Below are positions 1-64,000 of a DNA stretch of 64,000 nt, piece after piece (within the stretch, counting starts at the first letter, position 1; every line of letters starts with the position of its first letter). The notes beneath the pieces are model-generated. The model was not told the origin of the DNA. It saw nothing but the letters and a program-made list of their open reading frames with translations, and searched no databases. The position numbers and the translations under genes were made by a program. This DNA comes from Hyalangium gracile (GTDB taxonomy: Bacteria; Myxococcota; Myxococcia; Myxococcales; Myxococcaceae): positions 248,001 to 312,000 of the forward strand of contig NZ_JAHXBG010000006.1 in the NCBI RefSeq assembly GCF_020103725.1, written 5' to 3'.

Positions 1-1089
1 GGCCTCCTTGAGCGCGCGGTCCAGCGGGAGATCGATCCGCTCGGAGCTCTGCAGCGGGGGCTTCACGCCCGACAGGAGGCTCTCCAGCAGCTCGCGCCGG
101 GCCTCCAGGGGCTTGTCCCGGAGATCATGTCCATCCAGCCAGAGCAGATCGAAGGCGACGAAGCGCAGCTCTCCACCGCTCTGGTTCTGGAGGAGCTGGA
201 AGCTGGAGCGGCCCTTCTTGTCCAGGGCGACCACCTCGCCGTCGATGACGGCCTCGGAGACGCGCAGCCGCTTCAGCGCGTCCGCGACGGAGGGGAAGCG
301 GCCGGACAGATCATTGCCGTTGCGGCTCTTGAAGGAGAGGCCGCTGCCGGAGAGCGCGGCGATGGCGCGGAAGCCGTCGTACTTCACCTCGAAGACGTGG
401 GTCTCCTCGCTGGCCTCCTCGGGCGTGGAGAGCCGCGCGAGCATGGGCGGCCACACGCGCTGGAGCAGCGTCTCGGCGGGTACGTGGGGGCGCTCGAGCG
501 CGCTCCTGCGCACGGGGCCACGCGTCTCGCGGCGGCCGGACTTCACGGACTCGGGGCGCTCGGCGGTGACGTCGTAGGAGGGATTCTCGGTGCCATCCAG
601 CGCCTTGAAGCACAGCCACTGGCTCTTGGTGCCGTTCATCCGCGTGCGGATGAGGTGCCAGCGGCCCTGGAGCTTCTCGCCGTGGAGCTCCACCACCAGG
701 TGACCCTTCTCGCGCTGTTCATGGGCCTTGCCGGGCGGCACGGTGTCGTAGGTGCCCTCGTCCCAGAGCAGCGAGTCTCCGCCGCCATACTCCTCGTCGG
801 GGATGCGGCCCTCGAAGCGGGCGTAGGACATCGGGTGGTCCTCGGTCTGCACCGCGAGCCGCTTCGACTTCGGGTCGTAGCTGGGGCCCTTGGGGATGGC
901 CCAGCTGGCCAGGGCGCCGTCGATCTCCAGCCGCAAGTCATAGTGCAGCCGGGTGGCGTCATGCTTGTGCACGACGAACATGGGCTCCGAGCCGGTGCGC
1001 TCGAGGGGCACGTCGGGAGACGGCTCGGAGGTCTTCTGGAAGTCGCGCTTGGCGCGGTAGGTCTGAAGCGATGGTCGTCGGGTCTTCAC
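1..1089 (-). CDS. ligD: ATP-dependent DNA ligase LigD (partial, 3' end outside window)
   Basis: Non-homologous end-joining ligase; the first 363 codons are visible and the gene runs off the left edge. The N-terminal part is the LigD 3'-phosphoesterase domain (HKHDATRLHYDLRLEIDG near residue 40, then a stretch ending in RTRMNGTKSQWLCFKA). The ligase domain follows, with the adenylated lysine in motif I KYDGFRA (Lys about 236) and motif III DGEVVALD (about 283). The start is GTG, preceded by AGGTGG. A polymerase domain, if present, must be C-terminal and outside the window, giving the order PE-LIG rather than the mycobacterial POL-PE-LIG. No ku gene lies nearby. The family call is firm; the start is less certain. 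Confidence 0.9.
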   Translation of the reverse strand, partial: MKTRRPSLQTYRAKRDFQKTSEPSPDVPLERTGSEPMFVVHKHDATRLHYDLRLEIDGALASWAIPKGPSYDPKSKRLAVQTEDHPMSYARFEGRIPDEEYGGGDSLLWDEGTYDTVPPGKAHEQREKGHLVVELHGEKLQGRWHLIRTRMNGTKSQWLCFKALDGTENPSYDVTAERPESVKSGRRETRGPVRRSALERPHVPAETLLQRVWPPMLARLSTPEEASEETHVFEVKYDGFRAIAALSGSGLSFKSRNGNDLSGRFPSVADALKRLRVSEAVIDGEVVALDKKGRSSFQLLQNQSGGELRFVAFDLLWLDGHDLRDKPLEARRELLESLLSGVKPPLQSSERIDLPLDRALKEA

Positions 1090-1449
1090 CCACCTAGGGT
1101 GGGAATGCTCCCGGCTCCGTGCAATTCCTTGATCAGCGAGGGAAAGCGGAGAAGGGAGACACCAGGCGCCCCGGGCCCCCGCCTCACGGCCGAAGGGCAT
1201 GCTGCCAACCGGTCCGACACTGACCCGGGCCTCGGGGCGCTCCACCGTCACCCGCGGGTGCACTCATCCCCTGGAAGGCACGAGCACGCCTCGCGTCGGG
1301 GCGCTCAAGAGCGCCACGCTCCATCAATGCGAAGATAAGGATGGCAAGGCTTCTGGCCAGGGAATCGAAAAGGCTCGCCTGCCTGCCGGGCATGAGGGCG
1401 GCACGGAGGAAGGGGCGGGCGTGCACATCTTGAGCCCACGGAGGAATCG
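1090..1449. other. Intergenic region between ligD and the SemiSWEET gene
   Basis: No coding frame here is convincing. The one structured element is a compact dyad at 1300-1315, GGCGCTC-AA-GAGCGCC, with perfect 7-bp arms and a 2-bp centre. The centre is too short for a normal RNA loop, so an operator is more likely than a terminator. It lies about 135 bp upstream of the SemiSWEET start. The region must hold both divergent promoters, but no clear -35/-10 pair was recognised. Confidence 0.5.
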
Positions 1450-1761
1450 ATGATCGAGGCTCTGGGCTGGTTCAGCTCGTTCGTGCTGGTGCTGACCATC
1501 AGCAGTCAGGTGTACAAGCAGTGGCGTTCCGGGACGAGCGAAGGCGTCTCGAAGTGGCTCTTCGTGGGGCAGATCACCGCCTCCGTGGGCTTCACGATCT
1601 ACAGCATCCAGGTGGGCAACTGGGTGTTCGTGGTGACCAACGCCCTGATGCTGCTGAGCGCCATCATCGGCGGCATCATCGTGATCAGGCACCGGCGCGC
1701 GCGCCGCCGAGGCGCGAGCCGGCCCGTCGAGGCGCGCCCTCAGCGCGCCGTGCACGCCTGA
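1450..1761 (+). CDS. SemiSWEET / PQ-loop family small membrane transporter
   Basis: A 103-residue protein with three hydrophobic helices (about residues 4-20, 37-55 and 59-79) and a basic, Arg-rich cytoplasmic tail. The loop after the first helix (SSQVYKQWRSGTSEGVSKWLF) matches the PQ-loop/MtN3 pattern of a proline-glutamine-like turn followed by an S/T-x-E-G-V/L-S motif. Family members work as dimers and move small sugars or other small solutes across the inner membrane; the substrate here cannot be read. The length fits a single triple-helix bundle. GGAGGA lies just upstream of the ATG. It stands alone, divergent from ligD. Confidence 0.8.
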   Translation: MIEALGWFSSFVLVLTISSQVYKQWRSGTSEGVSKWLFVGQITASVGFTIYSIQVGNWVFVVTNALMLLSAIIGGIIVIRHRRARRRGASRPVEARPQRAVHA

Positions 1762-1911
1762 GCCAGGCCTCTGCTGAGAACGATGCCGAGCGATCAGGGC
1801 AGGTAGGGCTCCATGGCCGCGACCCCCTGAAGGAAGGTGGTCGCCGCGCTTCTCCTCCTACGTGTCAGCTTCTGTTCCCGCCCTGCCGATTTCGCATAAC
1901 GTGCGTGGGGT

Positions 1912-2946
1912 ATGCTCCCTCTTCGGCTCGGCTCTCTCGTTCCTCTCGTTGTTGTCTTTGTTGGCTTCGGTGCCCAGGCCCAGCCGTATGAACGCTGGCG
2001 GATCGACGGGCAGCAGCTGTGTCACAAATCCAGGACCTTCACCTATGCCCTGAGCGCCTCCGGGCAATACCCTACCGCCGCGGAGCGGTCCGCCGTCGCG
2101 GCCGCGGTCAACGCCTGGGCTCAGGCTGCGAGCACCTGCTCGGACCTCGTGTTCGAGCAGGCTCCGGATGTGCCCCACGGGACGCCGATTGCCTATGACG
2201 GAAAGACGCGGGTGAGCTTCCGCAGGGTGAGGTGTGCGGACGTCGTCCCTCCCACGGATGCCTGTTACAACGACGACTCCTGTGCGGACAAATACGACTG
2301 CTGGGAGTACGAGTCCTATGTCATCTCCATGCCGAGAATCACCTTCGATCAGAACACGGGAGTGATTCGCGCGGCTCTGCTCGAGATCAATGCCAGTGCA
2401 GGCAATCTCACCACGGACGACGGGAAGCCCTGTGTCGGCCCCGTTGCCCCTGGCTGTGTCGGGTGGGACGTTCAACGCGTCATGACGTCGGCCATCGGTC
2501 AGGCGCTGGGGTTCGCGCTGATCACGCGCTTGGACTCCACGATGGTGAAACGCGTGACCTGGGGCGAGACCCGCCAGCGCGTCATCGACCCTGGCACGCT
2601 CCAGGGAATCTGTGAGCTCTTTCCTCCCGGGCAGCCCACGCCCGAGTGCCCTCCTCTCGAGTCCCCGGATGGAGGAACCACCGTCGATGGAGGAACCGTC
2701 GCCGATGGTGGAGCTGGCCCGGATGCCGGAAGCGTCACGGATGCGGGAACCAGCGCGGATGGCGGAACCAGCGTGGATGGCGGAGCCGGCACGGATGGAG
2801 GGCAGCCGGGAGGAGAGGAGGAACCTCCTTCCGATGAGCCAGCCCCCGCCAGGTCCGGTTGCAGCACGACCCCCGCTGCGCCTCTGCTCGCGGCGCTCGT
2901 GCTCCTTCTGGGAGCTCGGCGCTTCCGTGGACGCGGCAAGGTCTGA
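1912..2946 (+). CDS. Secreted metalloprotease-like protein, degenerate active site, MYXO-CTERM-like tail
   Basis: A 344-residue exported protein. It has a signal peptide (to about residue 23, cleavage after AQA) and a cysteine-containing ectodomain resembling myxobacterial matrixin-type metalloproteases. A low-complexity Asp/Gly linker with repeated DGGT/DGG units (about 250-298) follows, then a C-terminal Cys-containing motif (SGCSTTPA), a hydrophobic helix and an Arg-rich end (ARRFRGRG). That ending matches the MYXO-CTERM cell-surface sorting pattern. At the place where family members carry HExxHxLG the sequence reads SAIGQALGF, so the zinc ligands and catalytic Glu are absent; it is probably not a working protease. 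Stand-alone gene; start chosen for the signal peptide. Confidence 0.7.
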   Translation: MLPLRLGSLVPLVVVFVGFGAQAQPYERWRIDGQQLCHKSRTFTYALSASGQYPTAAERSAVAAAVNAWAQAASTCSDLVFEQAPDVPHGTPIAYDGKTRVSFRRVRCADVVPPTDACYNDDSCADKYDCWEYESYVISMPRITFDQNTGVIRAALLEINASAGNLTTDDGKPCVGPVAPGCVGWDVQRVMTSAIGQALGFALITRLDSTMVKRVTWGETRQRVIDPGTLQGICELFPPGQPTPECPPLESPDGGTTVDGGTVADGGAGPDAGSVTDAGTSADGGTSVDGGAGTDGGQPGGEEEPPSDEPAPARSGCSTTPAAPLLAALVLLLGARRFRGRGKV

Positions 2947-3912
2947 TCAGGAAACCCGAGCCACCACCAGGCAGGCTGGGGCCCACCAATAGGAGTACAG
3001 CAGCCGTCGCTCGACCTGCGCGAAGCCAGCCTCGCGCAGCAGCCCCTCCCACTCGGAGATGGGATGCTCGAAGGTGGTACGGGTGGCCCCGCGATCCACG
3101 TAGCCGAACATCACGGGCATCAGGAAGCCCTGCGCCACCGTCTCGAAGTCCACCCCCGCGTACTCGGCCAGCCCCACGCGGTAGCGGGTGAGCACATGCC
3201 GCACGAGCTCGGGCCTCAGCGGCTCGTCCATGCGCGGAGCATCGAACTCGGCCACCAGCAGCGCATCGCAGTGTGCGCGCAGCCACGCCAGCAGCGCGGG
3301 CCTCTCAGGCGGCGGGAGGTTGTGGAGGCTGAAGGTGGCCTGCGCCACCTCCCACCTGCGCGACTGCATGCGGGGCTCGGCGGCGAGCGCCTGCAGCGTC
3401 CCCGCGAAGGTGTCGAAGCCCACGCCCCGGGTGGAGAGCTCCCGCGTGGTGCGCTCGAGCAGGGGCGCCGCGGGCTCCACCAGCGTCACCCGCCGGACCT
3501 CGGGCGTCAGCGCGGGCAGCAGCGCCAGCCCATCTCCCACGCCGATGTCGAGCAGCTCGAACGGCCTGCCCGGATAGCAGCGGGAGAGCGCCGCGCTCGT
3601 CTCCTGGTACAGCGGCACGTTGCCACCGCCCCGGATGAACGCCGCGAACCCCTCCGCGGACACGTAGACGTTGCGCTTGCCCTCCCGAGTCACCCGTGCG
3701 AGGTAGGTCGCCGCCGCACGGGGCAGTGGATCCTCCGGAGAGGCCCGCGCCGCATCTTCCGCGAAGGCCGTCGCCTCGGCATAGCGCTCATCGGCGAAGG
3801 CCAGCATCGCCAGATAGAGGAGGCTCTCCGGGGAGGACGGCGTCAGGCGAGCGGCGGCATCGAGGCCCCCGTCGCGGTAGTGGCTCCAGACTCGAAGGAA
3901 GTCATCGCTCAT
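2947..3912 (-). CDS. Class I SAM-dependent methyltransferase with TPR-like N-terminus
   Basis: A 321-residue protein. Residues 1-80 are helical and alanine-rich, like one or two TPR units (SLLYLAMLAFADERYAEA). The methyltransferase fold follows, with motif I LLDIGVGDG at about 120-128 and an acidic motif II (VTLVEPA). The C-terminal part carries a YSYWWAP stretch typical of type-12 methyltransferases acting on small molecules. The substrate is unknown. The ATG chosen is the last in-frame Met before the conserved part; longer forms would overlap the divergent deaminase gene. The two genes start head-to-head with almost no space between them. Confidence 0.75.
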   Translation of the reverse strand: MSDDFLRVWSHYRDGGLDAAARLTPSSPESLLYLAMLAFADERYAEATAFAEDAARASPEDPLPRAAATYLARVTREGKRNVYVSAEGFAAFIRGGGNVPLYQETSAALSRCYPGRPFELLDIGVGDGLALLPALTPEVRRVTLVEPAAPLLERTTRELSTRGVGFDTFAGTLQALAAEPRMQSRRWEVAQATFSLHNLPPPERPALLAWLRAHCDALLVAEFDAPRMDEPLRPELVRHVLTRYRVGLAEYAGVDFETVAQGFLMPVMFGYVDRGATRTTFEHPISEWEGLLREAGFAQVERRLLYSYWWAPACLVVARVS

Positions 3913-3927
3913 ATGACCAGGACCCTC

Positions 3928-4410
3928 ATGAACCCGAGTGACCGATCCTACATGGAGCGAGCCGTCGAGCTCGCGCTCCAGTCCGAGCGCGAGGGCAACC
4001 TGCCCGTCGGCGCGCTCCTGGTGCTGGACGGGGCCATCATCGCGCAAGGCATGAGCTGCGTGCTCCGCCCCGTCTATGACCCAGGCGCGCACGCGGAGAT
4101 GCGCGCCCTGTCCACGGCGGACAAGTCCCTGTGGCCGCGCACTCGGCAGATGACCTGCTACACCACGCTGGAGCCGTGCGCCATGTGCATGGGCGCGCTG
4201 CTGCTGCATGGTGTAGGCCGGGTCGTCTTCGGCGCGAACGACGTCGAAGGCGGGGCAGGGCGGATGCTGCCCCACCTGCCGCCGTACTACGCCGGCAAGA
4301 AGATCTTCGAGTGGGTGGGTCCCATCCTGCCCGACGTGTGCGATCCTCTCTACCGACGGACGGACGCGGGCTTCGCCAGGCTCCCCGTCGGGCGTGACGG
4401 GCTGGGCTGA
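3928..4410 (+). CDS. Zinc nucleoside/nucleobase deaminase (TadA/CMP-deaminase fold)
   Basis: A 160-residue cytidine-deaminase-fold enzyme. The zinc site is complete: His and catalytic Glu in GAHAEMRA (His55, Glu57) and the two Cys in LEPCAMC (Cys84, Cys87). The family includes tRNA adenosine deaminase TadA and guanine or cytosine deaminases. The spacing fits TadA, but the C-terminal part (GRMLPHLPPYYAGKKIFEW) is not the usual TadA tail, so a free-base or nucleoside substrate is possible. Start 3928 is preferred over the ATG at 3913 because AGGA (3919-3922) lies 5 nt upstream. The gene is head-to-head with the methyltransferase. Confidence 0.8.
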   Translation: MNPSDRSYMERAVELALQSEREGNLPVGALLVLDGAIIAQGMSCVLRPVYDPGAHAEMRALSTADKSLWPRTRQMTCYTTLEPCAMCMGALLLHGVGRVVFGANDVEGGAGRMLPHLPPYYAGKKIFEWVGPILPDVCDPLYRRTDAGFARLPVGRDGLG

Positions 4411-4603
4411 GCTCCTGCACGAAGGTGGTGTCCTGAACCGCCGGAGCCGAGCGCTTCACATGGATGAAGGCTCCTGAACACTCGCGGACCGGCCTGCACG
4501 TCGAGCGCCAGGCGTGCCACTCTCGGCACACGGGAAAGAAGGAGCCCCGCCTCACTCCGGGGTGGAGTGGGACGGGGCGGGTGCCCGCCTGCTTCGTCTC
4601 CGC

Positions 4604-4912
4604 TCAGATCAGCGGACGCGGCTGACGGTTCAGCTCGTCGGGACCCTTGAGGATGGAGGCGTTGCCGCCGTGCTGCAGGCGCTGGTCCTCGCTGTAGGGC
4701 GCGGAGAATGTCTTCACCAGCTTGTTGTAGGTGCCCAGGATGAGGATGCTCGGCGCCCACTGGCCCACGAAGTTGGCCCAGGTCTTCTTGTTGAGCAGCA
4801 TCAGGGTGGCGCTGACGGCCATCGCGCCGATGGCGAGTCCCAGAAAGCTCACGGAAGGAACTCGCTTCGTCACCTGCTCGATGCTCGAGGTCGCCACGTC
4901 TTCGTTCTTCAT
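4604..4912 (-). CDS. Small membrane protein of unknown function
   Basis: A 102-residue protein with a strong GGAGGA ribosome site 6 nt before the ATG. Two hydrophobic stretches (about residues 21-42 and 47-62, FLGLAIGAMAVSATLMLL and QWAPSILILGTYNKL) suggest an inner-membrane hairpin, followed by a polar tail ending in NRQPRPLI. No family was recognised. The divergent neighbour is a ferritin-like protein. Good codon-position GC bias and the ribosome site support a real gene. Confidence 0.65.
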   Translation of the reverse strand: MKNEDVATSSIEQVTKRVPSVSFLGLAIGAMAVSATLMLLNKKTWANFVGQWAPSILILGTYNKLVKTFSAPYSEDQRLQHGGNASILKGPDELNRQPRPLI

Positions 4913-5100
4913 GCTCCGTCCTCCTGCTGGAAGTGGGTGTGTGGAGCAAAGGTGCGCATGACGCGAGTGCTCGCATCCGCCGCCTGCTCGCCTGTCCTCC
5001 GGCCGGGTTTGCCGCAAACACGCCCTGGCGCCTGGAGGTGGGTTGGCGTCCGGGGACGGCCCACGCACATTGGCCGGGATCTGCTCAAGGAGGGTAGGAG

Positions 5101-5586
5101 ATGGCGGAGAAGTCCGAGGTGGCGAAGCTGCGCAGCCTGGCCCAGCTGGATGCGGATGCCGTGGGGGCCTACGACGCGGCCATCGCCCGGGTGAGCGAGC
5201 CCCTGGTGCGCGAGCGGCTCAATGACTTCCGCGTGGACCACGTGCGCCACGTGCAGGACCTGAACGCTCTCATCCAGCAGTTCGGCGGCGAGCCGGTGGA
5301 GCTCAAGCCGGACCTCAAGGGCACGGCCATGAAGAGCCTGACGGCCGTCACCAGCATGATGGGCACCGAGGCCGCCCTGGTGGCCATGCTCGGCAACGAG
5401 GAGTTCACCAACCGGGCCTACGAGCTGGCCCTCCAGTTCGACTGGAGCCCCGAGGTGCGCTCGCTCATCCAGAAGAACCGCGAGGACGAGTACCGGCACG
5501 TGACGTGGATTCGCGACGCGGTGCGCACCCGCCCCTGGCTGCGCGAGGGCGCCACCGCCGCGGAAGGCTCGGAAATCCAGGCCTGA
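5101..5586 (+). CDS. Ferritin-like (DUF2383-type) four-helix protein
   Basis: A 161-residue, all-helical soluble protein in the ferritin-like superfamily. Carboxylate and histidine pairs sit in the expected helices (FRVDHVRHVQDL, GNEEFTNRAYELAL, NREDEYRHVTWI). Such proteins are often induced in stress and may bind a di-iron centre, but a substrate cannot be assigned. A very strong ribosome site (AGGAGGG) precedes the ATG. About 90 bp separates it from the downstream lipoprotein gene on the same strand, so co-transcription is possible. Confidence 0.7.
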   Translation: MAEKSEVAKLRSLAQLDADAVGAYDAAIARVSEPLVRERLNDFRVDHVRHVQDLNALIQQFGGEPVELKPDLKGTAMKSLTAVTSMMGTEAALVAMLGNEEFTNRAYELALQFDWSPEVRSLIQKNREDEYRHVTWIRDAVRTRPWLREGATAAEGSEIQA

Positions 5587-5676
5587 GGCCGTTTTGGCGA
5601 GCCCGCCGATATGCCGGGCCGCCCAGAACGTTAAGCTCCGGGGAATTTCCGCCCAATTTCGTCGGGAGGGGCTCGG

Positions 5677-7212
5677 ATGCGTCTGGCGTTCATCGCTGGG
5701 GTTGTAGCCATAGGTGTGCTGGCGGGCTGTGCCACGGCGCAGTATGGGGCCAGCGGCATCCCCGACGAGGAGGCCATCTACGACCTGCCCCTCGAGGAGG
5801 TATGGCCCTCGGTCCGCCAGTACTTCGTGGACAACGGCCTGTCCTACCGCGAGGACAAGGGCACGTACGTGCTGGAGACGGACTGGCGCGAGGAGTTCGG
5901 CGGCTCTCGCGTGGCGGGCTTCTGGCACCGCTACATGGTGGTGGGCAAGCGCGACTCGCCCTCCACCAGCAAGCTGTGGATCTTCCGCATCACCCGCAGC
6001 GCCAGCGACACGCTGGCCAAGGCCGGCTCGCAGATCGACTGGGGCGTGAGCCGCTCGCTGGGCGGCGCTGGCGGGAGCGAGACGGGCGGCGGCGGCCTGG
6101 GCGCGGTCGGCGACGAGAGCGGGCCGGCGAACAACAGCATCGAGGACATGGCCGCGTTCATGAGCCAGCCGCAGGGGCAGAACGCCATCACGGGCGGCTC
6201 CCGGGACGGCCAGCGCGACCTCGTCATGGAGTGGAAGGTGTTCAACGGCATCGCGCCGGTGGTGGCTCGCATCAAGGAGGAGCAGCTGCTGAAGGAGGCC
6301 GCGCCCGGAGCGGGGAAGGTGGCGGCCAATCCGCCGAAGGCGAAGGCCGGCTCGGCGCCCCTGATCGAGTGCGGCATGCCCATCATCGGCCTGTCTCCGC
6401 AGGTGAAGCGCGGCGGGGTGATGATGCTGGGCGAGCTGCACGGCACCCAGGAGGTGCCGCGCTTCGTGGCGCAGGGCGTGTGCCAGACGGCGGCCGCGGG
6501 CACGCCGGTGTCGGTGGGGCTGGAGCTGCCGGTGGAGAACCAGGAGCGCGTGGCCACCTTCATCCGCAGCGCCGGCACGGATGACGACTGGCTGAAGCTG
6601 ATGGAGGCGCCCTTCTGGCGCAGCCCCTTCCCGGACGGCCGCAGCAGCGAGGCGGTGGCGGGCCTGCTGGATCAGCTGCGTCGGCTGCGCGCCCAGGGGC
6701 TGGACGTGGACGCCTTCGTGTTCGACCACCCCAAGCTGCAGGGGCAGGAGCGCGAGACGGCCATGGCCAACACGGTGCTGGGCTTCGTGCGCAAGGGGCA
6801 GGATCGCTTCTTCATGCTGGTGTCGGGCAACATCCACCCGCGCCTGGCCAGGGGGCTGCCGTGGGACGGCAAGTACGAGCCCATGGGCCGGCTCATCCAC
6901 AAGGAGGTGGAGGACGCGGTGGCGCTGGACATGGCCTACAACACCGGCACGGCGTGGATCTGCGCGGTGGGCCCCCAGGGCCAGCAGCTCGAGTGCGGGG
7001 TGAAGGAGGCCAAGGGCAAGGACAACGGGGACCGCTACTTCGTGCACCTCTGGGATGACCCGGACAAGAACGGCTTCACCGGCGTCTTCTACGTGGGCCC
7101 GGTGACGGCCTCGCTGCCGGCGGTGCGGCGGGGGCTGGGGCGCCCCGGGGCGGATGACAACTCCGTCCACTCGCGGTCGGCTCCCCAGAGCCCCCGGCTG
7201 TCGCGTCGTTGA
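5677..7212 (+). CDS. Lipoprotein with BamC-like N-terminus and ChaN/EreA-like domain
   Basis: A 511-residue lipoprotein; the lipobox LAGC puts Cys18 at the mature N-terminus. Residues about 28-200 look like a BamC/NlpB-type helix-grip domain (DLPLEEVWPSVRQYF, KGTYVLETDW, LWIFRITRSA), which in other proteins rides on the outer-membrane assembly machinery. Residues about 240-460 resemble the ChaN haem-binding/EreA-like fold, with LGELHGTQEVPRF (252-264) as the signature and a conserved SGNIHPRLA motif. A Gly/Pro/Lys linker joins the two. Function is unknown; haem or iron handling at the outer membrane is inferred only from the ChaN resemblance. A hairpin follows the gene. Confidence 0.6.
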   Translation: MRLAFIAGVVAIGVLAGCATAQYGASGIPDEEAIYDLPLEEVWPSVRQYFVDNGLSYREDKGTYVLETDWREEFGGSRVAGFWHRYMVVGKRDSPSTSKLWIFRITRSASDTLAKAGSQIDWGVSRSLGGAGGSETGGGGLGAVGDESGPANNSIEDMAAFMSQPQGQNAITGGSRDGQRDLVMEWKVFNGIAPVVARIKEEQLLKEAAPGAGKVAANPPKAKAGSAPLIECGMPIIGLSPQVKRGGVMMLGELHGTQEVPRFVAQGVCQTAAAGTPVSVGLELPVENQERVATFIRSAGTDDDWLKLMEAPFWRSPFPDGRSSEAVAGLLDQLRRLRAQGLDVDAFVFDHPKLQGQERETAMANTVLGFVRKGQDRFFMLVSGNIHPRLARGLPWDGKYEPMGRLIHKEVEDAVALDMAYNTGTAWICAVGPQGQQLECGVKEAKGKDNGDRYFVHLWDDPDKNGFTGVFYVGPVTASLPAVRRGLGRPGADDNSVHSRSAPQSPRLSRR

Positions 7213-7223
7213 CCGGTGGACCT

Positions 7224-7250
7224 GGGGCTCGCGTCGCTGCTGCGAGCCCC
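7224..7250 (+). terminator. Hairpin after the BamC/ChaN-like gene
   Basis: Perfect 9-bp inverted repeat GGGGCTCGC / GCGAGCCCC with a 9-nt loop, 12 nt after the stop codon. No T-tract follows, so it is a candidate terminator or mRNA 3'-end stabiliser. It lies directly ahead of hutF. Confidence 0.5.
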
Positions 7251-7275
7251 CAAGCGGTGACGTAGGCTCGCGCGG

Positions 7276-8661
7276 GTGAGCGACATCACCGTCTATCAGC
7301 CGGACTTCCTCTACCGGCTCGGCAGGTTCCACGAGAACAGCAGCCTGCGGGTGGGCGCGGACGGCCGCATCCTGCCGGAGGGGCCCATCCCGGCGGGAGC
7401 GCGCGTCGTGCGGCTGCCGGGGCGGGTGCTGCTGCCGGGGCTCGTCAACGGCCACTCGCACGCCTTCCAGCGCCTCATCCGCGGCCGCACGGAGTACGTG
7501 GCCTCGGGCAGCGGCATGGATGACTTCTGGAGCTGGCGCGAGGCCATGTACCGCGCCGCCGAGTCCCTCAACCCCGAGGAGGTGTACGTCGCCTCGCGGC
7601 AGGCCTTCCTGGAGATGGCGCTGGCCGGCATCACTGCGGTGGGCGAGTTCCACTACCTGCACCACCAGTCGGACGGCCGGCCCTACGTGGAGCGCAACGC
7701 GCTGGCGTACGAGGTGATTCGCGCCGCGCGGGACGTGGGGCTGCGCATCGTGCTGCTGCGCGTGGGCTACGCGCGGGCGGGCTACCGCGTGCCGGAGAAC
7801 CCACGGCAGCGGCGGTTCATCGACAAGGACGTGGACACCTACCTGTCCTCGGTGGAGGAGCTCGTCCGGGAGGTGGAGGGCCAGTCCGGGGTGAGCGTGG
7901 GCCTGGCGCCGCACAGCGTGCGCGCGGTGCCGCGCGACTGGCTCACCGTGCTGGCGGGGATTCGCGGGCAGCTGCCCGTGCACATGCACGTGGCGGAGCA
8001 GCCCAAGGAGATAGAGGCCTGCGTGGCCGAGTACGGCCTGCGCCCGGTGGAGCTGCTCGAGGAGGTGGGGCTGCTGGAGCCTCGCTTCACGGCGGTGCAC
8101 GCGGTGCACGTGACGGAGGCCGAGGCGCGGATGATGGGGGAGGTGGGAGCCAACGTGTGCGCCTGCCCCTCCACCGAGCGCAACCTGGGAGACGGCATCG
8201 TCGCCGCGGACAGGCTGGTGGGGGCGGGCGTGCGGCTGTGCCTGGGCTCGGACAGCCAGGCCACGGTGGATCTGCTGGACGAGGCGCGGCAGCTCGAGGG
8301 GCACCTGCGGCTGTCGCGGGTGCGGCGCGCGGTGCTGGATCCCGGCGGCGGCGCGGTGGACGGGCTGGCGGCGCGGCTGTTCGAGATGGCCACGGTGAAC
8401 GGCGCGCGGAGCCTGGGGCTGCCCACGGGCGAGCTGGCGGCGGGAGCGCCCGCGGACTTCTTCACCGTGGACGTGAACCACCCGTCGCTGGTGGGCGCCA
8501 GCCCCTCCTCGCTGCTGGCCAGCGTCGTCTTCGGCGCGGACAAGGCGGCGGTGCGCGAGGTGGCGGTGGATGGACGGCTCGTGGTGCGAGACGGCCAGCA
8601 CCCGCGCACGGAGGAGTCGGGCCGCGCCTTCCACGCGCTGGCGCGCAGGCTCTACTCGTGA
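7276..8661 (+). CDS. hutF: Formimidoylglutamate deiminase
   Basis: Amidohydrolase-superfamily enzyme that converts N-formimidoyl-L-glutamate to N-formyl-L-glutamate plus ammonia in the five-step histidine degradation route. The 461-residue protein has the metal ligands of the family: His60 and His62 in LVNGHSHAF, His238 in HMHVAEQ, His274/277 in TAVHAVHV, and Asp325 in CLGSDSQATV. GTG is used as start. It is full length and in frame to its RRLYS C-terminus. No other hut gene is in the window. A broken copy of its last 120 bp lies at 22508-22628, immediately before argE, so the two genes were probably once adjacent. Confidence 0.88.
   Translation: MSDITVYQPDFLYRLGRFHENSSLRVGADGRILPEGPIPAGARVVRLPGRVLLPGLVNGHSHAFQRLIRGRTEYVASGSGMDDFWSWREAMYRAAESLNPEEVYVASRQAFLEMALAGITAVGEFHYLHHQSDGRPYVERNALAYEVIRAARDVGLRIVLLRVGYARAGYRVPENPRQRRFIDKDVDTYLSSVEELVREVEGQSGVSVGLAPHSVRAVPRDWLTVLAGIRGQLPVHMHVAEQPKEIEACVAEYGLRPVELLEEVGLLEPRFTAVHAVHVTEAEARMMGEVGANVCACPSTERNLGDGIVAADRLVGAGVRLCLGSDSQATVDLLDEARQLEGHLRLSRVRRAVLDPGGGAVDGLAARLFEMATVNGARSLGLPTGELAAGAPADFFTVDVNHPSLVGASPSSLLASVVFGADKAAVREVAVDGRLVVRDGQHPRTEESGRAFHALARRLYS
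8542..8661 (+). repeat. Left direct repeat: hutF 3' end (intact copy)
   Basis: The last 120 bp of hutF align in the same orientation with 22508-22628 at about 87 of 120 positions by hand, with a single 1-nt length difference. The two copies bracket the 14-kb oxygenase and beta-oxidation block. Confidence 0.75.
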
Positions 8662-8807
8662 AGGGCTCCGCCCGCTCGCCGATCAAGAAAAAGCAGTGAA
8701 CGGCGAGCACCGGACACTCACGGAAAATCCACAACCAAAACGCAGTCTTGGAGCGTGTCGACCTCGCCGATTCCACTCTCGGTGAGCCCTGACTGACGCG
8801 TTGCGTA

Positions 8808-8836
8808 TTGAGAGGCTTCTCATGAACAGCCTATTT
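8808..8836 (+). promoter_or_regulatory. Candidate promoter of the roxA-like gene
   Basis: TTGAGA (8808-8813), a 17-bp spacer and CTATTT (8831-8836) resemble a housekeeping promoter, though the -10 is weak. The predicted start site, near 8843, would lie inside the operator dyad at 8839-8865, as expected for repression. Confidence 0.35.
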
Positions 8837-8838
8837 GC

Positions 8839-8865
8839 GGGTTGTTGGCACAATGCCAATAACCC
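8839..8865. promoter_or_regulatory. TetR-type operator upstream of the roxA-like gene
   Basis: The core TTGGCA-CAA-TGCCAA (8845-8859) is a perfect dyad. It extends outward, after one unpaired base on each side, with GGGTT on the left and AACCC on the right. The same 15-bp core with one change, TTGGCA-GAC-TGTCAA, occurs at 22460-22474 before the operon that encodes a TetR regulator. It lies about 20 bp ahead of the roxA-like start codon. Confidence 0.7.
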
Positions 8866-8883
8866 CGATGGAGGGCTGCGCGC

Positions 8884-10905
<2,022 letters not shown>

Positions 10906-10918
10906 GCCCGTCCACCCG

Positions 10919-10945
10919 TGTGACGGGCCCTCGAGGCCCGTCACA
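10919..10945. terminator. Bidirectional hairpin between the roxA-like gene and the aldehyde dehydrogenase gene
   Basis: Perfect 11-bp inverted repeat TGTGACGGGCC / GGCCCGTCACA with a 5-nt loop. It begins 13 nt after the roxA-like stop and includes the stop codon of the convergent aldehyde dehydrogenase gene, so one structure can serve both transcripts. There is no T-run on either side. Confidence 0.65.
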
Positions 10946-12347
10946 TGAGGCGCTTGAAGAGGCTGAGCTTGCCGCCATAGGGCGGGTAGCGCAGCGCCAT
11001 GTCGAGCAGAAAGGGCCGCTTCACCACGCTCTTCCTGTGGCTGAAGGCATCGAAGCTGGCCTGGCCGTGGTAGCCGCCCAGCCCGGACTCGCCTACGCCA
11101 CCAAAAGGCAGCCCCTCGGCGGCGAAGTGGACGCACACGTCGTTGGTGACGGCTCCGCCGCTCGAGGTCTCGCGCAGGACGCGCTCGTTCACCGAGGCGT
11201 CGCGCGCGAAGCTGTAGAGGGCCAGCGGCTTCGGGCGGGCGCGCACGAAGCGGATGGCGTCCTCGATGCTCGGACAGTCCACCAGGGGGAGCAGGGGGCC
11301 GAAGATCTCCTCCTGCATCAGCGGGCTCGTCACGGGCGCATCGGTGATGACGGTGGGGGCGAAGAAGCGGCTGGCCGCGTCGCGCTCTCCGCCGAAGGCG
11401 ATCTTCCCGTGGGCCGCGAGCGCGGAGATGCGCTCGAAGTGGCGGGTGCTGATGATGCGGCCGTAGTCGCCGCTCGTCCGAGTGTCATCGCCGTAGAAGC
11501 TCCGGACGGCCTTCTGGACCAGCTCGGTGAAGCGGCCCTTGAGCTCGGGGGGAATGAGCACGTAGTCCGGCGCGATGCACGTCTGCCCGGCGTTGACGTA
11601 CTTGCCCCAGGCGATGCGGCGCGCGGTGACTTCCAGGTCCGCGCTCCGGTCGATGATGCAGGGGCTCTTTCCCCCCAGCTCCAGGATGGTGGGCGTGAGG
11701 TGTCTGGCGGCTGCTTCGGCCACCACCCGGCCCACCTGCGTCCCGCCGGTGAAGAAGATGAGATCCCACCGCTCGGCGAGCAGCGCCTGGCTCTCCTCGA
11801 CGCCCCCCTCGACCACCGAGACGATCTCCGGCGGAAACGCCTCGCTGAGCATCCGGCGGAGCACGCTGGAGGTCGCGGGTGCCAGCTCGCTGGGCTTGAG
11901 CACGGCGGTGCAGCCCGCGGCGAGCGCCCCGATGAGGGGCGCGATGGACAGCTGATAGGGGTAGTTCCAGGGGGCGATGATGAGCGTCACCCCCAGCGGC
12001 TCCGAGTACTGGTAGGCCCGCGCGGGCTGGATGACGATCGGCGCCGAGCCCTTCCTCGGCTTCATCCAGCCCTTCAGGTTCTTGAGGGCGTTCTTGATCT
12101 CACCGTAGATGCTGCCCGCCTCGGTGAGGAAGGCCTCCTCGGGGCTCTTCGAGAGGTCCGACTTGAGGGCGGAGAGGATCTCCGCCTCGTACTTGTGGGC
12201 CACCCGATCGAGCGCCTGGAGCTGTTCCCGTCGCCACTGGAGCGGGAGCGTGACTCGGGTCTCGAAGTAGGCACGCTGTTTCTCGACGAGCGCCTTCGCG
12301 TCGAACGAAGGCGGGACGGCCGCGGGGCGACTGGGACTCTGGACCAT
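10941..12347 (-). CDS. Aldehyde dehydrogenase (class 3-like family)
   Basis: NAD(P)-dependent aldehyde dehydrogenase of 468 residues, the short length typical of ALDH3-type fatty-aldehyde enzymes. Key residues are present: Asn128 in APWNYPYQ, Glu223 in LELGGKSP and the nucleophile Cys257 in NAGQTCIAP. The C-terminal hydrophobic tail recalls membrane-associated fatty aldehyde dehydrogenases. It is the last gene of the nine-gene minus-strand operon, 27 bp after the FadJ-like gene, and its stop codon lies in the shared hairpin. In the proposed pathway it oxidises the aldehyde end of the oligo-isoprenoid product before CoA activation. Confidence 0.85.
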   Translation of the reverse strand: MVQSPSRPAAVPPSFDAKALVEKQRAYFETRVTLPLQWRREQLQALDRVAHKYEAEILSALKSDLSKSPEEAFLTEAGSIYGEIKNALKNLKGWMKPRKGSAPIVIQPARAYQYSEPLGVTLIIAPWNYPYQLSIAPLIGALAAGCTAVLKPSELAPATSSVLRRMLSEAFPPEIVSVVEGGVEESQALLAERWDLIFFTGGTQVGRVVAEAAARHLTPTILELGGKSPCIIDRSADLEVTARRIAWGKYVNAGQTCIAPDYVLIPPELKGRFTELVQKAVRSFYGDDTRTSGDYGRIISTRHFERISALAAHGKIAFGGERDAASRFFAPTVITDAPVTSPLMQEEIFGPLLPLVDCPSIEDAIRFVRARPKPLALYSFARDASVNERVLRETSSGGAVTNDVCVHFAAEGLPFGGVGESGLGGYHGQASFDAFSHRKSVVKRPFLLDMALRYPPYGGKLSLFKRLM

Positions 12348-12374
12348 GGAACGACTCCTTGGAATGGGAGCGGG

Positions 12375-14552
12375 CTACTTCAGGCACTCGCCCTTTTCAG
12401 CCTTCTCGACGAGCGACGCCGGCGGCAGGAAGTGCTTGCCGTAGCGCTCGGCGAGCTCGCGGGCGCGGGTGACGAAGCCGCGCAGCCCGGTGCCGGTGCG
12501 CCCCTCGTAGCCGTTGATGTACTGCACCACGCCCCCCGTCCACGCCGGGAAGCCGATGCCGAGGATGGAGCCCACGTTCGCGTCCGCGGTCGAGCGCAGC
12601 ACGCCCTCGTCGAAGCACCGCACCGTGTCGATGGCCTCGGCGAACAGCATGCGCTCCTTCATGTCCTCGAAGGGGATGGTGTAGCCGGGCTTGGTGAAGT
12701 GCTGGGAGAGCCCCGCCCAGAGGCCCGTGCGCTTGCCGTCCACGTAGTCGTAGAAGCCGCCTCCGGTGGAGCGGCCCTTGCGCCCGTACGTGTCGATCAT
12801 CGCGTCCATGACGGGGTAGCTGCCGTGCTCCATCCACGGCTGGCCCGCGGCCAGGGCGGCGGCCTTCGTCTCGAGGCGGATCTTCCGGGGCAGGGTGAGG
12901 GTGAGTTCGTCCATCAGCTGGAGCGGCGCCGCGGGGTAGCCGGCCTGGAGGCCCGCCTGCTCGATGGAGGCGGGGGAGATGCCCTCGCCCACCATGGCGA
13001 TGGCCTCGTTGAGGAAGGTGCCGATGACGCGGCTGGTAAAGAAGCCCCGGTTGTCGTTGACGACGATGGGCGTCTTCCCAATCTGGACGGCGATGTCCAT
13101 CGCCTTCGCCAGCGTGGCGTCGCTCGTCTTCTTGCCCGCGATGAGCTCGAGCAGCGGCATCTTGTCCACGGGGGAGAAGAAGTGCATGCCGACGAAGTCG
13201 GCCGGCCGCTGCACGCCCTCGGCCAGCAGGGTGATGGGCAGCGTCGAGGTGTTGGAGGCCAGCACCGCGTCCGGAGCGACCACGCCCTCGATCTCCTTGA
13301 AGACCTGGTGCTTGAGCTTCACGTCCTCGAAGACCGCCTCGATGACGAGATCACACCCCGCGAGCGCGGAGGCCTCCGTGGTGGCGTGGATGCGCGCCAG
13401 GAGCGCCTCGCCCTTCTCCTTGGTGGACTTGCCCTTCTGGATGGCCTTCTCCACCAGGTTGACGGAGTACTGCTTGCCCTTGTCGGCGGAGGCCTGGCTC
13501 ACGTCCTTGAGCACCACGTCGATGCCGGCCTTGGCGCAGACATAGGCGATGCCGGCGCCCATCATGCCCGCTCCCAGGATGCCGACCTTCTTCGCCGTGT
13601 GCTGGGGGTAGCCCTTGGGACGGCTGCCGCCCGAGCTGATGTGCTGCATGTCGAAGAAGAACGCCTGGATCATGTTCTTCGCGACCTGGCCGGTGGCCAG
13701 CTCGGTGAAGTAGCGCGACTCGATGGTGAACGCGGTGTCGATGTCCACCTGCGTGCTCTCGACGGCCACGGCCAGGATGGCGCGCGGCGCCGGCATGTTG
13801 GCGCCCTTGAGCTGCTTGCGCAGGTTGGCGGGGAAGGCGGGCAGGTTCGCCGCGAACGACGGGTTGGACGGGGTGCCGCCCGGAATCTTGTAGCCCTTCT
13901 GCTCCCACGGCTGCTGCGAGCTCGGGTTGGCCTTGATCCAGGCCCTGGCCGCGGGCAGGAGCGCGTCCACCGAGTCCACCACCTCGTGCACCAGGCCCAC
14001 CTCCTTGGCCTCCTGGGGACGGTAGCGCTGGCCCTGGAGGAGGACCTTCATCAGCGCGTCCGTGATGCCGAGCATGCGCACCGTGCGCACCACGCCGCCG
14101 CCGCCGGGCAGCAGCCCGAGCGTCACCTCGGGCAGGCCGATCTGCGCGCCCTTGACGTCCGCGGCGATGCGCCGGTGACACGCGAGCGCGATCTCGAGGC
14201 CGCCGCCGAGCGCCGCGCCGTTGATGGCCGCGACCACGGGCTTGCCCAGGGTCTCCAGGATGCGCAGCTGCGCCTTGATCTCCTGGCCCAGCTCGAAGGC
14301 CTGCTTCGCGTCTTCCTTCCTCAGGCGGATGATGTCCTTCAGGTCTCCGCCCGCGAAGAACGTCTTCTTGGCGGAGGTGAGGATGACGCCCGTGATGTCG
14401 GCCTTCTCCTTGGCCAGGCGGTCCACCGTCGCGCGCATGGACTGCACGTAGGCGGAGTTCATCGTGTTGGCGGACTGGCCCGGGTCATCCATGGTCAAGA
14501 CCACGATGCCGTCGTTGTCGCGTTCCCAGCGGATGGTGTTCTGTTCGCTCAT
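12375..14552 (-). CDS. FadJ-like enoyl-CoA hydratase / 3-hydroxyacyl-CoA dehydrogenase
   Basis: A 725-residue bifunctional beta-oxidation enzyme. The N-terminal crotonase domain (about 5-190) has both catalytic glutamates, Glu120 in GGGLE and Glu142 in LPEVTLG, and an oxyanion stretch FFAGGDLKDI. The 3-hydroxyacyl-CoA dehydrogenase part starts near residue 321 with the NAD fold VGILGAGMMGAGIAYVCAKAG, followed by two C-terminal helical domains. It hydrates trans-2-enoyl-CoA and oxidises the 3-hydroxyacyl-CoA. It sits 43 bp after the thiolase gene, as in fadBA-type pairs. Either fadJ or fadB would fit, so no symbol is given. Confidence 0.88.
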   Translation of the reverse strand: MSEQNTIRWERDNDGIVVLTMDDPGQSANTMNSAYVQSMRATVDRLAKEKADITGVILTSAKKTFFAGGDLKDIIRLRKEDAKQAFELGQEIKAQLRILETLGKPVVAAINGAALGGGLEIALACHRRIAADVKGAQIGLPEVTLGLLPGGGGVVRTVRMLGITDALMKVLLQGQRYRPQEAKEVGLVHEVVDSVDALLPAARAWIKANPSSQQPWEQKGYKIPGGTPSNPSFAANLPAFPANLRKQLKGANMPAPRAILAVAVESTQVDIDTAFTIESRYFTELATGQVAKNMIQAFFFDMQHISSGGSRPKGYPQHTAKKVGILGAGMMGAGIAYVCAKAGIDVVLKDVSQASADKGKQYSVNLVEKAIQKGKSTKEKGEALLARIHATTEASALAGCDLVIEAVFEDVKLKHQVFKEIEGVVAPDAVLASNTSTLPITLLAEGVQRPADFVGMHFFSPVDKMPLLELIAGKKTSDATLAKAMDIAVQIGKTPIVVNDNRGFFTSRVIGTFLNEAIAMVGEGISPASIEQAGLQAGYPAAPLQLMDELTLTLPRKIRLETKAAALAAGQPWMEHGSYPVMDAMIDTYGRKGRSTGGGFYDYVDGKRTGLWAGLSQHFTKPGYTIPFEDMKERMLFAEAIDTVRCFDEGVLRSTADANVGSILGIGFPAWTGGVVQYINGYEGRTGTGLRGFVTRARELAERYGKHFLPPASLVEKAEKGECLK

Positions 14553-14595
14553 GGGGTTTTGCTCGAAAGGGTGTCGAAAGGAGAGGGAGAGGGGA

Positions 14596-15807
<1,212 letters not shown>

Positions 15808-15839
15808 CGTGGGTTTCCTTGGGAAACGGTGGAGGGGTT

Positions 15840-16988
15840 CTAGAGGGAGCGGGCGATGAGCTCTTTCATGATCTCGTTCGCGCCGGCAAGGATTCGCAGG
15901 ACGCGGGTATCGGCGAACAGATGGGCGATGGGGTACTCCTTCATGTAGCCGTACCCGCCGAACAGCTGCAGGCACCTGTCCGCGACGATACACGCCTGGT
16001 CGGTGATCCAGTACTTGGCCATTGCCGCCGTGGTGACGTCCAGCTTGCCTTGTAGGTGGGATTCGATGCAGTCATCGATGAAGGAGCGGCAGACGCGCCG
16101 CAGGGTTGCACACTCCGCCAGCTCGAAGCGCGTGTTCTGCAGGGCGAACAGCGGCTTGCCGAAGGCGTGACGTTGCTTGGTGTACTCCACCGTCACATCC
16201 ACGGCGCGCTCCAGGCTCGCCATGCCGATGATGGCCGTGCTCAGTCGCTCCTGGGGCAGCTGCTGCATGAGCTGGATGAAGCCCTGGCCCTCCTCGCCGC
16301 CCAGCAGGTTGACGGCGGGGACCTTCAGGTCGTCGAAGAAGAGCTCGGTGGTGTCCTGGCCCTTGCCGCCGAGCTTCTCGAGGATGCGGCCCCGCTGGAA
16401 GCCGGGCGTGGTGTCGCCGACCTCGGCGCACAGCAGCGAGATGCCGGCGTGGCCCTTCGCGTCCCCGGTCCGCGCGGCGATGATGAGGAAGTCGCAGACG
16501 TAGCCGTTGGAGATGAACGTCTTGGCTCCGCTCACCCGGTAGAAGTCGCCATCACGCACAGCGCGGGTGGAGATGGCCTGGAGGTCCGAGCCCGTCCCTG
16601 GCTCCGTCATCGCGATGGCGCCCACCCACTCGCCGCTGGCGAGCTTGGGCAGCCACTTCTTCTTCTGGGCCTCGGAGGCGTAGGCCAGGATGTAGTGCGC
16701 GACGATGGTGCAGTGCACCGCGAAGCCCATCGAGGGGTCTCCCGCGCGGATCTGCTCCTCGATGAGGATGGCCTCGTGCGCGAACGTGCCGCCGCCGCCG
16801 CCGTAGGCCTCCGGGATGGACATGCACAGGAGCCCCAGCTCGCCCGCCTTCCGGTAGAGCGCCTTGTCCGGGTACCCCTGGGCCACGTGCCTGGGCACGT
16901 TGGGGAGGACTTCCTTGGTGAAGTAGCTGGCCGCGAGTCCTCGCACCTGCTCCAGCTCATCCGAGCTCCACCGGGGGCGTGCCGTCAT
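15840..16988 (-). CDS. Acyl-CoA dehydrogenase (long-chain-like)
   Basis: A 382-residue FAD-dependent acyl-CoA dehydrogenase. Signatures are [16 protein letters not shown] for FAD and substrate binding, [10 protein letters not shown], and the C-terminal [12 protein letters not shown] motif. The C-terminal end, [15 protein letters not shown], resembles long-chain types ([13 protein letters not shown]) and has Ala where medium-chain enzymes have the catalytic Glu of YEGT. The base may therefore come from the helix carrying ASLERAVDV, as in long-chain and isovaleryl enzymes. It forms the 2,3-double bond of an acyl-CoA. It lies 28 bp after a second acyl-CoA dehydrogenase gene. Confidence 0.88.
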
Positions 16989-17016
16989 GTCTGCCTCTCT
17001 CCAATGATGTACCGCT

Positions 17017-18165
17017 CTAGAGTCCGAACGTCTTGCCGATGATGTCGCGCTGGATCTCGCTGGTGCCGCCGAAGACGGTGGAGATGACCGTGGCGCGCAG
17101 GTGCGACTCCATGTCGTACTCGGTGGCGTAGCCGTAGCCGCCCATCATCTGCATGCCCTCGAGCGCCACGCGCTTGGCCGTCTCGGTGGTCTTCAGCTTG
17201 GCCATCGAGGCCTCGCGAGGGAGCATGCGCTCGGGGGCCTCGTCGACCATGGCGGCCACGCGGTAGACGAGCAGCTCGCAGCAGTCGAGCTCCATGGCGA
17301 GGTCGGCGATGCGGTGCTTGATGGCCTGGAAGGAGCCGATGGGCTTGCCGAACTGCTTGCGCTCCTTCACGTACGCGACGGCGTCATCGAAGGCGCGGCG
17401 GCCCCGGCCGAGCATGCTCGCGGCGAGGATGAGCCGCTCGCTGTTGAGCCCCGCCATGAGCTGGGGCCAGGCCTGGTCCACCACGCCCACCACGGCGCTC
17501 TCGGGCACGAAGCAGTCGGTGAGGAAGACGTCATTGACGTCCTTGCCGCCCAGGGTGGGGATGCCGCGAACCTCCACCCCCGGGGTGCTCACGGGGATGC
17601 AGAACATGGTGAGCCCCTCGTGCCGCGAGCCCGAGGCCTGGGTGCGCGCCACGAGCAGCAGGTGGTCCGCCAGATGCGCGTTCGAGCACCACGTCTTCTG
17701 CCCGTTGAGGACGAAGCCTCCCGAAGTCCGGGTCGCCCGGCAGCTGAGCGCGGCGACGTCCGAGCCTGCTCCGGGCTCGGAGATGGCGATCGCCTCCACG
17801 CGGCCCCGGGTGATGCCGCCGAGGACCTTCTGCCGCTGGGCCTCCGTACCGAACTTCGCGTAGGGGCCGGCGGCGACCGCCGTGGTGATGTAGCCGCCCA
17901 CCGGGGCGAGCCAGTAGGAGGTCCGCTCCGCGAAGATGCAGATGTCCGTCATCCCGCCGCCCGAGCCGCCATACTCCGGGGAGAGGCCCGCGCCGAGCCA
18001 GCCGAGCTCGGCCATCTGGGCGTAGAGAGAGGGGCTGTGGGTCTCGGTGCCGTCCCGGGCCAGCGCATCGCGCTGGGCGCGGGTGCCGACCTTGGCGCGG
18101 CAGAACGCGTCGATGGAGTCCGCGAACGAGGCGTGCTCCGGTGTTCTCACATGCATGGCTGGCAT
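17017..18165 (-). CDS. Acyl-CoA dehydrogenase (second copy)
   Basis: A 382-residue acyl-CoA dehydrogenase, clearly different in sequence from its neighbour. It has AIAISEPGAGSDVAAL, TWCSNAHLADHLLL, and MMGGYGYATEYDMESH with the C-terminal VFGGTSEIQRDIIGK. Two distinct dehydrogenases suggest separate work on differing chain lengths, or on the methyl-branched intermediates that polyisoprene fragments would give. It is 34 bp after the acyl-CoA ligase gene in the operon. Confidence 0.88.
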   Translation of the reverse strand: MPAMHVRTPEHASFADSIDAFCRAKVGTRAQRDALARDGTETHSPSLYAQMAELGWLGAGLSPEYGGSGGGMTDICIFAERTSYWLAPVGGYITTAVAAGPYAKFGTEAQRQKVLGGITRGRVEAIAISEPGAGSDVAALSCRATRTSGGFVLNGQKTWCSNAHLADHLLLVARTQASGSRHEGLTMFCIPVSTPGVEVRGIPTLGGKDVNDVFLTDCFVPESAVVGVVDQAWPQLMAGLNSERLILAASMLGRGRRAFDDAVAYVKERKQFGKPIGSFQAIKHRIADLAMELDCCELLVYRVAAMVDEAPERMLPREASMAKLKTTETAKRVALEGMQMMGGYGYATEYDMESHLRATVISTVFGGTSEIQRDIIGKTFGL

Positions 18166-18199
18166 GGCGGGCCCTTGGGTGGGGTGGCGGGTGAGGGGG

Positions 18200-20047
18200 T
18201 CAGTCGTTGGCGTCGCTGGCGTAGAGCGTGGCGATGCGCTCGGAGTATTGCTGGACGAGCACGCGGCGCTTGAGCTTGAGGGTCGGCGTGAGCTCGCCCG
18301 TGGCGGGAGACCACGTCTCCGTCACCACCTCGTAGCGCTTGATCTGCTCGGCGCGGGAGAGCCGGGTGTTGATCGAGGCCACGAGCGACTCGAGCTCGAC
18401 GAGCACCGCCGGCTCACGGATGAGCTCGGCCACCGAGCTGGCCGCGAGGCCCCGGGCCTTGGCCCAGAGCGGCGCCGCCTCCGCGTCGAGGCAGATGAGC
18501 GCCGTCACGTACGGCCAGCCATCTCCAATGGCGATCGCCTGGGCGACGAGGGCGTGCGCGCGCAGCAGGCCCTCGATCTTGGAAGGCGCGATGTTCTTGC
18601 CGCTCGAGGTGATGAGCAGCTCCTTCTTGCGGTCGGTAATGGTGAGGAAGCCGTCCGCGTCGAGCGTGCCGATGTCGCCGGTGGCCAGCCACCCGTCCGC
18701 GTCGACGGCGCTGACGATCTCGCCGTTGGCGGCGAGGTAGCCGGGGAACACGATGGGGCCACGGACGAAGATCTCCCCATCCGAGGCCAGCCGGAGCTCC
18801 AGCCCGGGGATGGGCCGGCCCACGGCGCCGATGCGGAAGCTGTAGGGGAGGTTGAACGTGGCGCAGCCGGTGGTCTCGCTCATGCCCCACACTTCGAACA
18901 CCTTGATGCCGAAGCCGCCGAGGTACTCGAGCACCTCGACGGGGATGGGCGCCGAGCCGCTGCTCGCCCACTCGAGCGCATCCATTCCCAGCGTCCGGCG
19001 CAGGGGCTTGAGCACCGTGGCGTCCGCCTCCGTCACCTTCCTCGCGAGCTCGGGCGGCACGGCCTTTCCCGTGCCTTCGAGGCGGAAGGCCTCCACCGCC
19101 AGCGCGTGGGCGGCGAGGATGGCCTCGCGCTGAGGGGCCGGGAGCGTGCCCAGCTTCGCCCGCAGGGCGCTGGCGAGCTTCTCCCAGACGCGCGGCACGC
19201 CGAAGAACACCGGGGGGCGCACCTTGGCCAGCAGCGGCACCACGCCCGTCGGATCCGCGCAGATGTGCACGTGCAGCGCCTTGTAGAGGGCGCGGTAGAA
19301 GCCGAGCTCGCGCTCCGCGATGTGCGCCAGCGGGAGATAGGCCACGGAGGGGACCTGCATCGGGACGGGGATGCAGAGGTCCACCGCGATCGCCTCGTAG
19401 AAGGCATTGCGGTGGGTCAGCACCACGCCCTTGGGATCTCCGGTGGTGCCGGAGGTGTACATCATCGCGATGGGGTCCTCGGGACGGATGCTCTTCCAGC
19501 CATCCTCGAAGGTCGCGGGGTCCGCCCGGTGCAGCCGGCGTCCCTCGGCCTCGAGCTCCTCGAAGGAGACGAAGCGCTCATCCCCGACCGGGATGGCCGC
19601 CTTGTCGATGACGACGATGCCCTTGAGCGCCACGAGCGTCTCGAGCACCGGCCGCCACCGGGCGACCTCCTCCGCGCCCTCCAGCACCACCACCGTGGCC
19701 GCGCTGTGCCGAGCGACGTAGCCCACCTGCTCGGTGCTCAGCGTCTGGTACGCGGTGCAGGGGATGGCGGAGAGGTGGACCGCCGCGAAGTCGACGACCC
19801 AGTGCTCGGGTCGGCTCGACATCATGATCATCATCCGCTCGCCCTTCTTCAGGCCGAGCGTGGCGAGCCCGCGGGCGACCGCCGCCGTGCGTTCGCGCAG
19901 CTGGGCCCACGTGAGGGTCGTCTCTCCGGCGGTGAGCGCCGGAGAGCTGCCGTACTCCTCGGCGTTGCGCTTGAGCAGGAGCGGCAAGGTGAGCTTGTCC
20001 GCTCGTGAGCTGCTCTGCGCTTCCAGGTCTGCGAACGAAGCACCCAT
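18200..20047 (-). CDS. Long-chain acyl-CoA synthetase (AMP-forming)
   Basis: A 615-residue ANL-superfamily ligase that converts a carboxylic acid, ATP and CoA to acyl-CoA, AMP and PPi. The P-loop MMYTSGTTGDPKG is near residues 195-207. Later motifs are VWGMSETTG, DGWLATGDIG and the hinge/C-terminal KELLITSSGKNIAPSKIEG. The overall pattern (AYLPLAHIAERELG, FFGVPRVWEK) is that of the large FadD15/ACSBG-like group. In context it activates the acid made by the aldehyde dehydrogenase for beta-oxidation. Confidence 0.9.
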   Translation of the reverse strand: MGASFADLEAQSSSRADKLTLPLLLKRNAEEYGSSPALTAGETTLTWAQLRERTAAVARGLATLGLKKGERMMIMMSSRPEHWVVDFAAVHLSAIPCTAYQTLSTEQVGYVARHSAATVVVLEGAEEVARWRPVLETLVALKGIVVIDKAAIPVGDERFVSFEELEAEGRRLHRADPATFEDGWKSIRPEDPIAMMYTSGTTGDPKGVVLTHRNAFYEAIAVDLCIPVPMQVPSVAYLPLAHIAERELGFYRALYKALHVHICADPTGVVPLLAKVRPPVFFGVPRVWEKLASALRAKLGTLPAPQREAILAAHALAVEAFRLEGTGKAVPPELARKVTEADATVLKPLRRTLGMDALEWASSGSAPIPVEVLEYLGGFGIKVFEVWGMSETTGCATFNLPYSFRIGAVGRPIPGLELRLASDGEIFVRGPIVFPGYLAANGEIVSAVDADGWLATGDIGTLDADGFLTITDRKKELLITSSGKNIAPSKIEGLLRAHALVAQAIAIGDGWPYVTALICLDAEAAPLWAKARGLAASSVAELIREPAVLVELESLVASINTRLSRAEQIKRYEVVTETWSPATGELTPTLKLKRRVLVQQYSERIATLYASDAND

Positions 20048-20094
20048 GGGTACCCCCTGCGGTTCACTGGCCAGCTGCTCTGTCTGCGTTCACT

Positions 20095-20916
20095 TCAGGG
20101 ATCGACGTAGAGATCGAGCAGGACGTCGGGGCCGCCCCCGTAGCGGCTGAAGTCGGTGACGCCCTCGGCGCGGAGGACTTCCTCGTCGATGAAGGTGTGC
20201 CCGGTGCAGTCGCGCGGCGAGCGCCGGAGGATGGCCACGGCCGCATCCGCCATGATCTCCGGCGAGCGGGCCCGCTGCATCGACGTGTCGCCCCCGAGCA
20301 GGTTCTTCACGGCGGCGGTGGCGATGAGCGTCCGGGGCCAGAGCGCGTTCGCGGCGATGCCGGCCTCGGCCAGCTCCGCGGCCCAGCCGAGCGTGAGCAG
20401 CGTCATCCCGTACTTGGCCATGGTGTAGGCCGGGTGCTGCCCCATCCAGTGAGGCGCCAGGTTGACGGGGGGCGAGAGCGAGAGGATGTGCGGGTGAGGG
20501 GAGCGGCGCAGGTGCGGGAGCGAGGTGCGCGTCAGCAGGAACGTGCCCCGGAGCTGGATCTGCTGCATCAGGTCGAAGCGCTTCACCGGCAGCTCTTCGG
20601 TCTTGAGCGGCGCGAGGGCGCTGGCGTTGTTGACGCAGAAGTCGATGCCGCCGAAGCGCTTCACGGTCTCATCCACGGCCCGCCGCACGTCCGCCTCTTC
20701 GCGCACGTCGCCGACCACCGCGAGCGCCTTGCCTCCCGCGGCCTCGATCTCCGCGGCCGCCGTGTGCACCGTGCCCGGGAGCCGGGGATCCGGCGTGTCC
20801 GTCTTCGCCAGGAGCGCGACGTTGGCGCCCAGCCGTCCCGCGGCGATGCCGATCGCCAGCCCGATGCCGCGGCTGCCTCCGGACATCAGCAGCGTGCGTC
20901 CCTCGAGCGGCCTCAT
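20095..20916 (-). CDS. Short-chain dehydrogenase/reductase (HSDL2-like)
   Basis: A 273-residue classical SDR. The cofactor motif GGSRGIGLAIG starts near residue 13, NNASA near 97, and the catalytic Tyr164-x3-Lys168 is in PAYTMAKYG. The long insertion after the first helix (KTDTPDPRLPGTVHTAAAE) is typical of the HSDL2/peroxisomal SDR group, linked to lipid breakdown. Its start overlaps the TetR stop by 4 bp (ATGA), so translation is probably coupled. A role on a hydroxy or keto intermediate of the pathway is inferred. Confidence 0.85.
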   Translation of the reverse strand: MRPLEGRTLLMSGGSRGIGLAIGIAAGRLGANVALLAKTDTPDPRLPGTVHTAAAEIEAAGGKALAVVGDVREEADVRRAVDETVKRFGGIDFCVNNASALAPLKTEELPVKRFDLMQQIQLRGTFLLTRTSLPHLRRSPHPHILSLSPPVNLAPHWMGQHPAYTMAKYGMTLLTLGWAAELAEAGIAANALWPRTLIATAAVKNLLGGDTSMQRARSPEIMADAAVAILRRSPRDCTGHTFIDEEVLRAEGVTDFSRYGGGPDVLLDLYVDP

Positions 20917-21584
20917 CGCTTGGGCCCCGACCGGGGCGGCCGGGAGTCACCGCGCGCGGGTGGAGGCTGCTGAGCCAGCTGCGGGAAGACGTCGCGGACG
21001 ATGGTGATGAGCGACTCGCTGAGGAGCAGGTGCGCGTCCTCTCGCGAGAGCGTTCCGCTGCGGATCCACTCGCGGATGGTGGCCTTCACCAGGCCGCCGT
21101 AGGAGCGCATCATCGCGCGGTGCCGCACGTCGCTGCCGACCTCGACCTTGAGCCCGAGGAACTCCAGCGTCTTCGCGGCGGCGACGTCATCCGCCTCCGA
21201 GAGGATGCGCTCGACCTCGGGATCCGCGCCGATGCCCCCCGGGCCGGTGACGGCCACGTAGGTCTTTCCGTGGACCGCCACGGTGTCCAGGTACCACGCG
21301 ACGCTGCGCTCCACCCGCTCTCGTAGGGTTCCAGTCATGGGCACGCTCTCCTCGAGGCCGGGCATGCGCAGCATCCTCTTCACGACCTTCAGATAGAGGT
21401 CCCGTTTCTGCCCGAAGTAGTGGTTGAGCAGGCCTCGCGCGACACCCGCCTCCTTGGCGATGTCCGTCGTGGAGACCTCCGCGTAGGGGCGCTCGCCGAA
21501 CAGCCGCATGGCGCACTTGAGGATCTGCTCCCTGCGCTCGTCCGGCTCGAGCCTCTTCCAGCGTGGGGCGGCGTTCTGGCTCAT
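20913..21584 (-). CDS. TetR-family regulator of the island
   Basis: A 223-residue TetR-type repressor. The N-terminal HTH is clear (RREQILKCAMRLFGER, then STTDIAKEAGVARGLLNHYFG, about residues 18-60) and the larger helical C-terminal domain should bind a ligand, probably an acyl-CoA or related pathway compound. It is second in the operon: its start overlaps the stop of the enoyl-CoA hydratase gene by 4 bp (ATGA), and its stop overlaps the SDR start the same way. The matching dyads at 8839-8865 and 22460-22474 are its likely operators, giving autoregulation plus control of the roxA-like gene. Confidence 0.88.
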   Translation of the reverse strand: MSQNAAPRWKRLEPDERREQILKCAMRLFGERPYAEVSTTDIAKEAGVARGLLNHYFGQKRDLYLKVVKRMLRMPGLEESVPMTGTLRERVERSVAWYLDTVAVHGKTYVAVTGPGGIGADPEVERILSEADDVAAAKTLEFLGLKVEVGSDVRHRAMMRSYGGLVKATIREWIRSGTLSREDAHLLLSESLITIVRDVFPQLAQQPPPARGDSRPPRSGPKR

Positions 21585-22423
21585 CGCTGCTGCTCCCGCC
21601 AGGGCAGGAACGGGGGCAGGTCCCGCTCCACCGTCCGGGTGAACTTCGCGGGCCGCTTCTGCAGGAAGGACATCACGCCCTCCACCGCGTCCGCGTTCTG
21701 GCCCAGGGTCGCGATGAGCTGGCTGTCCAGCTCGAAGGCGGGCTCGGGTGACGGCAGCGCGCTCATCCGGTAGAGCGCCTGACGGATGACGGCCACGGAC
21801 ACCGGCGCGGTGTTCTCGACCAGCTCGCGCGCGAGCGCATAGGCGGCGTCCAGGAGCGCGTCGGGCTCGTGGAGCGACTTGAGCAGGCCCGCGCCGAGCG
21901 CCTCCTCCGCCGGAATCAGCCGGCCACTCACCATCCAGTCCATCGCGCGTCCCATGCCGACGATGCGCGGCAGGAACCAGCTCGAGCCGGCCTCCGGGTA
22001 GATGCCGCGGCGGCTGAAGACGAAGCCGAAGCGGCTGTCCCTGGCGGCCAGGCGGAAGTCGGCGGGGAGGATCATCGTCGAGCCCACGCCCACCGCGGCG
22101 CCTCGGACGGCGGCGATGATGGGCTTTCGGAGCGCGAACATCCGGCGGGTGACACGCGTCGCCGGCTCGACCCAGCCGCCCTCGGGCAGCTCGGTGCGCG
22201 CCGCCTCGAACGACTGGCCGCTCAGGTCCGCACCCACGCAGAAGTCCCTGCCGGCACCGGTCAGCACGACCACGCGCACCTCTTCGTTCGCGTCGGCGGC
22301 CTTGAGCGCTTCGTCCAGCTCATCCGCCATGGTGATCGTGAAGCCGTTCCGCGCTTCGGGACGGTGCAACTCCAGGGTTGCGACCCGGTCCGCGACCGAT
22401 GACCGGATGTGCTGGTAGCTCAT
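21581..22423 (-). CDS. Enoyl-CoA hydratase/isomerase family protein
   Basis: A 280-residue crotonase-fold enzyme and first gene of the operon. It has an oxyanion motif (GAGRDFCVGADLSG), a second conserved Gly-rich stretch (AAVRGAAVGVGSTMILPADFRLAA) and RRGIYPEAGSSWFLPRIVG with a candidate acid/base Glu. The start at 22423 is preferred: AGGAA lies upstream and the predicted transcript begins only about 16 nt earlier. A TTG at 22474 gives a longer frame but falls inside the -35 box. It hydrates, or isomerises the double bond of, unsaturated acyl-CoA; isomerase activity would suit diene intermediates. Confidence 0.85.
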   Translation of the reverse strand: MSYQHIRSSVADRVATLELHRPEARNGFTITMADELDEALKAADANEEVRVVVLTGAGRDFCVGADLSGQSFEAARTELPEGGWVEPATRVTRRMFALRKPIIAAVRGAAVGVGSTMILPADFRLAARDSRFGFVFSRRGIYPEAGSSWFLPRIVGMGRAMDWMVSGRLIPAEEALGAGLLKSLHEPDALLDAAYALARELVENTAPVSVAVIRQALYRMSALPSPEPAFELDSQLIATLGQNADAVEGVMSFLQKRPAKFTRTVERDLPPFLPWREQQR

Positions 22424-22445
22424 GAGTGAGGTTCCTGTGGGATGG

Positions 22446-22474
22446 ATAATGGGAGCTTGTTGGCAGACTGTCAA
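22446..22474 (-). promoter_or_regulatory. Promoter of the beta-oxidation operon
   Basis: On the minus strand a perfect TTGACA (22474-22469), a 17-bp spacer and CATTAT (22451-22446, four of six consensus bases) form a good housekeeping promoter. Transcription would start near 22439, leaving a leader of about 16 nt with AGGAA before the ATG at 22423. The -35 box is inside the operator. Confidence 0.6.
22460..22474. promoter_or_regulatory. TetR-type operator upstream of the TetR operon
   Basis: TTGGCA-GAC-TGTCAA is a dyad with one mismatch. It shares its length, its left half-site and five of six bases of the right half-site with the core at 8845-8859. It covers the -35 box of the operon promoter, a position that would block polymerase. 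Confidence 0.7.
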
Positions 22475-22507
22475 TAGTGGCTCCTGCTCGGTGAAGGAGT
22501 GAGCTTA

Positions 22508-22628
22508 GAGGCCGCGGTGCGTCATGCGGGAGTGGACTGGAAGCTCGGGGTGCGAGACGGTCAACCTCCCGCGAACCGATGGTTCGGGTCGCGCCTTCCC
22601 TGAGCTGGCTCGGAGGCTGTACTCGTGA
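22508..22628 (+). pseudogene. hutF 3'-end remnant (right direct repeat)
   Basis: This stretch aligns with the last 120 bp of hutF. The first part reads EAAVRHAGVDWKLGVRDGQ (hutF: KAAVREVAVDGRLVVRDGQ). After a 1-nt shift it continues GRAFPELARRLYS-stop (hutF: GRAFHALARRLYS-stop). With no start codon, a frameshift and only the C-terminal 40 codons, it is a dead fragment. Its TGA overlaps the GTG start of argE in a GTGA quartet, so argE kept the translational junction of an ancestral hutF-argE operon. Confidence 0.8.
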
Positions 22629-23761
22629 ATGACACGCTGCCCGCGCTGCGCACCACGCTGACGGAATTGGTCGCGCTGGACACCACCTCGGTGCGGCCCA
22701 ACGCGCCGCTCATCGACTATGCGCAGGCGCGGCTGGAGGCCGCGGGCTTCGTGGCCGAGCGCCAGCGCTATATGGATGACGCGGGCGTGGAGAAGGTGAA
22801 CCTGGTGGCGGTGAAGGGCGGCAGCGAGGGGCGCGCGGCGCTGGCGCTGGTGGGGCACTCGGACTGTGTACCGTATGACGCGGCGTGGACGGATGCGCTG
22901 CGGCTGACGGAGCGGGACGGGCGGCTCTACGGGCGCGGCGCGTGCGACACCAAGGGCTTCATCGCCTGCGCGCTGCATGCTGCCACGCGGGCCGAGCAGC
23001 TGAAGGCCCCGCTGATGGTGGTGCTCACCGCGGACGAGGAGGTTGGTCTGGTGGGCGCCAAGAAGCTGGTGGAGGCGGGGAAGGGGCGCGCGCGCCACGC
23101 CATCGTGGGAGAGCCCACGCGCCTGGTGCCAGTGCGAGCCAACAAGGGCTACTGCCTGGGCGAGGTGGAGGTGCGGGGCAAGGAGGGGCACAGCGCGTAT
23201 CCGGACACCGGGGCCTCGGCCATCTTCCGGGCCGGGCGCTTCCTGCAGCGGCTGGAGCAGGTGGCGCTCACGGTGCTGCGCGAGGAGCGGGACGAGAGCT
23301 TCGAGCCGCCCTTCACCACGGTGAACGTGGGGCTCATCTCCGGCGGCAAGGCGAAGAACATCCTGCCGGGCGTGTGCCGCTTCACCGTGGAGTGGCGCCC
23401 CATCCCCGGCCAGTCGCCGCGGCGGGTGGTGGAGCTGATGGAGTCCATCCGCCAGGAGCTGGTGAAGGACGAGCCGGCCTACGAGGCACACATCCGCGTG
23501 CTGCGGACGGATCAGGGCGTGAGCACGCGGCCGGACGCGGAGGTGGTGCGCTTCCTGGCCGAGGCCACGGGGAACGCGCCCGAGACGGTGTCCTTCGGCA
23601 CGGAGGCCCCGCAGCTCACGGCGCTGGGCGCGGAGGCGGTGGTGTTCGGCCCGGGAGACATCCGGATCGCCCACCAGACAGGCGAGTACGTGCCCATCGA
23701 TGATCTCGTGCGCTGCGAGGCGGCGCTCTCGCGCGCCATCACCCGCTTCTGCGGAAGCTGA
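22625..23761 (+). CDS. argE: M20-family amidohydrolase, acetylornithine deacetylase (ArgE-like)
   Basis: A 378-residue zinc-dependent M20 metallohydrolase. The metal site is visible: His78/Asp80 in LVGHSDCV, bridging Asp108 in GRGACDTKG, catalytic Glu138-Glu139 in TADEEVGL, a conserved EPT motif (GEPTRLVP), and a C-terminal His in AHQTGEYV. The dimerisation insert (RGKEGHSAYPDTGASAI) is also present. It probably removes the acetyl group from N-acetylornithine in arginine synthesis, but M20 enzymes of this type act on several N-acyl amino acids, and former linkage to hutF leaves N-formylglutamate as an alternative. The GTG start overlaps the hutF remnant stop; its native promoter may have been lost. 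Confidence 0.75.
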   Translation: MNDTLPALRTTLTELVALDTTSVRPNAPLIDYAQARLEAAGFVAERQRYMDDAGVEKVNLVAVKGGSEGRAALALVGHSDCVPYDAAWTDALRLTERDGRLYGRGACDTKGFIACALHAATRAEQLKAPLMVVLTADEEVGLVGAKKLVEAGKGRARHAIVGEPTRLVPVRANKGYCLGEVEVRGKEGHSAYPDTGASAIFRAGRFLQRLEQVALTVLREERDESFEPPFTTVNVGLISGGKAKNILPGVCRFTVEWRPIPGQSPRRVVELMESIRQELVKDEPAYEAHIRVLRTDQGVSTRPDAEVVRFLAEATGNAPETVSFGTEAPQLTALGAEAVVFGPGDIRIAHQTGEYVPIDDLVRCEAALSRAITRFCGS

Positions 23762-23897
23762 GCCCCGGCGTCAGCCGTCCCTGGCTGCCTGCCTGCTGGG
23801 CAGGGCTGCCCTCCGCCTCCAGCGCGAGCCGTGGAATGCCTGCCGCTCCGGTGCCCCGTGCCTACCGTGTGCGCTAGGCAACGTGGAGGGAAGGCCC

Positions 23898-24593
23898 ATG
23901 GCTCATTTGAGAAGGCGGCATGCACTGGTGGCAGTGCTCGGGACGTCTCTGCTGGTCCTGGGAGGCTGCGCGGGACATCGAACCGAAGTGGAGGACTCCT
24001 GGATCGCCCGGGTCCCCGAGGAGAACCTCGGAGACGTGCGGCAGGCCCAGGCCGCCCGGCACCAGGCGGCGGACGCGGTGATGCGCGCGGACGTGTCGAT
24101 TGGCGACGCGGAGCGGGCGCTGGACGTGGCGCGTCGCAACGTGGAAGCGGCCAAGCACCGCATGGACGCGGAGAAGGCCACGCTCGAGGCGGCTCAGGTC
24201 ACCGGACAGCGGAGTTCCATCGATCAGGCCCAGGCGCAGATCCGCGCGGCCGAGGTGGACCTCGCGGCCGCTCGGGCCCATGTGGGCTGGCGCAAGCAGA
24301 ACGTGGATGCGTGGCGGGCACAGAAGGTGCTCCGCGAGCGTGAGCTCGAGGTGGCGGAGGCCGAGCTCGCCATGGCCCGCTACGTGGCCCTGAAGGAGCA
24401 CGGAGACATCCGGGTGCAGGACATCTCCGAGAGGGATCTGCAGGCGGCCATCAACGACGCCCAGCGCAAGACCACGGAGGCCCGGCGCGAGGCGGACTCG
24501 AAGGCCCAGCAGGCGCAGCAGGCCCGCGTGCAGTGGGAGCAGTTGCGCGGGCAGGCCCGGGGCTACGGCGGCAGCGGCTGGAACCGGCGGTAG
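23898..24593 (+). CDS. Coiled-coil lipoprotein of unknown function
   Basis: A 231-residue lipoprotein: signal peptide with lipobox VLGGC (Cys24), then a long, Ala/Glu/Arg/Gln-rich helical region (about 45-215) with heptad-like spacing. The ending, YGGSGWNRR, is glycine-rich. It resembles periplasmic coiled-coil (DUF4398-like) lipoproteins that bridge envelope layers. GGAGGG lies before the ATG. It follows argE on the same strand by 136 bp. Confidence 0.65.
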   Translation: MAHLRRRHALVAVLGTSLLVLGGCAGHRTEVEDSWIARVPEENLGDVRQAQAARHQAADAVMRADVSIGDAERALDVARRNVEAAKHRMDAEKATLEAAQVTGQRSSIDQAQAQIRAAEVDLAAARAHVGWRKQNVDAWRAQKVLRERELEVAEAELAMARYVALKEHGDIRVQDISERDLQAAINDAQRKTTEARREADSKAQQAQQARVQWEQLRGQARGYGGSGWNRR

Positions 24594-24597
24594 GCGC

Positions 24598-25416
24598 TCA
24601 GCGCAGGGCCTCCAGCTCCTCCAGGTGCGTGAGCACCTCGCGGGGATGCTGGGCGTCCTGCAGCCGGGTGGCGAGGCCGTGGCTGGCCAGGCGCGCCACG
24701 TGGGCCAGGCGCATGAGCCGGGCCCGGCCCCGGTCTCCGCCCACCAGGACGATGAGCAGGCGCAGCGGCTGTCCGTCGGGTGTGTCGTGGCGCAGCGGCT
24801 TGCCCAGCGTCACCAGGGCGGCCATCGGCGTCAGCCCCTCGATGATGGCGTGGGGAACCGCCACGCCATTGCCCACCGCGGAGGAGGCCTCGGCCTCGCG
24901 CCGCGCCAGCTCCTCGGCGAGCCGGGCCGCTGGCACCCCCGGGGTGGCGCCGCAGATGCGTCCGATGGCCATGTCTCGCGCATCCTCCATGGCCGCGCAG
25001 GACAGCTTGAGGATGACGCGCTCGGGGGTGAGCAGCGGCGCCAGGGCCGGCGCGGACTCCTCGCGGGAGGCGCCCCGCGCCGGGAACTCCTCATCCAGGA
25101 AGTCGCGCACCCGCGCCAGCTGGCTGCTGGAGAGCCGCCTGCGCGCGATGTCCAGGAAGAGCGTCCCGGCGCCGGGCACCTGCTCCAGGTAGCTGGCCAC
25201 GAAGGGGTTCACCCGGTGCGCCACGTCCATCAGCAGCGTGGGGGGCACGTCCAGCTCGCGCGCGATGGCCGCGAGCCGCTCGGGCGTGGGGACGGCATCC
25301 AGCCCATGCTCCACGCGGCTCAGGTAGGCGCTGGACACGCCGATGCGCCGGGCCAGGTCTCGTAGTGACAGGCCCGCGTCGACGCGCAAGAGCCGGATGG
25401 TTGCTCCCAGGTGCAT
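24598..25416 (-). CDS. XRE-type regulator fused to a PTS EIIA-like domain
   Basis: A 272-residue two-domain protein. Residues 1-65 are an XRE/Cro-type HTH (LRDLARRIGVSSAYLSRVEHG). Residues about 125-265 match the EIIA type-2 (fructose/PtsN) domain, with the phospho-accepting His189 in GVAVPHAIIEGL. EIIA domains take phosphate from HPr/NPr, so DNA binding may respond to the PTS-Ntr phosphorylation state. It starts 10 bp after the antiporter stop and is surely co-transcribed with it. The dyad at 27598-27617 on the operon promoter is its likely site. Confidence 0.8.
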   Translation of the reverse strand: MHLGATIRLLRVDAGLSLRDLARRIGVSSAYLSRVEHGLDAVPTPERLAAIARELDVPPTLLMDVAHRVNPFVASYLEQVPGAGTLFLDIARRRLSSSQLARVRDFLDEEFPARGASREESAPALAPLLTPERVILKLSCAAMEDARDMAIGRICGATPGVPAARLAEELARREAEASSAVGNGVAVPHAIIEGLTPMAALVTLGKPLRHDTPDGQPLRLLIVLVGGDRGRARLMRLAHVARLASHGLATRLQDAQHPREVLTHLEELEALR

Positions 25417-25426
25417 ACGCCGCCTC

Positions 25427-27577
25427 TCAGGCCACCGTGCCGTCGGTGGTCCGCAGGCCCTCCTCCTCCGTCACGGGGACCTGCTCCACGATGGGAGCCG
25501 GGCGACGCACCACGAGCAGCGACACGGGGGACTCCTGGATGATGCGCTCGCGGTGCAGGCCCCAGCGCCGGTCCTCCAGGCCCCACTCCTGGCCCGCTCC
25601 GACGACGATGAGATCGTAGCCTCGCGCCGCCTCCTCCAGCGCGGCCTCCTCCGGCGTCTCGTGCTGAACGACCTTGAAGGAGACCTGCCGCCCCGCCTCC
25701 GGGAACAGCTCCTCCACCTGGGCGCTCGCCCGCTTCTTGTGGTCGGGCGAGGTGACGTGGAGCACCGTCACCTCCGCGTCCGCGTGCTTCAGGAGTCGGC
25801 GGGCCAGCGCCAGCGCCGCGCGGTCGTGCGAGCCCCCCATGAAGGGGACCAGCACCCGCCGCACGCTCGACAGCCCCCGGTCGACGAGGACCGCGACGTC
25901 GGTCCGGGCCTCCTGCATCACCTCGTGGACGGTGCCGCCGAGCACCGTCTGGCTCAGCAGCGGCTTGTGCCAGCCCAGGAGGATGAGGCTCGCCTGCTTG
26001 GCCTCGGCGGTGCGGCAGATGTCCGTGCCCGGGTCGGTCGAGACGAAGGACAGGGGCCGCACCGGGAGGCTCAGCTTGCCGGCGCGCTCCATCAGCGGCG
26101 CCAGCGCGGACTCGCTGGGCGGCTGTGCCTCGTGCCGCAGGTGGAAGGAGGCTCGCTCCGACGAGGGGATGAGGTGCAGCGCGTAGAGGTGGGAGGTGTC
26201 CCTCTCCACGCCCATGAGGGCGTTGGCGAGCGTCACCATCCCCGGGCCCGTGTTCCCGTGCGAGACGCACATCATCAGGCTGAAGGAGGGGACGGCGGCC
26301 ACGGGCGCGCCGGCGGCCGGCACCAGCCGATCACGCGCCATCTGCTCGGCGGGGTAGATCCAGCGCAGCAGCGGGGTGGTGAGGAACGTCGTCACCAGCG
26401 CCATCACCACCATCATGGTGAAGAGCTTGGGAGAGATGACGCCCAGGTCCAGGCCGATGTTGAGCACGATGAGCTCCATCAGGCCGCGGGTGTTCATCAG
26501 GACTCCCACGGCGCCGGCCTCGCGCCAGCGCATGCCCGTCAGCCGCGCGGCCACGGCGCTGCCGCCGAACTTGCCCAGGCAGGCCAGCAGGATGATGGCG
26601 CCGCAGATGAGCCAGGAGTCGGCGCTGTTGAGCAGGCCCACCTGGGTGCGCAGGCCGCTGTAGGCGAAGAAGACGGGCAGCAGCAGCACCACGGCCACGT
26701 CCTCGAGCTTCTCCGCGAGCGACTCGGCCAGCCCGCCCTCCTTGGGGATGATGGCGCCGAGCATGAAGGCCCCGAACAGGGCGTGGATGCCGATGAACTC
26801 GGTGGCCCAGCTGGAGGCCAGCAGCAGCACCAGGGTGGCGGCGACGACGTTCTGGGTGAGCCCCTCACGGCTGGCCACGCGCGCCCCCAGCCTCGCCAGG
26901 AAGGGGCGGACGGCGAACAGCATGAAGGCGATGTAGAGCATCGTGAAGAGCGTCGTCCACGCCGCGTGCGTCACGTCCGAGGCCCGGACGATGGACACCA
27001 CGAAGGCCAGCAGGCACCAGCCCGTCACGTCATCCACCGCCGCGCAGGTGATGGCGATGGCGCCCACCCGGGACTGGAGCAGGCGGCGCTCGGTGAGGAT
27101 GCGCGCGAGCACCGGGAAGGCGGTGATGCTCATCGCCACGCCCATGAAGAGGACGAACGAGGTGAACGACACCCCGGGCTCGGCGAGGATGCGGTAGAGC
27201 CACAGCGCCGCGGCGCCAGCGCCCAGCGCGAACGGCACGACGATGCTCGTGTGGCTGATGGCCACCGAGGCGTGGCCCCGACCCTTGAGCAGCTTCGGGT
27301 CCAGCTCCAGGCCGATGAGGAACATGAAGAGGATGAGCCCCACCTGGCTCAGCATCTTCAGGATGCCCATGGAGCTCTGGGGGAAGAGCGTCTCCATGGC
27401 CTGCGGAGCCAGCCACCCCAGCAGGGACGGCCCCAGCAGGATGCCCGCGACCACCTCCGCGATGACCAGGGGCTGTCCCAGCCAGCGCGCCCCCTTTCCG
27501 ATCAGCCGGGAGACGCCAATGATGACGATGAGCTGGACGATGAGCAGCGTGAGCGGGCTTTGCGCGAAACTGTGCAT
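25427..27577 (-). CDS. CPA2-family cation:proton antiporter with two C-terminal USP domains
   Basis: A 716-residue inner-membrane protein. Residues 1-405 hold 11-13 hydrophobic helices of the monovalent cation:proton antiporter-2 family, with the ion-binding pattern ITCAAVDDVTGW and NTRGLMELIVLN. The cytosolic part has two universal-stress-protein-like domains, roughly 420-560 and 565-695. The second shows the phosphate-binding GxxxxR/G-x9-G(S/T) type motif, partly degenerate (VVGAGQEWGLEDRRWG). The USP pair probably senses nucleotide and gates transport. It is the first gene of an operon with the XRE-EIIA gene. Confidence 0.82.
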   Translation of the reverse strand: MHSFAQSPLTLLIVQLIVIIGVSRLIGKGARWLGQPLVIAEVVAGILLGPSLLGWLAPQAMETLFPQSSMGILKMLSQVGLILFMFLIGLELDPKLLKGRGHASVAISHTSIVVPFALGAGAAALWLYRILAEPGVSFTSFVLFMGVAMSITAFPVLARILTERRLLQSRVGAIAITCAAVDDVTGWCLLAFVVSIVRASDVTHAAWTTLFTMLYIAFMLFAVRPFLARLGARVASREGLTQNVVAATLVLLLASSWATEFIGIHALFGAFMLGAIIPKEGGLAESLAEKLEDVAVVLLLPVFFAYSGLRTQVGLLNSADSWLICGAIILLACLGKFGGSAVAARLTGMRWREAGAVGVLMNTRGLMELIVLNIGLDLGVISPKLFTMMVVMALVTTFLTTPLLRWIYPAEQMARDRLVPAAGAPVAAVPSFSLMMCVSHGNTGPGMVTLANALMGVERDTSHLYALHLIPSSERASFHLRHEAQPPSESALAPLMERAGKLSLPVRPLSFVSTDPGTDICRTAEAKQASLILLGWHKPLLSQTVLGGTVHEVMQEARTDVAVLVDRGLSSVRRVLVPFMGGSHDRAALALARRLLKHADAEVTVLHVTSPDHKKRASAQVEELFPEAGRQVSFKVVQHETPEEAALEEAARGYDLIVVGAGQEWGLEDRRWGLHRERIIQESPVSLLVVRRPAPIVEQVPVTEEEGLRTTDGTVA

Positions 27578-27597
27578 GAGGTCTCCATGGGCCCGGG

Positions 27598-27638
27598 TGA
27601 TAAGTAGGTCCTTATCAACCGGATGCGCGATGCGTCAA
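27598..27638 (-). promoter_or_regulatory. Promoter and operator of the antiporter/XRE-EIIA operon
   Basis: On the minus strand TTGACG (27638-27633), a 16-bp spacer and GATAAG (27616-27611) form a promoter. The -10 is one arm of the perfect dyad TGATAAG-N6-CTTATCA (27598-27617), which ends about 20 bp before the antiporter start codon. A dyad across the -10 suggests repression, most simply by the co-encoded XRE-EIIA protein. Confidence 0.55.
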
Positions 27639-27755
27639 CCCAGGGGACCGGGGCCGTGTCCTCTGTCCGCCTGGCTGGCGAGAGGCCTGGTCCACACGCC
27701 GTGAAGCCGTGTCTTGCCGCTCGCGGCGGGAGGGTGCTAGCGAATCGGCCTCCCT

Positions 27756-28772
27756 ATGCGCCTCTCCCACTTGCTGTCCGTGTCCACCGTCTCGCTCCTC
27801 CTGCTCGCCGGCTGTGACAAGGGCGGGCAGGGCTCGACGTCCGCAGCGTCCGGCTCCGGCTCCTCGGCCGCCGCGAAGGGCACGCCGGTGGTCACCTTCG
27901 AGGGGGGCGCCGTCACCCTGGAGCAGCTGCAGGGCTACATCTCGCAGATGAACCCGGCGGCGCGCACCCGCATCGAGTCGCTGGAGCAGCGCCGCGAGTA
28001 CGCGCAGGGGCTGGCGCGCTTCGAGCTCTTCGTCACCGAGGCGCGGCGCCGGGGGCTGGAGAATGATCCGGAGGTGCGGGAGGCGATGAAGCGCGCCATG
28101 GTGCAGCGGCTGCTCTTCAAGGAGTTCGACGAGAAGGCGCCGCCCATCTCCCAGGAGGAGCTCGCCGCCTACTACGAGTCGCACAAGGCCGAGTTCGTCC
28201 AGCCGGCCCGCGCGCGCTACTCGCACCTGCTGGTGCCCGCGCCCAAGGACGGGCCCGAGCGCGCCGCGAAGAAGAAGCTCGCTCAGGCCCTGCACCAGAA
28301 GGCCAGCAAGCTCCAGCCGCTGGACTTCGATGCCTTCGATGCGCTGATCGTCGAGGCCTCGGGCAACCCGGCCGCGAAGCCCGCCGAGGCGGACACCCAC
28401 CTGGTGACGCCCGACGAGCTGAAGGCGCGGCTGGGAGCGCCCGTGGCGACCGCCGCCAGCCAGCTGAAGCAGCCCGGAGAGCTGGCGCCCGTGGTGGAGT
28501 CCGAGCTGGGCTTCCACCTGCTCAAGCTCACGGACCTGCGGCCCGAGAAGAACCAGACCCTGGACGCCGTCAGCACCGTGCTGCGCTCGCGCATGGCCCG
28601 CGAGCGCAGGGACGCGCGCGTGGCGAAGTTCACCGAGGAGCTCCAGGAGCGGGCGAACTTCAAGACGGATGAGGCGGCGCTCCAGAAGCTCCAGGTGGAT
28701 CTCCAGGCGCCGCAGGCGGCATCCTCGGGCCCGGTGCCCGGCTTCCTCCCCTCGCCGGCGCCGAGCCGCTGA
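27756..28772 (+). CDS. Parvulin-type peptidyl-prolyl isomerase lipoprotein
   Basis: A 338-residue lipoprotein with lipobox LLAGC (Cys20). A Ser/Gly-rich linker leads to a SurA-N-like helical region (about 50-140, FELFVTEARRRGLENDPEVREAM) and a PpiC/rotamase-like domain (about 145-265, ARYSHLLVPAPKDG, then VVESELGFHLLKLTD). A helical tail with Pro-rich end (PGFLPSPAPSR) follows. Such proteins help outer-membrane or exported proteins fold. It is divergent from the antiporter. Confidence 0.82.
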   Translation: MRLSHLLSVSTVSLLLLAGCDKGGQGSTSAASGSGSSAAAKGTPVVTFEGGAVTLEQLQGYISQMNPAARTRIESLEQRREYAQGLARFELFVTEARRRGLENDPEVREAMKRAMVQRLLFKEFDEKAPPISQEELAAYYESHKAEFVQPARARYSHLLVPAPKDGPERAAKKKLAQALHQKASKLQPLDFDAFDALIVEASGNPAAKPAEADTHLVTPDELKARLGAPVATAASQLKQPGELAPVVESELGFHLLKLTDLRPEKNQTLDAVSTVLRSRMARERRDARVAKFTEELQERANFKTDEAALQKLQVDLQAPQAASSGPVPGFLPSPAPSR

Positions 28773-28975
28773 CGGACGCTCGAGCCTTCTGGAACACGGG
28801 AGCGCTCCAACCCGTCGTGTCCTTTTCAGGCCCCCCTGGGTTGCGTACAGTGGGTGATCTCCGACGCAGAGCGTCGGGGAGGGGCTGCCCCGCGGCATCC
28901 AGGTCGGGCGGTGGCGCTCCGTCTCCCATCCAGAGAGGTCCCACTTTCACTGCTCGCCGAGTGGAGGAGCGTGCC

Positions 28976-29428
28976 GTGGCTGAAGGTAGATCCGCGGCAG
29001 GGTGCCTGGTGCTGCTGCGACAGTTCGTCTCGCTTCAGGCCGAGCTGGTGAAGGCCTGGCTGCGCTTCCACCCCGAGGGGCTGGATCCGTGGGCCTCGCG
29101 GCGCCTGCCGCGCCATGGGGAGATCTTCGTCCGGGGCGAGAGCTGGAGCTTCCACCGCCATGGGGTGGGCGTGGACTTCCAGGGGCAGGACTCGCGGCGG
29201 ATGGTGGATGTGCACCGGGGCGTGGGGACGCCGGAGCTGTTCGACTCCTGGCGCCTGATGCTGTACCTGGAGTCGCTCAACGTGGGCTTCGTCCGGGTGG
29301 GAGCCCGGGACTTCCCCACGGATGACGAGCGCTCCGTGGAGCAGTGGCTGGTGGAGCTGGAGAAGCTGGGTCTCGTCGAGCGGGATCGCTCGAGCGAGAA
29401 GCTGTGGCGGCTGGCTCCGACGAACTGA
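28976..29428 (+). CDS. Small cytosolic protein, DUF6896-like
   Basis: A 150-residue soluble protein. The GTG start at 28976 is chosen because GGAGGAG lies 6 nt upstream; the frame is open further 5' but that part is low-complexity. The central motif WSFHRHGVGVDFQG followed by MVDVHRGV is like DUF6896, a family often found as isolated genes in myxobacteria and sometimes beside polymorphic toxins. No toxin gene is adjacent. The C-terminal half has an RxxxEQWLVELEKLGLVER helix. Function unknown. Confidence 0.6.
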   Translation: MAEGRSAAGCLVLLRQFVSLQAELVKAWLRFHPEGLDPWASRRLPRHGEIFVRGESWSFHRHGVGVDFQGQDSRRMVDVHRGVGTPELFDSWRLMLYLESLNVGFVRVGARDFPTDDERSVEQWLVELEKLGLVERDRSSEKLWRLAPTN

Positions 29429-29566
29429 GCCCGCTCGGGTTCCGCAAATCCTGCGGCGGGCAGGGGCGCCGTGCAAACCCTGCGTGAGCGCTCGGCCTCA
29501 CCTCCCTGGCCGGTGGCTGGCATGTCGGTTGCTCCCTTCCCGGGAACCCCGTCACCCAGAGGCGCC

Positions 29567-30388
29567 ATGGGACAGTGGACGCATTGGTCGAAGCTCGTGC
29601 CGTGGCTCCTGCCGGCGCTTGTCTTCGCGCAGCCCGCGAAGGAGCAGCCCCTCGCCGCGAAGTTCCAGCAGATCGAGAAGTCGTTCGAGGAGACCTTCAA
29701 GTCGCTCGAGCCCCTGAGTCCTCCGGCGGAGCCGCAAGCCGCTAGCGCGCCCTGGTTCCCCGAGAACCCGAAGGCGGCCGGGCCGGGACCGAAGGCTCAC
29801 TCGACCTATGCATCCACCCAGCCGTCACCGCCCCCCGTCGCGCCTCCGCCGAAATGCAGCGAGGTGTATGACGCCCAGGCGGTTCAACAGGCCTTCTCGG
29901 GGGTGAAGGGGGAGCTGGAACAGTCCTTCCCGACACCGGAGCTCCAGGGGATGCGTGCCTATGTCGAGGAGAAGTTCCCCCAGCTTCCGGCGCCCCGGTC
30001 CATTCCCTCCTGCTACGGGGACAAGCAGGTCCTCTCCACGCCGGAGGTTCGCGAGGCCCAGGGCAAGCTGGGCAAGGTGCTCGGCGCCTTGAAGGGCATG
30101 CCCACCTCCCGCATCACCCTCTCCATCCAGAGCCGCCCGGTCAAGGCCGAGATCCTCCTGAAGCATGGCGCCAGTGGAACCAAGGGCACCTTCAAGGCGG
30201 GCATCGCGACGGATCAGTCGATGAGCATCTACCGAGGGCTCTATTTCCTGGAGCTGAAGAGGGCCGGCTACAAGCCCGCCCTCCTCCCGGCGCTCGATCT
30301 GGTGACTCCGCAGGCGCAGAGCGTGTCGGTGACCTGCACCATGCAGTCCGCGTCCTCGCAGGAATCCTCTCTCTGTCAGTCCCCGTAG
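29567..30388 (+). CDS. Secreted protein of unknown function, first of a pair
   Basis: A 273-residue exported protein. The start at 29567 gives a clear signal peptide (WLLPALVFAQ, cleavage about residue 22). A Pro-rich region (about 55-105) is followed by a Cys-containing helical domain and a C-terminal domain ending in three strands (SQESSLCQSP). The segment AEILLKHGASGTKGTFKAG with GLYFLELKRAGYKPA recalls a PEGA-like repeat, weakly. It is separated by only 8 bp from the next gene, a membrane protein, so the two very likely act together. Confidence 0.55.
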   Translation: MGQWTHWSKLVPWLLPALVFAQPAKEQPLAAKFQQIEKSFEETFKSLEPLSPPAEPQAASAPWFPENPKAAGPGPKAHSTYASTQPSPPPVAPPPKCSEVYDAQAVQQAFSGVKGELEQSFPTPELQGMRAYVEEKFPQLPAPRSIPSCYGDKQVLSTPEVREAQGKLGKVLGALKGMPTSRITLSIQSRPVKAEILLKHGASGTKGTFKAGIATDQSMSIYRGLYFLELKRAGYKPALLPALDLVTPQAQSVSVTCTMQSASSQESSLCQSP

Positions 30389-30396
30389 GGGCGCCC

Positions 30397-31197
30397 ATGC
30401 GAAGCCATGTCCATATTCCAGCTCCTCCCCGCATCGCGCGGCACTGGCTGAACAAGATGCTGGGGCTGGGCGTGGGCGTTGCCCTCGGCCTGGCTCCGCT
30501 GCTGGGAGGCGTGGGGATTCCCGGCTTCAAGGCGCTGCTGTTGCTCTACCCGGAGAGTCTGCGCTACTGGGTGATTCCCCTGGCGTCGCTCCTGATGGGA
30601 GGCATGGCGACAGCCGTCCAGTTCTATGGAGAGGAGCACCTGCGCCAGCGGTGGCTCCGGCGGATGTTCTCCCGGCTCGGGCTCGGCTTGCTGGTGGCGC
30701 TCCTGGCCTTCGTCTTCCTGTACCAGAAGGCGGTCGTGCTCATCCGGACGGGGGAAGGCCCGGCGGTCTTCGTCCGAGGCATGGGCGCGAGATCGGAGCA
30801 GTGCCCCTGCAACGGTACGGACCTCGGGGAGTGCACTCCATGTGGATCGGCGTCGGATGCGGAGTGCTTCAAGGACATCTCCCTGGATCCGGATCGCATC
30901 GCGAGCTGCTGGAGTCGCGGCGCCATCGACACCTCGGCGCAGGTGCTGGCGCTGGGCTACCTGGTGTTGATGGGGGGGCTGGGCGCCATGGTGGGGATCC
31001 TCGTCCTCCGGGGGCAGCAGGCCTTGCGGCACCGCCAGCGTCTGCTCGCGCGCGGCAAGCACCCGCGTGCTCCGGCGCGAGGCTCGGGGAAGGGGGCTCA
31101 CCCGCGCAAGCGCAAGCCCGCTCCCCCCAAGCACTCCAAGCCCGCTCCGCGCCATCGCTCCGCTCCGCACCCACCGAAGCGCAAGCGTCAGAAGTAG
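30397..31197 (+). CDS. Four-helix membrane protein with Cys-rich loop and basic tail
   Basis: A 266-residue protein with four hydrophobic helices (about residues 22-48, 53-70, 89-110 and 186-208). Between the third and fourth lies a loop with six cysteines (CPCNGTDLGECTPCG through ASCWSR), which could form disulfides on the periplasmic side. The C-terminal 55 residues are almost only Lys, Arg, His, Pro, Ala and Gly, like a histone tail. No family was recognised. Co-transcribed with the upstream secreted protein gene (8-bp gap). Confidence 0.6.
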   Translation: MRSHVHIPAPPRIARHWLNKMLGLGVGVALGLAPLLGGVGIPGFKALLLLYPESLRYWVIPLASLLMGGMATAVQFYGEEHLRQRWLRRMFSRLGLGLLVALLAFVFLYQKAVVLIRTGEGPAVFVRGMGARSEQCPCNGTDLGECTPCGSASDAECFKDISLDPDRIASCWSRGAIDTSAQVLALGYLVLMGGLGAMVGILVLRGQQALRHRQRLLARGKHPRAPARGSGKGAHPRKRKPAPPKHSKPAPRHRSAPHPPKRKRQK

Positions 31198-31258
31198 GCC
31201 CGAGGGGCTCCTGGATACCCTCCGAGGGCTCCAGGGCTCCCGCCCCGGAGGCGCCGAG

Positions 31259-33043
31259 CTACCAGGGGCAGTCGACGACCTCGACGGTGCGCGTGATGGG
31301 GGTGGCGCTGTTGCCGCCCGTGTCGGTCAGCGAGTAGGTCACCGTATAGGTGCCCTCCGCCCAGCCATTCACCTCACCGGTGTGCCACACCTGGGCCGTG
31401 ACGTTGCCGTAGCACGTGTCCTTTGCCTCCACGCCGGGGTCCACCCACTGGCTGCCGCACGTGTGCGTGGAGAAGGCCGGGCCCTTGAGCGTCAGTGTCG
31501 GGGCCGTCCGATCCTTCACCTGCACGGTCCGGGTGGCGTTGACGGAGCCCGAGCCATCCCAGGCCGCGTACGAGACGAAGTAGCTGCCCTCCGCGGCCGT
31601 GTTCGGGCCGGGGCCGGAGGCGTCCTTGCCCGTGTTGTAGGCCGTCACGGGCATCGGGAAGCCGCAGCCGTTGAACGCCTGGGCGCCCAGGTCCACATAC
31701 GGACCCGAGCCGCACTCCACGAGCTGCGTCGAGGCGCCGTTGAGCTGCAGGGAGGGCTGCCCCGTGGTGCACAGCTCATCCTGCACGTCCGAGACGAGGC
31801 GCACCTTGATGCGGGAGTACATCGACTCCGAGCTGTACTGCTTGTAGGCCACCAGCTTCTGGGCCGGTCCCAGGGACGCGAACGCGGGGCGCTCCGTGCT
31901 CGGGGTGGTCGCCAGCGTCTGCTCCGCGCCGGGTGCCACCGTTCCATCGGGGAGCACGCGCGTGCTGACGAGCTGGGCCACCCCGTTGCGCATGGCGTGG
32001 AAGGTGACGCGGAAGCTCTGCGAGTCAGCGCTCACGACGGCCGGCGAGGTGGCGCCCTCGCCCACGGTGAAGGCCGTGTCGCTGAAGGGCTGTCCCTGCA
32101 CCTGCGTCAGCCTCACCCGCCGGGCCTTCACGACGCCACCGGCCTCGCTCCACACCACGAGGAAGGTGGTGCCATCGTAGGCAATCGCCGGGTTCCAGCC
32201 TCCCGACTCGGTGACGGTGAAGGTCCGGATCACCAGGGGCGCGTCCGCGAAGAACCACCCCACGCTGATCTTCCCCTGCGGCCCCTCCGACCATGCGGCG
32301 AGGGAGTTGGTCCCGGAGCCCAAGGTCAGCTGCGCGTTGGATGCATTCGGAGTCACCTGGAAGTTCGAGTTGGGGAGGACCTGGCCCGAGGGCCTCACAT
32401 AGGCCCCATAGAGTGACCAGCCCGAGGGAATCATCAGGGTCTCCCAGAGGACCAGATAGTAGCTGCCATTGAAGACCACCGTGGGGCGGACGGTGTCGTA
32501 GGAGCTGGGGATGGAGCTGATGTAGATGGGGCTGCTGTCGACCACCGCTCCATCCGTGGCCCTCACCCTCTTGGCCATGATGTCTTCGTTATGGTGGTAG
32601 TTGCTGGGAGACAGCTTGCCGTAGACCACCAGGAAGTGGGTTCCATCGAAGGCGACCGAGGGACCCGTCAAGCGCCCAAAGGTGGGGTGCGGCGTGTCGA
32701 TGACGAGGGGGGCGGCATCCAGCATGGCCCCGTCGGACGCCCGCACCCGTGCGGCCACGAGCTGGAGGGTGCCACCGATGTGCTCCTTCCAGGCCACGAG
32801 GTAGACACCATTGCCGGCCGCGAGGACGGGCTCCACCTGGTCCATGCTGGCGAGCGGGTGGAAGAGCGGGATGCTGAGCTCAGGAGAGGTGGTGAGGGCG
32901 CTGGTCGAAGCGCCCGTGGCATCCGGCTCGACTGGAGCCGTGGGACCGCACGCCGAGAGGGTGCTCAACAGGGTGCATAACGCTACGGCGAGAGACAGCC
33001 GGGTGCTGTTCACGAGAGGTGTCATGGTCTTCATCGCTGTCAT
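31259..33043 (-). CDS. Lipoprotein with beta-propeller-like repeats and C-terminal Ig-like pair
   Basis: A 594-residue lipoprotein (lipobox LSAC at about 32). Residues 65-390 hold repeats of the type PSVAFDGTHFLVVYGK, PTVVFNGSYYLVLWE, PAIAYDGTTFLVVWSE, suggesting a propeller of WD/integrin-like blades. The last 170 residues are two DUF5011-like Ig modules, each with conserved Cys, ending TRTVEVVDCPW. The same two-module end occurs in the unlinked lipoprotein at 52999-55383. It is surface-exposed by inference. The exact start is uncertain; three Met lie in the first 10 codons and none has a clear ribosome site. Confidence 0.7.
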   Translation of the reverse strand: MTAMKTMTPLVNSTRLSLAVALCTLLSTLSACGPTAPVEPDATGASTSALTTSPELSIPLFHPLASMDQVEPVLAAGNGVYLVAWKEHIGGTLQLVAARVRASDGAMLDAAPLVIDTPHPTFGRLTGPSVAFDGTHFLVVYGKLSPSNYHHNEDIMAKRVRATDGAVVDSSPIYISSIPSSYDTVRPTVVFNGSYYLVLWETLMIPSGWSLYGAYVRPSGQVLPNSNFQVTPNASNAQLTLGSGTNSLAAWSEGPQGKISVGWFFADAPLVIRTFTVTESGGWNPAIAYDGTTFLVVWSEAGGVVKARRVRLTQVQGQPFSDTAFTVGEGATSPAVVSADSQSFRVTFHAMRNGVAQLVSTRVLPDGTVAPGAEQTLATTPSTERPAFASLGPAQKLVAYKQYSSESMYSRIKVRLVSDVQDELCTTGQPSLQLNGASTQLVECGSGPYVDLGAQAFNGCGFPMPVTAYNTGKDASGPGPNTAAEGSYFVSYAAWDGSGSVNATRTVQVKDRTAPTLTLKGPAFSTHTCGSQWVDPGVEAKDTCYGNVTAQVWHTGEVNGWAEGTYTVTYSLTDTGGNSATPITRTVEVVDCPW

Positions 33044-33109
33044 GAGGGTTCGCTCGCCCGACGCGAGCGAAGGGCATGCTGCCCATGAAGAGTATGAAGC
33101 ACCGGTTTT

Positions 33110-33146
33110 TGAGAGTCATTGGCGTTGAAAGCCAGATTGACTCTCA
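33110..33146. repeat. Imperfect inverted repeat upstream of the Ig-like lipoprotein
   Basis: TGAGAGTCA (33110-33118) and TGACTCTCA (33138-33146) are perfect arms, with a shorter nested pair TGGC/GCCA inside. It lies 67 bp before the lipoprotein start codon and 78 bp after the mfd stop. T-residues precede it on the plus strand rather than following, so it does not look like an intrinsic terminator in either direction. Confidence 0.5.
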
Positions 33147-33223
33147 GCTTTCGCTCTCATCTCCATACAGGCAAGGTGGTGTCCCACCCTGGCTCGGAAT
33201 GACGCGGCGGGACGAGAGCATGC

Positions 33224-36200
33224 TCACGCCTGTGGCTGCGCGCAGGTGTGGAGATCCCTCAGAACCTTCTTGGCCTCGACGACCAGGGCCTGGCCCTTGG
33301 TGGTCTCGGGGATCTTCGCGATGAGCTTCATGTCAGGGGTGAGCCGGTAGACGCCCTTGGAGCGCTGCACCAGCATGGCCACCTTGGGCCCGTCCAGCAG
33401 CGCGTCCGCGCCCAGCGTCACCACCAGCCGGCCCGCGCCGGACTCCAGCGCGCGCAGCCGCAGGTCGCGCATGTCTATCTTCAGCAGCGTCAGCTCCGAG
33501 AGGTTGTCCACCTCGTCGGGCGCCTCGCCGTAGCGGTCCACCAGCTCGGCGCGCAGGTCCGTCACCTCGTCCGGGTGGCTGGCCTGGGCGAAGCGCTTGT
33601 AGAAGACGAGCCGCTGGTGCACGTCCGGCACGTAGTCGTCCGGGATGAGCGCCGCCAGGGGGAGGGTGAGCTCCGGCTCGATCTGCGTGCGCGGCTCCTG
33701 GCCCTGCAGCTCCGCCACGGCCTCCTCGAGCAGCTGCGCGTACATGTCGAAGCCGATCTCCGCGATGGCTCCGGACTGCTTCTCGCCCAGCAGGTTGCCG
33801 GCGCCGCGGATCTCCAGGTCATGACTGGCGATGGAGAAGCCCGCGCCCAGCTCGGTGAAGTTCTGGAGCACCTCCAGGCGCCGCTGCGCGTCCCGCGTGA
33901 CCGCCCGCCGCGCGGGCACCAGCAGGTACGCGTACGCGCGCTCCCTGGAGCGGCCCACGCGCCCTCGCAGCTGGTAGAGCTGCGCCAGGCCGAAGGCGTC
34001 CGCCCGGTTGACGATCATCGTGTTGGCGCTGGAGATGTCGATGCCGCTCTCGATGATCGAGGTGCACAGGAGCACCTGGTACTTCTTCTCGGTGAACTCC
34101 AGCATCACCTTCTCGAGCTGGCCCTCGCCCATCTGTCCGTGCGCCACGCCGACGGTGACGTTGGGCACCAGCTCCCGGAGGAACTTCTCCATCGACGCGA
34201 TGGACTGCACCCGGTTGTGGACGAAGAACACCTGCCCGCCGCGAGCCACCTCGCGCTCGATGGCCTCCTTGATGACGGGCGGGTCGAACTTCATCACGAA
34301 GGTGCGGATGGCGCGCCGGTCCTGCGGCGGCGTGGCGATGATGCTCATGTCCCGCACGCCGGACATGGACATGTGCAGCGTGCGGGGAATGGGCGTGGCC
34401 GTCAGCGTGAGCACGTCCACCTGCGTGCGCAGCCGCTTGATCTGCTCCTTCTGCTTCACGCCGAAGCGCTGCTCCTCGTCCACCACGAGCAGCCCCAGGT
34501 CCTTGAAGGCCACGTCCCCGGCCAGCAGCTTGTGCGTGCCGATGAGGATGTCGACCTTGCCCTCCTTGGCCCGCTTGAGGATCTCCCGCACCTCGGGAGG
34601 CTTCTTCATCCCGGAGATGACCTCCACCGTGACGGGGTAGTCCTTGAAGCGCTTCTTGAAGGACAGGAAGTGCTGCTGGGCCAGCACGGTGGTGGGCACC
34701 AGCACCGCCACCTGCTTGCGGTCCAGCGTGGCCTTGAAGGCGGCGCGCATGGCCACCTCCGTCTTGCCGTAGCCCACGTCGCCGCAGACCAGCCGATCCA
34801 TCGGCTCGGGCTTCTGCATGTCCGCCAGCACGTCCTCGATGGCCTTGGCCTGGTCCGGCGTCTCCTCGAACTCGAAGTCCGCCTCGAACTGGGAGAAGTA
34901 GCGGTCCGGCGCGGAGAAGGCATGGCCCGGGTGCGCCTTGCGCGCGGCGGCGATCTGCAACAGCTCCGCCGCCATCTTGAGCAGCTGCTCCTTGACGCGC
35001 TTCTTCGTCTTCTCCCAGCCCGGCGTGCCCAGCTTGTCGAGCTGGACCTTCGTCGGGTCTCCGCCCGTGAACTTCTGGATGAGCCGCATGCGGCTCACGG
35101 GCAGGTAGATCTTGTCCCTCCCGGCGTACTCCAGCACCAGGAAGTCTCCCGGCACGCCTCGCACCACCTCCATCTTCGTCAGGCCCGCGTAGCGGCCGAT
35201 GCCGAAGTCGCTGTGGACGATGAGGTCGCCTTCCTTCAGGTCGCCGAAGCCCGCGCCGAAGGCCTCCATCTTCTTGGAGCGGCGCACGCGGCGCCGGGCC
35301 CGGACGCCGAAGATCTCCTCGTCCGTGAGCAGCGCCAGCCCACCGGCGCCATCCACGAAGCCGTGGCTCACCTCGCCGGTGAAGAGGTGGGCGTGGACGG
35401 AGGGCTCGTACAGCTTGAGCACGTCCCCCAGCGGCTCCTCGTGGATGCGGACCATCACGTTGCGGTCCAGCAGCAGGCGCTTGAGCCGGTCCGCCTGGCT
35501 CAGCGTGCCGCAGGCGATGGCGCACGCCACGCGCATGTCCCGCCAGCGCTGCAGCCGCTCCACCAGCGGGGTGAGCGCTCCCTCCTCGCCGTGGTGCGCC
35601 AGGATGGCCTCGCGCAGGTCCTGCGTCGTGCCGAAGGAGAACACCACCGGAGGCTGCTGCTCTGTCGGGCTGAGCGCCAGACCGCCGCCCTCCAGCACCC
35701 GCGCGCTGGCGAGCTGTGCCTCGGCCTGCGCTCGCGTGAGGAAGTGCTCCGGCGGCGGGAAGGTGAGGTCCTGCCGCTCGTCCGCGGCCTGGAAGGAGCG
35801 CTCCAGCTCCGCCCACAAGTCACTGGCGGCGCGGTCCAGGCCCACCGGGTCATCGAAGTAGAAGAGCGGGTCCTTCGCCCACAGGCGCAGGTAGTCGAAG
35901 AGGGTCCCCAGCCCGCCCTCGAAGAAGCCGGGCAGCAGGCCCTCCAGGCCGAAGCCGGGCAGGCCCTCGCGCAGGGCGTCCAGCCGCTCGCGCAGCTTGA
36001 TGGTGGGCAGGTTGATGCGGTCGGCCACGGCGCGGGCGGCGGCCTCGGCGCGCGGACGCGTCAGCTCGGTGAGCATCGCCTCGCGCGCGGGCACCAGGTA
36101 CACCTGCTTGAGCGAGTCCACGGTGCGCTGGCTGTCCGGGTCGAAGACGCGGATGGACTCGATGGTGTCTCCGAAGAACTCGAGCCGGACGGGGCGCTCG

Positions 36201-36838
36201 TAGAGCGGGCTGAAGACATCCAGGATGCCGCCGCGCACGGAGAACGTCCCCGGGTCCTCCACCAACGGGCTGTTCTGGTAGCCCATGGAGGCGAGCTTGC
36301 GCGCCAGCGAGTCCCGGTCGAAGTCCTGGCCCACGGAGATGAGCGCCGACAGCTCCCGCATCATCGGCGGGGGCAGCACCTTGCGCAGCAGCGCCCGCAT
36401 GGAGATGACCAGCGCCGGGAAGCGCGAGCCCTGGCTCAGGTGGAAGAGGGCTCCCAGCCGCTCGCTGATGGCGGTCGGCTCCGGGGACAGCTCGTCATAG
36501 GGCAGCACCTCGTCCGCGGGCAGGCGCAGCACCTGGGGCTCCAGCGCGGTGCCGCTGCCGCCCAGGAAGAAGGCCAGGTCGGAGGCCAGGGCGTCGGCTG
36601 CCTCCTCGTCCACCGCCACGCAGACGAGCGGCGCCTGGAGGCTGCGCGAGAGGCGGGCGAGCACATAGCCGCGCGCGGCTCCCTGGATGCCCTGGGTCCG
36701 CACGCGGCGTCCGGGCTGGAGGCGCTCCAGGACGTGCGCGAAGGGGTCTCCCACCATGGGAGGGGCACCGCGCAACGCTTCCACACCGAGTCTCTGACCG
36801 AAGGGAGTATCCATCGTGGCCTTGAAGCTCTGCGTCAT
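33224..36838 (-). CDS. mfd: Transcription-repair coupling factor Mfd
   Basis: Mfd removes stalled RNA polymerase from damaged DNA and recruits UvrA. The protein of about 1204 residues has, in order, the UvrB-like N-terminal domains (FLGGSG, RRVRTQ, GILDVFSP), the RNA polymerase-interacting domain (FGAGFGDLKEGDLIVHSDFGIGRYAGL), the RecG-like motor (Walker A VCGDVGYGKTEVA, DEEQ box VVDEEQRFGVKQ, TATPIPRTLHMSM) and the C-terminal TRCF domain. Length is normal. The first ATG (36838) lacks a ribosome site; ATG at 36814 has AAGG 5 nt upstream and may be the true start. Confidence 0.96.
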   Translation of the reverse strand: MTQSFKATMDTPFGQRLGVEALRGAPPMVGDPFAHVLERLQPGRRVRTQGIQGAARGYVLARLSRSLQAPLVCVAVDEEAADALASDLAFFLGGSGTALEPQVLRLPADEVLPYDELSPEPTAISERLGALFHLSQGSRFPALVISMRALLRKVLPPPMMRELSALISVGQDFDRDSLARKLASMGYQNSPLVEDPGTFSVRGGILDVFSPLYERPVRLEFFGDTIESIRVFDPDSQRTVDSLKQVYLVPAREAMLTELTRPRAEAAARAVADRINLPTIKLRERLDALREGLPGFGLEGLLPGFFEGGLGTLFDYLRLWAKDPLFYFDDPVGLDRAASDLWAELERSFQAADERQDLTFPPPEHFLTRAQAEAQLASARVLEGGGLALSPTEQQPPVVFSFGTTQDLREAILAHHGEEGALTPLVERLQRWRDMRVACAIACGTLSQADRLKRLLLDRNVMVRIHEEPLGDVLKLYEPSVHAHLFTGEVSHGFVDGAGGLALLTDEEIFGVRARRRVRRSKKMEAFGAGFGDLKEGDLIVHSDFGIGRYAGLTKMEVVRGVPGDFLVLEYAGRDKIYLPVSRMRLIQKFTGGDPTKVQLDKLGTPGWEKTKKRVKEQLLKMAAELLQIAAARKAHPGHAFSAPDRYFSQFEADFEFEETPDQAKAIEDVLADMQKPEPMDRLVCGDVGYGKTEVAMRAAFKATLDRKQVAVLVPTTVLAQQHFLSFKKRFKDYPVTVEVISGMKKPPEVREILKRAKEGKVDILIGTHKLLAGDVAFKDLGLLVVDEEQRFGVKQKEQIKRLRTQVDVLTLTATPIPRTLHMSMSGVRDMSIIATPPQDRRAIRTFVMKFDPPVIKEAIEREVARGGQVFFVHNRVQSIASMEKFLRELVPNVTVGVAHGQMGEGQLEKVMLEFTEKKYQVLLCTSIIESGIDISSANTMIVNRADAFGLAQLYQLRGRVGRSRERAYAYLLVPARRAVTRDAQRRLEVLQNFTELGAGFSIASHDLEIRGAGNLLGEKQSGAIAEIGFDMYAQLLEEAVAELQGQEPRTQIEPELTLPLAALIPDDYVPDVHQRLVFYKRFAQASHPDEVTDLRAELVDRYGEAPDEVDNLSELTLLKIDMRDLRLRALESGAGRLVVTLGADALLDGPKVAMLVQRSKGVYRLTPDMKLIAKIPETTKGQALVVEAKKVLRDLHTCAQPQA

Positions 36839-37027
36839 AAGAGCCGGCCCGGGGCGGGTCAACGAAGACCGCGTACCCGGAGGGTGACGCCATCAAACGT
36901 TGACCATTCCCTTTGTGTCGGCCAGCCACCATCGCTCGTTGCCCCGAAGGGCAGGTGGTTTCCGGTGGGAAATCGAGGGACGCTAGGCTGGCAGGCGAGG
37001 TGGGGGGCCGCCTCTCGAGGCGTATCG

Positions 37028-38551
37028 ATGCGATCCTGGAGCGAACCACTATCGATCTATGGTGAGACGCCGCCCGCGGATGTCTGGGTGCGCCTGAGAG
37101 CCTTGCGCTCGCAGGAGGGGCGCATCGTCGACTTCGAGTGCCTGGACACCTCGCCCGGCCGGGAGCGGCAGGGGGTGCTGGGATTGCTCCCCTGCGTCGG
37201 CCAGAGGCTGCTGGATGAGGCGCCCTGGGTGGCCGAGTGCAGCCTTTTCAATACCTGTGTTCGCGTGGTGGAGCGTCAGGTGCCAGAGATGGAGCGCTTG
37301 GGCCGGACGACGCCAAAGGGCCTTGTCTGGCTTCAGGCACGGCTTGCTCCGGCCCAGGGAGGACTCATCCTCTTCCTGGAAGACTTCACCCAGCGCGCCG
37401 CCGCCGAGGGCTCCCTGCGCCGGGACAGGGATCTGCTCCACGCCGTCATCGAGAGCACCACGGATGCCGTCTTCGTGAAGGATCTCGCCGGGCGCTATGT
37501 GCTGCTCAACACCGCGGCGGCGCGAGCTTTTGGCCGTCCCGCCTCGGAGCTCCTGGGGCGCACGGACGGGGAGCTGATGGGCCCGGAGGCCGCCGCCGCC
37601 ACGGTGGCGCATGATCGGGCCGTGTTCGACTCCGGAGAGACGGCCACCTATGAGGACGCGGATGGAGGGCCCGGCTTCGGTTGCATCTGGCAGTCCATCA
37701 AGGGCGTGCTCCGTCAGCCGGACGGAGCGGCGTATGGCCTGTTTGGCATCAGCCGGGACATCACCGCGCGCCGCCGGCAGGAGGAGGAGCGGGCGCAGGA
37801 GGGGCTCTTCCGCGAGCGCTTCATCGGCGTGCTGGGGCACGATCTGGGCAACCCGCTGGCCGCCATCCGGCTCTCCGCCGCGGCCCTGCTCGCGCGGAAC
37901 TCGCTGACTCCAGATGTGCGGCGCGTGGCGCAGCGCATCGACTCGAGCGCCGAGCGGATGGCCCGGCTGGTGAAGCAGCTGCTGGACTTCACGCGGGCGC
38001 GCATGGCCGGGGGCATTCCCCTGCGCCCCCGGGAGGTCGCCCTGGATGACGTGTGCCGCCGCGTCATCTCCGAGCTGGAGCTGGTCCACCCGGACCGGGG
38101 CATCCGGCTGGAGGTGCTCGGAAACTGTCGCGGCTTCTGGGACGAGGAGCGGATGGCGCAGGTGCTCTCCAACCTGGTGGCCAATGCGCTCCAGCACAGC
38201 CCGAACGGCACGCCGGTGAGCGTGCGCCTGGAGGGGCTGGAGTCGCTGCAGCGCGTCGAGGTGCACAACGCGGGGGCGCCCATCCCGCCCGCCCTGCGCG
38301 CCCGCCTCTTCGAGCCCTTCCACCGCTCCGAGAGCTCGGGGAGCAAGCCCACCCGGAGCGGCGGGCTGGGGCTGGGGCTGTACATCGTCTCGCAGATCAT
38401 CCAGGCCCACGGCGGCAGCGTGGAGGTCTCCTCGACGTGCGAGGAGGGCACCCGCTTCATCGTCCTGCTCCCGCGCTCGGTGCCGGCGCCGAGCGGCACG
38501 GTGGAGGACTCCGCCTCCCAGCTCGAGCCGCCAGGCGAGAGGTGCGCGTAG
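37028..38551 (+). CDS. PAS-domain sensor histidine kinase
   Basis: A 507-residue cytosolic kinase. It has a divergent N-terminal PAS-like region (about 20-120), a standard PAS domain (about 134-250, VIESTTDAVFVKDLAGRYVLLN), HisKA with the phospho-accepting His271 in GVLGHDLGNPLAAIR, and HATPase_c with the N box (QVLSNLVANALQHSPNG) and G boxes (GGLGLGLYIV). No membrane helix and no neighbouring response regulator: an orphan, as is common in myxobacteria. The ATG at 37028 is preferred; the frame stays open far upstream, antisense to mfd, but only as a codon-bias shadow. Confidence 0.88.
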   Translation: MRSWSEPLSIYGETPPADVWVRLRALRSQEGRIVDFECLDTSPGRERQGVLGLLPCVGQRLLDEAPWVAECSLFNTCVRVVERQVPEMERLGRTTPKGLVWLQARLAPAQGGLILFLEDFTQRAAAEGSLRRDRDLLHAVIESTTDAVFVKDLAGRYVLLNTAAARAFGRPASELLGRTDGELMGPEAAAATVAHDRAVFDSGETATYEDADGGPGFGCIWQSIKGVLRQPDGAAYGLFGISRDITARRRQEEERAQEGLFRERFIGVLGHDLGNPLAAIRLSAAALLARNSLTPDVRRVAQRIDSSAERMARLVKQLLDFTRARMAGGIPLRPREVALDDVCRRVISELELVHPDRGIRLEVLGNCRGFWDEERMAQVLSNLVANALQHSPNGTPVSVRLEGLESLQRVEVHNAGAPIPPALRARLFEPFHRSESSGSKPTRSGGLGLGLYIVSQIIQAHGGSVEVSSTCEEGTRFIVLLPRSVPAPSGTVEDSASQLEPPGERCA

Positions 38552-38557
38552 GCTGGC

Positions 38558-39931
38558 TCAGACGCGCGTGTCGCCCAGGTGGATGGGGTGGCCGCTGAGC
38601 AGCATGGTGGTGCGCAGCATGCGCTCGGCGCTCAGCCGCTGCAGCTCCTTGTGGAGCATCGGGTGGTGCGGCAGGAGCTGGTCGAGCACCACCCGCTCCA
38701 GCTTGAGCAGCAGGCACGACGTCTTCGCGCGCACCGAGGCGGTGGCCAGCCTGCTGCGCAGCAGGGAGACCTCGCCGAACACGTCCCCCTCGGCCAGGTC
38801 CGGGTAGGGCGTCTCGTGGCCGTCCACGTGCTGGTGGAAGACGGCGCAGCGGCCGCGCAGCAGCAGGTAGAGGGCGTGGCCGGTCTCCCCGCGCGCGACG
38901 AGCTCCTCGCCCGGCTTGACGGAGACGGGCGTGAACGCGGCCGCCACCGTCTTGCGCAGGGACTCGGGCCAGCCGGCGAAGAGCGGGTTGCTGCGCAGCA
39001 CGTTGGCCAGCAGCCGCTCCTCGTACAGCCGCTGGAGCACCTCCGCCAGCTGCGGGTAGCGCTCGGAGATGGCCCGCATGCGCTCGCGGGAGAACTCCAG
39101 CAGCACCGTGTCCTTCGTGGTCACCACGCTGGAGAGCCGGGGCCCCTCGTGCAGCAGCGCCATCTCTCCGAAGAGCTCGCCCTCGCCCAGCGTCGCCACG
39201 GTGACGGGCTGGCCGTCCCGGCTCTTGCGCACCACGCTCACCTCGCCCTCCACGATGATGAACATGGAGCTGCCCGGGGTGCCCTCCCGGACGATGAAGG
39301 TGCCCTGCGCGTGCAGGTGCCGCTCCACGCCCGCGAGCACCTCCAGGAACACCTCGCGCCCGAGCGAGGAGAAGAAGGGGATGGGGGCCATCGGCTCGCC
39401 GCCGGCCGAGCGGGAGGTGGACTCCCGAGCGCTCCGGGCGCGCTTGAGGCCCGGCGGAGTGGTCGTGGGCCGCTCCTGGAGCCCCGGCAGGCCTCGGGGG
39501 TGCTCGCGCCGGGCGTGGAGGCTCGCCAGCAGCGCCTGGGTCCGGGTGTGCCTCGGGTCCAGCTGGAGGATGACCTTGCACACCGCGATGGCGCGCAGCA
39601 GCCACCCCGTCCGGGCCCACGTCTCCGCCACCGCCTCGTACTCGGCGATGGCCTGCGAGGTGAGCCCCAGCCGCTGGAGGATCTCGGCGACCTTCTGCCG
39701 CCACACGGGCTCGGTGGGCGTCGCCCGGGCCACCGCCTGGAACAGCTCCAGCGCCTCCTCCAGCTCTCCCTGGGCGAGCAGCGACGTCGCCTTGTCCTTG
39801 GCGCGCCGCAGCAAGGCGGTGGTGGCGAGCTCCTCCTCGGGGGAGGAGTCCCGGCGAGCGGCTGGCCTGGAGGCGCGCTCGGAGTGGGAGACCTGCGAGG
39901 CAGCGAACGGGTGACGGAGTGGGAGGGACAT
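38558..39931 (-). CDS. TPR protein with two cyclic-nucleotide-binding domains
   Basis: A 457-residue protein with an N-terminal TPR-like region (about 35-125), a Pro/Arg-rich linker, and tandem CNBDs (about 180-295 and 305-430). Each has a phosphate-binding-cassette-like motif (GEGELFGEMALLHEGPRLSSV; EGDVFGEVSLLRSRLATASV). There is no HTH, so it is not a transcription factor. It may regulate a partner on binding cAMP or cGMP. It is divergent from the Crp-family gene, with the shared CRP-like dyad between them, and close to three cyclase genes. Confidence 0.85.
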   Translation of the reverse strand: MSLPLRHPFAASQVSHSERASRPAARRDSSPEEELATTALLRRAKDKATSLLAQGELEEALELFQAVARATPTEPVWRQKVAEILQRLGLTSQAIAEYEAVAETWARTGWLLRAIAVCKVILQLDPRHTRTQALLASLHARREHPRGLPGLQERPTTTPPGLKRARSARESTSRSAGGEPMAPIPFFSSLGREVFLEVLAGVERHLHAQGTFIVREGTPGSSMFIIVEGEVSVVRKSRDGQPVTVATLGEGELFGEMALLHEGPRLSSVVTTKDTVLLEFSRERMRAISERYPQLAEVLQRLYEERLLANVLRSNPLFAGWPESLRKTVAAAFTPVSVKPGEELVARGETGHALYLLLRGRCAVFHQHVDGHETPYPDLAEGDVFGEVSLLRSRLATASVRAKTSCLLLKLERVVLDQLLPHHPMLHKELQRLSAERMLRTTMLLSGHPIHLGDTRV

Positions 39932-39989
39932 GTGCGTCTCCACGGAGCGAGGGTTGATGGCGCTACCGTAGAACCGCCGGCCGAACGCC

Positions 39990-40009
39990 GCTGTGAGGCA
40001 CTTCACAGC
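39990..40009. promoter_or_regulatory. CRP-type operator between two CNBD genes
   Basis: TGTGA (39992-39996), GGCACT, TCACA (40003-40007), plus one GC pair on each flank, is a perfect 20-bp dyad matching the E. coli CRP half-site. It lies 59 bp from the tandem-CNBD start and 144 bp from the Crp-family start, in their divergent intergenic region. Confidence 0.75.
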
Positions 40010-40152
40010 TGAAGCGTGAGCCCGCGCACAGTGCTCCAGGCGCGGTGGAGGCCATCATTTCCTGGCGTCGGGATCGTTCATTCCTCGGGGGGCGACGCTT
40101 ATTCTCCAACCCACGATTGCGCCAGTCGGGGCCGCACGGAGGAAGTGAAGCC

Positions 40153-40833
40153 ATGTCGTACGCACAGCTTCTGTCCAACATCTCCATCTTCGAGAACCTG
40201 CAGTCCGAGGAGCTCGAGCACCTGTCCACCCTGCTGCGCTCCCGGCGCTACGCCAAGGGAGAGGTCATCTTCCATCAGGGGGACGTGGGCACCGCGCTCT
40301 TCATCCTCCGCAAGGGCCAGGTGAACATCCGCCTGAGCTCCGAGGACGGCAAGGAGGTCATCCTGGCGCTGCTGGACCGCGGGGACGTCTTTGGCGAGCT
40401 GGCGCTCCTGGATGACGAGCCCCGCTCGACGGACGCGGTGGCCCGGGAGGAGGTGGACCTGCTGAGCCTCCAGCGGGAGGACTTCCGGAAGTTCCTGGAG
40501 GCGCGCCCCCAGGTGGCCATGCGGCTGCTGTCCGCGCTGAGCCGCCTCGTCCGGCGCGTCACCCAGCTGGTGCATGACACGACGTTCCTGGATGCGCGCA
40601 CGCGCCTGGTGCGGGTGCTGCTCGAGCTGGCCGAGAACCAGGGCCGCCCCGGCGCCGAGGGCGTGGTCATCGCCCAGAAGCTGACCCAGACGGAGCTGGC
40701 CAACCTGTGCGGCCTCACCCGGGAGAGCACCAACAAGTGGCTGCGCTTCTATGTCCGCGAGGGTCTGCTCTCCTACGAGGGAGGGCAGATCACCCTGGTC
40801 AAGCCCGAGCGGCTCGGCCAGGAAGCCGAGTGA
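40153..40833 (+). CDS. Crp/Fnr-family transcription regulator
   Basis: A 226-residue CRP-type regulator. The N-terminal CNBD has the cassette DRGDVFGELALLDDEPRSTDAVA with the FGELALL and R-S/T pattern that binds cyclic nucleotide phosphate. A long dimer helix and the C-terminal winged helix follow; the recognition helix LTRESTNKWLRF keeps Arg-Glu of the CRP SRETVGR helix, fitting a TGTGA half-site. No Cys cluster for Fe-S. The matching TGTGA-N6-TCACA dyad lies upstream at 39990-40009. Adjacent cyclases may provide its ligand. Confidence 0.88.
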   Translation: MSYAQLLSNISIFENLQSEELEHLSTLLRSRRYAKGEVIFHQGDVGTALFILRKGQVNIRLSSEDGKEVILALLDRGDVFGELALLDDEPRSTDAVAREEVDLLSLQREDFRKFLEARPQVAMRLLSALSRLVRRVTQLVHDTTFLDARTRLVRVLLELAENQGRPGAEGVVIAQKLTQTELANLCGLTRESTNKWLRFYVREGLLSYEGGQITLVKPERLGQEAE

Positions 40834-40845
40834 GGCACAGCGCGC

Positions 40846-42438
40846 TCAGCGGGTGGGCCGGGCGCGCCAGTCCACCCGGTAGAGGGTGAGGGGCTCCTTC
40901 TTCCCCTTCACCTGCACGGGAGGCAGCTTCTCCATGGGCCAGGCGCGCTCCCGGGTGCGCTCGAAGGTGGCGTCGGCCAGGCAGATCTCCCCGTCGGCGG
41001 CGGCGCTGCAGACGCGGCTGGCCACGTTGGTGGCGTCCCCGATGGTGGCGTACTGCAGGTAGCGCTCGGAGCCGATGTTGCCCGCGGCCACGCGGCCCGT
41101 GTTGAGCCCCACGTGAATCTGCAGCTCGGGCCTGCCCTTGGCCCGCCAGCGCGCGTTGAGGTCCGCCAGCGCGTGCTGCATCTCCACCGCCGCGCGCAGC
41201 GCCCGGTCCGCGTCGTCCGGCTGGGGGAAGGGCGCGCCCCAGATGGCCATCAGCGCGTCGCCGATGTACTTCTCCAACGTGCCCTCGTGGCGGAAGACGA
41301 TGTCCGCCATCACCGGGAAGTACTCGTTGAGCAGGTCCATCACCTGCATCGGGTGCAGGGTGGAGGACAGCGAGGTGAAGCCGCTGATGTCCGAGAAGAG
41401 CACCGTCACCTCCGTCTCCACGCGCTCCAGCGGCGCGCCGCGGGTGCTCTCCAGCTTCTTGATGACGGGGGCGGGGAAGAAGCGCAGGTAGGTGTTGCGC
41501 AGCACCGCCTCGTCCGCGAGGCGCTGGGAGAGCATGGAGATCTCCAGCGCGATGGCGGCCTGGTTGGCGAAGGCGGTGAGGAACTCCAGGTCCTCCTGGG
41601 TGAAGCGATTGGCCTGGGAGAGGTTGTCCACGTACAGCACGCCCAGCACCTCGTTGCGCGGCTTGAGCGGCACGCACATGGAGGCGTGGATGGACTGCAT
41701 CATCACCGAGGAGGCCCCCTCCAGCCGCGGGTCCTGCAGGGCATCGGCGAACAGGGCGGCCACGCTCTGGCTGCGGACGTAGTCGATGATCTGGTGGCTG
41801 TAGAAGGGGCCGGAGGGCACCTCTCCGGAGGACAGCCGCGCCACCCGGGGCCGGAGCGTGTTGTTGGTGGGGTCCACCAGGAAGATGGCCGCGCGGTCCA
41901 CCTCGAGGATCTGGAAGACGAGCTGGACGATGCGCTCCAGCAGCTCGTCGATGGGGCCCAGCGAGGAGAGCATCTGGCTCACCTTGAGGAGCACCTGCAG
42001 CTTCTCGGCGGCGCGGCCGTCGCTGGAGGGAACCTGTCGCAGCTTCAGCACCGAGCTGCCGGGCGTGTAGTCGGTCAGGAGGAGATCCTCCATCGCGCCC
42101 GGCGAGAAGCGGGTCTGCAGCTCCTGGACGTGGGTGGGCCTGGGCTCGCTGGCGGGGAGCGTCAGCCTGAAGGACACCTCCCCGCAGCGGAAGGAGTCCC
42201 CCGAGCGCAGCTCGTGAGGGGCGTTCACCCGGATGTCGTTGACGAACGTTCCGTTCTTGCTGCCCAGGTCGACGAGAACGACTCGGGTGCCCTCACGGTC
42301 CAGCCGCGCGTGCTTGCGCGAGAGGCTGGCGTGGAGCACGCACACGCTGTTCTCCTCCGTGCGTCCGATGGTCGTCGGCCCCTCGGGCAGCGGGAGCACC
42401 CGCTCCGAGACGAGGCCGGGATTCATGATGAGCCACAT
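40846..42438 (-). CDS. FHA-GAF-class III adenylate/guanylate cyclase (copy 1)
   Basis: A 530-residue cytosolic protein: FHA domain (about 20-90, IGRTEEN, SLSRKHARL, DLGSKNGTFVND), GAF domain (about 150-305), and class III cyclase domain (about 342-525). The two metal-binding Asp are Asp350 (LFSDISGF) and Asp394 (IGDALMAIWG). GLNTGRVAAGNIG and GDATNVASRV follow, with the Asn/Arg pair for transition-state binding. It makes cAMP or cGMP; the FHA part would dock on phosphothreonine, probably from the kinase encoded just upstream (14-bp gap, same operon). Close paralogue of the protein at 44656-46248. Confidence 0.9.
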   Translation of the reverse strand: MWLIMNPGLVSERVLPLPEGPTTIGRTEENSVCVLHASLSRKHARLDREGTRVVLVDLGSKNGTFVNDIRVNAPHELRSGDSFRCGEVSFRLTLPASEPRPTHVQELQTRFSPGAMEDLLLTDYTPGSSVLKLRQVPSSDGRAAEKLQVLLKVSQMLSSLGPIDELLERIVQLVFQILEVDRAAIFLVDPTNNTLRPRVARLSSGEVPSGPFYSHQIIDYVRSQSVAALFADALQDPRLEGASSVMMQSIHASMCVPLKPRNEVLGVLYVDNLSQANRFTQEDLEFLTAFANQAAIALEISMLSQRLADEAVLRNTYLRFFPAPVIKKLESTRGAPLERVETEVTVLFSDISGFTSLSSTLHPMQVMDLLNEYFPVMADIVFRHEGTLEKYIGDALMAIWGAPFPQPDDADRALRAAVEMQHALADLNARWRAKGRPELQIHVGLNTGRVAAGNIGSERYLQYATIGDATNVASRVCSAAADGEICLADATFERTRERAWPMEKLPPVQVKGKKEPLTLYRVDWRARPTR

Positions 42439-42452
42439 GGGTCCTCCGCGGG

Positions 42453-44441
42453 CTACGCGTTCCGGTCAGGCGCCGCGGCCATGAGGGGCACCGGGCTCTC
42501 CTTGGAGGGAGCGACGGATGCCGTGGAGTCCGCGGCGGTGGGCACGGCTTGCTTGCGGCCCGTCACCTCGTGGATCCGGACGGAGAGGCCCGAGCCGGGC
42601 GTCTGGCGCGCTCCGAGCGCCGTGCACTCGAAGCTCGAGTCGAGCCGGGTGCCCAGCTCCTCGCGGATGAGGATCTGATCCTTGCCGGCGATGGAGGCCA
42701 GCCAGGCCGCGGTGTTCACCACGTCTCCGAGCACGGTGTAGTCCAGCCGGCCCAGCGCCCGGGCGCCGATGCTGCCCGAGAGCAGCTCGCCCGAGTCCAG
42801 GCCGATGCACACGCCATGGGCATACGGCGACTGCTCGCCGCCACGGAAGGCCAGGGTCCTCAGCTGCTGGCGCGCCGACAGGCACGCATCGAGCGCCCGG
42901 CCCAGGTGCCCCTGGCCCCGGAACACGGCCATCACGGCGTCTCCGATGAACTTGTCCACCACTCCGCCTCGGGAGGTCAGCTCCGGGACGATGACCTCGA
43001 AGTTGGCGTTCAGCCGCTGGATGGCGGCCTCCGGGTGGTCGTCGCGGATGACGGGGGCGAAGTCCTTCATGTCGATGAAGGCCACCGTCGCCTCCACCCG
43101 CTCTCCGGCCATGCCCAGCGGCGCGCGGACGGCGGACAGGACGCGCTCCACGACGCCGCCGTGCACGAACATGCGCAGCAGGTCGTTCTCCTCGGTGGAG
43201 CGCAGCATGCGGCGCATCTCGCTCACGTGCTTGAGCGTCTTCTCCAGCGTGGTCTTCAGGTCCTGGAAGTTGAGCGGCTTGACCAGGAAGTCGAACGCCC
43301 CGCGGTTCATCGCCATCCGGATGTTGCTCATGTCGCTGTAGGCCGACACGATGATGACCTTGACGAGCGGGTGCACCTCGCCGACGCGGCCCAGGAAGGT
43401 GAGCCCGTCCATCTTCGGCATGTTGAGGTCCGAGAGGACGACGTCGGTCTCCGGGTGCTGGCGCAGCAGCTCCAGCGCCTCCTCGCCGTTGGCGGCGAAG
43501 ATGAAGTCGTAGAGCGAGTCCTGGATCTGCTTGCGGAAGCGCTGCTTCATCACCAGCGCCATGTCCGGCTCGTCGTCCACGACGAGGATCTTCGCGGCCC
43601 GGGTGGGCTTGCCCCCCAGCAGCAGCGAGGAGAAGGCGGCGGCCATCTCCCGGGCGGAGGAGAAGCGCTGGGAGGGGTCCGCCATCAGCGCGCGGGCGAA
43701 GAACGCGTCCGCCTCCGCGCCCAGCTCGGGCACGATGCTGGAGGGAGGCGTGGCGGTGAGGGAGGCGCCGGCGCGCAGCGCATCGAGCGCGTCCGCGGAG
43801 AAGGGGAACTGGCCGGTGAGCAGCCGGTAGAGCACGACGGCCAGGGACCAGAGGTCGCTGCTGGGGCCCAGGGCGCGCTGGCCCTGCATCTGCTCGGGGC
43901 TCATGTAGCGGGGAGTGCCCGCCAGCTCCTTGTTCTCCGAGCCGCTGTCGGAGCCCACGTTCAGCAGGGCCAGGCCGAAGTCGAGCACCTTCACCAGCTC
44001 CTCGCCGTCGATGCGGGCCAGGAAGAGGTTGGCCGGCTTGAGGTCCCGGTGGATCACTCCGGCGGCGTGCGCCGCGGTCAGCGCGCGCGTCACCTGGTGG
44101 AGCAGCGGTGCCACCGTGGCCGGAGTGAAGCGCTGGCGCCGCTCGAGGAGCGCCTCCAGGTCCTCGCCCTCGAGCAGCTCCATCACGATGTAGGGCATCT
44201 CGCCGTCGATGCCGTAGTCGTGGATCTGCACCACGTGAGGGTTGTGGACCCGGGCCACCGCCTTGGCCTCTTGCGCGAACAGCTGCCGCGCCCCCGGCGA
44301 AGACAGCCGGTGGGACGCCAGCAGCTTGAGCGCCACGTGACGCTGGAGCTGCTCATCGAGCGCTCGCCAGATGGTGCCCATGCCACCACCCGCGATCCTC
44401 CGCTCCAGGATGTACCTGCCGCCGATGGGGCGTTCGGACAT
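42453..44441 (-). CDS. Ser/Thr protein kinase - receiver - class III cyclase fusion
   Basis: A 662-residue three-domain protein. Kinase (about 9-275): Gly-rich IAGGGMGTIW, Lys39 in VALKLL, HRDLKPAN (Asp133), DFG (Asp154), then SPEQMQG. Receiver (about 283-400): DDEPDM and phospho-Asp338 in LSDLNMPKMDG. Cyclase (about 440-620): AFIDMKDF, FIGDAVMAVF and LGDVVNTAAW, with the metal Asp in place. There is no membrane helix. It links Ser/Thr phosphorylation, two-component input and cyclic-nucleotide output in one chain. The genes on either side encode paired FHA-cyclases that may be its phosphorylation partners. Confidence 0.9.
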   Translation of the reverse strand: MSERPIGGRYILERRIAGGGMGTIWRALDEQLQRHVALKLLASHRLSSPGARQLFAQEAKAVARVHNPHVVQIHDYGIDGEMPYIVMELLEGEDLEALLERRQRFTPATVAPLLHQVTRALTAAHAAGVIHRDLKPANLFLARIDGEELVKVLDFGLALLNVGSDSGSENKELAGTPRYMSPEQMQGQRALGPSSDLWSLAVVLYRLLTGQFPFSADALDALRAGASLTATPPSSIVPELGAEADAFFARALMADPSQRFSSAREMAAAFSSLLLGGKPTRAAKILVVDDEPDMALVMKQRFRKQIQDSLYDFIFAANGEEALELLRQHPETDVVLSDLNMPKMDGLTFLGRVGEVHPLVKVIIVSAYSDMSNIRMAMNRGAFDFLVKPLNFQDLKTTLEKTLKHVSEMRRMLRSTEENDLLRMFVHGGVVERVLSAVRAPLGMAGERVEATVAFIDMKDFAPVIRDDHPEAAIQRLNANFEVIVPELTSRGGVVDKFIGDAVMAVFRGQGHLGRALDACLSARQQLRTLAFRGGEQSPYAHGVCIGLDSGELLSGSIGARALGRLDYTVLGDVVNTAAWLASIAGKDQILIREELGTRLDSSFECTALGARQTPGSGLSVRIHEVTGRKQAVPTAADSTASVAPSKESPVPLMAAAPDRNA

Positions 44442-44536
44442 GCTCCCTACCCGTTAACCGAGGCCATGGCCTTCCCCAGGTGGACCTGGGGCGCCGCTGC
44501 CCGTCATTTTCAATGAGTCTGAAGCCTATCGTGTTT

Positions 44537-44597
44537 GCTGTTGTTTGTAGAACAGCCTGTGGGCGGACCTCCAGGGAAATTACCAGGTCACGGTAAT
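44537..44597. promoter_or_regulatory. Two dyads upstream of the kinase-cyclase gene
   Basis: In the AT-richer 214-bp gap between copy-2 cyclase and the kinase gene lie GCTGTT-N8-AACAGC (44537-44556) and ATTACC-N7-GGTAAT (44579-44597), both with perfect arms. They are about 96 and 138 bp ahead of the kinase start, a position suitable for operators. The second may instead belong to the 3' end of the upstream cyclase transcript. Confidence 0.45.
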
Positions 44598-44655
44598 GAC
44601 TGCCTGGCTCCCGGGGCCCTGTGCTGGGGGTGGATGGGATTGGAGGGGGCCTCCT

Positions 44656-46248
44656 TCAGCGGGTAGGGCCGTCGCGCCAGTCCACCCGGTAGAGGGTGAG
44701 CGGCTCCTGCTTGCCCTTCACCTGCACGGGCGGCAGCTTCGTCAGGGGCCAGGCGCGCTCCTGGGTGCGCAGGAACGTCGCCTCCGCCATGCGAATCTCT
44801 CCGGGCGGCGTGGCGTCGCAGATGCGGCTGGCCACGTTGGTGGCATCCCCGATGGTGGCGTACTGCAGGTACTGCTCGGAGCCGATGTTGCCCGCGGCCA
44901 CGCGGCCCGTGTTGAGCCCCACGTGAATCTTGAGCTCGGGCTTGCCCTCCGCCCGCCAGCGGGCGTTGAGGTCCGCCAGGGCGCGCTGCATCTCCACCGC
45001 CGCGCGCAGCGCCCGGTCCGCGTCCTCGGGCTGGGAGAAGGGCGCGCCCCAGACGGCCATCAGCGCGTCGCCGATGTACTTCTCCAACGTGCCCTCGTAC
45101 CGGAAGACGATGTCCACCATCGCCGGGAAGTACTCGTTGAGCAGGTCCACCACCTGGCGCGGGTGGAGCGTGGAGGACAGCGAGGTGAAGCCGCTGATGT
45201 CCGAGAAGAGGACCGTCACCTCCGTCTCGACGATGCCCAGCTGGGCCCGGCGCTCGCTCTGCAGCTTCTTGATGACGGCGGGCGGGAAGAAGCGCAGGTA
45301 GGCGTTGCGCAGCACGGCCTCCTCGGCCAGCCGCTGCGACAGCATGGAGTTCTCCAGCGCGATGGCGGCCTGGTTGCCGAAGGCGGTGAGGAACTCCAGG
45401 TCCTCCTCGGTGAAGCGGTTGGCCTGGGCCAGGTTGTCCACGTACAGCACGCCCAGCACCTCATCCTGGGGCTTGAGCGGCACGCACATGGCCGAGCGGA
45501 TGGACTGCAGCATGACGGAGTTGGCCCCATCCAGCCGGGGGTCCTCGCGAGCGTCCCCGAAGAGCGCCGCCACGCTGTGGTGCCGCACGTACTCCACCAC
45601 GTGCTGGCTGTAGAAGGAGCCGGAGGGCAGCTCGCCCGTGGACAGCCGGGCCACCCGCGGCCGCAGAGTCCCCGTCGCGGGGTCCACCAGGAGGATGGCC
45701 ACCCGGTCCACCTCGAGGATCTGGAACACCAGGCGCAGCACGCGCTCCAGCAGCCCGTCGATGGGGCCCGGCGAGGAGAGCATCTGGCTCACCTTGAGCA
45801 GCACCCGCAGCTTCTCGGAGGAGCGGACGTCCGCCTCGCGGCCGGACTTCACCCTCAGCGCCGAGGCGCTCCCGGGCGCCCGGTCCAGCTCCAGCAACTC
45901 CTCCATGGAGAGCGGCGAGAAGCGCGTCTTCAGCCCCTGGACGTGCGTGGGCTCGAAGGCGTCCGGCGCGGACACCAGCCTGAACGTCACGTCTCCGCAC
46001 TGGAAGGAGTCCCCGTCGCGCAGCGAGAAGCGGTCCACGCGCGTGCCGTTGACCATCGTCCCGTTCTTGCTGCCCAGGTCGACGAGGACGACGCGGTCTC
46101 CGTCCCGCTCCAGCCGCGCGTGCTTGCGCGACAGGCTCATGTGGAGCACCCGGATCGTGTTCTCCTCGGTCCGACCGATGGTCGTGTGCCCCTCGGGCAC
46201 CGGGTGCTGCTGCTCGTCGAGCAGTCCTGGGTTTACGATCAGCCACAT
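44656..46248 (-). CDS. FHA-GAF-class III adenylate/guanylate cyclase (copy 2)
   Basis: A 530-residue paralogue of the protein at 40846-42438, same length and domain order: FHA (SLSRKHARLERDG, DLGSKNGTMVNG), GAF (about 150-305) and cyclase (LFSDISGFTSLSSTLHP, YIGDALMAVWG, GLNTGRVAAGNIG, GDATNVASRI). Long stretches are identical, including the C-terminal LTLYRVDWR...PTR. Differences are concentrated in the linker after FHA (about 95-145), suggesting different docking partners. It is the promoter-proximal gene of the set, 214 bp ahead of the kinase gene. Confidence 0.9.
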   Translation of the reverse strand: MWLIVNPGLLDEQQHPVPEGHTTIGRTEENTIRVLHMSLSRKHARLERDGDRVVLVDLGSKNGTMVNGTRVDRFSLRDGDSFQCGDVTFRLVSAPDAFEPTHVQGLKTRFSPLSMEELLELDRAPGSASALRVKSGREADVRSSEKLRVLLKVSQMLSSPGPIDGLLERVLRLVFQILEVDRVAILLVDPATGTLRPRVARLSTGELPSGSFYSQHVVEYVRHHSVAALFGDAREDPRLDGANSVMLQSIRSAMCVPLKPQDEVLGVLYVDNLAQANRFTEEDLEFLTAFGNQAAIALENSMLSQRLAEEAVLRNAYLRFFPPAVIKKLQSERRAQLGIVETEVTVLFSDISGFTSLSSTLHPRQVVDLLNEYFPAMVDIVFRYEGTLEKYIGDALMAVWGAPFSQPEDADRALRAAVEMQRALADLNARWRAEGKPELKIHVGLNTGRVAAGNIGSEQYLQYATIGDATNVASRICDATPPGEIRMAEATFLRTQERAWPLTKLPPVQVKGKQEPLTLYRVDWRDGPTR

Positions 46249-46360
46249 GCGCCCGCCATCGTAGCAGCCAGTGGCCCGTCCGCTGGTTCCTGTCTCCGCT
46301 TCACTGCCAGTTGGCGCCCCCCGCCCGGAGGCTCAGGGTGCAACAGGCCTGTGGGAGTGC

Positions 46361-46639
46361 TCAGGGGCCGCGCAGCGCGGCGATGCGAAGGAGGAGCACC
46401 GCGTCCTGGCCACCCGGATCCACCAGCTCCAGGGCGGCGTGCTGGCTGAGGGCCCGGTACTCCTCCTCGTCCTCCTCGTCGTCCTTGCCGTCCTTCTTGT
46501 CCTCGTCACCCTCGGGCAGCACCTGGGGCCGGGCCATGCGCGGCTGGATGCTCGGCTGGCTGAGGGCGTCCGCGCGAGCCGCGGTGAACAGGGTGACCAG
46601 GGACAGGATGAAGAGCAGGGCGACGGTAAAGGTCTTCAT
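46361..46639 (-). CDS. Small secreted acidic protein
   Basis: A 92-residue protein with a signal peptide (to about ARADA, residue 25) and a very acidic middle (EGDEDKKDGKDDEEDEEEY), which could bind Ca2+ or other cations. The C-terminal part is a short helix rich in Leu and Ala. No family recognised. GGAGCC precedes the ATG by about 6 nt. It follows a cytochrome c gene on the same strand. Confidence 0.5.
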   Translation of the reverse strand: MKTFTVALLFILSLVTLFTAARADALSQPSIQPRMARPQVLPEGDEDKKDGKDDEEDEEEYRALSQHAALELVDPGGQDAVLLLRIAALRGP

Positions 46640-46705
46640 GGGGACGGCTCCGTGCGGGCTTCGTAGGGGGTCGACGGCCCGTCCCCAGGTATATTCAGCC
46701 CGAGG

Positions 46706-47044
46706 CTACTTGGCAGGCGCGGCGGTCTCCGGAAGGTCGCGGATGTACTTCACCAGACCGTCGATCTGCTCCGGGGTGAGCTTGTCCTTGAACGGCTTCA
46801 TCTTGGCGTTGTCCTTGGAGCCGTTGGTGATGGCGTCGCGGATCTTCTCGTCCGAGTGACGCTTCTTCCAGTCGGGGTTGCTCATGTCGGGGATCTTCTC
46901 CTTCTCCCCCATCTTGGTCTTCGCCTTGCCGTCCTCACCGTGGCAGCTCTTGCACTTGGCCTTCCAGATGTCGGCCGAGGTGTCCTCGGCGTACACGGTG
47001 GCGGAGAGCGACAGGGCCAACACGAGGGCAAACCGCGTCTTCAT
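46706..47044 (-). CDS. Periplasmic mono-haem cytochrome c
   Basis: A 112-residue class I cytochrome c. A signal peptide (MKTRFALVLALSLSATVYA) is followed by CKSCH (about 31-35) and a Met ligand in the KMKPFKDKL region before the final helix. Start 47044 has GGAGG 8 nt upstream and is better than the ATG 15 nt earlier. It is the last gene after a Rieske/cytochrome b-c set on the same strand, so it may take electrons from that complex. Confidence 0.88.
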   Translation of the reverse strand: MKTRFALVLALSLSATVYAEDTSADIWKAKCKSCHGEDGKAKTKMGEKEKIPDMSNPDWKKRHSDEKIRDAITNGSKDNAKMKPFKDKLTPEQIDGLVKYIRDLPETAAPAK

Positions 47045-47102
47045 GGTTACTGCCTCCACAGCGTTCTACGGGTGAAATGAGTCGCCGGTGGGACGCCCCC
47101 GG

Positions 47103-48818
47103 CTAGGGAAACTTCAAGGGCTGCGAGCCCTGGGCGTGCAGCCAGGCCGTCACCGCCTGCAGCTCTTCCTCGGGTAGGCGGAGGTGGTCAAAGGCTTCCA
47201 TTTCGTTGAGCTCGCCGAAGAAGCGGGTGGCATCCGGGGTGCGGATGAAGGCGTAGCTCCACTCGCGCGAGCCCCAGCCCTTCAGGTCGGGCCCCAGGCC
47301 GCTGCCCACGCCGTCGAGGGTGTGGCAGCTGGCGCAGCCCTCGGACTCGAAGAGCTCCTCGCCCTTCTTGGCGAGCGCCACCGTCACGTCTGGCCGCCCG
47401 CCCTGCGAGTAGATGAACTCGGTGAGGGCATCCGCGGACTCCTGGGGGCCGGTGTAGGCCTCCATGTCGTCAATCTTGGTGTTGCCGAAGAAGTGCGGGG
47501 CGCGCGGGTTGCGCAGGAAGCGGGAGATCCACGCGCGCGAGGCGTAGCCCTCCAGGCACGGGCTGCCCTTGTAGGGCTGGGTGTCGCAGGGGTTGTGGCA
47601 CTTCTGGCACTGCGAGACGACGACGCGGTGGCCCCAGACGAGGGGGTCGTTCCGGTACAGGTTCAGCGGGCCGGAGGCGGGGACGCCGCCCATCGAGGCC
47701 AGGCGCCGCGCCTCCATGGCCTCCTCGTGGGCCTTGGCGGCCAGGGCGGCGACGGCGGGATCGCTCCTGTCCGCGCTCACGGCCAGCGCGCCCAGCGCGC
47801 CCACGCCCATCAGGCCCACGGTGAGGGCCCCGGCGAGCACCCGGTGGAGGTTGGGGATGCGGCGCGAGAAGACGGCGTGGATGAAGGGCAGGCCGGCCAG
47901 GAAGCCCATGGCCACGCCGGGCAGGATGATGGTGCCCACCAGCTCGGCGCCGCCCTCGAAGTACTTGAGGAGCTGGAAGAGCGGCAGGAAGTACCACTCC
48001 GGGCGGGCCAGGTACTGCGAGGACGGATCGGCCGGGGCCTCGAGCGGCGCGCCCAGGCGCCAGGCCAGGTAGAAGATGACGCCCACGCCCACCGCGGAGA
48101 CGGCGGTGTCGTAGAGCAGCTGCCGGGGATAGAAGGGCTCGGCCTTGCGCTCCAGCTCCGCGGCCGGCAGGTCCGGCGGGGTGACGCCGTGCTTGCGGAA
48201 GAGCGCCACGTGCACGGCGATGACGGAGAAGAGCGCCGCGGGCAGCAGCAGCACGTGCAGCGTGTGGAAGCGGGTGAGGGTGAGGTTGCCGTAGGAGGTG
48301 CCACCCTGGAGGAACGTCTGCAGCTTGGGGCCGATGAGCGGCACCGTGCCGGCGATGGAGGTGGCCACCTGCGTGGCCCAGTAGCCCTTCTGGTCCCACG
48401 GCAGCAGGTAGCCGGTGAGCGCCAGGCCCAGGATGATCTGCAGCAGGATGAAGCCCGCCAGCCAGTTGAGCTCACGGGGGGCTCGGAAGGCGCCGGCCCA
48501 CAGCGTCTGCAGCAGGTGCAGCGCCACCACGACGACGATGGCGGAGGCGCCCCAGTGGTGGATGCCGCGCAGCAGCGAGCCCAGCATCACCTGCGTCTCG
48601 ATGTAGTTGACCGAGGCCCAGGCGTCCGTGGTGGACGGGCTGTAGTACAGCTCCAGCGCGATGCCGGTGGCCGCCTGCATCAGGATGAGGACGGTGACGG
48701 CCGAGCCGAACACGTAGCGCCAGCGGGCGCCGCCCGGCACGTTCTCGTACAGCGCGGCGTGCAGCAGGGCGCGGTGGCCGGTACGGGAGTCCAGCCAGGC
48801 GTCGAAGCGTTTGAGCAT
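47103..48818 (-). CDS. Cytochrome b fused to a di-haem cytochrome c (bc complex subunit)
   Basis: A 571-residue subunit of a menaquinol:cytochrome c oxidoreductase. The membrane part carries the two bis-His b-haem pairs, His87/His188 and His101/His203 (13 and 14 residues between partners), and the PEWY Qo motif (ARPEWYFLPLFQ). After the last helices a periplasmic domain holds two c-type sites, CQKCH (404-408) and CASCH (495-499). The ATG at 48818 with GAGG upstream is preferred; a GTG at 48830 overlaps the Rieske stop. A single polypeptide replaces separate cytochrome b and c1. Operon order is Rieske, this gene, then cytochrome c. Confidence 0.9.
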   Translation of the reverse strand: MLKRFDAWLDSRTGHRALLHAALYENVPGGARWRYVFGSAVTVLILMQAATGIALELYYSPSTTDAWASVNYIETQVMLGSLLRGIHHWGASAIVVVVALHLLQTLWAGAFRAPRELNWLAGFILLQIILGLALTGYLLPWDQKGYWATQVATSIAGTVPLIGPKLQTFLQGGTSYGNLTLTRFHTLHVLLLPAALFSVIAVHVALFRKHGVTPPDLPAAELERKAEPFYPRQLLYDTAVSAVGVGVIFYLAWRLGAPLEAPADPSSQYLARPEWYFLPLFQLLKYFEGGAELVGTIILPGVAMGFLAGLPFIHAVFSRRIPNLHRVLAGALTVGLMGVGALGALAVSADRSDPAVAALAAKAHEEAMEARRLASMGGVPASGPLNLYRNDPLVWGHRVVVSQCQKCHNPCDTQPYKGSPCLEGYASRAWISRFLRNPRAPHFFGNTKIDDMEAYTGPQESADALTEFIYSQGGRPDVTVALAKKGEELFESEGCASCHTLDGVGSGLGPDLKGWGSREWSYAFIRTPDATRFFGELNEMEAFDHLRLPEEELQAVTAWLHAQGSQPLKFP

Positions 48819-48826
48819 GGAGGGCC

Positions 48827-49363
48827 TCACACCGTCTCGCGCTCGGGGGTGCCCTGCTTGAAGCGCTTGTAGTGGATGAGCACCTCCTTGCCGCGCACCT
48901 CCACCTGCAGCGGATCCAGGCCGCGCGGCGCGGGGCCCGTCTGGAACTTCCCGTCCAGTCCGAAGGCGGAGGTGTGGCAGGGGCAGGCGAAGATGTTGCG
49001 CTGCTTGTCCAGGTTCACGCCGCAGCCCAGGTGCGGGCAGATGGTGGAGAACGCGGTGAAGGTGTCATCCGCGTTGCGCGTCACCCAGGCGGCGCCCACG
49101 GTGGTGGCGTCCGAGCGGCTCCAGGCATCCGTGACGGAGCGGATCAGCTCCACGCGGCGGGGCACGCCCACGGGGAACTCGGAGACGGTGCCCACGGGGA
49201 TGGGCGCGTCGGCGGCGCCGGTGGCGGGCGCGGCGCGCAGGGGAGAGAAGAGGCTGCCCAGCACGGGGATGGAGGCGAGCGCCGTGATGGCGCCTCCCAG
49301 CAGCACGGTCAGGGCACTCAGGAAGCTTCGGCGGGTCGGGGGAGTAGTGGAGGGCTCGGACAT
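48827..49363 (-). CDS. Rieske 2Fe-2S protein of the bc complex
   Basis: A 178-residue protein with a Tat-type leader (TRRSFLSAL followed by a hydrophobic helix that likely stays as an anchor). The cluster ligands are complete: Cys109/His111 in CPHLGC and Cys127/His130 in CPCHTS, with Cys114 and Cys129 able to form the usual disulfide. It passes electrons from quinol to the haem domain of the next protein. Its stop is 8 bp from the next ATG. Start chosen for the Tat leader. Confidence 0.92.
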   Translation of the reverse strand: MSEPSTTPPTRRSFLSALTVLLGGAITALASIPVLGSLFSPLRAAPATGAADAPIPVGTVSEFPVGVPRRVELIRSVTDAWSRSDATTVGAAWVTRNADDTFTAFSTICPHLGCGVNLDKQRNIFACPCHTSAFGLDGKFQTGPAPRGLDPLQVEVRGKEVLIHYKRFKQGTPERETV

Positions 49364-49572
49364 GGCCGCCGGCCAGTATAGAGGGGTGTTCAGGGATGAA
49401 CCATTGATTGGAACCGTGGGGCAGGTTGCCCCAGCCTCCGGGTGTCGCTCCGGTTCACGGGTCTCCCTGGGGCATCTATTTGCGGCGACACCGGATCTCC
49501 CGGGCCAGCTGCCATCGCCACTCGGAGTGACTACTCCTTCTCCAGGGTTGTCTTGCGGCTTGGGGTGGGGGC

Positions 49573-51258
49573 ATGGCGGGTCGGGTGAGGTTCTGGGGCG
49601 GGGCCCTGTTGATGGCCTCCTGTGTGTTGGCGCTGCGGTGCAGTCCCTCGTCATCGGGTGGAGCGGAAGGCAGTGGCGAGAAGCCCTCCATTCCGCTGCC
49701 TCCCATCCTGATTCCTCCGCTGCCCGAGCCGCCCGCTTCTCCGGGGGACGGTGGCACGCCCCTGCCGGATGCGGGCACTCCCGAGGGGCCACGCGCCACC
49801 CGCTGTGAGCCGGAGGGCGGGGCGCGCCGCTGGCTGCTCGAAGGCGAGACGCTGACCGTCACGCTGCGCTGCGCGAAGGGGCTCGCGGGGCCGGACTTGC
49901 GCTTCGCGGTGTCTCCGCTGCCCGCCGGGGCCAGCATGGACGAGGCGACGGGCACCTTCCGCTGGACGCCGGGCAAGGACCAGGCGGCCCTCTGGACCTT
50001 GACGCTCACCGAGCGCTCCACGGGAGAGACGGGGACGCTCGAGGTAGGCGTGGTGGACAACTGGCAGGCCCCGGGCAACGTGCCCGTCGTGGACCCGGCC
50101 AAGTACCCCGAGGAGTACGGGCTGCCCGTCTTCCACCTCTTCTTCGAGGGGCAGCTCACCGCGGGCGGCTATCGCCCGGCGCAGCTCGTCTACCGCGGGC
50201 ACCGCTACACGATGGAGGCGAAGTACCGGGGTGCCACCTCCAGCGTGTTCCCCAAGCGCAGCTTCACCTTCAAGTTCGCGGAGGATGAGCTCTTCGACGA
50301 GCCCACCCAGGCAGGGGGCCGCTTCGTGAAGCGGCGTCGGGTGGTGCTCATCACCCCGTTCAACGACAACTCGTACATCCGGCCACGGCTCGCCTTCGAC
50401 TTGTGGAACCGCATGTCGCCGGACCACATCCAGCTCGAGACGTTCAGCGCGGTGGTCTACCGCAACGGGAGCTACTGGGGCGTCTTCACCGCCGCCGACC
50501 ACGTCGATGACGACCTGATGGAGCGCCACGGCCTGTCCAAGAAGGGAGACCTCTTCAAGGCGGTGGACGCCGACGCGAACTTCGCGCGGGTCGACTCGGA
50601 GGGCCTGCCGAAGACGACGCTGCACCAGGGCTTCGAGAAGAGCGAGGGCAAGCCTCCCGAGGGCTGGCCGCATGCCTTCGACGGGCTGGATGCGCTCACG
50701 GCCTTCGTGGCGGACTCCACGAGCCTCACGTTCCGCGAGCAGCGCGGCCAGCTCATGGACGTCCAGGACTACGAGGACTGGTGGATCTTCAATACGCTCA
50801 TCCACGGCACGGACTCGAGCGCGAAGAACGCCTACCACTTCCAGGCCCGCGAGCCGAGCCGCCCCACCCGCTTCATCCCGTGGGACCTCGACGCCAGCTT
50901 CGGCCAGGGCTGGGACACCCGGCGGCACCCGTCCGGTGCCCTGCCGGACTTCGCGAGCGACAACCTGCTCTTCGCTCGCATGCTGCAGGATCCGCTCATC
51001 TCCGGACCCATGCGCGAGCGCTACCGCCAGCTGCTGCAGGGCCCGCTGTCCAAGGCGGAGGTCCTCGAGCTCATCGACGGGTACGTGCGCGAGTTCGACG
51101 CCTCCGCCCGCCGCGACGAGGCCCGCTGGGGGCAGCAGTACCGCACCTTCGAGCGCTGGGCCGACCGCACCGACTTCACCACCTACGCCGAGGAGGTGGA
51201 GTACATCCGCCGGTGGGTGGACCAGCGCTGGGACCTGCTCGAGCGCCGGCTGCCTTGA
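49573..51258 (+). CDS. CotH-kinase-family lipoprotein
   Basis: A 561-residue exported protein with a probable lipid anchor near residue 23. A Pro-rich linker leads to an Ig-like module (about 70-165) and the CotH kinase-like domain (about 180-555), with EAKYRGATSSVFPKRSFTFKF, YWGVFTAADHVDDDL and the metal-binding IPWDLDASFGQGWD. CotH proteins phosphorylate surface or spore-coat proteins; in myxobacteria they are often secreted. Divergent from the Rieske gene. The Ig-like region may bind the target. Confidence 0.8.
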   Translation: MAGRVRFWGGALLMASCVLALRCSPSSSGGAEGSGEKPSIPLPPILIPPLPEPPASPGDGGTPLPDAGTPEGPRATRCEPEGGARRWLLEGETLTVTLRCAKGLAGPDLRFAVSPLPAGASMDEATGTFRWTPGKDQAALWTLTLTERSTGETGTLEVGVVDNWQAPGNVPVVDPAKYPEEYGLPVFHLFFEGQLTAGGYRPAQLVYRGHRYTMEAKYRGATSSVFPKRSFTFKFAEDELFDEPTQAGGRFVKRRRVVLITPFNDNSYIRPRLAFDLWNRMSPDHIQLETFSAVVYRNGSYWGVFTAADHVDDDLMERHGLSKKGDLFKAVDADANFARVDSEGLPKTTLHQGFEKSEGKPPEGWPHAFDGLDALTAFVADSTSLTFREQRGQLMDVQDYEDWWIFNTLIHGTDSSAKNAYHFQAREPSRPTRFIPWDLDASFGQGWDTRRHPSGALPDFASDNLLFARMLQDPLISGPMRERYRQLLQGPLSKAEVLELIDGYVREFDASARRDEARWGQQYRTFERWADRTDFTTYAEEVEYIRRWVDQRWDLLERRLP

Positions 51259-51268
51259 GCGGCCGGGC

Positions 51269-52159
51269 CTACCGGGCGTAGGTGACGACGTCCTCGCGCA
51301 CCTTGCTGACGATGCCCTGCCAGTTGCCGGCGGCGCCGTGGGAGTAGGCCTCGCCGTCATCGCGCAGCGACACCGTGTGGTAGCTCCACTTGGCGTGGTT
51401 GCCCTCGCAGGCGGCGGTGCCCGTCGTCAAGTCGTTGCAGAGCCAGTCGGACGGGTTGCAGTACGCCCCGCCCGCGCTGCCCGCGACGCCGCCCGTGGAG
51501 TGGTACGACACCGCGTCGTCATCCTGGCCGGGCAGCAGGCCCGAGTAGAACGTGCCCTTGGAGCCCGCGAACATGTAGAACCACACCGAGCGCGTGGTGT
51601 TGTGGTTGTACATGGCGCGCGCCGTGGTGGTGACCAGGTCCCCCACGATGGCGTCACTGGTGGCCCACTCGCCCTTGTCCGCCAATTCGCTGCCGCCGCC
51701 CGCGCCCGAGGCCACGTCCACCCAGCGGATGTTCCAGCCCGTCTGCGTGGTGCCGTCCGTGTTGCCGCACACGCCGCTGGAGTTGGGGGTGGCGTTCTTC
51801 TTGTAGCGCGCGGTGCCGCCGTAGAGCGCCAGCGCGTAGCCAATCTGTAGGTCCCCCGCGCTGTGCACGGCGATGTAGCACCAGTTGTCGCCGGTGCAGA
51901 AGCAGTCCAGCGCGTCCCGGATGCGGTAGTTCTGGCCGCCGATCTTCTGCCGCCCGTCCCAGTTGACGGCCTTCTTGTTCACGCCCGCCGCGGTGCTGCT
52001 CGGGCCCCAGTTGGAGAAGTCGGCGTAGTTGCCGGCCTGCGTCCCGCCGCCGTTCTTTCCGTGGATCCACAGCGTGTAGTTGGTGGCCTGGGCCTGGGGA
52101 GCGGCCAGAACGGTGACGGCAAGCGAGGCGGCCAGCGCCGCACGCACAGCAAGTCTCAT
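51269..52159 (-). CDS. Secreted alpha/beta-hydrolase-like protein
   Basis: A 296-residue secreted protein with a signal peptide (cleavage after AQA, about 25). The mature part has an early oxyanion-type HGKNGGG stretch and AVHSAGDLQIGYAL, where Ser100 is a likely nucleophile in an HSAG elbow instead of GxSxG. SYHTVSLRDDGEAYSHGA is the likely His region. Several Cys pairs suit the periplasm or outside. The fold is inferred; a lipase or esterase role fits but is unproven. Convergent with the CotH-like gene. Confidence 0.55.
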   Translation of the reverse strand: MRLAVRAALAASLAVTVLAAPQAQATNYTLWIHGKNGGGTQAGNYADFSNWGPSSTAAGVNKKAVNWDGRQKIGGQNYRIRDALDCFCTGDNWCYIAVHSAGDLQIGYALALYGGTARYKKNATPNSSGVCGNTDGTTQTGWNIRWVDVASGAGGGSELADKGEWATSDAIVGDLVTTTARAMYNHNTTRSVWFYMFAGSKGTFYSGLLPGQDDDAVSYHSTGGVAGSAGGAYCNPSDWLCNDLTTGTAACEGNHAKWSYHTVSLRDDGEAYSHGAAGNWQGIVSKVREDVVTYAR

Positions 52160-52293
52160 GGTGACTCCGGGGGAAATGACCAGACGGATCCCTGCTCGCG
52201 GAGCGAGGGAACCCTCGGGTTATCGGAAGATGAGAGGCGGAGTTGCCGTGGTAGCGTGAAAAGGCAGCGACTCACCGGAGGAGATGTTCCCCC

Positions 52294-52929
52294 ATGGCAA
52301 TGATCCAGTTCACCCGCAACTACACGGACCGGTCCAATGATCAGGGGTTCCAGTTCGAGTTCTACTGCGACAAGTGCAACAACGGGCACATGTCCGCCTT
52401 CGAGGGGAGCGCGCTCGGGCTGGCCTCCAGCTTCCTGAAGGCCGCGGGCTCCTTCTTCGGTGGAGCGCTGTCGCGCGCCGCCTACGCGGGTGACCACGTG
52501 AAGGACGCGCTGCGCGGCAAGGCGTGGGACGACGCGTACGGCAATGCGGTGGAGGAGGCCAAGCGCCACTTCAAGAACTGCACCCGCTGCGGCAAGTGGG
52601 TGTGCCCGCAGTCGTGCTGGAACGAGTCTCGCGGGCTGTGCGAGGACTGCGCGCCCAACCTCGCCGAGGAGGCCGCCCACATCCAGGCCAAGGTCTCCGT
52701 GGAGCAGGCCTGGGACAAGGCTCGCAAGGTGGACCAGGTGGAGGGCCTGGACATGAAGGCCCAGCGGATGGTGGCCTGCCCCCACTGCAACGCGCGCGTC
52801 GAAGGCGGGAAGTTCTGCGCCGAGTGCGGCAAGCCCCTGTCTGCCAAGGCCAACTGTGGCAAATGCGGCGCCGAGATGGTCGCCAGGGCGAAGTTCTGTC
52901 CGGACTGCGGTACTCCCCGGAACGCCTGA
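52294..52929 (+). CDS. Zinc-ribbon protein
   Basis: A 211-residue cytosolic protein with several CxxC pairs: CDKC (about 29), CTRCGKWVCPQSC (about 96), CEDC (about 116), then two C-terminal zinc ribbons (CPHC...CAEC and CGKC...CPDC). A Gly/Ala-rich segment lies between the first two. The tandem ribbons at the end are like the double zinc-ribbon (DUF7577/DZANK) type. Role unknown; protein or nucleic acid binding is possible. Confidence 0.7.
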   Translation: MAMIQFTRNYTDRSNDQGFQFEFYCDKCNNGHMSAFEGSALGLASSFLKAAGSFFGGALSRAAYAGDHVKDALRGKAWDDAYGNAVEEAKRHFKNCTRCGKWVCPQSCWNESRGLCEDCAPNLAEEAAHIQAKVSVEQAWDKARKVDQVEGLDMKAQRMVACPHCNARVEGGKFCAECGKPLSAKANCGKCGAEMVARAKFCPDCGTPRNA

Positions 52930-52998
52930 GTTTTAGTTGCTTCTGAATTTTCTAATTAAACTGTAACATGCGCTCCCTCTCTTGGAGAGGGGGCAGTC

Positions 52999-55383
52999 AT
53001 GAATGTTCGTCGAATCCCTGCGCCTGCTGTCGGGCTGGTGCAGGCGCTGTTGCTGGCAGTGGTGTGGAGCTGTGGTCCCACGGCGGAGCCGGTCGCGACT
53101 CCACCTCCCGCGCAGGCGAAGCTGCTGAGCGCCGGCGGCGGGCCCGTCATTCTCGGAGGCGATGACCTCACCGATCACGGCTCGCGGACGAGCAGCGGAG
53201 AGCTGCTCGAAGGGTGGTTCTACATCCGCAGGGCGCTGGAGAGCCTGAAGACCGAGGTGAAGCGGCCCAACGATGGGAGCGTGGCCGTGCTGGGCTCCGC
53301 GACCGAGAAGGAGGAGTTCTGCTGCAACGCGGGAACGGCCTACGTCTACGCCGCCACCGCCGCGGACCTCAACCCGTACTTCTATGACGGGCCCTACGAG
53401 ATCGAGCAGTTCTTCAAGGACCTGAAGGCCGGAACGGTGCAGCCCGCCATCCTCGTCATGGTGGGGACCGGGGCGGTGAATGATCTGGACCCGGCGGAGG
53501 CGGCGGTGCTCACCGAGCACGCGCTGGAGATCGCCGACTTCGTGAACTCCGGAGGCGGGCTGCTCTCCCACGGCTCCGGGCCGGACGCGTATGGGTGGCT
53601 CCAGGCGCTCATCCCCGGCATCGTCGAGTCCGAGAGCGCGGGCTGCGACGTCTTCACGCTGGAGCTGACTCCGGCGGGCCAGGCCGCGTTCCCAGGGCTG
53701 ACGAACTGGGACATCCAGGCCGGCCCGTGCCACAGCAGCTTCTCGGGAGACCTGGGCGGGCTCCAGGTGCTGGCCGCCGACGGCATGCAGCGCAACATCA
53801 TCCTCGGCGGCGCGTCGGCCCAGCTGCCGGGGATCATCTCCCTGGCTCCGGCCACCGTCACCTATGTGGTGGGAAGCGTGAGCTCGCACACCGTGACGGC
53901 GACCGTGCGCGATGGGGACCTCCAGCCCATCGCGGGCGCCACCGTCACCTTCCAGGTGGGCGCGGGCCCGAACGAGGGCCACAGCGGCACGGCGGTCTCG
54001 AATGCCGCGGGTGAGGCCTCCTTCACGTACCCGGCGAATGGCGAGACGGGGACGGACCTCATCACCGCCAGCTTCGTGGACCCGACGGGCACCACGCAGA
54101 CGGCTCCCACGGTCGAGGCCATCTGGGTGGCGCCTCCCAACCTTCCGCCGGTGGCGCGCTGCCGCAACGTGACGGCGAACGCGGACGCGACGTGCGGCGC
54201 CACGGCCTCGGTGAACAACGGCTCGAGCGATCCGGATGGAGATGCCATCACCTGCGTGCAGACGCCGGGCGGCCCGTATGGGCGGGGCGCGCAGCAGGTG
54301 ACGCTCACGTGCGCGGACGCGCATGGGCTCTCGTCCTCGTGCACTGCCACGGTGACGGTGGTGGATGCGCTGGCGCCGACGCTCACCTGCCCGGCCCCGA
54401 TCGTGGCCGAGTGCACCGACAATCTCCAGGCGAGGGTGCTCATCCCGGCGGCCACGATGGTGGACAACTGCGAGGGGCAGTCCACGCTGGCCGGCGGACC
54501 GTCCTCCCGCCCGCTGGGGGACAGCACGGTGACGTTCCAGGGCACGGACGCCTCGGGCAACCGGGGAACGTGCACCGTGCCGGTGAAGGTGGTGGACACG
54601 CAGGCGCCGACGCTGGCGCTCGTGGGCCCCAGCGAGCTGGTCGTCGGCTGCGGCGGCTCGCTCACCGATGGCGTGGTGGCCGCTGACGCCTGCGGAGGCG
54701 ACGTCTCGAGCCGCGTGCAGGTGGTGGGCGGCGCGCCGAGCCTGCCGGGCACGTACGAGGTGAGCTACAAGGTGACGGACCTGGCGGGCAACACCGCGCA
54801 GGGGCTGACGCGCACGGTGACGGTGCAGGCGTCGAGCGGGGCGCCGAGCGTCGTGCTCAACGGCAACAGCACCATGCAGCTGGAGTGCGGCGTGGACACC
54901 TGGGTGGACCCGAGCGCGACGGCCACCAACGGCTGTGGCGCCCCCCTGCAGGTGCACAAGTTCAACTCCGGGGATGACGACGGGGACGGCGTGCCGGGCA
55001 GCGAGGATCCGGACGACTACGGCCCGGGCCCCAACACGTCCGTCGTGGGCACCTACTCGGTGCAGTACATGGCCTGGGATGAGCAGTGGAACATCTCCAG
55101 CGCCATCCGCACGGTGAATGTGTCCGACACGCGCGCCCCGACGCTGACGCTCAACGGTCCGTCGCGGGTGACGCACAAGTGCGGCAGCGGCAACTTCGTG
55201 GATCCGGGCGCCACCGCCTCGGACCTGTGCTACGGCGACCTCACGCAGTCGGTGTCGCGCTCGGGCTGGGTGAACGCGTGGGCCGCCGGGACGTACACGG
55301 TGACCTACTCCGTGCAGGACTCGTCCGGCAACAGCGCCCCGTCGCTCACGCGCACGGTGGACGTCGTCAACTGCCCCTGGTGA
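52999..55383 (+). CDS. Large lipoprotein with Big_1, HYR-like and DUF5011-like Ig domains
   Basis: A 794-residue lipoprotein (Cys near 25 in WSCG). The N-terminal 270 residues form a Rossmann-like or flavodoxin-type domain (VAVLGSATEKEE, ILVMVGTGAVNDL, GGGLLSHGSGPDAYGW). A Big_1 module follows (about 280-375, DLQPIAGATVTFQVG), then HYR-like modules (about 380-545) and three DUF5011-like modules ending SLTRTVDVVNCPW. One late module has a Ca2+-type insert (DDDGDGVPGSEDPDD). The ribosome site is GAGAGG. AT-rich DNA just upstream (52930-52970) probably holds the promoter. Surface adhesion is inferred. Confidence 0.75.
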   Translation: MNVRRIPAPAVGLVQALLLAVVWSCGPTAEPVATPPPAQAKLLSAGGGPVILGGDDLTDHGSRTSSGELLEGWFYIRRALESLKTEVKRPNDGSVAVLGSATEKEEFCCNAGTAYVYAATAADLNPYFYDGPYEIEQFFKDLKAGTVQPAILVMVGTGAVNDLDPAEAAVLTEHALEIADFVNSGGGLLSHGSGPDAYGWLQALIPGIVESESAGCDVFTLELTPAGQAAFPGLTNWDIQAGPCHSSFSGDLGGLQVLAADGMQRNIILGGASAQLPGIISLAPATVTYVVGSVSSHTVTATVRDGDLQPIAGATVTFQVGAGPNEGHSGTAVSNAAGEASFTYPANGETGTDLITASFVDPTGTTQTAPTVEAIWVAPPNLPPVARCRNVTANADATCGATASVNNGSSDPDGDAITCVQTPGGPYGRGAQQVTLTCADAHGLSSSCTATVTVVDALAPTLTCPAPIVAECTDNLQARVLIPAATMVDNCEGQSTLAGGPSSRPLGDSTVTFQGTDASGNRGTCTVPVKVVDTQAPTLALVGPSELVVGCGGSLTDGVVAADACGGDVSSRVQVVGGAPSLPGTYEVSYKVTDLAGNTAQGLTRTVTVQASSGAPSVVLNGNSTMQLECGVDTWVDPSATATNGCGAPLQVHKFNSGDDDGDGVPGSEDPDDYGPGPNTSVVGTYSVQYMAWDEQWNISSAIRTVNVSDTRAPTLTLNGPSRVTHKCGSGNFVDPGATASDLCYGDLTQSVSRSGWVNAWAAGTYTVTYSVQDSSGNSAPSLTRTVDVVNCPW

Positions 55384-55408
55384 GCCGGGAGTCTCCTCCC
55401 TGAAGCAC

Positions 55409-55446
55409 GACGGGCGGCCCTCGCGAGAGAGCCGCCCGTCTTTCTT
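55409..55446. terminator. Rho-independent terminator between convergent genes
   Basis: Perfect 10-bp stem GACGGGCGGC / GCCGCCCGTC with a 12-nt loop, followed by TTTCTT on the plus strand. It ends the Ig-like lipoprotein transcript and lies 23 bp from the end of the convergent M4 protease gene. Confidence 0.85.
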
Positions 55447-55468
55447 CCAGGCCTGACGAACCTCGCGG

Positions 55469-57688
55469 TTACGGCCGCGTGTAGTTGATGGTCAGGCTGT
55501 AGGTAGCGGTGCCGGAGCCCGCGCCGCGGACCATGATGTACGCGGAGCTCTGGCCCGAGGGCACGGTCAGGGTGCACGTCTCGGAGGCGCCCGACAGGTT
55601 CGGGCGGCAGTCGAAGGCCGTGGTGGTAGGCGCCGAGCCGAAGCGCACGTACAGGTCCGGGTTCCGGGTGCCCGTCATCACCACCTTGAACTGGGTGCCG
55701 GCCACCACGCTGTACGGCCCGTGGTTCTTCTGCGTGTTCTTGCTCACCGAGCCGCTGGCCGTGTCGGTCGTCGGCGTGCCCGTGCCGCCGCCCCCACCGC
55801 CGTAGGTGCCCGTGAGCGTCAGGCCCGAGTACGAGCTGTAGCCGTGCAGCATCACGTACCAGGTGCCCGCCGCCGGGTTGCTGAAGGAGCACGTCTCCGC
55901 GTTGCCGCTCGAGTACGGACGGCAGTCGTAGGCGCTGGCGGTCGGCACCGCGCCGAAGCGCACGTACAGGTCCGCGTCACCCGAGCCACCGCTGGTGGTG
56001 AACGCGAGGCTGGACTGCCCGGCGGGCACCTCGAGCGTGTAGTACTTCTTGCTGCCGGAGCTGCCCGAGAGGTTGCTCACCGGCGCGCCGTTGCTCAGCG
56101 GCGTCGTCACGGGAGGCGGAGGAGGCACGCCCACCGCCAGCCACGCGTCCGTCACCGCCTGCACCGTCGCCGCGTCGTAGCCCAGCGCCTGCGCGGCCTG
56201 CACCGTGTACGCCTTGGCCTGCTCGAAGGTGGTGCTCGCGGTGAAGTAGTCCGTGTTGGCCTTGTAGAAGATGCGGCCGGCCTTCTCCGGGCCGATGGCC
56301 GCCACGCTGACGCTCGTCTTGCCGCGCGGGTGCGTGCCGCCCTTGGAGAGCAGCGCGAACACCAGGTTGCTGATGCCCGAGCTGTAGTGCACGTCCTGGC
56401 CGGCGTAGTCCCCGTAGAAGTCCAGCGAGACGCCGTCCTTGGCCGGATCGTCCATGTAGCGCAGCGCGTCCCCGGCCGTGCCCGGCGTCCAGATGTCCTC
56501 GCCGACCTTGAAGATGTCCGCGTCCACCGCCCAGCCGCGCGACCAGCTCTCGCACACGCCGGCGAAGATGTCCGAGTAGCTCTCGTTGAGGCCGCCGGAC
56601 TCACCCGAGTAGATGAGGTCCGACTCGGAGTCCGTCACCGCGTGGCTCAGCTCGTGGACCGTCACGTCCAGGTCCTTGCCCAGCTCGATGGAGTCCACGC
56701 CGTCGCCGTCGCCGTACACCATCTGCGTGCCGTCCCAGTAGGCGTTCACGTAGTTGGTGCCGTAGTGCACGGTGCTGATCAGCGTCGCGCCCGCGTTGTC
56801 GTACGAGTCGCGGCCGAACAGCGTGCTGTAGCAGTCGTAGGTGACGCCCAGCATGTCGTAGTTCATGTCCACGTGGGCGTCGCCCACCGGCGCTTGGCCC
56901 TCGGAGCGCTTGAGCGTGCCCGGCGTGGAGCTGCCGTTGTTGGCCGAGTACACCTTGCGGTTGCGCGCCGAGTGGATCTGCGGATGCAGCGCGAGGACGC
57001 CGCCGCGCTGCGCGTCCACGTAGAGGAAGTCATCGGACGGCATGCCGTCGCGCTCGCCCTTCACGCGCACCTGCCAGGCCAGCCGCAGCTCGCCGCTGCC
57101 GTCGGGGCGCAGGTAGACCAGGCTCGGAGCACCCTCGGCGGTGGCGCGGAGTGCCTTCGCGCCGGCCTCGGCGGCCTTCAGCGCGGCCTCGGGAGCCAGC
57201 TTCGCCTGGGCCGGCACGTCCTCGGCACCGTGGGCCGAGCCGTTGGCCGCGTAGATGAGGCCCTCCGGATCCACGTGCAGGACGAGCTCGGCGCCCACCA
57301 CCTTGAGGCCGTTGAGCGTCTGCTGGAAGCGCAGGTGCCGGTGGCCCTGGGCATCCACGGAGGACTTCCGGAGCACCAGGTCATTGCCGTCGAGCCGGAA
57401 GGCGGGAGCGATGCTGTTCAGCGCTCCCCGGACCGCGTCCCCGTTCTCGCGAGCACCCTGCGCGGAGAACCGTTGCGCCTGGCCGAGCCGGCCCTGGATG
57501 GAGAAGGGCACGCCCTCGCTCGTGTTGGCCACCACACGGGCCTGATCGAGCTGGGCCAGCGCGGCCTGGATGTCCGCGTCCTTGGCCGGGAGCGCTGGAG
57601 CCGGTGTCTCCTCCTGCAGGGCACCACAGGCCACCAGGCTCGCTCCGAGCCAGGCCGCGCCGAACGTCTTCAAGAGCCGATTGCTCAC
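55469..57688 (-). CDS. M4-family (thermolysin-like) metalloprotease lipoprotein with PPC domains
   Basis: A 739-residue secreted protease, with lipobox VAC (Cys21). FTP/PepSY-type propeptide (about 40-235), catalytic domain (about 240-540) with the zinc site His345-Glu346-x2-His349 (VHELSHA) and Glu369 in GGLNESYSDIFA, and the transition-state His in DVHYSSGISN. Two PPC domains follow (about 545-640 and 655-739, GDADLYVRFG, NPDLYVRFG), joined by a Gly/Thr linker. Active site complete. It probably digests prey protein. Upstream, CCTGTAA occurs twice (57729-57735 and 57756-57762), 27 bp apart. Confidence 0.9.
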   Translation of the reverse strand: MSNRLLKTFGAAWLGASLVACGALQEETPAPALPAKDADIQAALAQLDQARVVANTSEGVPFSIQGRLGQAQRFSAQGARENGDAVRGALNSIAPAFRLDGNDLVLRKSSVDAQGHRHLRFQQTLNGLKVVGAELVLHVDPEGLIYAANGSAHGAEDVPAQAKLAPEAALKAAEAGAKALRATAEGAPSLVYLRPDGSGELRLAWQVRVKGERDGMPSDDFLYVDAQRGGVLALHPQIHSARNRKVYSANNGSSTPGTLKRSEGQAPVGDAHVDMNYDMLGVTYDCYSTLFGRDSYDNAGATLISTVHYGTNYVNAYWDGTQMVYGDGDGVDSIELGKDLDVTVHELSHAVTDSESDLIYSGESGGLNESYSDIFAGVCESWSRGWAVDADIFKVGEDIWTPGTAGDALRYMDDPAKDGVSLDFYGDYAGQDVHYSSGISNLVFALLSKGGTHPRGKTSVSVAAIGPEKAGRIFYKANTDYFTASTTFEQAKAYTVQAAQALGYDAATVQAVTDAWLAVGVPPPPPVTTPLSNGAPVSNLSGSSGSKKYYTLEVPAGQSSLAFTTSGGSGDADLYVRFGAVPTASAYDCRPYSSGNAETCSFSNPAAGTWYVMLHGYSSYSGLTLTGTYGGGGGGTGTPTTDTASGSVSKNTQKNHGPYSVVAGTQFKVVMTGTRNPDLYVRFGSAPTTTAFDCRPNLSGASETCTLTVPSGQSSAYIMVRGAGSGTATYSLTINYTRP

Positions 57689-57792
57689 TGCTCACTCTCC
57701 GTGAAGAAGGGAGGGTGTTCTTTGCATGCCTGTAAAACCCCGGGCAATCGATAAACCTGTAATTCCAGATTTCGTTGGCGTGGCAGCGAAAC

Positions 57793-58917
57793 CTAGAGAG
57801 AACGAGGGGTAGTGGTTTTGGGTGAGCCCGTGACGGCGGCTCTGGGGGCTCGTGCCACTCGCTCTCTCTCGAGGAGCCACGAGGCGATGGCCTGCTCGGA
57901 TTCCTTGTAGCGATCGAGGAATGCGAAGTGTCCGCTGTTGACCTCGAAGTAGGTGGCGAGCGAGCCCGCCTGCCGCGCGTAGGCCCGCATCAGGTGCGCG
58001 GGCATCATCGAGTCCCGCCGGCCCTGGACGAGGAGCATGGGGATGCGTGGCGGCGATGCTCGCGGAGAGGTGCCGGAGACGAGCACGAGTCCTCGGAGCT
58101 CGAGCTCCGGGTGGGACACTCGCTTCGCGAGCACGCTCGCGCCCACGCCGCCGTTGGAGAGGCCCGCGAGGTACACCCTGCGGATGCCTCGCTCAGCGAG
58201 CCACTCGAGGGTGCGCTCCAGGGTCTCCTCACCTTGCCGTGACCACCAATCGCCCTTGGGCCCCACGGAGGGGCAGACGGTGACAGCGGAGATGGCGCGG
58301 GCGGCGCGCGCGAACTGCCAGCAGTACACGGCGAAGTTGCCCGCGTAGCCATGGAGCGCCACGAAGGCGACGTCGGTGGCCTTGTCGTCCTCCGGTGGAA
58401 TGACGATGGCGTCGAAGGACTCGGACGACTGGAGCCCGAGCCACGTCGCGACGGCGGGAGTGGCGAAGGCGCCCTCCGCCGCGTCCACCCGATCGAAGCC
58501 GTCTTGGAGCGCGGGGAGGAAGTCGCGCGAGTCCGAGCGGGGAAGCTGGCCACTGAGGACGAGCAGGTGCGCCGCGACCAGCGTTCCATCCCGCTCCGAG
58601 ACGAGGCGGTTGACGAGCCGCTGGCCCTCGCCCGGCAAGTGGAGGGTGTCCATGCCATGGCCGCTGGCGAAGAGCAGCCGGGCGCTCGCGACGAGGAGCA
58701 GGAGGCTCAGGCCCACGCGCGTCAGTCCTCGCCGCCGGCGCCAGGGCATCGAGAGCAGCCCGGCCGAGGTGAAGCACGCGCCCACGACGTAGCCCCAGCC
58801 CGACACCGAAGCTCCGAGGTCGATCGCCGCCACGAGCAGGAGGAGGGTGATGGGACCGACGACGAGGCCCAGGAGAAACGCGCTCCTGAATGCCACTCGA
58901 GAGGAAGTGCCGTTCAT
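57793..58917 (-). CDS. Membrane-anchored alpha/beta hydrolase
   Basis: A 374-residue protein. Three hydrophobic helices (about 12-33, 40-56 and 66-84) lead to an alpha/beta hydrolase domain (about 165-350). The triad is visible: Ser254 in AGLSNGGVGA, Asp302 in LVQGRRD and His330 in NSGHFAF; ALHGYAGNF gives the oxyanion hole. Substrate unknown. Start 57917+1000, i.e. 58917, is chosen for the hydrophobic N-terminus and AGGATGG upstream; the frame continues further 5' without gene-like content. Confidence 0.75.
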   Translation of the reverse strand: MNGTSSRVAFRSAFLLGLVVGPITLLLLVAAIDLGASVSGWGYVVGACFTSAGLLSMPWRRRRGLTRVGLSLLLLVASARLLFASGHGMDTLHLPGEGQRLVNRLVSERDGTLVAAHLLVLSGQLPRSDSRDFLPALQDGFDRVDAAEGAFATPAVATWLGLQSSESFDAIVIPPEDDKATDVAFVALHGYAGNFAVYCWQFARAARAISAVTVCPSVGPKGDWWSRQGEETLERTLEWLAERGIRRVYLAGLSNGGVGASVLAKRVSHPELELRGLVLVSGTSPRASPPRIPMLLVQGRRDSMMPAHLMRAYARQAGSLATYFEVNSGHFAFLDRYKESEQAIASWLLERERVARAPRAAVTGSPKTTTPRSL

Positions 58918-59282
58918 GCGTCCATCCTGCAATGCTCTCTGGACACATCGGGGCGCAGTGGCCCGAGCGGCTCGAAACAGACAGCGAGTGGCCGTCGACG
59001 AGCCTCGAACGGCGAGAGTGATCAGCGCTCCACTCTCAGTGCTCACCAGCAGACACCACGCGCGCAGGGCTCGCCCGGCTGCTCGGGTGAGGCAACGCGA
59101 CGCGCGGAATTTCTCGCTCGTGATGGAAGGATCGATTGGATCCAACCGTAAAACCTTGACGTCAATGAAACACCCCAAGGTGCACATTGCAGCAAGATCT
59201 CTGGAGCGTATGTTCGAGCCCTCTGCGCGTCGGAGGGCTGGCTCCGAGCGCGAGCACCTCTGCAGTGGAGGACCCCCCCAAT
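58918..59282. other. Intergenic region between divergent hydrolase and vWA/TSP3 genes
   Basis: No gene seen. It contains a 10-bp palindrome TTGACGTCAA (59156-59165) and a short GGATC-N5-GATCC repeat near 59129-59143. The TTGACG within the first could be a -35 box, but no -10 follows at the right distance. It must hold both promoters. Confidence 0.4.
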
Positions 59283-61982
59283 ATGAAGATGCAACGACTG
59301 CTTCACGCCGCACTGCTCGCATCGGTCCTGGTGACCGCGATCGCGTGCCCTGGTGATTCCGAGCCCGACGATCCCCCTGATTCGGGACCGACGCCGCTGC
59401 CCACGGATCCCAATGATCCGAACAACTACACCAAGGACACGGACTGCGACGGTCTGAGTGACAAGGTCGAGTTCGAGACGGACCGGCCCAACGGCAAGAC
59501 CCACCCTGGCTTGAAGGACACGGATCAGGATGGCCTGCCGGATGGGCTCGAGGTCGGCGTCGACACTCCGGTCTCCGGCACGAGCTGCGAGCTGCCGAAG
59601 GACGCGAGCGCCGTGCTGAAGACGGACCCGAACCTCAAGGACACGGATGGCGACGGCCTGCTGGACGGCGTGGAGGACAAGAACACGAACGGCAAGGCGG
59701 ACAGTGACGAGACGCACCCGCTGCTGAAGGACACGGACTGCGACGGCCTCATCGACGGGCCCACTGCGGGCGGCTTCAAGGGCGAGGACCAGAACGCCAA
59801 CGGCACCAAGGACAGCGGAGAGACCGACCCGCGCAAGTCGGACACGGATGGCGATGGCCTCCTGGACGGCATCGAGCTGGGCGTCACCGTCAACCCCGAT
59901 CCGTCCACCTGCACTGGCTTCAAGCCGGACGCCAATCCGAACACGACCACGGACGCGGACAACGCGGACTCCGATGGGGACGGCGTGAGTGACGGCGCCG
60001 AGGACACCAACCAGAATGGCACTGTCGACAGCGGCGAGCTGAATCCCGAGGACAGCGGTGATGCGTCGGGCCCGGTGGGTCAGGTGTGCACCGCGAACAA
60101 CCTGCGCCCCGTCTCGTTCAAGTCGGAGAGCGGCGCGGACATCAAGATCGCGCTGCCGCCGACCTTCGCCGACGCGGACGTGACCCCGATCATGGTGGGC
60201 AGCGAGGCGCGGGGCCTGGTCGGCTACGACAGCACCAACAAGGTTGCCTTCCTTGCCTTCCGCCGTCCGGCGCCCGCGGCTGCCACCGATGCGCTCAGTG
60301 ACGAGGCGGAGCTGCGGCCTGCCATCGCGGGCAGGGGCGCGCTCAGCAACCGCACCGCCCAGCGGTTCCGGACCTGGGATGACAACGATGCCTTGCAGGC
60401 CTTCTATGACCAGGCCGGCACGGGCGTGGACCTGAAGACTCGCACCAATGACCTCGTGGGGGCACTGCTGCCCGGCAGCACGGGTCGCCTGAACGGCACG
60501 GCGGGCGTCACGGGCAACTTCCGCCTGCAGTCGCTCTTCGTCCACCGCTCGGCCCAGAGCGTGGTGGTGCTCATCGCGCTGACGCAGCTGACGACCACCA
60601 ACCCCGTGGCGGTCTTCTCCGCCAAGGATCTGTCGGATGGCTCCGCGCTGGCCCAGTTCGGTGAGCCCACGGCCGTCCAGTGCGAGCGCTTCCAGCTCGC
60701 CACGTCGAAGGTGGACTTCCTCTTCGTGGTGGATGACAGCGGCTCGATGGAGAGCTCTCAGGCCGCGCTGGGTATCGCCGCCGATGCCGCCGTGGCGGCG
60801 CTCAGCGCCTCGTCGTTGGACTGGCGCATGGCGATGGTCACCTCCACCTACCACTACACGGCTGGCAACAACTCGGGTGCCCTGCGGCATTTCACCAGCA
60901 ACCTGAACAAGGTGAAGGCATGGCTCACGCCGGGCAGCACGTGTAGCAGCGGTGTCTGCAGCGTGGTGCCCAACAATCCGGCTCCCACCTGCCCTGGGGG
61001 TACCTCTCAGGGCGTGAATGGCGGGTGCTACATCGGGATCGACGGCAGCGGCACGGAGGGTGTGCTGGGCGCGGCCCGCAAGGCCATCAAGGACTTCACT
61101 CAGGGGGCCCCAGCGGGTGTCGAGGTGCCCGACAAGGCACGCACTGACGCCAGCCTCGTGGTTGTCATCCTCGCGGATGCGGATGACCAGACCAGCGGTG
61201 AGACCTCCGGTTCGCAGAACTGCGCGGGCAACGTCGACAGGGAAGGGACTGGCTGCGAGAACGTCCAGAACTTCGTCAACTTCTTCGGCCGCGTCGGGTC
61301 CACGACGCCTCCGACCAACAGCACGCAGAAGCTCATCACCGTGCACGGCATCGTGTGCCCGGCCGGGAGCGCCTGCGGCTGCACCACGTCGCCGTGTACC
61401 TTGACCAACAACACGCGCGAGTTCAACCCGCAGCCGGCCAACGGGACGCAGCGTCACGTGACGGTGGTCAACGCCTCGGGTGGCGTGCTCGGCTCCATCC
61501 TCGACCAGAACTCCATCACTGCGTCGATGAACGCGATCATCTCCAACGCCATCGGCAACGCGGGCTACAAGACGCTCAAGCCGCCGATTGGCGCCTCGAT
61601 CAAGGTGGCCGTGGACAACGTGCGTGACGCGGCGGCCTGCACGAAGGACAACATCCCGCGCAGCACCGTCAACGGCTTCGACTTCGACGGCCGCGCCCGC
61701 ACCATCTCGCTCTTCGGCGCGTGCCGCCCGGCGAGCCAGACGTCCCAGGCCGCGGTGTCGTACCAGTACTGGATCAACTCGGTGAGCGATCCCAACGGCG
61801 GCGTGCCGTGCGAGGACGACCCGAACTACAGCCCCACCGAGCCCGACCACTGCACCGGCCCGACGCTGGGCTGCAATGAGGCGGGCAACCAGTGTGTCTG
61901 CAAGCCGCGCTGCGGTGATACCTGCGGCGGCGGCACGCAGTGCGACATGACCACCTGCTCGTGTGAGGTCATCATCGGCTAG
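59283..61982 (+). CDS. Lipoprotein with thrombospondin type-3 repeats and vWA domain (CglD-like)
   Basis: An 899-residue lipoprotein (Cys about 22 in TAIACPGD). An N-terminal array of TSP3 Ca2+-binding repeats (about 45-255: DTDCDGLSD, DTDQDGLPDG, DTDGDGLLDG, DSDGDGVSDG) is followed by a beta-rich region and a von Willebrand A domain (about 475-780) whose MIDAS motif DDSGSMESS is near 483-491. The C-terminal part is Cys-rich (CNEAGNQCVCKPRCGDTCGGGTQCD). The layout resembles CglD, the outer-membrane lipoprotein for adventurous gliding that can be passed between cells. GGAGGA lies upstream. Confidence 0.75.
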   Translation: MKMQRLLHAALLASVLVTAIACPGDSEPDDPPDSGPTPLPTDPNDPNNYTKDTDCDGLSDKVEFETDRPNGKTHPGLKDTDQDGLPDGLEVGVDTPVSGTSCELPKDASAVLKTDPNLKDTDGDGLLDGVEDKNTNGKADSDETHPLLKDTDCDGLIDGPTAGGFKGEDQNANGTKDSGETDPRKSDTDGDGLLDGIELGVTVNPDPSTCTGFKPDANPNTTTDADNADSDGDGVSDGAEDTNQNGTVDSGELNPEDSGDASGPVGQVCTANNLRPVSFKSESGADIKIALPPTFADADVTPIMVGSEARGLVGYDSTNKVAFLAFRRPAPAAATDALSDEAELRPAIAGRGALSNRTAQRFRTWDDNDALQAFYDQAGTGVDLKTRTNDLVGALLPGSTGRLNGTAGVTGNFRLQSLFVHRSAQSVVVLIALTQLTTTNPVAVFSAKDLSDGSALAQFGEPTAVQCERFQLATSKVDFLFVVDDSGSMESSQAALGIAADAAVAALSASSLDWRMAMVTSTYHYTAGNNSGALRHFTSNLNKVKAWLTPGSTCSSGVCSVVPNNPAPTCPGGTSQGVNGGCYIGIDGSGTEGVLGAARKAIKDFTQGAPAGVEVPDKARTDASLVVVILADADDQTSGETSGSQNCAGNVDREGTGCENVQNFVNFFGRVGSTTPPTNSTQKLITVHGIVCPAGSACGCTTSPCTLTNNTREFNPQPANGTQRHVTVVNASGGVLGSILDQNSITASMNAIISNAIGNAGYKTLKPPIGASIKVAVDNVRDAAACTKDNIPRSTVNGFDFDGRARTISLFGACRPASQTSQAAVSYQYWINSVSDPNGGVPCEDDPNYSPTEPDHCTGPTLGCNEAGNQCVCKPRCGDTCGGGTQCDMTTCSCEVIIG

Positions 61983-62056
61983 CGGCCCTGGCGCTCCGGG
62001 GCCACTCCCGGGGCGCCACCCGCGTGCCGGAGCCCGGCGGAGGCTGCTCCCCCTCG

Positions 62057-63172
62057 CTACGTGGGGGAGTGGCCTCGCCAGTCGGCGAAGCACTTGACGA
62101 AGAGCCGGGCGATGCGGCGCGCCTCCGCCTCGTCATCCGGGTAGTCGAGCTGCTGGTAGAAGCCCTTCATCCGCTCTACCCGGTGCAGCTCCAGCTCCGC
62201 CTCGAAGAGCGCCTGCCAGTGGGACAGGAGCACCAGGCTGTAGCCCCGCTGCACGCTGTCGAGGTGCTCGCCGCTGAAGCCCCAGGCCTCGGTGGTGAAG
62301 CGGAAGTAGCGCTCGGCGAAGGTGAGCAGCCGCGGGCTGAACGTCTCCAGCCGCTGGAGGATGCGTGCCGGCCGGTCCAGCTGCACCGCGCGCAGCATCC
62401 GAATCACGTACTCCGGGAAGAAGTGCGCGGAGCCCACCGGCCGGCCCAGCCGGTTCGCCAGCACCAGGTCCAGCTCCGCCACCGGGCCTGACTCCGCCAG
62501 CGACTGCAGGGACACCGTGTCCAGCTCCAGCGTGTCTCGCTCCAGCTGCACCGGCTGGCGCACGTTGCGGGCGTAGTCCTCCATGAAGCGCCTCAGCTCG
62601 ACGAACTCGCTGTCGGCGATCTCCAGCAGCCCCGCCAGGCGCGAGAACCGACGCCGGATGGGCAGCGGGACGGACTCCGGCGACTTGTAGCCGAGGTCAT
62701 GCTCGATCTCGGCCCAGGCGTGCTGGAGGATGGTGCGGATCTGGATCTCGAAGGGCCAGTCCCACTCGGGGTGCTGCTCGACCAGCTCCTTGGGCGGATG
62801 GCAGATGTAGTGCAGCGAGCGGTAGCCGAAGCTGTTCGGATCCTGGCGCAGCCGCTTGTCCACCGAGCGGTCGATGTCGACGCGGAAGTGCTCCTCGATG
62901 AGCCGGGCCACTTGCTCGATGGAGTCCTCGAAGAAGGTGATGATCCGCAGCCCCACCAGGTCGGTGAGGTCATCCAGGCGCTGGTAGATCTTGTCGGGCC
63001 GGGCCAGCTTCCGGGCCAGGCTGGCGGGCGCCTTCACCCGGTGGCTGACGCCATGGACGTTCACGCCGCCCCGCTCGAGCACTCCCTGGAGATGGGTGTG
63101 CAGCGCCCGGCCCATGGCCTCGAAGGTCGGGTGACGGCTCACATAGGCGTCCAGCAGGTCCTGCTTGAGCAT
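62057..63172 (-). CDS. RelA/SpoT-domain (p)ppGpp synthetase-like protein
   Basis: A 371-residue protein with an N-terminal synthetase domain (about 35-185). Motifs seen are HRVKAPASLARKL, DLTDLVGLRIITFFED, NSFGYRSLHYIC and EIQIRTILQHAWAEIEHDLGYK, the core of the small alarmone synthetase fold, which moves pyrophosphate from ATP to GDP or GTP (or to other nucleotides in toxin members). It lacks the HD hydrolase, TGS and ACT domains of long RSH enzymes. The C-terminal 180 residues are helical and not recognised; they may set localisation. No antitoxin gene is adjacent. Confidence 0.82.
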   Translation of the reverse strand: MLKQDLLDAYVSRHPTFEAMGRALHTHLQGVLERGGVNVHGVSHRVKAPASLARKLARPDKIYQRLDDLTDLVGLRIITFFEDSIEQVARLIEEHFRVDIDRSVDKRLRQDPNSFGYRSLHYICHPPKELVEQHPEWDWPFEIQIRTILQHAWAEIEHDLGYKSPESVPLPIRRRFSRLAGLLEIADSEFVELRRFMEDYARNVRQPVQLERDTLELDTVSLQSLAESGPVAELDLVLANRLGRPVGSAHFFPEYVIRMLRAVQLDRPARILQRLETFSPRLLTFAERYFRFTTEAWGFSGEHLDSVQRGYSLVLLSHWQALFEAELELHRVERMKGFYQQLDYPDDEAEARRIARLFVKCFADWRGHSPT

Positions 63173-63224
63173 GCTCCCCCCTTCTTGCCATGAGCGCAGG
63201 CGTCATGGAACCAGGCCCGGGGCC

Positions 63225-64000
63225 TCACTTCGGCGTCTCGCGCAGCCGGGCCGCGTGCGTCAGGAGGTAGTTCCGCTCGGACACGCTCGTCGTGCGAGCC
63301 GCCGCGCGTTGGTAGTGCTCGATGGCGCCCTCGCGGTCGCCCGCCCGCTCCAGCAGATGCGCGCGGACCGCGTCGAGGCGATGGTGCCCGTCCATGCGCG
63401 GGTCTTTATCGAGCGCGTCCAGGAGCTCGAGCCCCGCGGCCGGGCCTTGAACCATGGCCGTGGCGATCGCGTGGTTGAGCGTCACCATCGGGTTGTCGGA
63501 CATGCGCTGCAGGAGGCTGTACAGCCCGAGGATCTGCGGCCAGTCCGTCTCCTCGGTGCTCGCCGCCTCGTCGTGCACCGCCGCGATCGCCGCCTGCAGT
63601 TGATATGGGCCGACATTGCCCTTCGGCAGCGTCGCGGTGAGCAGCGCCACGCCCTCGTCGATCTCGCTCCGGTCCCACAAGGAGCGGTCCTGCTGATCGA
63701 GCGGAATGAGCTCTCCGGAGGGGCCGGTCCGCGCCACCCGTCGCGCGTCGGTCAGGAGCATGAGCGCGAGGAGCCCCGCCACCTCGCAGTCGTCTGGCAC
63801 GAGGCGATGGAGCATGCGCGTGAGCCGGAGGGCCTCGCCCGAGAGGTCGCTGCGCTGGAGCTCCGGGCCCGACGTGGCCGTGTATCCCTCGCTGAAGATC
63901 AGATACAGCACGTGCATCACGGACCCGAGGCGCTCGGCGCGCTCCTCGGCCGTGGGCGCCTGGAAGGGCACCCCCGAGGCCTTGATGCTCTGCTTCGCCC
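63225..64000 (-). CDS. ECF RNA polymerase sigma factor with TPR-like C-terminal extension (partial)
   Basis: The 3' part of a gene that enters from the right edge, continuing in frame upstream of 63971 (AKQSIKASGVPFQAP). It matches the C-terminal half of ECF42/DUF6596-type sigma factors: end of sigma4 region, then the conserved RLGSVMHVLYLIFSEGY, DLSGEALRLTRMLHRLVPD and LLALMLLTDARR, then TPR-like repeats (GPYQLQAAIAAVHDEA, NPMVTLNHAIA, LDAVRAHLLERAGD). Such sigma factors usually sit beside a DGPF/YCII-domain gene, here outside the window. Confidence 0.85.
   Translation of the reverse strand, partial: AKQSIKASGVPFQAPTAEERAERLGSVMHVLYLIFSEGYTATSGPELQRSDLSGEALRLTRMLHRLVPDDCEVAGLLALMLLTDARRVARTGPSGELIPLDQQDRSLWDRSEIDEGVALLTATLPKGNVGPYQLQAAIAAVHDEAASTEETDWPQILGLYSLLQRMSDNPMVTLNHAIATAMVQGPAAGLELLDALDKDPRMDGHHRLDAVRAHLLERAGDREGAIEHYQRAAARTTSVSERNYLLTHAARLRETPK

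Follow-up and report, generated by a model that had tools for sequence, protein, structure and literature searches.

A remnant of the hutF 3' end precedes argE in Hyalangium gracile and probably serves as its ribosome-binding leader

Results and discussion

We analysed a stretch of 64 kb (the window) from the draft genome (G000; 81 contigs, 11.7 Mb) of the soil bacterium Hyalangium gracile, and found that the 121 bp in front of argE are a decayed copy of the end of hutF. The intact hutF lies on the other side of a cluster of rubber-oxygenase and beta-oxidation type genes, and 13,846 bp (8662–22507) separate its stop codon from the relic. Judging from the gene order in relatives, argE once had a hutF directly in front of it, and the scrap is the 3' end of that gene. 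It most likely survives because it carries the putative ribosome-binding site of argE. The features around the two borders are listed here.

5677–7212, plus strand: orf5677, lipoprotein-like, precedes hutF (also found upstream of hutF in G002 and G020)
7276–8661, plus strand: hutF, formimidoylglutamate deiminase, intact, detached from argE (TIGR02022, 559.2 bits, cut-off 413.05)
8543–8661, plus strand: the hutF end that matches the relic in the alignment, with GCAGG where the relic has GGAGG
8662–22507, no strand: island from hutF to the relic, with genes of rubber-oxygenase and beta-oxidation type (from gene content)
22508–22628, plus strand: relic of the hutF 3' end, ~39 codons plus stop, frameshifted (alignment with 8543–8661)
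22524–22628, plus strand: 34-codon ORF from ATG 22524 to a TGA overlapping the argE start (from translation)
22604–22628, plus strand: unchanged 3' part of the relic with GGAGG at 22612–22616 (from the positions of private changes and the GGAG linkage count)
22625–23761, plus strand: argE, acetylornithine deacetylase (TIGR01892, 519.9 bits, cut-off 297.7)

The sequence in front of argE is a hutF pseudogene

The local alignment of the relic with hutF (7276–8661) contains 94 identities in 118 aligned columns and ends on the hutF TGA. Its score was 125, compared with a maximum of 39 among 1,716 random 1.4-kb window segments on both strands, and chance similarity was thus ruled out. The first-pass annotation had described these 121 bp as matching the hutF end, and the similarity persisted in a proper alignment; its hand count of about 87 identities was slightly low, and its single frameshift is correct as the net effect (+1) and in the multiple alignment, which has one gap, whereas the pairwise alignment has three single-base gaps. 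When the genome itself was searched with the relic at E ≤ 0.001, two places were returned, the relic and positions 8543–8661 (78%, E 9.8e-18), hutF being the sole other match.

Only about the last 39 of the 461 hutF codons are covered by the relic, and with its net +1 frameshift it cannot encode the parent protein. At 15 of 119 sites it carries private changes, i.e. bases absent from the hutF ends of G000, G002 and the Hyalangium versicolor genome (G006). These are split 2:7:6 over codon positions 1:2:3 without any third-position bias, and such an even spread indicates that the relic as a whole was not kept as hutF. By homology, by loss of coding capacity and by the codon-position pattern, the sequence is a pseudogene, or gene relic, of hutF. 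The 30 bases to its left gave no convincing match to anything compared (p 0.08–0.17).

We also looked for a general habit of hutF scraps before argE, and it was not seen in 15 argE-upstream stretches. When compared with the hutF end of the window, 14 of these scored 22–37, and the 102 of G062 is explained by the complete hutF of that genome, which ends 63 bp upstream. Against the hutF ends of their own genomes (13 comparable), 12 scored 16–43, the highest value belonging to G035, and G062 scored 194. All 15 argE genes of these stretches have an ATG start behind a leader of their own.

Order of hutF and argE in relatives

DNA matching hutF was present in 105 of 116 genomes, own included, and the loci were compared in the 30 cases returned from this search. 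In nine of them the argE start overlaps the hutF stop by four bases (GTGA) with nothing in between; these comprise all six same-genus relatives compared (G001–G006) and G014, G017 and G020. Three more loci are linked, with argE at −16 to +5 bases from hutF (G008, G030 and G029). In the remaining 18, the window included, argE is either 63–73 bp off (G051, G062, G065) or outside the 1.5 kb fetched, and several of them have an orf5677 paralogue downstream of hutF. The genome G002, a Myxococcaceae metagenome bin, has orf5677, hutF and argE in a row without the island. It had been predicted that some relatives would have hutF directly followed by argE with a GTGA overlap and no island, and these nine loci bear the prediction out. 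The overlap of the relic's TGA with the argE GTG was likewise confirmed, as GTGA is present at 22625–22628. The proposal that an ancestral operon was split by the island holds for the ancestral hutF–argE order and for the origin of the scrap from the hutF end, but insertion exactly at the junction, with copying of the hutF end alone, is the less likely account, given the arrangement in H. versicolor and the absence from the scrap of the changes private to the window's own hutF end (see below).

The protein encoded by orf5677 contains the motif GELHGT and matched no Pfam or NCBIfam family at E 0.001. In genera g17, g23 and g26 (loci L012–L028), hutF is flanked on one side or on both by relatives of orf5677 (~50–58% identity), and in several of these loci the relative sits downstream of hutF, before argE. 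A literature search on the two enzymes in myxobacteria listed no publication dealing with this subject, as judged by title and the start of the abstract.

The relic contains the probable start signal of argE

Within the relic, GGAGG at 22612–22616 forms a Shine-Dalgarno-like motif 8 nt before the argE GTG at 22625, which the first-pass annotation had overlooked. None of the 15 private changes falls in the last 25 of the 119 sites (P about 0.03 if they were uniform); in this part the relic's sequence is CGGAGGCTGTACTCGTGA, the same as in G006. At the same place the intact hutF of the window reads CGCAGGCTCTACTCGTGA, a silent change having removed GGAGG, so that its end has GCAGG where the relic, G002, G006 and G020 have GGAGG. 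Among the 30 loci, GGAG was found in 10 of 12 argE-linked hutF ends and in none of the 18 detached ones (Fisher 2e-6, the true weight being lower since the genomes are related and not independent). Its presence thus tracks linkage to argE in 28 of 30 loci, the exceptions being the linked loci G029 and G008, which lack it; this suggests that the end of hutF also serves argE as a ribosome-binding site. With the spacing of the motif and the linkage both in agreement, the relic is probably the ribosome-binding leader of argE.

That the whole scrap is neutral debris, with GGAGG kept by chance or from shortness of time, seems to us very improbable. Decay is evident from the 15 private changes and the frameshift without codon bias, and a clean stretch with P of only about 0.03 fits neutrality and, together with the two linked loci lacking GGAG, also weighs against retention of the relic for the argE start. 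On the other hand, the intact hutF of the same genome lost GGAGG, and the correlation with argE linkage over the 30 loci speaks against neutral debris as well.

The relic had also been described as having no start. ATG 22524 nevertheless opens a 34-codon ORF that ends on the same TGA, and this ORF is possibly a leader peptide for argE, a candidate recognised by translation. A simple consensus scan of 22380–22700 found no argE promoter on the plus strand; the one site found was on the minus strand.

Overlapping operon genes with a GTGA junction are a known arrangement. The loci described here resemble it in that the argE start overlaps the hutF stop, with GGAG inside hutF, in 9 of 30 cases; the window differs in that the upstream gene is broken and the signal-bearing part alone remains.

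The island between hutF and the relic

The cluster was annotated as follows, starting from its hutF side.

8884–10905, plus strand: RoxA, rubber dioxygenase (NF050033, 1267.3 bits, cut-off 1000)
10941–12347, minus strand: aldehyde dehydrogenase (best NCBIfam match below cut-off)
12375–14552, minus strand: FadJ/FadB-like fatty acid oxidation alpha subunit (best NCBIfam matches below cut-offs)
14596–15993, minus strand: acetyl-CoA C-acetyltransferase, thiolase (NF006090, 705.3 bits, cut-off 514)
15840–16988, minus strand: acyl-CoA dehydrogenase 1 (best matches below cut-offs)
17017–18165, minus strand: acyl-CoA dehydrogenase 2 (best matches below cut-offs)
18200–20047, minus strand: acyl-CoA ligase, FadD-like (best matches below cut-offs)
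20095–20916, minus strand: SDR family oxidoreductase (NF006133, 411.6 bits, cut-off 250)
20913–21584, minus strand: TetR-family regulator (PF00440)
21581–22423, minus strand: enoyl-CoA hydratase, start ATG 22423 (PF00378)

For the hydratase we chose ATG 22423 over TTG 22474 as the start; the matches in G006 and G020 begin at residues 18 and 17 of the longer ORF. By the curated model the first gene is a RoxA rubber dioxygenase, and cleavage of polyisoprene is predicted for its product. Myxobacterial RoxAs are named in passages of PMC10837239. The window's protein (8884–10905) is like these in passing the NCBIfam RoxA cut-off, and unlike known RoxA it is encoded at one end of a beta-oxidation type cluster, with a palindrome in common with the divergent hydratase promoter. 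Full-length RoxA matches were found in 6 of 69 genomes, own included. When plasmids were searched for RoxA, 5 of 72,556 records gave partial matches, to di-haem peroxidases at ~30% identity. We also noticed two further RoxA-like places in G006, at C90:165938–167923 and C3:31463–33349 (42% and 37–44% identical).

Fragments of genes left at insertion or recombination borders are known in general. The relic is of this kind, one border of the island being marked by a decayed duplicate of a flanking gene's end. It differs from such fragments in several respects: no integrase was present among the ten annotated island proteins and no tRNA gene in 5000–24500, a sister genome has the island on the other side of hutF, and the scrap carries the start signal of the next gene. 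Lacking both an integrase and a border tRNA site in these scans, the cluster does not qualify as an integrase-type genomic island.

The hydratase end of the cluster was matched in 33 of 96 family genomes, own included (by our count), and among those 33 the window alone gave one match spanning both the hydratase end and argE. The cluster has another arrangement in four g8 genomes (G013, G033, G041 and G059; loci L076, L077, L178 and L184), where RoxA lies beyond the hydratase end instead of at that of the aldehyde dehydrogenase.

A sister island in Hyalangium versicolor

In H. versicolor (G006) the same cluster, with gene order and orientation unchanged, was found between orf5677 and hutF, and hutF and argE are intact and overlapping. 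A complete orf5677 is located left of this island, and yet to the right of it there is GGCTCTCGCGCCGTTGACC..., which is the end of orf5677 again, followed by the normal orf5677–hutF spacer; the duplicated stretch therefore begins inside orf5677. Up to the stop codon, 17 of 18 bases of the extra end are as in G002 and 16 of 18 as in the window, and its length can be given only as about 13–18 bp because GGCTC also trails the palindrome in the window.

A tree of nine joined island genes from 16 genomes placed G000 and G006 as sisters with support of 0.998, the branch joining them being short, and the RoxA tree (10 genomes) did the same with 0.973. Eight of the ten single-gene island trees paired the two genomes, with supports of 0.27 to 0.98, and those of acd1 and TetR did not. 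The trees of hutF, argE and orf5677 also paired G000 with G006 (0.996, 0.987 and 1.000), G002 being next. No former place of the island could be named in the drafts G000 and G006 from the two island flanks of G020, because the flank DNA matches several different contigs.

Origin of the two arrangements

Both arrangements are in our opinion best explained by a single capture after which the island had hutF on either side, followed by opposite losses in the two lineages, a reading for which our confidence and our doubt are evenly balanced. The RoxA/beta-oxidation cluster would have been captured once, in the ancestor that the window's species shares with H. versicolor, after G002 had split off, and one arrival in that ancestor would account for the shared place of the island. 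The capture would have left the segment from the orf5677 end through hutF on both sides of the island, the structure that would result if a circular DNA with the island and hutF had entered by one crossover. Of the two hutF genes, the left one would then have been lost in H. versicolor and the right one, save its last 121 bp, in the lineage of the window, and the relic may accordingly be the remainder of a second hutF, once complete, in its original place before argE. Retention of the 121-bp piece would be due to its GGAGG and the surroundings of the argE GTG. By way of the 34-codon ORF ending in the GTGA overlap, this piece may still help argE to be translated. As a complete sequence of events, i.e. 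duplication of hutF by the captured cluster, loss of opposite copies in sister lineages, and reduction of the dead copy to a minimal argE start piece, perhaps a 34-codon leader, this history is tentative and somewhat doubtful.

The single capture is favoured by the four-base hutF–argE overlap in all six same-genus relatives, by the sister relationship of the islands in G000 and G006, by the island-free G002, by the extra orf5677 end in G006 and by the lack in the relic of changes private to the window's own hutF end. Several observations speak against it. An island enclosed by two complete hutF copies was found neither in the 30 loci nor in longer stretches of G006 and the window. The acd1 and TetR trees and the short joining branch are further weak points, the extra orf5677 end is very short, and the even codon-position pattern would also fit a scrap that was truncated from birth. 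Searches for additional relics failed or gave weak results: the spacers left of RoxA in the window and G006 do not match each other (p 0.33), that of G006 shows a weak similarity to hutF (p 0.01 and 0.04, uncorrected), nothing convincing was found in G006 that could stem from a lost left hutF, and on the right of the window's island an orf5677 end could not be recognised (p 0.15). The repeats of the supposed crossover segment consist of a hutF end in the window and a short orf5677 end in G006, the full repeat being present in neither.

After single-crossover (Campbell-type) integration, the inserted DNA is bordered on either side by the shared segment. The structure that we propose has the same segment on both island sides, but it is reconstructed from two different leftovers, both copies having been seen together in no genome.

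Two separate insertions would also produce what is common to the genomes, an intact gene on the left and a copy of its 3' end on the right. The island would then have entered at the hutF–argE junction in the lineage of the window, copying the last 120 bp of hutF rightward, and, in an independent event in G006, 1.4 kb further upstream, where a short piece of the orf5677 end was copied. The cluster is found in other surroundings in G020, G028, G013 and G033, and so it does change place, and two of the ten island genes fail to pair G000 and G006. We nevertheless hold this explanation to be unlikely: unless there is a hotspot, it takes a coincidence for two sister islands to arrive with the same orientation within 1.4 kb of each other in a genome of about 10 Mb, and copies of ~121 and 13–18 bp do not fit one fixed target-site duplication. 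That the relic shares none of the five changes private to the window's own hutF end is a further point against it, although an early insertion would allow that.

We also compared the relic with the hutF ends. At the 17 sites where the hutF of G000 and G006 differ, it agrees with G006 at nine, with G000 at five and with neither at three, and its identity is 95/119 with the ends of G006 and of G002 and 91/119 with its own hutF end. In likelihood placements the relic was best as the sister of G006; the position as sister of G002 was 0.5 units worse (AU 0.56) and as sister of its own hutF 1.7 units worse (AU 0.16), so that the test does not separate these three. Placement with G020 (AU 0.037) or with G001, G003, G004 and G005 (AU 0.006) was rejected. 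The near-equal position beside G002 is predicted by no model considered here and counts against the single capture too.

A late regain of hutF could give the slightly closer match of the scrap to G006 and G002: the G006 order would be ancestral, recombination with a relative lacking the island would later have placed a second hutF between orf5677 and RoxA in the lineage of the window, and of the older hutF there only the last 121 bp would have survived the decay. The scrap does occupy the place of the G006 hutF. We regard this course of events as quite unlikely, since the full-length tree makes the window's hutF the sister of that of G006 (0.996) and a more distant origin of the gene is unsupported.

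A scrap of a gene at an island border and a start signal inside the upstream gene are both known in general, and the locus is a neat and fairly well resolved example. With the same gene end present twice in one genome, once with and once without the neighbour whose start it serves, one can see directly how selection acts on a ribosome-binding site that lies within the coding sequence of the gene upstream. If the single capture is true, a large catabolic cluster can enter a gene pair with neither gene lost, by duplication and opposite losses. The two points extend known principles modestly; the case is good local genome history, and ordinary in kind.

Palindromes at the island promoters

Two further features were found at the outer promoters of the cluster.

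8845–8859, no strand: palindrome TTGGCANNNTGYCAA, 24 bp before the RoxA ATG, candidate TetR operator (pattern search, relatives)
22460–22474, no strand: second palindrome, 36 bp before the hydratase ATG, over a −35-like element (pattern and promoter scans)

With one mismatch allowed, TTGGCANNNTGYCAA occurs at two places in the 64-kb window (chance mean 0.28). The hydratase-side palindrome covers the −35-like element of the only promoter-like match in 22380–22700. The two palindromes are likely to be a shared TetR operator, which would tie RoxA to the beta-oxidation operon. Allowing at most one mismatch, the hydratase-side palindrome was present in 14 of 16 genomes, G120 and G122 being those without it (positions read against the layouts), and the RoxA-side palindrome in 7 of the 12 genomes whose stretch holds RoxA, some of these stretches being incomplete. 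G059 has one extra palindrome site, at neither end of the cluster.
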